Positions 1 through 32,831 of a DNA stretch of 32,831 bases are shown here, piece by piece. Source of the DNA: Alphaproteobacteria bacterium (GTDB lineage: Bacteria > Pseudomonadota > Alphaproteobacteria > GCA-2731375); assembly GCA_016869175.1 (NCBI GenBank), contig VGEV01000027.1:1-32831 (forward strand), given 5' to 3'. Position 1 is the first letter of the stretch. The number at the start of each line of letters is the position of its first letter. The notes below the pieces were generated by a model. It ran no database searches. It had not been told where the DNA came from and saw only the letters and a list, made by a program, of their open reading frames with translations. A program made the translations under genes and the position numbers.

Positions 1-123
1 GATCTTGCCCGCAATCGAGCTGATCGCTTCCCATTGCGACCCATAGTCGCCCTGATGATCCAGAACCAGCCGGACAGCCCGCTCGCGAACCTCCGCCGGA
101 TATCTCGTCGAATGTGTTCCCAT
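1..123 (-). CDS. IS3-family transposase OrfA, N-terminal part (partial)
   Basis: The frame starts with ATG at 123-121, preceded by GGAGGAG at good spacing, and stays open to the window edge (41 codons). The start of the protein reads MGTHSTRYPAEVRERAVRLV and continues through a LDHQGDYGSQWEAISSIAGK segment. This is the classic beginning of the IS3/IS911 OrfA helix-turn-helix domain, which binds the element's ends. In complete elements OrfA and OrfB are joined by programmed -1 frameshifting to give the active transposase. That region is not visible here, so I cannot say whether the element is intact. Confidence 0.85.
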   Translation of the reverse strand, partial: MGTHSTRYPAEVRERAVRLVLDHQGDYGSQWEAISSIAGKI

Positions 124-176
124 GGCAGCTCCTCCTTCTCACAAGTCGGAGCCTCCGGGAAACCCGGCGCGGTTCA
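1..176 (-). mobile_element. IS3-family insertion sequence, one terminus plus start of orfA (truncated by window edge)
   Basis: Read on the minus strand, the element begins at 176 with TGAACCGCGCCGGGTTTCCC, the type of TGA-starting end, rich in CCGGG, that I associate with IS3-family elements. About 50 bases inside it come a purine-rich ribosome binding site (GGAGGAG) and the start of an OrfA transposase subunit. The rest, including OrfB with its DDE domain and the other terminus, lies outside the window. The 3-base target duplication cannot be confirmed with only one end visible. The family assignment rests on the OrfA protein, and the exact outer boundary at 176 rests on the terminal sequence. 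Confidence 0.8.
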
Positions 177-850
177 CCGCCGTCCACTTTCGCGGCAATG
201 TGAAGTTCGCTGCGGCAGTCCCGGTCATTGCGCTGTCGTGGCTGAACCGTCTGCTGCGGCGCGTGGTGCGTCGGTATGAGAAAGCCCCTGCGCAAAAGGT
301 TGGAAGCGCCTCGGGCTGAATCACCCTCGATCGAGACTTGCACACCTCTCACCACAGCAAGCGTTGATGAACCTCGTCCAGCCCTGCCACGCCCGCTCGT
401 CGGCGTCGCTCTGCAGGCTCAGCACCAGCGACAGCGCGTCGACCCGCGCAGTGGCCGGCGTCCACGCGAGGCAGGAGGCCCATCGCTCCGATTGGGAAGC
501 ACCGGGCTCGCGCCTATGTGTTCGACGATACCGGGTGCCGGTTCCCGAACGCCGACTGCGAGGGCTTCGTCCTTCGACCCACTGTTGGTCGATGTGCGCA
601 TGAACCCTGGCCACACTGTCCGCGACACTGTGGCCTCGGCGTCCCGCAGGTTCAGAATAGCCGGTTCCAGAAGCCAACTTCTACAGGGTGACGATGCTGT
701 TCTCTACGGTGAAGTTCACGCACCTGCTTTCGCTCTTGCTTCTCTCCTGTGTTTCGAAATGGCGGGTTTGGGGACCGGGCAGGCAACGCAGCCCGCAGCA
801 GAAGTACGACCGGTGACCCCCGAGATGCCAAAGTTTCGTTGACTGCCGCC
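177..850. other. No recognisable gene between the IS3 end and the peptidase gene
   Basis: This stretch has open frames on both strands, the longest on the plus strand at 276-842, but none gives a protein I recognise. The translations are rich in Arg, Pro and Ser, as expected of random GC-rich DNA, and none has a convincing ribosome binding site. It may be decayed mobile or island DNA. I see no tRNA, hairpin terminator or clear promoter in it. Confidence 0.4.
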
Positions 851-2920
851 ATGTCTCAATGCCCACCCGACTGGTCCATCAGTGAGCCGCGTCGCAGGAT
901 CGTGCTCCGTGCGACGACGCTGCTCACTGCCGCACTCCTCAGCGCCTGCGCCAGTCTGACGTCCCCGCCATCGGCCCGTGTTGAGAGCAGCGCTGGCGCT
1001 TCTGCGCCGCGCCAGACTATCTGGCCCGTGCGCCGTTACATCGCGAATGTCGATGTCGCTGGCGGGTTCAGCCTCTCCCCCGACGGGCGCTTGACCGCCA
1101 ACTCGGAAGCCGTCGGACTTGGTGCGGGCATCACGGTCCGCGACGCAGCAACCGGAGAAGTGCAAAGCCGCTTGTCGATCGGATTGCCCATGTGGCTGGG
1201 CGACAGCCGTCATCCCGTACACGCCTTCGATCCGCGTGGCGATGAAAACCTGCGAATCGGGGTCCGCGACACCCGGTCGGCGGATGGCGCCCCCTGGGAA
1301 GTGACGCCCTGGCCGGGCGTCCGGTCAATTGTCGTCGGCCGGGGTGCAACCCCAACCACGTTCCTGTTCGTCAGCAACCGCACAGATCGGCGCCGTTTCG
1401 ACCTGTTCGAGGCCGACGCCGCCACTCGCAGCATCCGCGAACTGCGTCAGGCAGACTTGCGCACGCAGGCGTGGCTGATCGACGCGCAAGCCGGAGTGGT
1501 CGGTGAAATTCGCCGCGAAAGCGACGCCAAAGATCCCGAGGGCAGGCTCGTGGTGCGGCTGCAGTCACCCGACGGAAGCAGCAGGACCTTGACGACCGTA
1601 GGCCCCTTCGACACCTGGATCGCGCACCGATTCGATCTCGCGACGAAGCGGGCCTGGGTCAGCACGAACGTCGACCGGGACCGCGTGGAGCTTGTCGAGG
1701 TCGATCTCGACGACGGACGAGAAACGGTGCTGGGCGCGCACCCGGTCGTCGATGTGGACGGGCCGGTGTTTGAGGGCCGGCACGGCGCCCCGATCGCTTG
1801 GTCGACGATGGACGGCCTGCCCGTGCTGCACGCGCTCGATGCCGATGCGGTGCGCAAGCTCGCCGCGATCGGCTATCGCGCCCGCAGCGAGGGGCTCATC
1901 GACGATGACCCGGTCATCACCGTGCCGCAGAGCAGCTCCGATGACGGGACGCGCCAAGTGGTGACCGTGGTGAGTCGGCTCGATCGAGCCGAGGTGCTCT
2001 GGGATGGCGTCACGGATACGTTGCGGCGTCTGGACCGGCGCGACGACGACGCCTCGTTTCGCAAATCGCTGTCGCCGTGGGAGCCCGTGTCATTCCCGGC
2101 GTCGGACGGCCGCCGGCTGCATGGGCTGCTGCTGCGGCCGAAGGGCGTGACCGGGCCGGTGCCGCTGGTCATCGACATCCACGGCGGGCCATGGACCCGC
2201 GACCGGTGGAGTCCGGCGACGCCGAACCTGCTGCAGATGCTCACCAACCGCGGCTACGCAGTCCTACAGGTGAACTATCGGGGCTCGAGCGGTTACGGGC
2301 GCGAACATCTCTTGGCCGCCTCACGCGCGTACGGCGACCGGCTCCGGCACGACATCGCAGATGGGGTGCGCTGGGCGATCGACGCTGGCATCGCCGACCG
2401 GGAGCGACTGGCTGTGATGGGTGCCAGCTTTGGTGGTTACTCGACATTGATGCAGCTGATCGAGCAGCCGCATCCCTATCGCTGCGGCGTCTCGATTGTC
2501 GGCGTCGCCAACTGGCCGCGCACGATCGCAGCATGGCCGCCCTACTGGACCAACCGCAGCTTGGCGACGCGCTTCTATGGACGCGTGGACGACCCAGCCG
2601 ACCAAGCGGAAATGATGCGACAGTCGCCGATCGCACGGCTCGATCGCATCACCGCTCCGCTGCTCGTCGCGCACGGCGAAGCTGACGTTCGCGTGCTCCA
2701 ACAGGATTCGGTCGACGTTGTCCGCTCGCTGCGTGCGCGCGGTATCCCAGTGCGCTACTTGTCGTTCCCCGACGAGGGGCACGACATCCGTTGGTGGCGC
2801 AATCGGCTCGCGCTGGCGCGCGAGATCGACGACCATCTCGCAGACTGCCTGGGCGGCCCCAGCGCCGGCTTCGACCTGTTCGAATGGATGCCGTCACGGG
2901 TCAAGCGCGACGTGCAGTGA
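851..2920 (+). CDS. S9 family (prolyl oligopeptidase/dipeptidyl peptidase-like) serine peptidase, predicted lipoprotein
   Basis: Predicted peptidase of the prolyl oligopeptidase clan. From the ATG at 851 (689 aa) there is an Arg-rich start (PRRRIVLR), a hydrophobic stretch and a lipobox LLSAC with the lipidated Cys at 33, so the protein should be membrane-anchored in the envelope. Residues of about 50-400 fit the variable beta-propeller (SLSPDG-type repeats). The C-terminal alpha/beta-hydrolase domain has the full triad: Ser526 in GASFGGYS, Asp612 in HGEADVRV and His644 in DEGHDIR, plus an HGGP oxyanion motif. An in-frame GTG at 902, two bases after AGGA, would give a shorter protein (MLRATTLLTAALLSAC) with the same lipobox. 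The ATG at 851 has no obvious ribosome binding site, so the start is uncertain. The gene stands alone between an IS end and guaA and is probably part of accessory DNA. The substrate is unknown. Confidence 0.88.
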   Translation: MSQCPPDWSISEPRRRIVLRATTLLTAALLSACASLTSPPSARVESSAGASAPRQTIWPVRRYIANVDVAGGFSLSPDGRLTANSEAVGLGAGITVRDAATGEVQSRLSIGLPMWLGDSRHPVHAFDPRGDENLRIGVRDTRSADGAPWEVTPWPGVRSIVVGRGATPTTFLFVSNRTDRRRFDLFEADAATRSIRELRQADLRTQAWLIDAQAGVVGEIRRESDAKDPEGRLVVRLQSPDGSSRTLTTVGPFDTWIAHRFDLATKRAWVSTNVDRDRVELVEVDLDDGRETVLGAHPVVDVDGPVFEGRHGAPIAWSTMDGLPVLHALDADAVRKLAAIGYRARSEGLIDDDPVITVPQSSSDDGTRQVVTVVSRLDRAEVLWDGVTDTLRRLDRRDDDASFRKSLSPWEPVSFPASDGRRLHGLLLRPKGVTGPVPLVIDIHGGPWTRDRWSPATPNLLQMLTNRGYAVLQVNYRGSSGYGREHLLAASRAYGDRLRHDIADGVRWAIDAGIADRERLAVMGASFGGYSTLMQLIEQPHPYRCGVSIVGVANWPRTIAAWPPYWTNRSLATRFYGRVDDPADQAEMMRQSPIARLDRITAPLLVAHGEADVRVLQQDSVDVVRSLRARGIPVRYLSFPDEGHDIRWWRNRLALAREIDDHLADCLGGPSAGFDLFEWMPSRVKRDVQ

Positions 2921-3087
2921 GACCGTCTCTAAGCGATCGATGGCGTGAAGGTCCGAGCACACGCTTCCAGTCTCGCAACAGGAACCCCGAAATCGATCCG
3001 GAACCTATGTGACGGTAGAAATCTCGGGCTGCCTAGGCGTTCAGGATCTACAGCCCGAACTACCGTCAATCTGATCCTCATCCCCCC

Positions 3088-3184
3088 GATAGTCCCTGAT
3101 AGATCCCGACAGAAATACATTCCTACAGATCAACAACTTACGGCATTTTCTTGACTGTCTTCGATAGTCCCCGAAAGACGCCGA
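3088..3184. repeat. Imperfect 22-bp direct repeat next to the guaA 3' end; possible recombinase arm or core sites
   Basis: GATAGTCCCTGATAGATCCC begins at 3088 and GATAGTCCCCGAAAGACGCC at 3163. The two 22-base copies (3088-3109 and 3163-3184) match at 18 positions and are 75 bases apart. Read towards the left on the minus strand, the second copy also forms a short inverted repeat, GTCTTTCG and CGAAGAC around GGGACTAT, directly after the guaA stop codon. Spaced repeats of this sort are typical of tyrosine-recombinase attachment regions, and guaA 3' ends are known island insertion sites. No integrase gene is visible in the window, so the att role is inference. A weak guaA transcription terminator is the alternative for the inverted repeat. 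The rest of 2921-3185 holds no gene I recognise. Confidence 0.4.
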
Positions 3185-3185
3185 A

Positions 3186-4733
3186 TCATTCCCACTCGAT
3201 GGTTCCCGGCGGCTTGGAGGTCACGTCGTAGACAACGCGGTTGATGCCGGGCACCTCGTTGACGATGCGCGTCGCGGTGGCGGTCAGGAAATCGTGTGGG
3301 AAGGCGAAGCTCTCGGCCGTCATGCCGTCGGTCGAGGTGACGGCGCGCAAGGCCAGCGCGTGGTCGTAGGTGCGGTCGTCGCCCATCACGCCGACCGTGC
3401 GCACCGGCAGCAGCACGGCGAAGGCCTGCCAGATGGCATCGTAAAGCCCGGCCTTGCGGATCTCCTCGAGATAGATCGCATCGGCCCGGCGCAGCAGGCG
3501 CAGCTTCTCGGCCGTTACCGTGCCCGGCATGCGGATGGCCAGGCCCGGCCCCGGAAAGGGGTGGCGGCCGACCAGCCGCTCCGGCAAGCCGAGCTCGCGG
3601 CCCAGGGCGCGCACCTCGTCCTTGAACAGTTCGCGCAAGGGCTCCACCAGCTTCAGGTTCATGCGCTCCGGCAGGCCGCCCACATTGTGGTGCGACTTGA
3701 TGGTCACGCTGGGCCCGCCCAGCGCCGAGACGCTCTCGATCACGTCCGGATAGAGCGTGCCCTGGGCCAGGAAATCGGCTTGGTCATGCGCCTTGGCTTC
3801 CGCCTCAAACACTTCGATGAAGGCGGCGCCAATGATCTTGCGCTTGGCCTCCGGGTCGCTCACCCCGGCCAGGCGCTGCAGGAACAGCGCCGAGGCGTCG
3901 CGATGCGCCAGCGCGATGTTGTAATGCCGACGGAACAGCGCGATCACCTCTGCCGCCTCGCCCTCGCGCATGAGGCCGGTATCGACGAAGACGCAGAGCA
4001 GCCGTTCACCGATCGCCTCGTGCAGCAGCAGGGCGGCGACCGATGAATCGACGCCGCCCGACAGGCCGCAGATGACGCGGCCCCTTCCCACCAGCGCGCG
4101 GATGCGGGCCACCTCCGCCAGGCGGAAGGCCGCCATGTTCCAATCGCCGGCGCAGCCCGCCACCCCCAGCACGAAATTGCGCAACAGGCGGGCGCCGTCC
4201 GGCGTGTGCGCCACCTCCGGGTGGAACTGCACCGCGTACCACCGGCGCGCCTCGTCGGCGATGGCGGCGAAGGGCGCGTTGTCGCTGTCGCCGACCGCGC
4301 GGAAACCGGGCGGCAGCCGGGTCACCCGGTCGCCATGGCTCATCCACACCTGATGCCGTTCGCCCGGCCGCCACAGGCCGTCGAACAGGCCGCAGGTCTC
4401 GCGCACCGCCAGGAAGGCGCGGCCGAACTCGCGATGCCCGCCGCCTTCCACCTGGCCGCCCAGTTGCCGGCACATCGCCTGCTGGCCATAGCAGATGCCC
4501 AGCATCGGCAGGCCGGCGGCATAAAGTTCATCCGGCGGCAGCGGCGCGCCGGAATCGGTCACCGAAGCCGGCCCGCCCGACAGGATGATGCCGCGCGGCC
4601 TGGTCCGCGCCAGCGCGGCGGCCGCCTTGTGAAACGGCGCGATTTCGCAATACACGCCCGCCTCGCGCACCCGGCGCGCGATCAGTTGCGTCACCTGGCT
4701 GCCGAAGTCGACGATCAGCACGCTGTCCGACAT
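3186..4733 (-). CDS. guaA: GMP synthase (glutamine-hydrolysing)
   Basis: Converts XMP to GMP using ATP and glutamine in the cytoplasm, the last step of guanine nucleotide synthesis. The 515-residue protein (start [14 protein letters not shown]) has an N-terminal class I glutamine amidotransferase domain with the nucleophile Cys81 in GICYGQQAM and the His171/Glu173 pair in FHPEVAH. It is followed by the ATP pyrophosphatase domain with the P-loop SGGVDSS at about 225-231 and the C-terminal dimerisation domain ending KPPGTIEWE, the family's standard C-terminus. A GTG nine bases upstream (4742) is an alternative start, and neither start has a strong ribosome binding site. It lies 48 bases after the diiron-protein gene on the same strand and in the same cluster as guaB. 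Its 3' end borders apparently accessory DNA. Confidence 0.97.
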
Positions 4734-4781
4734 GCCCGGCACGCTATGCCGCGGCGGCGGTGAAATCCAGCGCCGCCGGTT

Positions 4782-5756
4782 TCACCCGGCGCGCGTCCGG
4801 GCGTCGAATTCGGCCGCCACCTTGGCGTCGTTGGCCAGCAGCTGGTCGCTGTCGAGCTCGGCCAGGTCCATGACGCCCAGGTCGCTGAAGGCTTTGCGCA
4901 CTTTCGCCCCCCACAGGCCGATGTCCTTCACCGTAGGCACGATCCGGCTGAACAGCCGGCCGCGGAAATGCTGCAGGGCGGGCGAGTTGGCAACATAGGC
5001 GACGCACTCCGCCTTGGGCAGGCCGACCCGCTCCCACACCTCCTCCGACAGGAAGCGGTCGCGCATGTGGTAGCAGCCCTCGATCACGAACTCCTCGCGC
5101 TCGGCCCGCTCGGCCTCGCTCAAATGCGGGTAGTAGTCGCGCAAGGCCAGCCGGCCGAAGGCCACATGCCGGGCCTCGTCCTGCATGACATAGGCGTTGA
5201 CCTGCGCCGCCAACGGGTTGCCGGCCTGGTCGCGGATGCGCTGGAAAGCGGCCAGCGCAAGGCCCTCGATCAGGATCTGCATGCCGAGATAGGTGAAATC
5301 CCAGCGCCGGTCGCTGATCGTGTTCTCCAGCAGCGCCTTCAGCGGCGGGGTGATGGGATAGGCCAGCGCTAACTTCTCGTGCAACAAGCGGGAATAGGCT
5401 TCAACATGGCGGGCCTCGTCCACCACTTGCGTCGCAGCATAGAACTTGGCGTCGAGCTGCGGCACCTGCTGCACGATCTTGGCGGTGCAGATGAGCGCGC
5501 CCTGTTCGCCGTGCAGGAACTGCGAGATCTGCCAGGCTTGCAGGTGATGGCGCAGCCGCGCGCGCTCGTTGGCGCCCAAGCGTTCCCAAATGGCCGAGCC
5601 GAAGATCGATACCGCCTGGTCCGGCAGGCCCATCGGGTTCTCGGGATCGAGGTCCCGGCGCCAGTCGATGCGGTCGTTGGCGTCCCATTGCTGTTTCTTG
5701 CCCTTGTCGTAGAGCGCCAGCAGGCTGTCGCGGCCGTCGTCATACTCCCAGCGCAA
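4782..5756 (-). CDS. Ferritin-like diiron protein (putative oxygenase); N-terminus interrupted by a stop codon
   Basis: The 324-residue frame from TTG at 5756 encodes a helical ferritin-like protein. Candidate metal ligands are a Glu in the HGEQGAL helix, two DEARHV motifs (ExxH type) about 75 residues apart, and Glu in the LIEGLALAAF helix. This fits the R2/AurF-like diiron fold, whose members oxidise organic substrates with O2 or scavenge peroxide. The true substrate is unknown. The frame is open upstream of the TTG (reading GQTQWHVDGQAETV) back to a TAA at 5811-5813. Beyond that, in the same frame, are only six codons, MSTELK, starting at an ATG (5831-5829) with GAGG six bases ahead. So the best-looking start is separated from the body by an ochre codon. 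Possible explanations are mutation, sequencing error, or genuine initiation at TTG or CTG. It lies between the TPR gene and guaA. Confidence 0.75.
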   Translation of the reverse strand: MRWEYDDGRDSLLALYDKGKKQQWDANDRIDWRRDLDPENPMGLPDQAVSIFGSAIWERLGANERARLRHHLQAWQISQFLHGEQGALICTAKIVQQVPQLDAKFYAATQVVDEARHVEAYSRLLHEKLALAYPITPPLKALLENTISDRRWDFTYLGMQILIEGLALAAFQRIRDQAGNPLAAQVNAYVMQDEARHVAFGRLALRDYYPHLSEAERAEREEFVIEGCYHMRDRFLSEEVWERVGLPKAECVAYVANSPALQHFRGRLFSRIVPTVKDIGLWGAKVRKAFSDLGVMDLAELDSDQLLANDAKVAAEFDARTRAG

Positions 5757-5854
5757 GACGGTCTCGGCCTGACCGTCGACATGCCATTGCGTCTGTCCGA
5801 CAGGCAGAGCTTATTTCAGTTCCGTGCTCATGATGGGCCTCGCTAACGCTGCGC

Positions 5855-6304
5855 TCAGCGGGCCTTGTATTCCAGCACCGCCTTGCGCAAATCGTTGAAC
5901 TCGACGCAGGCGAAATTGCACTTGCCGCCGAGCTTGGCGAGTTCTTCCTCCGCGGCGCCCAGCCGGCCGGCGTCGAGCTGAGCCTCGCCGCGCAATTGCC
6001 GCGCGCTCAGCAGGCCTGGCTCCAAGTCCAAAGCCAGGTCGAGATATTTCAGCGCCTTGTCCACGTTGCCGAGCCGCCGGTGCACCTGGCCCAGCAGCAC
6101 ATAGCCTTGCGTATTCTTCGGGTTGGCGACGATCGCCCGTTCGAACTGCAGTTGCGCCACCAGGTAGTCCTGCGACTGCATCGCCTGGCGGCCGGCGGCG
6201 ATGTTGCCTTCGCCGCGCCGGTCCGTGGCGGCGGCCGCGGGCAGGGCAAGGCAGAGGCCTAGGGCAAGTGCAACGGTCGGGCGCACGGCAAGAAGAGTCT
6301 TCAT
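5855..6304 (-). CDS. Small exported TPR-repeat protein
   Basis: The 149-residue protein starts MKTLLAVRPTVALALGLCLA, a Sec signal peptide with likely cleavage after AAA near residue 26. The mature part holds about two and a half tetratricopeptide repeats (roughly residues 33-66, 67-100 and 101-125), with the typical pattern of GQ..RRLGN.DKALKYLDLAL.LEP. Two cysteines near the C-terminus (KCNFAC, 129 and 133) could form a disulfide in the periplasm. TPRs mediate protein-protein contacts, and no partner can be named from sequence. It sits 76 bases after rsmB and 23 bases before the first ATG of the diiron-protein gene, all on the same strand, so it is probably co-transcribed with both. Confidence 0.8.
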   Translation of the reverse strand: MKTLLAVRPTVALALGLCLALPAAAATDRRGEGNIAAGRQAMQSQDYLVAQLQFERAIVANPKNTQGYVLLGQVHRRLGNVDKALKYLDLALDLEPGLLSARQLRGEAQLDAGRLGAAEEELAKLGGKCNFACVEFNDLRKAVLEYKAR

Positions 6305-6380
6305 GGCGAATCGTGAGTGTCGGCTGGCCCCACTTATATAAACTTCGGGCGGGCGAACGCCAGAGGGGCCACGCCGCCGC

Positions 6381-7682
6381 TCAAGCGGTGGGGGACGATG
6401 CGTTGTCCCGGCCCATCGCCGCCACGAAGAAGCCGTCGGTACCGTGGCGGTGCGGCGTCAACAGCAGGGTGCGGCCGCTGCCTGGCATCTCGCCGTGGAG
6501 GTGGCGCTGCCATGCGCCGGCCAGCGGCCGCGGCGCGAAGTGCCGGTTTTGCTCCAGGAATTCGCCGACGACCGCCTCGTTCTCCGCCTCCAGGACCGAG
6601 CAGGTCACATAGACCAGTTGACCTCCCGGGCGCAGCAACTCGGCCGCCAGGTCGAGCAACCGGCCTTGCAACGCGGCCAGATCGGTCAGGCCGGCCGGTG
6701 TCAGCCGCCAGGCGACCAGCGGGTCGCGCCGGCCGGTGCCAGTGCCGCTGCAGGGCGCATCGACCAGCACCCGGTCACAGCGCCCGCGCAGCGCGGCCAG
6801 TTCCCGGTGATCGCCGGACAGCGGCCGGCAGCGCGCCAGAGTGGCGCCGGCGCGGGCAAGCCGCCCGGCCGCTTCCGCCAGCCGTGTCGCGTCGGTATCG
6901 AAGCAATGGAGCTGGCCGCGATCGGCCATCGCCGCCGCCATCGCCAAGCTCTTGCCGCCCGCTCCGGCACAGAGGTCGACCACGGTCTCGCCGGCTGCCG
7001 CCCCGACCAAGGCCGCCGCGACCTGCGAGCCTTCGTCCTGCACCTCCACCCTGCCCTGCCGATAGGCCGGCAGGTGCTGCAACCGGACAGGTCCCGGCAG
7101 CCGCAGGCCCAGGGGTGCGTAGGTCGTCGGGCTGGCGACGATCCCGGCCGCAGCCAGTTCGGCCGCCACCGCCTCGCGCGTGGCTCGCAAGCCATTGACC
7201 CGCAAGTCAAGCGGCGCCGGCCGGTTGAGGGCCGCGGTCTCCAAGGCAAAGGCTTCGCCGAAGCGCTGCCGATAGGCGGCTTCCAACCAGGCCGGCAGAT
7301 TGGCCACCGCCCAGGCCGGCGGGCTGCCGGGCTCGGCCCCCAGTTCGGCCACCCAGGCGGCCTCCGCCGCGCTGAGCGCGGCAGGTCCATAAGCCTCGCC
7401 GGCAAATGCCGCCGCCGGATCGGGCACGTCGGGCAGCCGCCGCGTCGCCAGCAGCGCCAAGCACGCCCGGCGGGCGGCGCATCCCGGCCCCGCCAGCGCC
7501 GCGACGACGCCCCACTGCCGCAGCACGGCATAGACAAGGCCGGCGATCGCGACCCGGTCCTTGGCGCCGGCATAGCGGCGTTCCCGCCACGTTTGCGCCA
7601 GTATCCGGTCGGGCGGAAACAGGCCCTGGCGGATCCGGTCGATGATCTCGATAGCCGCCTGCAGGCGCGCGGCCGGTCGCAA
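6381..7682 (-). CDS. rsmB: 16S rRNA (cytosine-967-C5)-methyltransferase
   Basis: Methylates C967 of 16S rRNA using S-adenosylmethionine. The 433-residue protein has an N-terminal NusB-like helical domain (about residues 1-135), then the Rossmann-fold methyltransferase. That domain carries the SAM-binding motif [10 protein letters not shown] (236-245), the motif IV Cys311 in DAPCSGTG and the motif VI Cys361 in VTCSV. The two cysteines are the release and nucleophile residues of the RsmB/Nop2 family. The start is a TTG at 7682: TAAGG lies nine bases upstream, and an in-frame TGA lies just upstream with no ATG or GTG between. It follows guaB on the same strand but is separated from it by a strong hairpin whose base abuts this ribosome binding site. 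Confidence 0.92.
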
Positions 7683-7696
7683 CGCCGATCGCCTTA

Positions 7697-7753
7697 GGGC
7701 AATGTCCGTTCAACTCGAACCGGCATGTTCGGTTTGAACGGAAGCCATTGCCC
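7697..7753 (-). terminator. Large imperfect hairpin between guaB and rsmB (terminator or leader structure)
   Basis: The arms are GGGCAATG (7697-7704) with CATTGCCC (7746-7753), TCCGTTCAA (7705-7713) with TTGAACGGA (7734-7742), and an inner CGAAC (7716-7720) with GTTCG (7727-7731). That is about 22 paired positions with a 3-base bulge. No run of T follows on the minus strand, so it is not a standard intrinsic terminator. It lies 77 bases past the guaB stop, and its base is next to the TAAGG ribosome binding site of rsmB. It could end most guaB transcription, protect the guaB message, or control rsmB translation. The structure is seen directly and the role is inference. Confidence 0.6.
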
Positions 7754-7829
7754 CGCAACCCCGAGCGCGGCGCGGTCGGCCCCGATCCGATGGAGCGCGG
7801 ACCTCGGTTCCCCCGGGTCGGACACCGCG

Positions 7830-9320
<1,491 letters not shown>

Positions 9321-10016
9321 CTATATGGCAGCTTTGACCTCGCTTGGGTAGCCGTGCTCGCGCTCGGCCTCCGCCGCGAAGTCGCCCTCCGGGCGCTCCG
9401 CGGCGGCGAAGATGCCCGGATAGAGCGCTAGGAACTCGGCTCGGATCTGGGCGAACGGCAGATCATCGAAGCTGCCGCGCTGGCGGACATATTCCATGTG
9501 GCGCCGGCCGTCGGCGTCGAACGGATGCAGCACCGAATCGGTCGCGCCATCGAAATCCAGCGGCTTGACCCGGAACTTCTGGCAAAGCGTCAGGTTGAAG
9601 GCGGGCGTGGCCTTGACCCAGCGCTCGCCCAACCACAGTTCAGTGAAGCCGTGGTAGGCGAACAGATCGGTGCCCATCGCCCGCAACAGCCGCTCGGTCG
9701 CCAGGTGGTTCTTGACATCGGCGAAACCCAGGCGGGCGGGAATACCTAGGCTGCGCAAGCCGGCTGCCAGCAGGACGGCCTTGGGAATGCAGAACGCCTT
9801 GCCGCGGGCCAGCACGGCGCTGGCGCGGAGGTGTTCGGGGCTGAGCTCGATGGCGTAGGGGTCATACAGGATTTCGTCGCGCACGGCGTAATAGACCCTG
9901 ATGGCCTGCTCGTGCGCCGGACCCGTTCCGGCGGCGCGGCGGGCGAAGGCAGCGACCGCGGGATGGTCGGCGTCGAGGAAGAAGGTCGGCGCGAGGCAAG
10001 CGGGACTGGGGGTCAT
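9321..10016 (-). CDS. Transglutaminase-like superfamily protein
   Basis: The 231-residue protein starts at ATG 10016 (MTPSPACLAPTFFLDADHPA). Longer readings in this frame only run antisense to the efflux genes and are rejected. It has the papain-like transglutaminase core, with the candidate nucleophile Cys76 in RGKAFCIPKAVLLAAGLRS and His122 in YHGFTELWL. The third position, usually Asp after a W-V segment (WVDxDP), is Thr137 in WVKATPAFN. I remember KATPAFN as common in a bacterial subgroup, so it need not mean loss of activity. Members may act as peptidases or amidases. No signal peptide is visible. The gene ends 30 bases before guaB and probably shares its transcript. Confidence 0.82.
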   Translation of the reverse strand: MTPSPACLAPTFFLDADHPAVAAFARRAAGTGPAHEQAIRVYYAVRDEILYDPYAIELSPEHLRASAVLARGKAFCIPKAVLLAAGLRSLGIPARLGFADVKNHLATERLLRAMGTDLFAYHGFTELWLGERWVKATPAFNLTLCQKFRVKPLDFDGATDSVLHPFDADGRRHMEYVRQRGSFDDLPFAQIRAEFLALYPGIFAAAERPEGDFAAEAEREHGYPSEVKAAI

Positions 10017-10068
10017 CGGGCGGCACCGGGGCTCGACCAAGTCCCTGCTTGCTAGCGGTTCGCCGGTC

Positions 10069-10085
10069 TGTCGGCAAGGCCGACA
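10069..10085. promoter_or_regulatory. Perfect 7-bp inverted repeat in a divergent intergenic region (possible operator)
   Basis: TGTCGGC AAG GCCGACA is a perfect inverted repeat with a 3-base centre. It lies between the transglutaminase-like gene (leftward) and the RND efflux operon (rightward). That position suits an operator for a dimeric repressor, but no regulator gene is adjacent and the site could be a chance palindrome in GC-rich DNA. Confidence 0.3.
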
Positions 10086-10217
10086 ATCGACCGGCCGGCG
10101 CCGGCGCAGTAGACTGGCGGTTGCCCGGCGGGCCATGGGGGCGGAACGCCGTGCATGGAGAAGTCTGGCAGACGGCCGGAGCGGGCAGGGCCCGACCGGC
10201 GGACGGCAGGGTACGCG

Positions 10218-11336
10218 ATGCGTCTTGCATGGCAGGTGGCGACGCTGGTGATTGTCGTCGCGCTGGGCGCCGCCGGTTGGTATGGCTGGCAGCGCCAGGG
10301 CGCGGCCTCGGCGCCACAGGCGCAGGCCAAGAGCGGCATGCCGCCGGTCGCGGTGGAGGTGGTGCCCGCTCGGCAGACGGTGGTGTTCGATCGGGTCGAG
10401 TCGGTCGGCACGGCGCGCGCTCGCGAGTCGGTCACGCTGACCGCCAAGCAGAATGGCATTGTTGCCAAGGTCGGCTTTGTCGAGGGACAGAAGGTCAAGG
10501 CCGGTCATGTGCTGCTCGAGTTCGAACTGCGCGAACGGCAAGCGGAACTGGAACAGGCGCGTGCCGAATTGGAGCAGTCCAAGGCCTTGCGCGAGGAGAT
10601 CCGGGGCCGGGTGGAGCGGGCGCGCAGCCTGCGCAACAGCGCGGCGATGGCGGATGCCCGGCTGGATGAGTTGGAACAGCAATTGAAGGCGGGCGACGCG
10701 CGCACGCGGATGATGGAGGCGCGCATCCGCGTGGCGGAGGCCAAGCTGGAGGATCAACGCATCCTGGCGCCGTTCGATGGCCGGGTGGGCTTGCGGCAAC
10801 TCAGCCTGGGCGCGCTGATGCGGCCGGGCGAGGCCATCACCACGCTGGACGACGTGTCGGCGATCAAGGTGGAGTTCTCGCTGCCGCAGACTGTGCTCGA
10901 CCGGATCAAGCTGGGCCTGCCGGTGCGCGCGCGCTCCACCGCCGCCGGCGAGCGGATCTTTGCCGGAATGCTGACCGCGATCGACAGCCGGGCCGATCCG
11001 CAGACCCGCTCGATCCGGGTGAACGCGCTGTTCGACAATGCCGACGAGGCGCTGACGCCGGGCGTGTTCATGAGCGTGGAAGTGGAACTCGGCCGGCGCC
11101 AGGAGGCGATCGTGGTGCCGGAGGACGCGGTGGTGCCACAGGGCGTCCGTTCGTTCGTCTTCGTGGTGCGCGAAGGCCGCGCCGAGCAGCGTTTGGTGGC
11201 GCTTGGCAGCCGCGAGCGGGGCACGGTGGAGGTGGTCGAAGGGGTCGCGGCCGGCGAGGACGTGGTGGTGCGCGGCGTGCAGAAGCTGCGCGACAAGCAG
11301 GCCGTGGCGGCCCGGCCGTTCCGGCCGCAGAGCTAG
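10218..11336 (+). CDS. RND efflux periplasmic adaptor (membrane fusion protein, HlyD/AcrA type)
   Basis: Links an inner-membrane RND pump to an outer-membrane channel. The 372-residue protein starts at ATG 10218 after a GCAGGG ribosome binding site. An N-terminal hydrophobic segment (about residues 5-22) anchors or exports it. Half-lipoyl segments at about 73-105 and 182-215 (LAPFDGRVGLRQLSLGALM) flank a coiled coil of about residues 106-180 rich in Glu, Arg and Ala heptads. Beta-barrel and membrane-proximal domains follow. The stop is three bases before the pump gene, so the two are one operon. No TolC-like outer-membrane factor or regulator is in the window. Confidence 0.92.
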   Translation: MRLAWQVATLVIVVALGAAGWYGWQRQGAASAPQAQAKSGMPPVAVEVVPARQTVVFDRVESVGTARARESVTLTAKQNGIVAKVGFVEGQKVKAGHVLLEFELRERQAELEQARAELEQSKALREEIRGRVERARSLRNSAAMADARLDELEQQLKAGDARTRMMEARIRVAEAKLEDQRILAPFDGRVGLRQLSLGALMRPGEAITTLDDVSAIKVEFSLPQTVLDRIKLGLPVRARSTAAGERIFAGMLTAIDSRADPQTRSIRVNALFDNADEALTPGVFMSVEVELGRRQEAIVVPEDAVVPQGVRSFVFVVREGRAEQRLVALGSRERGTVEVVEGVAAGEDVVVRGVQKLRDKQAVAARPFRPQS

Positions 11337-11339
11337 GCC

Positions 11340-14300
11340 ATGCTGTCCGACCTGTCCATCAAGCGGCCGGTCTTCGCCACGGTCATCAGCCTTTTGCTGG
11401 TGGTGCTGGGCATCGCCGCGTATCTGCGCCTGCCCGTCAGGGAATATCCGGCGATCGACCCGCCCATCGTTTCGGTCACCACGGTCTATCGCGGCGCCTC
11501 CAACAACGTGATCGAGAGCCGGGTGACGGAGATCGTCGAGGACGCGGTGGCCGGCCTCGAAGGGGTGAAAACCATCACCTCCTCCAGCCGCGAGGAACGC
11601 TCCAGCGTCACCGTGGAATTCAATCTCGGCCGCGGCGTGGACGCCGCGGCGGCCGATGTGCGCGACCGTGTCGCCCGCGTGCTGGCGCGCCTGCCGGAGG
11701 GGATCGACGCGCCGGTGGTTGCCAAGGTCGACAGCGACGCCCGGGCGATCTTGTGGTTTGTGCTCACCAGCGACCGGCGCAGCAGCCTGGAACTGACCGA
11801 TTTCGCGGCGCGCTTTCTGGTCGACCGGTTGTCGGTGGTGCCCGGCGTCGCTTCGGTCATCATTGGCGGCGAGCGGCGCTATGCGATGCGCATCTGGCTG
11901 GACCGCCAGGCCCTGGCGGCGCGCGGCCTGACGGTCGAGGACGTCGAACAGGCAGTCCGCCGGCAGAATGTCGAACTGCCTTCGGGCCGGCTGGAGAGCG
12001 CGGCCCGCGAATTTACCGTGAAGACCGACAGCCGGCTTGCCAGTCCCCGGGAATTCGAACGGATCGTGGTGCAGGCGCGCCAGGGCTTTCTGGTCCGCCT
12101 GTCGGAAGTGGCACGCGTCGAACTGGGTCCGGAGGACGAGCGGGGCGAGTTGCGCGCCAATGGCCGCAGTGCCATCGGCCTCGGCATGGTCAGGCAATCG
12201 ACCGCCAACACGCTCGATGTCGCGGATAGTGCCAAGGCCGTAATGGGCGAACTGCGGGAGATCCTGCCCGAAGGCACCAAAGTCGACGTGGGCTACGACG
12301 AGTCGGTGTTCATCAGCCGCTCGATCTACGAAGTGCAGCACGCCCTCGTGATCGGCATGGCGTTGGTGATCGGCGTGATCTTTCTGTTCCTGCGCTCGGT
12401 GTCGGCCACCGTCGTGCCCGCGGTGGTGATCCCGGTGTCGCTGATCGCCGCCTTCAGCGTGATGGGCGCCCTGGGCTTTTCCGTCAACGTGCTGACCTTG
12501 CTCGCCTTCGTGCTGGCCATCGGCATCGTGGTGGACGACGCCATCGTGGTGCTTGAGAACGTGCACCGGCACATCGAGGAGGGCTTGCCGCCGCTATTGG
12601 CGACGGCGCGCGGCGCCCGGCAGATCACCTTCGCGGTCATCGCCGCCACGCTGACGCTGGCCTCGGTGTTCGTGCCGATCTCCTTCATGGACGGCCAGAC
12701 CGGCCGACTGTTCAGCGAGTTCGGCGTCTCACTGGCGGCGGCGGTGGTGTTCTCCGGCCTGGTCGCGCTGACCTTGACGCCGATGATGTGCTCCAAGCTG
12801 TTGCGCCCGCATGCGGGCGAGAGCCGCCTCGTGCGCGTGACCGAGCCGGCGTTCCAAGCCATCAACCGCGGCTATCGCTTTCTCCTGGCGGGCGCCTTGC
12901 AGGCGCCGCTTCTGGTGATCGCGGCGGCGGTCGCGGTTTCGGGCGGGACGTATTTCCTGTGGCGCGAGCTGCCCAAGGAATTCACGCCGGTCGAGGACCG
13001 CGGCGTGATCATCGCGCCGATCACCGCGCCCGAGGGGGCGACGATGGCCTATACCCGCGAACAGGTGCTGGCGGTCGAGCGCCAGCTTCTGAAGTATGTC
13101 GAGGACGGCGAGGCCTATATCGTCTTCGCCCTGATCGCGCCGGGCTTCCAGCGGCCGGCGCCGGTCAACACCGGCCTCATCTTCGTGCGGCTGCGGCCGT
13201 GGGACCAGCGCAAGAAGGGCCAGCAGCAGATCGCCGGCGAAGTGGTGCCGCGCCTGTTGGCCCTGCCCGGGGCCCGCGCCATGGCGGTCAATCCGCCCTC
13301 GCTCGGCCAGCGCGGCTTCCAGCAACCGGTGCAGATGGTCCTGGGCGGACCGGACTACGAAACCCTGCTGGGCTGGGCCGAACGGCTGCAGCAACGGGCG
13401 CAGGCCGATGGCCGCTTCCTCAACCTGGACATCGACTACAAGGAGACCAAGCCGGAGCTCAGGCTCAGCATCGATCGCGCGAAGGCGGCCGATCTCGGCA
13501 TTTCGGTCGAGTTGATCGGCCGGACGCTGGAGACGCTGTTCGGCGGACGCGAGGTCGGCACCTTTGTTGACCGCGGCGAGGAATACAAGGTGATCATGCA
13601 GGCCGGCATCGAGGATCGCGCGACGCCCGCCGACCTGACCAATGTGTTCGTGCGGACCGGCGGCGCCAGCGCCGGCGGCCAGCTCGTGCCGCTGTCAAAC
13701 CTGGTGGCGGTGCGCAACACCGCAGGACCGCCGCTGCTGAACCGGGTCGACCGGCTGCGCTCGGTCACGCTGTCCGCCTCGCTCGTCCCCGGCGTGGCGC
13801 TGGGCGATGCGCTGGATGCGTTGGAGCGCTTTGCCAAGCAGGAACTGCCGGTCGAGGCCCGCATCAGCTACCAGGGACAGAGCCAGGAATACAAGGCGAG
13901 TTCGAACGCGCTCTACTTCACCTTCGGGCTTGCGCTGCTGGTGGTGTTCCTGGTGCTGGCGGCGCAGTTCGAGAGCTTTGTGCATCCGTTCATCATCATG
14001 CTTTCGGTACCGTTCGCCGTGGCGGGCGGCATCGGTGCGCTCGCGCTGGGCGGCCTCAGCCTGAACGTCTACAGCCAGATCGGCATGATCCTGCTGATCG
14101 GCATCATGACCAAGAACGGCATTCTGGTGGTCGAATTCGCCAACCAGTTGCGCGATCAGGGTCTGGGCATCCGTGAAGCCGTGCTGGATGCGGCGGTGAT
14201 CCGGTTGCGGCCGATCCTGATGACGTCGATTTCCACCGCCGTCGGCGCGCTGCCGCTCGCGCTGGCCACCGGTGCCGGCGCCGAGAGCCGATCGGCGATC

Positions 14301-14471
14301 GGCTATGTGGTGATTGGCGGCGTGATCGTCTCCACGGTGATGACCGGCTTCGTGATCCCGACGCTCTACTTGCTGCTCGCCCGCTTCACCCAGCCCATCA
14401 ACGCGATCGCGCGGCGCCTGGCCGGCCTTGAGCGGGAAGCCGGGCAGCCGGCGGCGCAAGCGGCGGAATAG
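11340..14471 (+). CDS. RND multidrug/solute efflux permease (AcrB/HAE1 type)
   Basis: Proton-driven trimeric inner-membrane exporter. At 1043 residues it has full family length, with N-terminal MLSDLSIKRPVFATVISLLL as TM1, two large periplasmic loops and 12 predicted TM helices. The proton-relay residues are present: Asp399-Asp400 in GIVVDDAIVVLENV (TM4) and Lys925 in IMTKNGILVVEFANQ (TM10). Two further features are typical of the hydrophobe/amphiphile branch: the motif GASNNVIESRVTEIVEDAV near residue 52, and the ending in which two TM helices are followed by a short hydrophilic tail. It is co-transcribed with the adaptor upstream. Specificity cannot be told from sequence alone. Confidence 0.95.
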   Translation: MLSDLSIKRPVFATVISLLLVVLGIAAYLRLPVREYPAIDPPIVSVTTVYRGASNNVIESRVTEIVEDAVAGLEGVKTITSSSREERSSVTVEFNLGRGVDAAAADVRDRVARVLARLPEGIDAPVVAKVDSDARAILWFVLTSDRRSSLELTDFAARFLVDRLSVVPGVASVIIGGERRYAMRIWLDRQALAARGLTVEDVEQAVRRQNVELPSGRLESAAREFTVKTDSRLASPREFERIVVQARQGFLVRLSEVARVELGPEDERGELRANGRSAIGLGMVRQSTANTLDVADSAKAVMGELREILPEGTKVDVGYDESVFISRSIYEVQHALVIGMALVIGVIFLFLRSVSATVVPAVVIPVSLIAAFSVMGALGFSVNVLTLLAFVLAIGIVVDDAIVVLENVHRHIEEGLPPLLATARGARQITFAVIAATLTLASVFVPISFMDGQTGRLFSEFGVSLAAAVVFSGLVALTLTPMMCSKLLRPHAGESRLVRVTEPAFQAINRGYRFLLAGALQAPLLVIAAAVAVSGGTYFLWRELPKEFTPVEDRGVIIAPITAPEGATMAYTREQVLAVERQLLKYVEDGEAYIVFALIAPGFQRPAPVNTGLIFVRLRPWDQRKKGQQQIAGEVVPRLLALPGARAMAVNPPSLGQRGFQQPVQMVLGGPDYETLLGWAERLQQRAQADGRFLNLDIDYKETKPELRLSIDRAKAADLGISVELIGRTLETLFGGREVGTFVDRGEEYKVIMQAGIEDRATPADLTNVFVRTGGASAGGQLVPLSNLVAVRNTAGPPLLNRVDRLRSVTLSASLVPGVALGDALDALERFAKQELPVEARISYQGQSQEYKASSNALYFTFGLALLVVFLVLAAQFESFVHPFIIMLSVPFAVAGGIGALALGGLSLNVYSQIGMILLIGIMTKNGILVVEFANQLRDQGLGIREAVLDAAVIRLRPILMTSISTAVGALPLALATGAGAESRSAIGYVVIGGVIVSTVMTGFVIPTLYLLLARFTQPINAIARRLAGLEREAGQPAAQAAE

Positions 14472-14493
14472 TCCGCCGGCCGGCCCGGCCGGC

Positions 14494-14965
14494 TCAGCTC
14501 TTGGCGAAAGCCTGCCGCATCGCCGCCTGCATTTCGGCCGGGCTTAGCTCGCGCTGCCTGGTCGCCACCGACCATTCGTGCCCGAACGGATCGCTGAGCT
14601 TGCCGAACCGATCGCCCCAGAACATGTCGGCGAGCGGCATCTTCACCGTCGCGCCGGCGGCCAGGGCCTGTTGGAACAGCCGGTCGCAATCCGGCACCTG
14701 CAGATGCAAGCTGACGGGCGTGCTGGCGCCCGGCCGCGCCGCCCGGCGTTCGCCGCCGGCGAATTCGGGGAAGTCGTCCGACAGCATCAGCTTGCCGCCG
14801 TTGATCGCGAGTTTGGCGTGCAGCGCGCTTGCCGCCGCCCGGCGGCGTCATGCGGAACAATTCGACGGCATCGAACGCCTTCTGGTAGAAGGCGATCGCG
14901 GCATCGGCATCCTGCACCACGAGATAGGCGGTCACGCCTTCATTCGGTTTCTTCGCTTCGGTCAT
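14494..14965 (-). pseudogene. VOC/glyoxalase-like (PhnB-type) protein, frameshifted
   Basis: Two consecutive frames together make one VOC-superfamily protein. The first starts at ATG 14965 with MTEAKKPNEGVTAYLVVQDA, then DAAIAFYQKAFDAVELFRM and TPPGGGK. The second continues ALHAKLAINGGKLMLSDDF, then a VSLHLQVPDCDRLFQQALAAG segment, and ends ADMFWGDRFGKLSDPFGHEW and AEMQAAMRQAFAKS. The join falls at 14824-14827, where four bases (CGCG) stand where three would keep the frame, so there is one extra base in a GC repeat. The ancestral protein would be about 155 residues, normal for the family. Either the gene is broken or the base is a sequencing or assembly error. It is convergent with the RND pump gene. 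Confidence 0.8.
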
Positions 14966-15109
14966 CGCGGCCCAAGTCGTTTACGTTTCGTTCCGGACGC
15001 TAGTATGCCGTCCCGACCGGGGACCATGTCGGATCGGTTCGCGATTCCGTGTGTCGCGCGGTCGCGTTACGATAGGCTCGAATGCGTGGGCATCGACCGG
15101 AGGACCGTC

Positions 15110-15727
15110 ATGTCGCTAGCCTTGGCCGAAAGCCGGAGCATCGCCCAGCGGCGCGAGGCGGCGGTCGCCGCGACCCTCGCGAAGGTCCGGCGGATCGAAC
15201 GCGAGCGCGGCGTCAACCGGGACGCGCTGGAGGCGATCAAGCGGGAACTCATGGGCCTGACCGCCGACCGGTCGCTGTTTCCGCCGGAGCATTTTCCGCT
15301 GAACCCGGACGGCGGCAACGTAGCCTATCGGCTGTCCGAGGATGCCGATCACCGGTTCGCGCTCTACGTCTCCACCGGCAAGACCGGGCGCGAGACGCCG
15401 CCGCACGATCACACCACCTGGGCCGTCATCGTGGGGATCAAGGGCAAGGAGCACAACCGTTTCTATCGCCGCGCCGACGACCGCAGCCAGCCGGGCAAGG
15501 GTCGAGTGGTCGAGGTCGACCGCGCCACGGTCGAGCACGGCACCGGGGTGACCTTGATGCCCGAGGACATCCATTCCATCCACCTGGAAGGCGAACCTCC
15601 GACCCTGATGGTGCACATGTACGGCTTGGCGCTCGATCATCTGCACCGGCGCGTCGCCTACAACGCAGAGGACGGCACCTACCGGCACTTCCCGCCGAAC
15701 TCGGACATCCGCAAGCCCGTGGCATGA
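15110..15727 (+). CDS. Cupin thiol dioxygenase-like protein (cysteine dioxygenase family)
   Basis: Likely iron-dependent dioxygenase that oxidises a small thiol (cysteine, 3-mercaptopropionate or similar) to a sulfinate. The 205-residue protein starts at ATG 15110, with GGAGG seven bases upstream. The metal site is suggested by His99 and His101 in PPHDHTTWAVIVGIKGKEHN and by His155 or His158 in EDIHSIHLEG, matching the three-His layout of the CDO family. The long helical N-terminus (residues 1-55) is also family-like. Its stop overlaps the start of the rhodanese gene (ATGA), so the two are translationally coupled and probably act in the same sulfur pathway. The thiol substrate is inference. 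Confidence 0.8.
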   Translation: MSLALAESRSIAQRREAAVAATLAKVRRIERERGVNRDALEAIKRELMGLTADRSLFPPEHFPLNPDGGNVAYRLSEDADHRFALYVSTGKTGRETPPHDHTTWAVIVGIKGKEHNRFYRRADDRSQPGKGRVVEVDRATVEHGTGVTLMPEDIHSIHLEGEPPTLMVHMYGLALDHLHRRVAYNAEDGTYRHFPPNSDIRKPVA

Positions 15728-17328
15728 CCGCGCGGGTCGGCGCCGGCGCTGTCAAGGCGATGTTGCGGGATGGCGGCGAACTCGCTCTCGTCGACGTGCG
15801 CGAGGAAGGCGCCCATTCAGCCGGGCATCCGTTCTATGCGGCCTCGCTGCCGCTCAGCCGCCTGGAACTGCTGGCGGGTGACCGGCTGCCCAGGCGGTCG
15901 GTCCGCATCGTGCTGTTGGACGACGGCGAGGGGCTGGCCGAGCGCGCCGCGGCCAAGCTGGCGGAATTCGGCTATGGCGAGGTGGCCATCCTCGACGGCG
16001 GCCTGGCCGCGTGGCGGGCGGCCGGCTTCGTGCTGTTCAGCGGCGTGCATGTGCCCAGCAAGGCGTTCGGCGAGTATGTCGAGCATCATTACGCCACGCC
16101 TCATATGTCGGCCGAACGGCTCAAGGCGCGCATGGAAGCGGGCGAGCGCCTGCGCGTGCTGGACAGTCGGCCGCTGGACGAGTTCCGCGTCATGAGCATT
16201 CCCGGTGCGACCGACGCCCCCGGCGCGGAACTGGCCTACCGGGTGCACGACCTGGTGCCGGAGTCCGAGACCCTTGTGGTGGTCAACTGCGCAGGCCGCA
16301 CCCGCTCAATCATTGGTGCGCAGTCGTTGATCAATGCCGGCATTCCCAACCGCGTCGTCGCGCTGCAGAACGGCACCATGGGTTGGCATCTCGCCGGCTT
16401 CGGCCTGGAACACGGCCAGGAAAGCCGCTACGGCCCGATCAGCCAAGCCGGGCTCGACCGCGCCCGGCGGGCGGCGGCGGGCGTGGCCAAGCGGTTCGGC
16501 GTGCGGGCGATCGAACGTCGCGAGCTTGACCGCCTGCGCCAGGAGGCGGGGCAGCGCACGCTCTATCTGTTGGACGTGCGCTCGCCCGAGGAATACGAGG
16601 CGGGCCACTTGCCAGGCTCGCTATCGGCGCCCGGCGGCCAATTGGTGCAGGAAACCGAGAGCTGGGTGCCGGTGCTGGGCGCGCGTATCGTGCTGATCGA
16701 CGATACCGGCGTGCGCGCCACCATGACCGCGCATTGGCTGGTGCAGATGGGCTGGGAAGCTTACGTCCTGAAGGATGCGTTGGCGGGACAGGCGCTGGTC
16801 CAGGGAGCCTATCGCGCCGCCATCCCCGCAATCGGCCAGGTGGCCGAGGCCGGCCTGACGCCCCAGGACGTGCAGCCGTTGCTGGCCTCCGGTCGAGCTG
16901 TGGTGGTGGATTTCGGCTTCAGTCGCGACTATGCCAAGGGCCACATTCCGGGCGCGTGGTTCGCCATCCGCTCGCGCCTGCCAAGCAGCCTGCCGCGGCT
17001 GCCGGCGGCGGAAATGTTGGTCTTCACGTCTGCTGACGGGGTGCTGGCGCGACTGGCCGCGCCGGAGGCCTCGCAGTTGACCGCCACCCCCGTCCGCGTA
17101 TTGACGGGCGGCACGGCGGCGTGGCGGGCCGCGGGGTTGCCGCTGGCCAGCGGCCTCGAACACCTGGCCGACGGCCGCGACGACGTGTGGCTGCGACCTT
17201 ATGAGAATACCGGCGATGTCGAGCGGCACATGCGCGACTACCTGACCTGGGAACTGGACCTGGTGCGCGAGATCGAGCGCGACGGGGATCACCGATTCCG
17301 GCTGTTCCCGGTGCAGGGGGCCGGCTGA
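15724..17328 (+). CDS. Tetra-rhodanese sulfurtransferase-like protein
   Basis: The 534-residue protein is a tandem of four rhodanese-like domains: about 8-105, 128-232, 265-365 and 380-480, followed by a charged C-terminal tail. Each has the D-R or D-F start and the LxGGxxAW-type end in at least partial form. Only the second domain keeps the catalytic Cys (Cys189 in VNCAGRTRS). The others have Asp or Ser at the loop (LLDDGEG, LIDDTGV, FTSADG) and may be structural or substrate-binding. Rhodaneses move sulfane sulfur between donors and thiols. It starts in a 4-base overlap with the thiol dioxygenase-like gene, which supports a role in thiol or sulfite handling. No signal peptide is visible, so it is probably cytoplasmic. 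Confidence 0.85.
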   Translation: MTARVGAGAVKAMLRDGGELALVDVREEGAHSAGHPFYAASLPLSRLELLAGDRLPRRSVRIVLLDDGEGLAERAAAKLAEFGYGEVAILDGGLAAWRAAGFVLFSGVHVPSKAFGEYVEHHYATPHMSAERLKARMEAGERLRVLDSRPLDEFRVMSIPGATDAPGAELAYRVHDLVPESETLVVVNCAGRTRSIIGAQSLINAGIPNRVVALQNGTMGWHLAGFGLEHGQESRYGPISQAGLDRARRAAAGVAKRFGVRAIERRELDRLRQEAGQRTLYLLDVRSPEEYEAGHLPGSLSAPGGQLVQETESWVPVLGARIVLIDDTGVRATMTAHWLVQMGWEAYVLKDALAGQALVQGAYRAAIPAIGQVAEAGLTPQDVQPLLASGRAVVVDFGFSRDYAKGHIPGAWFAIRSRLPSSLPRLPAAEMLVFTSADGVLARLAAPEASQLTATPVRVLTGGTAAWRAAGLPLASGLEHLADGRDDVWLRPYENTGDVERHMRDYLTWELDLVREIERDGDHRFRLFPVQGAG

Positions 17329-17357
17329 GGCGCGGCGCGTGAACGGGGGGGACGACG

Positions 17358-18617
17358 ATGGCGGGCGGGGCGGATGAGGGCAAGCCGGTCGCGGTGATTG
17401 GGGCTGGCCTGGTCGGTCTTTGTTGCGCGCTCCAGTTGCAGCGCGAAGGCCTGAGCGTGGCGTTGATCGATCCGGGCGGGCCGGGCGAAGGCGCCTCGTT
17501 CGGCAATGCCGGCATTTTCGCGGTCGGTTCGGTCATCCCGCTCGGAATGCCCGGCCTGTGGCGCAAGGTGCCGGGCATGTTGGTGGATCCGCTGGCGCCG
17601 CTGGCGGTGCGGCCGAGCTACGCGCCGCGCATCGCGCCGTGGCTGTTCAAGCTGATGGTGGCAAGCAGCCGGCCGCGGGTGGAGGCCATCAGCCGCGCGC
17701 TTGCCGGTCTCTGCACCCCTGCCATCGAACACTACCTGCCGCTGCTGAAAGAGGCCGGCGCCGAGGCGCTGATGCGGCGCGACGGCGTGCTGTATATTTA
17801 CGAGACGGAGCAGGACTTCGCCGACGCCGCCTACGAAATCGAATTGCGCCGGCGCGCCGGCATCAAGTTCGATGTGCTGGGCGGCGACGAAATCAAGCAG
17901 ATGCAGCCCGCCCTGGGCCCGCGCTTCGCCCGCGCCCTCTACATGCAGGACGCCGCGCACGCCATGCACCCGCTCGGGATTTCGCAGGCCCTTGCCGACC
18001 TCTTCCGCCGCAAGGGCGGCGAGATCCTGCGCGCGCGCGCCACCGGCTTCGAACTGGGGCCGCAGGATGTGCGGGCGGTCCTGACCGAAGGCGGCCGGCA
18101 GTCCTGCTCGGGCGTGGTGATCAGCGCCGGCGCGCGTTCCCTGCCGCTGGTACGGCAACTCGGGCACGACTGCCCGCTGGACACCGAGCGCGGCTACCAC
18201 GTGATGTTTCCGAATGCCGGTCTGGAGGTGCGCCGTGCCATGCTCTGGTCCAAGCGCGGCTTCGGCATCACGCCGATGCAACACGGCCTGCGGCTGGCCG
18301 GCACGGTGGAGTTCGGCGGGCTCGATTTACCGCCCAACTGGAACCGCGCCGAGGTGCTGCGCCGGCATGCCCGTCGGTTGTTTCCCGACCTGAAGGAAGA
18401 GGGCATGGAACGCTGGATGGGCTTTCGCCCCTCGATGCCCGATTCGCTGCCCGTGATCGGCCGCTCGCCGCGCTTTCACAACGCCTACTTCGCCTTCGGT
18501 CACGGCCATCTGGGTCTGACCTTGGCGGCGGCGACCGGCCGGTTGGTGGCGGATCTGGCTTGCGGCCGCACGCCGAGCGTCGATGCCGCCCCGTTCGGCA
18601 TCGAACGCTTCAGCTAA
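17358..18617 (+). CDS. FAD-dependent oxidoreductase, DadA/D-amino-acid-dehydrogenase-like
   Basis: The 419-residue DAO-family flavoprotein begins with the dinucleotide-binding motif VAVIGAGLVGLCCALQLQ, in which GxGxxG falls at residues 15-20. A GEGASFGNAGIF segment typical of DadA follows. The C-terminal part has the HGHLGLTLAAATGRLVADL motif of the family and a GFRPSMPDSLPVIG segment near the FAD. DadA oxidatively deaminates D-amino acids and passes electrons to the respiratory chain. The actual substrate here is unknown. The ATG follows a G-rich ribosome binding site, 29 bases after the rhodanese gene, so it may be the third gene of that operon. Confidence 0.88.
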   Translation: MAGGADEGKPVAVIGAGLVGLCCALQLQREGLSVALIDPGGPGEGASFGNAGIFAVGSVIPLGMPGLWRKVPGMLVDPLAPLAVRPSYAPRIAPWLFKLMVASSRPRVEAISRALAGLCTPAIEHYLPLLKEAGAEALMRRDGVLYIYETEQDFADAAYEIELRRRAGIKFDVLGGDEIKQMQPALGPRFARALYMQDAAHAMHPLGISQALADLFRRKGGEILRARATGFELGPQDVRAVLTEGGRQSCSGVVISAGARSLPLVRQLGHDCPLDTERGYHVMFPNAGLEVRRAMLWSKRGFGITPMQHGLRLAGTVEFGGLDLPPNWNRAEVLRRHARRLFPDLKEEGMERWMGFRPSMPDSLPVIGRSPRFHNAYFAFGHGHLGLTLAAATGRLVADLACGRTPSVDAAPFGIERFS

Positions 18618-18705
18618 TAAGGCAGACGATTCCATCCCATAGCGCGCGCCGACCGCCTTTTCCGGCGGCTTGGCCAAGCGCTTGCTCCCAAGCTTCTCCC
18701 CAGAA

Positions 18706-18746
18706 AAATCCACAGGATATTGTGGCTGGAGGGGCACTTAGCCACA
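18706..18746. promoter_or_regulatory. gcrA upstream region: DnaA-box-like sites and alternative hairpins
   Basis: TTAGCCACA (18738-18746) matches the DnaA box TTATCCACA at 8 of 9 positions, and AAATCCACA (18706-18714) at 7 of 9. The CCACA/TGTGG units also pair. CCACA (18710-18714) can pair with TGTGG (18721-18725), and TGTGGCT (18721-18727) can pair perfectly with AGCCACA (18740-18746), so the two hairpins exclude each other. Just upstream are overlapping 10-base palindromes, CTTGGCCAAG (18669-18678) and CAAGCGCTTG (18675-18684). DnaA controls gcrA in Caulobacter, so binding here is plausible but untested. The promoter itself is not obvious. Confidence 0.4.
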
Positions 18747-18817
18747 GCATCTATTGTTCTCGCCTGGCCGGAGGCGTATCTTCCCCAGCCATCCGCGGAG
18801 CGGGGGAGGGCTGGGCG

Positions 18818-19267
18818 ATGGACTGGAGCGAGGAGCGGGTGACAGTCTTGCGCGAACTGTGGACCACCGGCTTCAGCGCCCGCCAGATTGCCGACCGGCT
18901 GGGCGAGGGTTGCACCCGGAACGCCGTCATCGGCAAGGCCAACCGGTTGGGCCTGTCGCAGCCGACCCGCTCATCCCTGACCCGCCGCCAGAAGCAGCGG
19001 GAGCGGCAATTGCAGCGCGAGCAGATCCCGGTCCGGCCGGCGCGGCTGCCTGACAGCTCGCCACCGCCACAGCCCGTCTCGCCGGGCGCCACGATCCTGG
19101 CGTTGACCACCTCGACCTGCCGCTGGCCGCTGGGCGACCCGACCAGCCCCGATTTCCGCTTCTGTGGCGCCAACGCCAAGCCGGGCCAGCCCTATTGCGA
19201 GGCGCATGCCCGCATGGCCTACCAGCCCGCGTCCTCGCTGAAAGACAGCCGCAAGCGCTCGGCCTGA
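18818..19267 (+). CDS. gcrA: GcrA cell-cycle regulator
   Basis: GcrA is an alphaproteobacterial transcription factor that works with sigma-70 RNA polymerase at promoters carrying CcrM-methylated GANTC sites. The 149-residue protein starts MDWSEERVTVLRELWTTGFS and continues with ARQIADRLG and NAVIGKANRLGL, the conserved N-terminal DNA-binding helix-turn-helix. A basic, Gln- and Pro-rich linker follows, then the C-terminal Cys-containing region (CRWPLGDP, FCGA, YCEAHARMAYQP) that contacts the sigma factor. The ATG follows GGGAGGG by seven bases. It appears to be its own transcription unit. Confidence 0.95.
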   Translation: MDWSEERVTVLRELWTTGFSARQIADRLGEGCTRNAVIGKANRLGLSQPTRSSLTRRQKQRERQLQREQIPVRPARLPDSSPPPQPVSPGATILALTTSTCRWPLGDPTSPDFRFCGANAKPGQPYCEAHARMAYQPASSLKDSRKRSA

Positions 19268-19451
19268 GACCGCGCCCGGCGCATCACCCAGCCCGCGGTC
19301 GCCCGCTCCTGGAAACTTGTGGCGATTTACCGCAATAGTGCCGGGGCGGCCGCTCGGGCATAATGCGCGGCTTTTCCAGCAAGGGCATCGGCTGGGACGC
19401 GCGGGCTGATTGGGGAAACCCTCACAACTGCTTCCGGTGGGTGGCGTCGCC

Positions 19452-20051
19452 ATGGACGAAGAGCGCGTCCTGCGCCTGACCGAACGTCTGGGCCGAGTGA
19501 TCGTGCTGTTGGGCAAGATCGGCGGCTGGGCGGTCATTCCGATGATGCTGGCGGTCGTGCTGGATGTGATCGTCCGCAAGATCCCCTTTCTGACCTTTGT
19601 GGTGATCGACAATCCCTGGCTGCACCACTTGATCAGCTCCTCCAAGCTGCAGGAATGGCAGTGGCATTTCCATACCGTGGTGTTCACCATGGCGTTCGGC
19701 CTGACCTACATGGCCGATCGGCACGTGCGCATCGACGGCTGGCGCGAGGGCCGCAGCAACCGCGGCAAGGCGCTGATCGAAATTGTCGGCATCTGCGTCT
19801 TCCTGCTGCCCTATGCCCTGCTGATGATCTATCAGTCGGTGTGGTTCGTCGAACTCTCCTACGCCTCCAATGAAGTATCGGCGGCCACCACCGGCCTTAC
19901 CCATCGCTGGATCATCAAGTCCTTTCTGATCGTGTGCTACGCGATCCTGCTCGCCGCGGCATTGTGCATGCTGGCGCGGGCCATCATCTTCTTTCGTCAC
20001 CCACCTCAAGACCGGCGCTTGCCGCTCGGCATCGTGCATTTCAACGAGTAG
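19452..20051 (+). CDS. TRAP transporter small permease (DctQ family)
   Basis: The 199-residue membrane protein has four predicted TM helices (about 16-40, 73-88, 108-131 and 154-180). The segment EWQWHFHTVVFTMAFGLTYM followed by ADRHVRIDG resembles DctQ subunits of the mannitol/chloroaromatic TRAP branch. The ATG at 19452 is preferred. A TTG at 19410 would add 14 residues with no hydrophobic role. TRAP systems import organic acids using sodium or proton gradients and need a periplasmic binding protein (DctP), which is not present beside it. DctM follows 15 bases downstream. Confidence 0.88.
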   Translation: MDEERVLRLTERLGRVIVLLGKIGGWAVIPMMLAVVLDVIVRKIPFLTFVVIDNPWLHHLISSSKLQEWQWHFHTVVFTMAFGLTYMADRHVRIDGWREGRSNRGKALIEIVGICVFLLPYALLMIYQSVWFVELSYASNEVSAATTGLTHRWIIKSFLIVCYAILLAAALCMLARAIIFFRHPPQDRRLPLGIVHFNE

Positions 20052-20066
20052 GACGGGGCCACAAGC

Positions 20067-21437
20067 GTGATCGAGTATCTGCAGGACAACCTGGCCCTCT
20101 ACATGTTCTTCGCGCTCTGCGTGTTGATTTACAGCGGCTTCCCGCTTGGCTTCGTGCTGGGCGGCACGGCGCTGCTGTTCGGCATGATCGGCTGGGGCCT
20201 CGACGTGTTCGAGCTGGTGCAGTTCTTCAACCTGGTGCCGCGCATCTGGAGCGACGCGGCGGAGAATCTGGTGCTGACTTCCGTCCCGCTCTTTGTCTTC
20301 ATGGGATTGCTTCTGGAAGGCTCGGGCCTGGCGGAGGATCTGCTGCATTCGGTGCAGGTGCTGTTGCGCAAGGTGCCGGCGGGGCTGGCGCTGGCGGTCA
20401 ACGTGGTGGGCACCGTGCTGGGCGCTCCCATCGGCATTGTCAGCGCCAGCGTGGTCATGCTCTCGCTGGTCTCGCTGCCGATGATGATGGACCGCAAGTA
20501 CTCCGCCGCCTTCGCCACCGGCACCATCGCCGCCTCCGGCACGCTGGGCATTCTGATCCCGCCCTCGGTCATGCTGGTGGTGATGGCCGACATCATGTCT
20601 GTTTCGATCGGCCCGATCTTCTATGGCGCCTTCCTGCCCGGTTTCCTGCTCTCGGCCCTCTACTTCGCCTACATGATCCTGGTGGCGATGCTGAACCCCG
20701 CGATCGCGCCGCCGCTCGATGTCAGCGAGAGCAACATGTCCTGGTGCCAATTCGGCAAGGTCATGTGGGAAGGCTTCATGCCCTCCGCGGTGCTGCTGGC
20801 GGCGACGTTGGGGGTGATCTTCGCCGGCTGGGCGACGCCCACTGAGTCGGCGGGCTGCGGCGCCTTCGCGACCGTGCTGCTGGCCTGGCGCAAGGGCCGG
20901 CTCAGCCGGCAGTCCGTGGCCGACGTGGTCAATCGCACCGCCGTCACCATGGGGCTGATCTTCGTGCTCTATTGCGGCTCCAACGGCTTCTCCTACGTCT
21001 TTCGCTCGCTGGGTGGCGATCAGCTGGTCATTGCCTTCTTTCAGAGCCTGGACATCGGCCCGTGGGGCATCCTGGCCTTCCTGATGCTGGTGATCTTCCT
21101 GCTCGGCCTGCCGTTCGAATGGACCGAGATCTGCCTGATCATGCTGCCGATCATCACGCCGATCTTCATGATCCTGGAGTTCGGCGAGCATGTCGGACGC
21201 GCCGATGTGATCACCTGGTTCTTGGTGCTGATGGCGATCAACCTGCAGACCGCGTTTCTGACCCCGCCGTTCGGTTTCGCGCTCTTTTATGTCAAGGGCA
21301 CGGCGCCCGTGGCGATCAGCATGAACGACATCTTCCGGGGTTGCCTGCCGTTCATGATCCTGCAACTGACCGGGCTGGTCTTGTGTATCGCCTTCCCCGA
21401 AATCATCCTGTGGCTGCCGAAGCAGATGATCGGGTGA
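20067..21437 (+). CDS. TRAP transporter large permease (DctM family)
   Basis: The transport channel of the TRAP system. The 456-residue protein with about 12 TM helices starts at GTG 20067 (MIEYLQDNLALYMFFALCVL) after GGACGGGG. Conserved DctM features include IGIVSASVVMLSLVSLP, GTLGILIPPSVMLVVMADIM and TPTESAGCGAFATVLLA, with LTPPFGFALFYVKG near the C-terminus. Length and motifs are normal. It is in an operon with DctQ upstream and probably the small TM protein downstream. The substrate is not evident. Confidence 0.93.
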   Translation: MIEYLQDNLALYMFFALCVLIYSGFPLGFVLGGTALLFGMIGWGLDVFELVQFFNLVPRIWSDAAENLVLTSVPLFVFMGLLLEGSGLAEDLLHSVQVLLRKVPAGLALAVNVVGTVLGAPIGIVSASVVMLSLVSLPMMMDRKYSAAFATGTIAASGTLGILIPPSVMLVVMADIMSVSIGPIFYGAFLPGFLLSALYFAYMILVAMLNPAIAPPLDVSESNMSWCQFGKVMWEGFMPSAVLLAATLGVIFAGWATPTESAGCGAFATVLLAWRKGRLSRQSVADVVNRTAVTMGLIFVLYCGSNGFSYVFRSLGGDQLVIAFFQSLDIGPWGILAFLMLVIFLLGLPFEWTEICLIMLPIITPIFMILEFGEHVGRADVITWFLVLMAINLQTAFLTPPFGFALFYVKGTAPVAISMNDIFRGCLPFMILQLTGLVLCIAFPEIILWLPKQMIG

Positions 21438-21478
21438 GCGGGCGGCATCCAGGGGGCGATGGCGATGGAGTTTCGGTG

Positions 21479-21757
21479 ATGGATGGATTGGATCCGAACA
21501 CGGCCATCTTTCTTGGCCTGAACCTGGTGCAACTGATCTGCGTTCCGCTGTCCGTCGTCATGTTCGTCGTCGCCACCTATATCGGCGTCCGTCACAATGG
21601 CGACCGTCCGGAGTTCATCGCCGAACAGGAACGCGCCGCGCGCGAGGCCGCGGAAATCGCCCAGGCCAAGTTCGCCGAACTGGGCCTGCAAGAAGTGATC
21701 CCCAAGGAGCTGCTGCCGGAATTCGCCCGCGACAAGCCGTCGACTACAGCAAGCTGA
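21479..21757 (+). CDS. Small single-TM protein of the TRAP locus, unknown function
   Basis: The 92-residue protein has an N-terminal hydrophobic helix at about 8-36 (LGLNLVQLICVPLSVVMFVV). A charged helical segment follows at about 45-70, rich in Glu, Ala and Arg, then a Pro-containing tail. I do not recognise a family. It follows dctM by 41 bases on the same strand and ends 14 bases inside the 3' end of the convergent SMP-30 gene. An in-frame GTG one codon upstream is an alternative start. It could be an accessory TRAP subunit, but this rests on position only. Confidence 0.65.
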   Translation: MDGLDPNTAIFLGLNLVQLICVPLSVVMFVVATYIGVRHNGDRPEFIAEQERAAREAAEIAQAKFAELGLQEVIPKELLPEFARDKPSTTAS

Positions 21758-22631
21758 GGCCGGGCGTCCGCAGCCGCAGGCGATACAGCGACGTGGCGGC
21801 GCAGACATAGAGCGTGCGCAGGTCGTCGTCGCCGAAGCAGAAATTGGCGGTGTATTCCGGCATGCGAACAACCCCCAGGGCGATGCCGGCGGGATCGAAC
21901 ACATGGATGCCGCCCGGGCCGGCGCAATAGACATTGCCCTGCGCGTCGAGCTTCATGCCGTCCGGCGCGCCTGCGCCTTCGCCCTTGGTCTCGGCGAACA
22001 GACGGCCATCGGCGAGGCTGCCGTCGGCCTGCACGGCAAACGCCCGGATGTGCTGGCGCTCGGTGTCGTTGACGAACAGCCGGCGCTCGTCGGCCGCGAA
22101 ACAGAGTCCGTTCGGTTGACCGAAATCGTCGGCCAGCAGGCGTAGCGACCGGCCGTCCGGCGACAGCCGGTAGAGGCCGCGGTAGCTCAGCTCCGGCTCG
22201 CGCTTGACGCCGTAATAGTCCATTCGGCCGTAGCTCGGGTCGGTGAAGTAGATGGCACCGTCGCGCCGGACCGCCACATCGTTCGGGCTGTTGAGCTGCT
22301 TGCCCTCGTGGTGGCTCGCCAAGGTGACGATGCGGCCGTCGGCCTCGGTGCGGGTCAGGCGACTGCTGGCATGCTCGCACGTGATCAAGCGGCCCTGGCG
22401 GTCGTAGGCGTTGCCGTTGGCCATGTTGCTGGGCCGCCGGAAGGTCTCGATGCCGCCGCCGGGCCGCCAGCGCCGCATGTGATCGTCCGGCATGTCAGAG
22501 AAAATGAGTTGGCGCTCAACCGGGTGCCAGACCGGGCCCTCGGTGAACTTGCAGCCGGTGACGAGGCGCTCGAGCGCGGCGTCCCGATCGACAATGCTGG
22601 CGAAGCGCGGATCGCGCGTCTCGATCTCCAT
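21744..22631 (-). CDS. SMP-30/gluconolactonase/LRE family lactonase-like protein
   Basis: The 295-residue six-bladed beta-propeller hydrolase typically opens sugar or other lactones using a divalent metal. Candidate metal ligands match the family: Glu31 in FTEGPVWHP, Asn117 in NSPNDVAV, Asn174 in QPNGLCF and Asp224 in APDGMKLD. There is no signal peptide, so it is likely cytoplasmic. It is convergent with the TRAP operon, sharing 14 bases, and divergent from the Liv-type binding-protein gene. The neighbourhood suggests handling of lactones or sugar acids, but the substrate is not determined. Confidence 0.9.
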   Translation of the reverse strand: MEIETRDPRFASIVDRDAALERLVTGCKFTEGPVWHPVERQLIFSDMPDDHMRRWRPGGGIETFRRPSNMANGNAYDRQGRLITCEHASSRLTRTEADGRIVTLASHHEGKQLNSPNDVAVRRDGAIYFTDPSYGRMDYYGVKREPELSYRGLYRLSPDGRSLRLLADDFGQPNGLCFAADERRLFVNDTERQHIRAFAVQADGSLADGRLFAETKGEGAGAPDGMKLDAQGNVYCAGPGGIHVFDPAGIALGVVRMPEYTANFCFGDDDLRTLYVCAATSLYRLRLRTPGLSLL

Positions 22632-22694
22632 GGTCCCCTCTCGACTGCAGCCGCGAGCCTAAGGGATCGCGGTGACGGCGGCCAAGCACATTGC

Positions 22695-22723
22695 TTGACG
22701 GGTCCGCCCGGGCCACCCATCAT
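22695..22723 (+). promoter_or_regulatory. Possible sigma-70 type promoter of the Liv-type operon
   Basis: TTGACG (22695-22700) lies 17 bases before CATCAT (22718-22723), a good spacing. The -35 matches well and the -10 matches TATAAT at four of six positions. It lies 56 bases ahead of the binding-protein start. In GC-rich DNA such matches can occur by chance. Confidence 0.35.
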
Positions 22724-22779
22724 GCCCGAAACGGACGCGGGCTGGTGCCAGATGACCCGCTCCACAGGGGAGGATGGCG

Positions 22780-23946
22780 ATGAGAGCAGGCTGGTCGTTG
22801 GTCGCGGCGATGGCGCTGGCCGCGGGCGGCGCCCTGGCGCAGGGCGAACCGATCCGCATTGGCGCGATGTATCCTTTGACCGGCGGTGGCGCCATTTACG
22901 GCGTGCCCGCCATGGCGGGCCATCAGCTGGCGATCGAGGAGATCAACGCCAAGGGCGGCGTGCTGGGCCGCAAACTGGAATCCGTCGAACGCGACGACAA
23001 GATGAACCCCTCGGCCGCCTCGGCGACCATGAAGGAGCTCATCACCAAGGACAATGTGCATATCGTGCTGGGCGGCCTCAGCTCGGCCGTCGGGCTGGGC
23101 ATGTCGGAAGTCGCCAAGCAGGAGAAGATGGTCTACATCGCCACCGTACCGAAGACCATCCAGATGACCAGCGACAAGCTGCACAAGCATGTCTTCCGCA
23201 TCGCCTCGAACACGGATCTGGAGGGCGATACGCTGGCGGAACTGGTCAGCAAGTACAAGGTGAAGAACATCTGCCACCTGCAGCTAGACTATGCCTATGG
23301 CCACGACCTGGAGGCCGGCTTCCTGAAGGCACTGCCGAAATACGCGCCCGGCTCGAAGGTGGTGCTGACGCTGAAGCCGAAACTGGGCGCCACCGACTTC
23401 AACGCCTTCATCCCGCAGGTCATGTCGGCCGGCTGCGACGGCGTGGTGTCGGGCCTGTGGGGACCGCATTTCGTGTCCTGGGTGCAGCAGGCCAAGCCGC
23501 TTGGCTTCTTCGACAAGATCAAGTGGATTTCCGGCGGCGAGATCGCCAGCCACGAGGTGGCGGTGTCGTTGAAGGACGAATATCCCGACAACGTCATCTC
23601 CAACACCTACGAGCTCTGGTATCACTCGCAGGATCCCATGCATAAGACCTTCCAGGCGGCGCTGGCCAAGAAGCTGGGCACGCAGGAAACGCCGCAATGG
23701 TCGATGCTGGGCTATAACGGCGTGCTGTTCGCCGCTGCCGCGATCGAGAAGGCGAAGTCGCTCGACCCCGACAAGATCGCCGAGGCACTGGAAGGCCTGA
23801 CCGTGCACACCCCCGTTGGTCCGTTGACGATCGATGCGAAGACGCACCAGTCGAACACCGGCCAGTTCTGGGGGCCGATGGTGAAGCAGCCGGGCAAGGA
23901 CTACCGCGTGATGAGCCCGGTGGAATTCATCCAGCCCAAGCTCTAG
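22780..23946 (+). CDS. Branched-chain-amino-acid-type ABC transporter substrate-binding protein
   Basis: Periplasmic binding protein (LivJ/LivK fold, peripla_BP_6) that delivers ligand to the LivHM permease. It is 388 residues from ATG 22780. GGGGAGG sits six bases before this ATG and directly against the ATG at 22774, so the second start is preferred. The signal peptide MRAGWSLVAAMALAAGGALA ends at AQ, and the mature protein starts EPIRIGAMYPLTG. Family motifs include NAKGGVLGRKLE and the DDKMNPSAASATMKELI helix near the ligand site. The ligand could be an organic acid or an aromatic compound rather than an amino acid, since acyl-CoA enzymes follow in the same operon. Confidence 0.93.
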   Translation: MRAGWSLVAAMALAAGGALAQGEPIRIGAMYPLTGGGAIYGVPAMAGHQLAIEEINAKGGVLGRKLESVERDDKMNPSAASATMKELITKDNVHIVLGGLSSAVGLGMSEVAKQEKMVYIATVPKTIQMTSDKLHKHVFRIASNTDLEGDTLAELVSKYKVKNICHLQLDYAYGHDLEAGFLKALPKYAPGSKVVLTLKPKLGATDFNAFIPQVMSAGCDGVVSGLWGPHFVSWVQQAKPLGFFDKIKWISGGEIASHEVAVSLKDEYPDNVISNTYELWYHSQDPMHKTFQAALAKKLGTQETPQWSMLGYNGVLFAAAAIEKAKSLDPDKIAEALEGLTVHTPVGPLTIDAKTHQSNTGQFWGPMVKQPGKDYRVMSPVEFIQPKL

Positions 23947-23953
23947 CCCCCGT

Positions 23954-23980
23954 GCCCCGCGCCGTTGGCCGGCGCGGGGC
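23954..23980 (+). terminator. GC-rich hairpin after the binding-protein gene
   Basis: GCCCCGCGCCG (23954-23964) and CGGCGCGGGGC (23970-23980) form a perfect 11-bp stem with a 5-base loop. It lies seven bases past the binding-protein stop and before livH. No long T run follows. Such hairpins after the binding-protein gene usually cause partial termination or protect the upstream message, so the binding protein is made in excess over the permeases. Confidence 0.6.
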
Positions 23981-24013
23981 TTCCATTTCCTGCAGGACGG
24001 GTTCGTTACGGCG

Positions 24014-24892
24014 ATGACGCTGACCGTATTCGCCTTGAATGCCTTATATGGCCTCGCGTTGGCGATGAACATGTTCGTCATCGCCTCCGGCCTCAACCTG
24101 ATCTTCGGCGTGCTGCGCGTGATCAATTTCGCGCATGGCGTATTCTACATGTTCGGCGCCTATTTGATCTACACGGTGACCAAGCTCTGGGGCTTCAGCT
24201 TTCCGGTGGGCGTGCTCGCCGCCGGCTTGGGGCTCGCCATCATCGCCTTCTTCATCGAACGGTTGCTGCTGCGCCGGCTGTATGGGCAGGAGCACCTGAT
24301 GCAACTGTTGTTCACCTTCGCCATCGTCCTGCTGATGAGCGACGCCGCGAAGATGCTGTGGGGCACCGACCAGTACACGGTCGGCTACCCGCCTGCGTTT
24401 ACCGGCGCCGTCAATCTGGGTTTCGTGGTGTTCCCGCAATATCTGCTGTTCCTCTGCGTGGTCGGCCCGATCATTGCCATCGCGATGTGGCTGCTGGTCG
24501 ATCGCACTCGCTGGGGCCGCGTGGTGCGGGCCGCGACGCAGGACCGCGAGATGCTGGCGGCGCTCGGCGTCAATGTGCAGATGGTCTATTCGGCGGTCTT
24601 CGTGCTGGGCTCGGCGCTGGCCGGCATCGGCGGCGCGCTGGCAGCGCCGCGCCTGGCGCTGACGCCGGGCATGGATGCGACCATCATCAACGAGTGCTTC
24701 ATCATTGTCATCATCGGCGGTCTCGGCCATTTGTGGGGCAGTTTCCTGGGCGCCCTGGCCTTCGGCTTCGTCGTGCAGTTCGGTACTGTCTGGGTGCCCA
24801 ACTGGCAGGACGTGCTGCCCTACCTGCTGATGCTAACGGTGCTGCTGATCCGACCGTGGGGCCTGCTCGGCCGGCCCGAGGCGGGGCGCTAG
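24014..24892 (+). CDS. livH: ABC transporter permease, LivH type
   Basis: The 292-residue inner-membrane permease of the branched-chain-amino-acid-type (HAAT) family has about eight hydrophobic segments. Family features include LIFGVLRVINFAHGVFYMFG near the N-terminus, VVRAATQDREMLAALGVNVQ as the cytoplasmic coupling loop for the ATPase, and IIGGLGHLWGSFLGALAFGF. The stop lies one base before the livM start, so the genes are tightly linked. It forms the pore together with LivM. Confidence 0.95.
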   Translation: MTLTVFALNALYGLALAMNMFVIASGLNLIFGVLRVINFAHGVFYMFGAYLIYTVTKLWGFSFPVGVLAAGLGLAIIAFFIERLLLRRLYGQEHLMQLLFTFAIVLLMSDAAKMLWGTDQYTVGYPPAFTGAVNLGFVVFPQYLLFLCVVGPIIAIAMWLLVDRTRWGRVVRAATQDREMLAALGVNVQMVYSAVFVLGSALAGIGGALAAPRLALTPGMDATIINECFIIVIIGGLGHLWGSFLGALAFGFVVQFGTVWVPNWQDVLPYLLMLTVLLIRPWGLLGRPEAGR

Positions 24893-24893
24893 G

Positions 24894-25823
24894 ATGAGCG
24901 GCCGCGTGTCGCTGGCGGTCGGGATCGGCATCCTGACACTGCTGGCGCTGCTGCCGCTGGCCGGCAGCCGCTATGCGATCGACCTGGCGACCCAGGTACT
25001 GATCTATTGCCTGTTCGCGCTCAGTCTCAACGTCCTGATTGGCTATGCCGGCAACGTTTCCTTCGGGCACGCGGCCTATTTCGCCATTGGCGGCTATGCC
25101 TGTGCCATCCTGCTGACGACCTACAACTGGACCTTGGCGCTGGCCTTGCCGGCGGCGGTCGTGTTGTCGGGCGTGATGGCGGCGGTGATCGGCTATTTCT
25201 GCGTGCGCCTGACGCAGATCTATTTCGCCATGCTGACGCTCGCCTTCGCCATGCTGGTCTGGGGCGTGGCCTTCAAGTGGCGCGAGGTGACGGGCGGCGA
25301 CGACGGCCTGACGGGGATCAAGGTGCCGACGCTGCTGGGCAATGCCACCAGCTACTACTACTTCACCCTTGTCATGGTCGCGTCTGGCGTGGCGCTGCTC
25401 TGGTTGATCTGCCATTCCGCCTTTGGCCTGATGTTGGTGGCGGTGCGCGAGAACGCGGTGCGCGCCGGTTTCGTGGGCGTGGAGACGAGGCGGCTGCGCT
25501 GGGTGGCCTTCATCGTGGCCGGCACCTTCGCCGGGCTGGCCGGCGCGCTGTTCGGCATGTACCACCGGGGCATGTACATCGAGAACGCCTTCTGGACCGA
25601 GTCGGCGCAAGTGCTGATCATGGTCTTGCTGGGCGGCATGTATTCGTTCTTCGGGCCGCTGATCGGCGCCACCGTGCTGTACCTCCTGCAGGTCGCGACC
25701 AACCAGTTCACCCAATATTGGCCGACGGTGCTGGGATTGATCTTGCTGGTCATCTTGATGTTCCTGCCCGACGGGCTGGCCGGCTTGGCGGCACGGTTCA
25801 GGCGGGCCGGCGGACGGAACTGA
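24894..25823 (+). CDS. livM: ABC transporter permease, LivM type
   Basis: The 309-residue partner permease of LivH. Typical motifs are LNVLIGYAGNVSFGHAAYFA, the coupling loop AVRENAVRAGFVGVETRRLR, the GTFAGLAGALFGMYHRGM segment, and the C-terminal GGMYSFFGPLIGATVLYLL. It has about nine TM segments. The ATG at 24894 directly follows the livH stop with one intervening base, and livG begins four bases after its stop. Confidence 0.95.
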   Translation: MSGRVSLAVGIGILTLLALLPLAGSRYAIDLATQVLIYCLFALSLNVLIGYAGNVSFGHAAYFAIGGYACAILLTTYNWTLALALPAAVVLSGVMAAVIGYFCVRLTQIYFAMLTLAFAMLVWGVAFKWREVTGGDDGLTGIKVPTLLGNATSYYYFTLVMVASGVALLWLICHSAFGLMLVAVRENAVRAGFVGVETRRLRWVAFIVAGTFAGLAGALFGMYHRGMYIENAFWTESAQVLIMVLLGGMYSFFGPLIGATVLYLLQVATNQFTQYWPTVLGLILLVILMFLPDGLAGLAARFRRAGGRN

Positions 25824-25827
25824 GGCG

Positions 25828-26577
25828 ATGCTGAAGGTTGCCGGCGTCACCAAGACCTTCGAGGGCTTCGTCGCCATCCGCGACGTGCATTTCAGCCTGG
25901 AAGCGAACAGCCGTCACGCCATCATCGGCCCCAACGGGGCCGGCAAGACCACGTTTTTCAACCTGCTGACCGGCCACCTGACGCCGGACTCCGGCAGCGT
26001 CGAGTTCGAAGGCCAGTCGATCGCGGGTCGGCCGCCCCATCGCATCGTTAGGCTGGGCATCGCCCGCTCGTTCCAGCGCATCAACATCTACCCGCGCCTC
26101 AGTGTCTTTGAGAACGTGCAAGTAGCGCTGATCGCGCGCGAGCGCCGGCACTTCAGTCTGTTCCGTCTGGGTCGGCCGCTATACCGCGAAGAGACGCAAG
26201 AGTTGCTGGAGTTGGTGAGCCTGGCGGACGAGGCCGCCGGCAATGCCGGCGAGCTGGCCTATGGCAAGCAGAAGCAGCTCGAATTGGCGATCGCGCTGGC
26301 CGCGCGGCCGCGTCTGCTGCTGCTGGACGAACCGACCGCCGGCATGTCGCCGCAGGAGACCGCCGAGGCCATGCGGCTGATCGACCAGATCACCCAGGCG
26401 CGCGGCCTGACCCTGCTGTTCACCGAACACGACATGGGCGTGGTGTTCGGCATCGCCAATCGCATCACGGTGCTGCATCACGGCGAGATCATCGCCACAG
26501 GCGCGCCCGACGAGGTGCGCAACAACGCCGAAGTGCGGCGCGTCTATCTGGGGACCGACGGCCATGGCGCTGCTTGA
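25828..26577 (+). CDS. livG: ABC transporter ATP-binding protein, LivG type
   Basis: The 249-residue ATPase energises LivHM. Walker A is GPNGAGKTT (residues 34-42). The signature region reads ELAYGKQKQLELAIAL, a LivG variant of LSGGQ. Walker B is LLLLDEPTAGMSP, and the H-loop lies in LLFTEHDMGVV. The LivG-specific insert is present, shown by ARSFQRINIYPRLSVFENV. The 3' end overlaps livF by 14 bases, indicating translational coupling. Confidence 0.95.
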   Translation: MLKVAGVTKTFEGFVAIRDVHFSLEANSRHAIIGPNGAGKTTFFNLLTGHLTPDSGSVEFEGQSIAGRPPHRIVRLGIARSFQRINIYPRLSVFENVQVALIARERRHFSLFRLGRPLYREETQELLELVSLADEAAGNAGELAYGKQKQLELAIALAARPRLLLLDEPTAGMSPQETAEAMRLIDQITQARGLTLLFTEHDMGVVFGIANRITVLHHGEIIATGAPDEVRNNAEVRRVYLGTDGHGAA

Positions 26578-27268
26578 GGTGGCCGCGATCCATACCGCCT
26601 ATGGCCTGAGCCAGGTGCTGTTCGGGGTCAGTTTTGAGGTCAACGCGGGCGAAGTGGTGGCGCTGGTCGGGCGCAACGGCGTCGGCAAGTCCACCACCAT
26701 GCGCTCGATCATGGGCCTGACGCCGCCGGCGCGCGGGCATGTGCGGTTCGACGGCCAGGACGTGACCGGCTGGCCGGCCTATCGGGTGGCGCGCGCGGGA
26801 ATCGGCTTCGTGCCGGAGGACCGGCGCATCTTCCCCGAGCTCAGCGTGTGGGAGAATCTCGATATCGGACGGCGCGGAAAGCGGAGCGGCGGCGGCTGGA
26901 GCGAGCGCCAAGTGTTCGAGCTGTTCCCCGACCTCGAGGCCATCCGGTCCCGGCGTGGCGGGGTACTGTCGGGCGGGCAGCAACAAATGCTGACCATCGC
27001 CCGCACGCTGATGGGCAACCCGCGCCTGCTGCTGCTGGACGAGCCCTCGGAGGGCCTGGCGCCGCTGGTGGTGGAGAACCTGCGCCAGCAGGTGGCTAAG
27101 TTGAAGGCAAGCGGCCTGTCGATCGTGCTGGCGGAACAGAACCTGTCGTTCGTGCTGTCGCTCAGCGACCGCCTGCACATCATGGAAAAGGGCGAGATCA
27201 AGTTCAGCGGCACGCCGGCGGAACTGAGCGGCAACCGCAAGGTGCTCGACCGTTATCTGACGGTCTAG
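26564..27268 (+). CDS. livF: ABC transporter ATP-binding protein, LivF type
   Basis: The 234-residue second ATPase of the importer has Walker A VGRNGVGKST (36-45), signature LSGGQQQMLTIARTL, Walker B LLLLDEPSEGLAP and switch region IVLAEQNLSFVL. The segment GIGFVPEDRRIFPELSVWEN is diagnostic for LivF. It completes the five-gene importer, and the enoyl-CoA hydratase-like gene starts six bases after its stop, tying transport to CoA metabolism. Confidence 0.95.
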   Translation: MALLEVAAIHTAYGLSQVLFGVSFEVNAGEVVALVGRNGVGKSTTMRSIMGLTPPARGHVRFDGQDVTGWPAYRVARAGIGFVPEDRRIFPELSVWENLDIGRRGKRSGGGWSERQVFELFPDLEAIRSRRGGVLSGGQQQMLTIARTLMGNPRLLLLDEPSEGLAPLVVENLRQQVAKLKASGLSIVLAEQNLSFVLSLSDRLHIMEKGEIKFSGTPAELSGNRKVLDRYLTV

Positions 27269-27274
27269 CCACGG

Positions 27275-28063
27275 ATGGCGGCGTCGGCCCATGTCCGGCT
27301 GGAGCGTAATGGCGCGATCGCCACGCTCACCCTCGACCGGCCCGAACAGCTCAACCCGCTCGATTGGCAGACGGTGCGCGACTTGCTGGGCCTCGTGGCG
27401 GAACTGGAACGGGAGGCCGCGCTGGCGGCCGTCATTCTGACCGGCAGGGGCAAGGCGTTCTCGGCCGGCGGCGATCTGGAAAGCTATCTGGAGCTCTACC
27501 GCAATCCCGCCCGGTTCCGGGGCTTCCTGGCCGATTTCGCCAGGCTCAACGCCGCCATCGAAGCCAGCGCCAAGATCTACCTGGCGGCGGTGAACGGCTT
27601 CTGCGTCGCTGGCGGACTGGAACTGATGCTGGCTTGCGACCTGGCGCTGGCCGCCGAGGAGGCGCGGATCGGCGATGGCCATCTCAACTTCGCGCAGCTG
27701 CCGGGGGCCGGTGGCTCGCAGCGGCTGCCGCGTGCCATCGGCGTGTTGCGGGCCAAGGAGTTGATCCTGACCGGCGAGCTGCTGGACGGCCGGGCCGCGG
27801 CGGCGATCGGCCTGGTCAACCGCGCGGTCCCTGGCGAGCGGCTGATGGCGGAAGCGCTGGCCGTGGCCGGGCGCCTGGCGGAACGCAGCCGGGTGGCGCT
27901 GGGCGGTGCCAAATACCTCGTCAATGCAGGCCTGCGCACCGATCTTGCCGCCGGCCTTGAGATCGAGCGTGGCTTCGTCCACAACTACGCAACCGCCGAA
28001 CCGGATGCGACCGAGGGCCTCGTCGCCTTCAAGCAGAAGCGCAAGCCGCGTTTCGGTCTCTGA
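27275..28063 (+). CDS. Enoyl-CoA hydratase/isomerase family protein with substituted catalytic residue
   Basis: The 262-residue crotonase-fold protein has oxyanion-hole residues in FSAGGDL (around Gly66) and AGGLEL (Gly114), and CoA-contact segments LNPLDW and PGAGGSQRLPRAIG. Of the two catalytic glutamates of classical hydratases, the first is kept (Glu116 in GGLELMLACD). The second position aligns with His136 in GDGHLNFAQLPG instead of the usual PE. It may therefore be an isomerase, hydrolase, decarboxylase or an altered hydratase rather than a standard beta-oxidation enzyme. It is co-transcribed with livF and the thiolase-like gene. Confidence 0.88.
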   Translation: MAASAHVRLERNGAIATLTLDRPEQLNPLDWQTVRDLLGLVAELEREAALAAVILTGRGKAFSAGGDLESYLELYRNPARFRGFLADFARLNAAIEASAKIYLAAVNGFCVAGGLELMLACDLALAAEEARIGDGHLNFAQLPGAGGSQRLPRAIGVLRAKELILTGELLDGRAAAAIGLVNRAVPGERLMAEALAVAGRLAERSRVALGGAKYLVNAGLRTDLAAGLEIERGFVHNYATAEPDATEGLVAFKQKRKPRFGL

Positions 28064-28084
28064 ACCTGGGACTGGGGTGGGCGA

Positions 28085-29242
28085 ATGTGGAGCTTGCGCG
28101 ACAAGTACGCCATCGCCGGCATCGGCCATACCAATTATTCCAGCCGCTCCGGTCGCACGGTGCTGGATCTGGCGAGCGAGGCCTGCGGCAAGGCACTTGC
28201 CGACGCCGGCTTGATGGCGGCCGAGATCGACGGTTTCGTCAGCTACACCTTCAACGATTCCGTGCCCGCCATGGCGGTCGCGACGCAGCTCGGCTGCAAT
28301 GCCACGCGCTATGTCGTCGATCTGCAGGCAGGCGGCAATGCCGCCAACCTGGTGATCCAGACCGCGGCCATGGCGATCGAGGCGGGGCTGGCGAACAGCG
28401 TGCTGGTCTACCGCGCCATGAACGGCCGCTCGGGTTTCCGGCTGGGCGGCGGGCGGGAATTCCGCGCCCAAGGCATCACCCAGTTCACGGCACCCTTCGG
28501 CTGGATCACCTATCCGCAGGCGATGGCCATGTGGTGCCGGCGGCACATGGTGAAATACGGCACCACCAGCGAGCATCTCGGCCATGTCGCGGTCACCTGC
28601 CGGGCCAACGCGGGCCTCAATCCGCGCGCGATGAAGCGCCAGCCGATCACGCTTGACGACTATTTCGCCAGTCGGCCGATCGTGGAGCCGTTCCGCCTGC
28701 TCGACATCTGCCTGGAGACCGATGGTGCCTGTGCCGTGCTGGTGACTTCGGCCGAGCGCGCGCGCGACCTGAAGCAGCGGCCGGTGCGCATCCTGGGCGC
28801 CGCCTATGGCGGTGGGCCGCAACAGGGTGACGATTTGTTCGATGCGCTGCGCTGGCCGGAGCACGCCACCAACTACGCCGCCTATATCGCCGACGAGCTG
28901 TGGCGCAGCGCCGGCGTCGGGCCGCAAGACATCGATGTCGCCGAGATCTACGACTGCTTCACCTACAGCGTGCTGGCTCAGCTTGAGGGCTTCGGTTTCT
29001 GCAAGCCGGGCGAGGGCGGGCCGTTCGTCGCATCGGGCGCCATTGCCCGGGATGGCAGCCTGCCGGTCAATACCCATGGCGGCCTGCTGTCGGAGGGCTA
29101 TATCCACGGCCTCAACCACGTGATCGAGGCGGTGCAGCAATTGCGCGGCGAGGCGGGGCCCAGGCAGATCCAGGGCGCCGAACTGGCGCTCACCACCGCG
29201 GGCGCCATGTCCTGCGGCAGCGCACTGGTACTGCGCAACTGA
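28085..29242 (+). CDS. Thiolase-like/lipid-transfer (Ltp/SCP2-thiolase type) protein
   Basis: The 385-residue thiolase-fold protein contains family segments EACGKALADAGLMAAEIDG, AEIYDCFTYSVLAQLEGFGF and NTHGGLLSEGYIHGLNH (HGG 331-333), with a MSCGSALVL end (Cys377). The N-terminal nucleophile loop reads VVDLQAGGNAANL and has no Cys where true thiolases have one, so it probably does not do ordinary Claisen or thiolytic chemistry. Ltp-type members paired with DUF35 proteins act as retro-aldolases in steroid side-chain breakdown or as acyl-transfer complexes. The DUF35 gene follows by two bases, which supports a complex. The substrate is unknown. Confidence 0.88.
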   Translation: MWSLRDKYAIAGIGHTNYSSRSGRTVLDLASEACGKALADAGLMAAEIDGFVSYTFNDSVPAMAVATQLGCNATRYVVDLQAGGNAANLVIQTAAMAIEAGLANSVLVYRAMNGRSGFRLGGGREFRAQGITQFTAPFGWITYPQAMAMWCRRHMVKYGTTSEHLGHVAVTCRANAGLNPRAMKRQPITLDDYFASRPIVEPFRLLDICLETDGACAVLVTSAERARDLKQRPVRILGAAYGGGPQQGDDLFDALRWPEHATNYAAYIADELWRSAGVGPQDIDVAEIYDCFTYSVLAQLEGFGFCKPGEGGPFVASGAIARDGSLPVNTHGGLLSEGYIHGLNHVIEAVQQLRGEAGPRQIQGAELALTTAGAMSCGSALVLRN

Positions 29243-29244
29243 GC

Positions 29245-29658
29245 ATGGAGAACACCTATCTCAAGCCGCTGCCGGTGCCGGATCCCGACAGCGAGCCGTT
29301 CTGGCAGGGCTGCAAGCGGCACCGGCTGCTGCTGCGGCGCTGTACGGATTGCGGCCGGTTGCGCTATCCGCCGGGGCCGGTCTGCGCGCATTGCGGCTCG
29401 CGCGCCGGGGAATGGCGCGAGGCCTCGGGCCGCGGCCGGGTCTACAGTTGGATCGTGGTGCGCCACCCGGTGCCGCAAGAGGTCTTCGCCGCCGAGGTGC
29501 CCTATGTCGTGGCGCTGATCGAGTTGGAGGAAGGCGTGCGCCTGGCCAGCAACCTGGTCGGCTGCCCGCCCGAGGCGGTGGCCGCCGACATGCCCGTCGC
29601 CGTGACCTTCGAGGACGTCAGCGAGACGATCAGCCTGCCGAAGTTCCGGCCGGCCTGA
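29245..29658 (+). CDS. DUF35 Zn-ribbon/OB-fold protein (acyl-CoA-associated)
   Basis: The 137-residue protein has an N-terminal rubredoxin-like zinc ribbon with Cys33, Cys36, Cys47 and Cys50 (RRCTDCGRLRYPPGPVCAHC) and a C-terminal OB fold (about 60-137, GRGRVYSWIVVRHPVPQEVF onward). Members form complexes with thiolase-like partners, where the OB fold holds the CoA moiety. It is the last gene of the Liv-ECH-thiolase operon, two bases after the thiolase-like gene. The convergent CoA ligase gene ends only three bases away. Confidence 0.92.
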   Translation: MENTYLKPLPVPDPDSEPFWQGCKRHRLLLRRCTDCGRLRYPPGPVCAHCGSRAGEWREASGRGRVYSWIVVRHPVPQEVFAAEVPYVVALIELEEGVRLASNLVGCPPEAVAADMPVAVTFEDVSETISLPKFRPA

Positions 29659-29661
29659 GCC

Positions 29662-31053
29662 TCAGCCCTTGCCCGCGTAGCCCTGCTGGCGGCGGTCGGT
29701 CCAGCGCCTGGTCTTGTAGGTGAAGGTGGGCAGGCTGTCGCGCGGCACCTCGACCACGCGCATGCTGACATTGGTGCGGGCCTTGATCGTCTGGGCGATG
29801 CGGGCCAGCAAGCCCAGGCGGGCCTCGCCCTCGGGCGCCTGCGGATGCAACGCCAGACGCACCAGCACGTCGGTGCGGCCGTTCTCGTCCACTTCGACGT
29901 TGCCGGCATATTCGGCCACCTCGACATGGGCGAACACCGCCGCGTCCACCGCCTGCGGCCAGACATTGTTGCCGCGGATCTTCAGCATGTCGTCGTAGCG
30001 GCCGATATGGCCGGCTTCGATGCCGTCGAACGGCAGGCCGGTGCGGCTCTCCTCGTGCGGTAGGTAGCGCACCCGGTCGCCGGTGCGGAAGCGCAAGATG
30101 GGCGAGGCCTCGATATCGAGATTGGTCAGCACCAGCTCGCCTTCCTCGCCGGGCTTGACCGGCTGCAGGGTCGCGGGATCGAGGATTTCGTGCAGGTTGA
30201 GCCACTCGAGCCCATGCAACATGCCCCGGCCGTTCGATCGCCGGTCCGGTGCGCCCGCCGCCTGGCCGAAGGCATAGCCGACCGATTGCGTGCTGCCATA
30301 GGCCTCGGTCAACGGACAGCTCCAGAATTCCGCCATCCGTTCGGCCCATTCCGGCGGGTAACCCTCGGCGGCGAAGATCAGGCAACGCAGTTGCGGTAGC
30401 CTGCGGCGCGGCTCGAAGCCCAGCCGCCGGCAGACCTCGGTCAGCGTATTGACGTAGTTGGTCGAGGCGTAGAGCGCATTGAGCCCGCCCAGGCGGTCGA
30501 ACAAGCCGACGATCTGCTCGGTGTTGAACACGCCGCCCAGATGAAAGACGGTGACGCCGCCGAAGCGAAACCCTTCCGGCGGGCCCCAGCCTCCGGCGGT
30601 GACGCCACCGGACGGCGTGGCGTTGACCACCAGGTCGCCCGGCCGCATGCCGGCCAGTTCGAAGGCCAGCCAGTGCCGATAGCCGACCATCACCAGATCG
30701 TTGGCGCTGCGGCCGTAGACTTCCTGGCCCTGACCGGAGGTGCCGCTGGTCATGGCGATCAGCGCCACCCGCTCGCGCGCGATGCCAAGGCGGCGGCCAA
30801 ACGGCGGCTCCGCGGTCTGGTCGGCCACGAACTCCGCCTTGTCGGAGAACGGGATGTGGCGGAAGTCGGCGAGCACGCGGATGCGCTCTGGGACGATGCG
30901 GGCCTGCCGCAGCTTGTCGCGATAATGCGGATTAGCGGCCGCGAGATAGGCCAGTTGGCGTTGCAGCTTCTGCCATTGCATCGCCAGCACCTGCTGGCGG
31001 GAGAGCGCCCGGTAGAACGACAACGATAACGGTCGGCTGGGCTCGAAGGGCAT
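29662..31053 (-). CDS. Phenylacetate-CoA ligase-like (PaaK-type) AMP-dependent acyl-CoA ligase
   Basis: The 463-residue adenylate-forming enzyme should activate a carboxylic acid to its CoA thioester through an acyl-AMP. Motifs are the P-loop MTSGTSGQGQEVYG (101-114), EAYGSTQ (250-256), FRTGDRVRYL (around 322-331) and the hinge GRYDDMLKIRGNNVWPQAVD (351-370). PaaK-type C-terminal features TYKTRRWTDRRQQGY are also present. The acid is not necessarily phenylacetate. It lies 24 bases after the MFS gene on the same strand and faces the Liv operon. It may supply the CoA ester used by the ECH/thiolase/DUF35 proteins, which is inference from context. Confidence 0.9.
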   Translation of the reverse strand: MPFEPSRPLSLSFYRALSRQQVLAMQWQKLQRQLAYLAAANPHYRDKLRQARIVPERIRVLADFRHIPFSDKAEFVADQTAEPPFGRRLGIARERVALIAMTSGTSGQGQEVYGRSANDLVMVGYRHWLAFELAGMRPGDLVVNATPSGGVTAGGWGPPEGFRFGGVTVFHLGGVFNTEQIVGLFDRLGGLNALYASTNYVNTLTEVCRRLGFEPRRRLPQLRCLIFAAEGYPPEWAERMAEFWSCPLTEAYGSTQSVGYAFGQAAGAPDRRSNGRGMLHGLEWLNLHEILDPATLQPVKPGEEGELVLTNLDIEASPILRFRTGDRVRYLPHEESRTGLPFDGIEAGHIGRYDDMLKIRGNNVWPQAVDAAVFAHVEVAEYAGNVEVDENGRTDVLVRLALHPQAPEGEARLGLLARIAQTIKARTNVSMRVVEVPRDSLPTFTYKTRRWTDRRQQGYAGKG

Positions 31054-31077
31054 GGCGGAATCCTGCGGGATCGGCGC

Positions 31078-32586
31078 TCAGCGGCGCCGGCGCACCAGCA
31101 AGAGCAACGGCAAGGTGGCCAGCGCCGCGAAGCAGTACAGGTTGAAGGCGTTGAGATAGCCGATCATCGCCGCTTGACGGAAGACCTCGCCGTCGATGCG
31201 GGCCAGCCCGTCGGCGCTCTCCATGTTCCAGGCGGCGCCGGCCGCCGAGGCGGCGACGCCGTCGGCGAACGGATTCACGCTCTCCGCCAGCCCGGCATAG
31301 TTCCAGGCGGTCGAGCGGACATAGAGCGTCACCGACAGCGAGATGAAGACGCTGGAGCCAAAATTGCGGATCAGGTGAAACACGGCGCTGGCTTCGGTCA
31401 GTTGACGCGGCTGCAGCGAGGAAAAGGCGATCATCGACATCGGCACGTACATGATGCCGATGCCGAAGCCCTGCAGCATGTTGGTCCACACCACGTCGAA
31501 CAGGGTCAGGTTGATATCGAGACTGGCCATGCCCCAACCGGCCACCGCCGAGGCGACGAGGCCGATGGTCAGCGTCAGGCGCGGGCTGTAATTGGTCAGC
31601 GGCACGACCAGGAAGAAGCTGATCCAGTTGCCAATGCCGCGCGCGGCGATCAGCGTGCCGATGATGGATTCGGGAAAGCCGCGCAGTTCCTGGAGCAGCG
31701 GCGGGAACAGCACCATCGGCGTGAACACCAGCATGCCGAAGACGAGCGCGAAGGTGACCCCCAGTGCGAAGTCGCGGTTGAGGAACAGTTTCAGATCGAG
31801 GAAGGGCGTCCGGCTGCTGAGGCTGTGCACCAGGAAGACATGGAAGGCGATCAGCGCCACGCCGGACGCCAGGACGATTTCGAACGATTCGAACCAGTCG
31901 AGCCGCTGGCCGCGATCCAGCATGTACTGCGCGGCGGCGATCGCCACGGACAGCGACATGAAGCCGGTCCAGTCGAGCGGTGTCCGGTCCAGCCGACCGC
32001 GGTCGTCGAAGGTCACCAGCACGCCCAGCACCGACAACAGGGCGAGCGGCGCCGTCATCAGAAAGGCGCCGCGCCAGCCATAGGCCTCGGCCATCAAGCC
32101 GCCCAGCAGCGGCCCCAGCACGGGCCCAAACACCCCGCCGATGCCCCACAGCATGGTGACCAGCGCATGCTGGCGCGGCGGGAAGCTGGCCAACAGGATC
32201 GCCTGACCCATCGGCAGGATCGGCGCGCCGAACGCCCCTTGCAGCACGCGGAACACGACCAGCACCGCCAGCGAGGGCGCCAGACCGCAGGCCACCGAGC
32301 TGGCGCCGAAACCCAGCAGCGAGATGGCCATCAGCCGGCGCCAGCCGAGCCGCGCCGACAGCCAGCCGGTGATCGGCGTCGCCACGGCGGTGGCGACGAT
32401 GTTGAAGGTGACGACCAGGGCGATCTGGTCTTGCGTCGCCGACAGCGTGCCGCGCATCTGCGGCAGCAGCACGTTGGCCAGCGTCGTGGTCATGCCGAAC
32501 AGGATCGTCGCCAGTTGCGCGGTCAGCAGGACCATGAACTGCTGCAGGGACATGCCGATGCGGGTGGGGGTGGCGGTGCGGCTCAT
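31078..32586 (-). CDS. DHA2-family MFS drug/solute exporter (EmrB-like)
   Basis: The 502-residue proton antiporter has about 14 TM helices, the usual DHA2 length. Motifs are FNIVATAVATPITGWLSARL, ending in the motif A segment GWLSARLGWRR, and FRVLQGAFGAPILPMGQAIL as motif C/B-like segments of the first half. A hydrophilic C-terminus (LLLLVRRRR) ends the protein. It starts at ATG 32586. No EmrA-like adaptor is adjacent. The PaaK-like gene follows by 24 bases, so it is probably in the same transcript. An IS5-family end lies 72 bases upstream and may have changed its promoter. Confidence 0.92.
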   Translation of the reverse strand: MSRTATPTRIGMSLQQFMVLLTAQLATILFGMTTTLANVLLPQMRGTLSATQDQIALVVTFNIVATAVATPITGWLSARLGWRRLMAISLLGFGASSVACGLAPSLAVLVVFRVLQGAFGAPILPMGQAILLASFPPRQHALVTMLWGIGGVFGPVLGPLLGGLMAEAYGWRGAFLMTAPLALLSVLGVLVTFDDRGRLDRTPLDWTGFMSLSVAIAAAQYMLDRGQRLDWFESFEIVLASGVALIAFHVFLVHSLSSRTPFLDLKLFLNRDFALGVTFALVFGMLVFTPMVLFPPLLQELRGFPESIIGTLIAARGIGNWISFFLVVPLTNYSPRLTLTIGLVASAVAGWGMASLDINLTLFDVVWTNMLQGFGIGIMYVPMSMIAFSSLQPRQLTEASAVFHLIRNFGSSVFISLSVTLYVRSTAWNYAGLAESVNPFADGVAASAAGAAWNMESADGLARIDGEVFRQAAMIGYLNAFNLYCFAALATLPLLLLVRRRR

Positions 32587-32658
32587 GCGAAGGGCGTCGT
32601 CGGGCGGCGGGGGGCGGCTGCCCGGGATACTGACTTTGCCGGCATCGGAATGCTTAGA

Positions 32659-32831
32659 TTAGGACACGGACTCATAAGCACGCATCCAGATTCGTAATGC
32701 GGCGAGCTTGATGAGGGCGAGGTAGTTGGCGTCGTGCTTGTCGTAGCGCGTGGCGATGGCTCGGAAGTGTTTGACCCTGTTGAAGAAGCGCTCGACCAGG
32801 TTGCGGTAGCGGTAGAGGAAGGCGCTGAAGG
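32659..32831 (-). mobile_element. IS5-family insertion sequence, one end (truncated by window edge)
   Basis: The terminus carries the 3' end of an IS5-family transposase that runs off the window. The transposase tail overlaps what looks like the terminal repeat, GGACACGGACTCATAA (32662-32677), next to TTA that may be part of a target duplication. It lies 72 bases upstream of the MFS gene in the same orientation. The exact end and duplication need the other terminus, which is not in the window. Confidence 0.65.
32659..32831 (-). CDS. IS5-family DDE transposase, C-terminal fragment (partial)
   Basis: On the minus strand the frame enters from the window edge and ends with TAA at 32661-32659. 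It encodes FLYRYRNLVERFFNRVKHFR, AIATRYDKHDANYLALIKLA and WMRAYESVS. The ERFFNRVKHFR..ATRYDK motif is the signature C-terminal Y-(2)R-(3)E-(6)K region of IS5-family transposases, with the catalytic Glu in VERFF. Only 56 codons are visible, so completeness of the gene is unknown. Confidence 0.88.
   Translation of the reverse strand, partial: FSAFLYRYRNLVERFFNRVKHFRAIATRYDKHDANYLALIKLAALRIWMRAYESVS

Follow-up and report, generated by a model that had tools for sequence, protein, structure and literature searches.

The stretch of DNA analysed here (the window, 32,831 nucleotides) is a complete contig (C27) of a 3.97-Mb alphaproteobacterial genome assembled into 285 contigs. Eight plus-strand genes occupy positions 22774-29658, encoding a Liv-type set (one binding protein, two permeases and two ATPases), a crotonase, a thiolase-like protein (TLP) and a DUF35 protein; the intergenic gaps in this run are 1-67 nt and there is a single overlap of 14 nt. 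The genes of interest are listed below.

22774..23946, plus strand: Liv-type periplasmic binding protein (Peripla_BP_6)
24014..24892, plus strand: Liv-type permease 1 (LivH-like)
24894..25823, plus strand: Liv-type permease 2 (LivM-like)
25828..26577, plus strand: Liv-type ATPase 1 (LivG-like)
26564..27268, plus strand: Liv-type ATPase 2 (LivF-like)
27275..28063, plus strand: crotonase-family protein (ECH_1); retains the first catalytic Glu, with His (GDGH) at the position of the second
28085..29242, plus strand: TLP, proposed retro-aldolase, 385 aa; G84, R197, Y289-D-C291-F, Y339, H341
29245..29658, plus strand: stand-alone DUF35 protein, 137 aa; zf-ChsH2 zinc ribbon and OB_ChsH2_C; C-x2-C-x10-C-x2-C
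29662..31053, minus strand: PaaK-like CoA ligase, convergent with the DUF35 gene
31078-32586, minus strand: EmrB-type MFS exporter

The TLP and DUF35 reading frames are both intact. As the initial annotation had stated, a DUF35 gene with four zinc-ligand cysteines (CTDC-x10-CAHC) follows the TLP gene closely, two bases separating the TLP stop from the DUF35 ATG (29242/29245); the start given for the binding-protein gene, 22780, has to be corrected to 22774. Pfam matches were Thiolase_C_1 for the TLP, and zf-ChsH2 and OB_ChsH2_C for its neighbor. Just upstream of the Liv set lie TRAP transporter DctQ-DctM genes (19410-21437) and, on the minus strand, an SMP-30/gluconolactonase-like gene (21744-22631). 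The window also encodes a 748-aa protein with four rhodanese stretches (15082-17328).

Proteins such as this TLP carry annotations of acetyl-CoA acetyltransferase, lipid-transfer protein or hypothetical protein. The loop at the nucleophile position reads VVDLQAGGNAANL and places Gly84 where the true thiolase 7yvy has Cys. Earlier, the protein had been described as lacking Cys, which is correct for the nucleophile position but not for the active site as a whole, as evidenced by Cys291 within a YDCF motif. Residues were compared in an alignment of 138 rows, made up of the window, four PDB chains and the fetched loci, with the redundant copy of the window (L001) left out. Tyr289 was present in all 122 rows devoid of Cys84, and the 16 rows with Cys84 had either His (12) or Gln (4) at this position. 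Within the clade to which the window protein belongs (see below), Gly84, Tyr289, Asp290, Cys291, Phe292, Tyr339 and His341 are each conserved in 24/24 members. Gly84, Tyr289, Cys291 and Tyr339 are present together in 59 of the 138 rows, a combination hence common to other clades and not unique to this one.

Comparison with the bile-acid C5 side-chain aldolase Sal (9myr) was made by anchoring the numbering on YDCY = 302, after which all 13 of the checked residues named in the Sal paper matched by letter. Gly84, Arg197, Tyr289 and Cys291 of the TLP correspond to Gly89, Arg216 (CoA), Tyr302 and Cys304 of Sal, whereas Tyr339, Leu334 and Tyr143 take the places of Gln352, Gln347 and Gln161. When aligned with Ltp2, the steroid C3 side-chain aldolase, Tyr289 and Tyr339 fall on Tyr294 and Tyr344, and Cys291 occupies the position of His296. 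The Sal paper (PMC12329534) assigns Tyr302 as base and Cys304 as acid in Sal, with Gln347 and Gln352 proposed to tune Cys304 and Gln161 as an oxyanion residue; for Ltp2, it describes Tyr294 as base, Tyr344 as acid and His296 as an oxyanion-hole residue. The window TLP thus holds a residue at both acid positions, Tyr339 at that of Ltp2 and Cys291 at that of Sal, making both candidate acids. As read from the aligned residues, its predicted active site is a composite of those of the two known steroid aldolases, Sal with Tyr and Cys and Ltp2 with two Tyr. Since the three Gln residues of Sal are replaced by Leu334, Tyr339 and Tyr143, neither known mechanism would transfer intact.

A structural model of the TLP, built with 49 sequences (pLDDT 92.5), pointed to the same relatives. 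Its best match was Ltp2 (6ok1_C; Z 57.0, 1.9 Å over 374 residues), followed by Sal (9myr_A; Z 51.1, 2.1 Å over 373 residues) and 4u4e (Z 50.0), as compared with a Z of about 36 for canonical thiolases. Foldseek likewise returned Ltp2 at the top, and placed 4u4e ahead of Sal. Among solved structures searched by sequence, the TLP was closest to 6ok1_A (Ltp2, 264 bits) and the DUF35 protein to 6ok1_B (DUF35 of ChsH2, 117 bits). Residues 113-131 were modeled as a short loop between a strand and a helix, of which 121-125 were poorly predicted. The equivalent loop is described as 18 residues long and partly disordered in Ltp2, whose pocket is open, and as 30 residues in Sal (PMC12329534); the modeled TLP loop would be closer to the former than to the latter.

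In the 138-row tree, the window protein fell in a clade of 24 rows (SH-aLRT 98) nested in a set of 57 (96), while Ltp2 (6ok1), its nearest relatives and IpfD formed a separate clade of seven rows (100). A more careful tree of 56 chosen rows, in which 14 rows of the window clade were kept, supported this clade at 100/93; the branches leading to Sal and to the thiolases are long. Constraining the window clade to join the seven Ltp2/IpfD rows lowered the log-likelihood by 100.9 and was rejected (p-AU 1.25e-10), a p-value weakened in that the groups had been defined once the first tree was available. Membership of Ltp2 is rejected on this result and on the architecture of the partner, a stand-alone DUF35 protein. 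The clustering that would have refuted the initial annotation, with a thiolase group whose substrate is known, did not appear, the TLP lying outside the Ltp2/IpfD clade. The TLP is therefore neither Ltp2 nor Sal; it represents a clade of its own, known from 24 loci and distributed patchily in the Alpha- and Betaproteobacteria. Seven of the 15 genomes of the window's family (its own included) carry a copy at ≥72% identity, and none of the 46 other genomes of the class does, the best match there being 45%. Elsewhere, the clade is found in Stella, Bosea (once on a plasmid), Pseudolabrys, Oceanibacterium and Burkholderiales, and in Novosphingobium and Sphingopyxis, plasmids included. A literature search covering titles and abstract openings found no report of it.

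Gene neighborhoods were compared across the 24 clade loci, including the window and excluding L056 and L057, which are copies of L043 and L045. A DUF35 gene lies directly downstream of the TLP gene on the same strand in 24/24, and this adjacency in orthologous loci indicates that the pairing is more than chance. A crotonase gene lies directly upstream in 22/24, the two loci without an adjacent one being L037 and L061. The constant unit is hence crotonase, TLP and stand-alone DUF35; the CoA ligase, short-chain dehydrogenases (SDRs), kinase and Liv transporters are variable. Neighbor genes were counted at identity thresholds of 35–60%, depending on the gene, and several loci end at a contig edge, so that the following are lower bounds: PaaK-like ligase, at least 14/24; FadR-type regulator, at least 9/24; SDR1, at least 8/24; and SDR2, at least 11/24. 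The ligase gene, convergent with the DUF35 gene in the window, is co-directional and right after it in other clade loci. A kinase gene, which we take to be LvaA/ACAD10-like, stands beside the module in at least 8/24 loci and has homologs elsewhere in the genome of the window (C15) and none in the window itself. Papers on ACAD10/11 suggest handling of 4-hydroxyacyl-CoA, which offers a lead for the clade kinase. Ten unlabeled neighbors searched with Pfam, and three with NCBIfam, gave general oxidoreductases and transporters and indicated no pathway. Divergence was correlated among the TLP, DUF35 protein, crotonase and ligase (r 0.74–0.79), a sign of co-inheritance and not of contact. DUF35 follows the TLP in 33/34 cases in the sister set, for which the fetched loci showed no crotonase directly upstream. 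Of six Ltp2-clade loci, four have a DUF35 domain directly upstream, and none was found adjoining the TLP in the other two.

The crotonase of the module is itself unusual. In 22/22 of the clade's adjacent crotonases, the first catalytic Glu is retained and the second position is His; a further 35 crotonases from the fetched loci included 13 with Glu/Glu and two with Glu/His, one of the latter being the displaced clade copy in L037. Five solved relatives that were aligned (5zai and EchA8 chains) have Glu at the second position, except 4fjw, which has Gln. In view of this substitution, labeling the protein an enoyl-CoA hydratase would be risky, and its role in hydration is uncertain. Hydration by the crotonase would follow by analogy from the Shy-Sal and ChsH1-ChsH2-Ltp2 precedents (PMC11321319).

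The four-cysteine zinc motif of the window DUF35 protein is matched by 22/24 clade DUF35 proteins. Those of Novosphingobium EMRT-2 (L039, 15162-15581) and Sphingopyxis BIN8 (L064) gave no match to it, and in the former the cysteines are lost; the TLPs of both loci nonetheless keep the full active site. Gene adjacency and the crystal structures of homologous pairs suggest that the TLP and DUF35 proteins associate physically.

The closest known systems differ from the module in how these parts are arranged. Ltp2 is 42% identical to the TLP and, like it, has Gly for Cys, both catalytic Tyr residues and a DUF35 partner with a four-Cys zinc ribbon. However, its motif is YDHF instead of YDCF, its DUF35 domain is the C-terminal part of the MaoC hydratase subunit ChsH2 (6ok1) instead of a separate downstream gene product, and it adjoins a MaoC hydratase where the window TLP adjoins a crotonase. 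Sal, which is 31% identical, shares the Gly, Tyr, Cys and Arg correspondences given above and has its DUF35-bearing gene downstream of the aldolase gene (PMC11321319). It differs in having Gln352 and Gln347 where the TLP has Tyr339 and Leu334, and its partner Shy has a Cys3His1 zinc site and is fused to MaoC, whereas the window DUF35 protein has a C4 site and no MaoC part. The novelty of this locus lies in a separate clade that combines a composite active site with a free DUF35 protein and an unusual crotonase; the retro-aldolase type itself was already known.

From the sequence, motif conservation, gene order and predicted fold, we infer that the TLP is probably a CoA-thioester retro-aldolase of the Ltp2/Sal kind, which would form a complex with the stand-alone DUF35 protein and act in the pathway outlined below, as a clade separate from both. 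The sequence and fold features of a TLP-DUF35 retro-aldolase in the wide sense are present, namely (i) a predicted thiolase fold, (ii) Tyr in place of the His of HDxF, (iii) no nucleophile and (iv) a DUF35 gene. The initial annotation had left the choice between aldolase and acyltransferase open. Given Gly84, the occurrence of Tyr289 in every row without Cys84, and Ltp2 and Sal as the best folds, a retro-aldolase appears much likelier, so that the aldolase part of that proposal has good support and the acyltransferase part does not. In the proposed sequence of steps, a CoA ligase (PaaK-like in the window) would activate a carboxylic acid, the crotonase-family partner would make or handle a beta-hydroxyacyl-CoA, and the TLP would cleave the C-alpha/C-beta bond, the products being acetyl- or propionyl-CoA plus a ketone or an aldehyde. 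Tyr289 would be the base taking the proton of the beta-hydroxyl, and the enolate would be protonated by Tyr339 (as by Tyr344 of Ltp2) or Cys291 (as by Cys304 of Sal). The best reading of the module is thus that crotonase, aldolase and DUF35 protein may together shorten a CoA-activated acid. For Ltp2, the reason given for aldol cleavage is that a tertiary beta-alcohol is not oxidizable (PMC11321319), and ibuprofen degradation provides a case of this chemistry with a small aryl acid (PMC9195938). The locus is most economically explained by a retro-aldolase with DUF35 whose CoA-ester substrate has a beta-carbon not open to simple oxidation. More tentatively, the module might represent a third kind of metabolon, in which a Glu/His crotonase stands in for the MaoC hydratase beside a composite Sal/Ltp2 TLP and a free DUF35 protein, and which is spread as a widely traded cassette removing side chains from non-steroid natural acids imported by Liv systems; we regard this as possible, with the balance somewhat against it.

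Among other readings, one likens the TLP to IpfDE (R. wittichii pIBU218, L143), with a ring-bearing, dearomatized or oxygenated acyl-CoA as substrate, its hydroxyl supplied by an oxygenase, and the crotonase as an isomerase or hydrolase. The consistent loss of the second Glu in the crotonase would fit, as would the window ligase, PaaK-like ligases being a group known for aryl acids. IpfDE also has a stand-alone DUF35 gene and both catalytic Tyr residues; it acts on a small acid rather than a steroid, in ibuprofen degraders, where the substrate is a dioxygenase product and the retro-aldolase step is reported to release propionyl-CoA (PMC9195938). Yet IpfD has YDHF and lies within the Ltp2 clade, its DUF35 gene is upstream, the neighboring crotonase is without the E/H pair, and no ring-hydroxylating dioxygenase was among the window proteins scanned, which makes this reading unlikely.

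Slightly less likely still is the view that the TLP is by function a steroid side-chain aldolase (Ltp2 or Sal) in a steroid degrader, although its closest solved relatives are precisely these two. In L039 (Novosphingobium; span 4838-13202) and L064 (Sphingopyxis), the module lies within a cluster that holds a CoA-transferase pair, a nitronate-monooxygenase-like gene and enoyl-CoA hydratase, acyl-CoA dehydrogenase and ligase genes. Genes resembling a ring-opening pathway surround these copies but not the window copy. The cluster, with its IpdA/IpdB-like CoA-transferase pair, resembles the steroid C/D-ring (HIP) set, a likeness that no family model scored, and would favor a steroid substrate. 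Against it stand the rejected grouping with Ltp2/IpfD, the stand-alone, downstream DUF35 partner not contained in a MaoC hydratase, and the search of the window's own genome for a single steroid marker, the L039 CoA-transferase subunit, which gave only a 32% identical match, compared with 87% in the Sphingopyxis genome; we therefore judge this view very unlikely. Sphingopyxis BIN8 has a second match, 57% identical, to the first CoA-transferase subunit elsewhere in its genome. That the TLP is an acyltransferase or thiolase of the PhlABC (5m3k), BbsAB (benzoylsuccinyl-CoA thiolase, 7pxp) or archaeal ACAT type was rejected on its residues and is highly improbable, for despite the same fold and DUF35 pairing (Z 45–47, 24–26% identity to BbsAB and PhlABC) and a low score with the NCBIfam model of BbsB (115 bits, where the cut-off is 750), all 24/24 clade members lack the nucleophile Cys and have Tyr at both positions of the catalytic His.

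For the preferred retro-aldolase, the transporter and ligase were examined as clues to the substrate. Liv systems are common beside catabolic genes. A Liv-type binding protein occurs in 10/24 clade loci and is of two non-orthologous kinds, one in two loci (the window and G004) and the other, the Bosea kind, in eight; the two are 28% identical (window system 22774-27268 versus L037 system 3944-8438). L068 has Liv-type ATPases, and the remaining 13/24 loci have no Liv genes within the stretch examined. The presence of two unrelated systems beside the module makes the Liv link suggestive, and it is plausible that the window transporter imports the module's substrate. The best solved relative of the binding protein was 3i45 (143 bits), followed by many Liv-type proteins at ≤88 bits, and no ligand was singled out. 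The ligase was equally uninformative, scoring 144 of 646 bits with the PaaK model and alike with PaaK and 2-hydroxyisobutyryl-CoA synthetase structures (123 to 111 bits).

If active, the module would point to a new catabolic route in bacteria of rhizosphere, freshwater and marine habitats, and would add a candidate to the aldolases available for C-C bond chemistry. As the clade combines Tyr, Cys and a second Tyr, separate mutation of each would test which supplies the proton. Another Tyr/Cys protein, TbSLP, is proposed as a possible aldolase in the 2025 Sal paper (PMC12329534). The genome of the window holds six further thiolase-like and five further DUF35 matches (on C103, C3, C81, C10, C51 and C14), and the thiolase-like protein on C103 carries YDAF, a motif without Cys.
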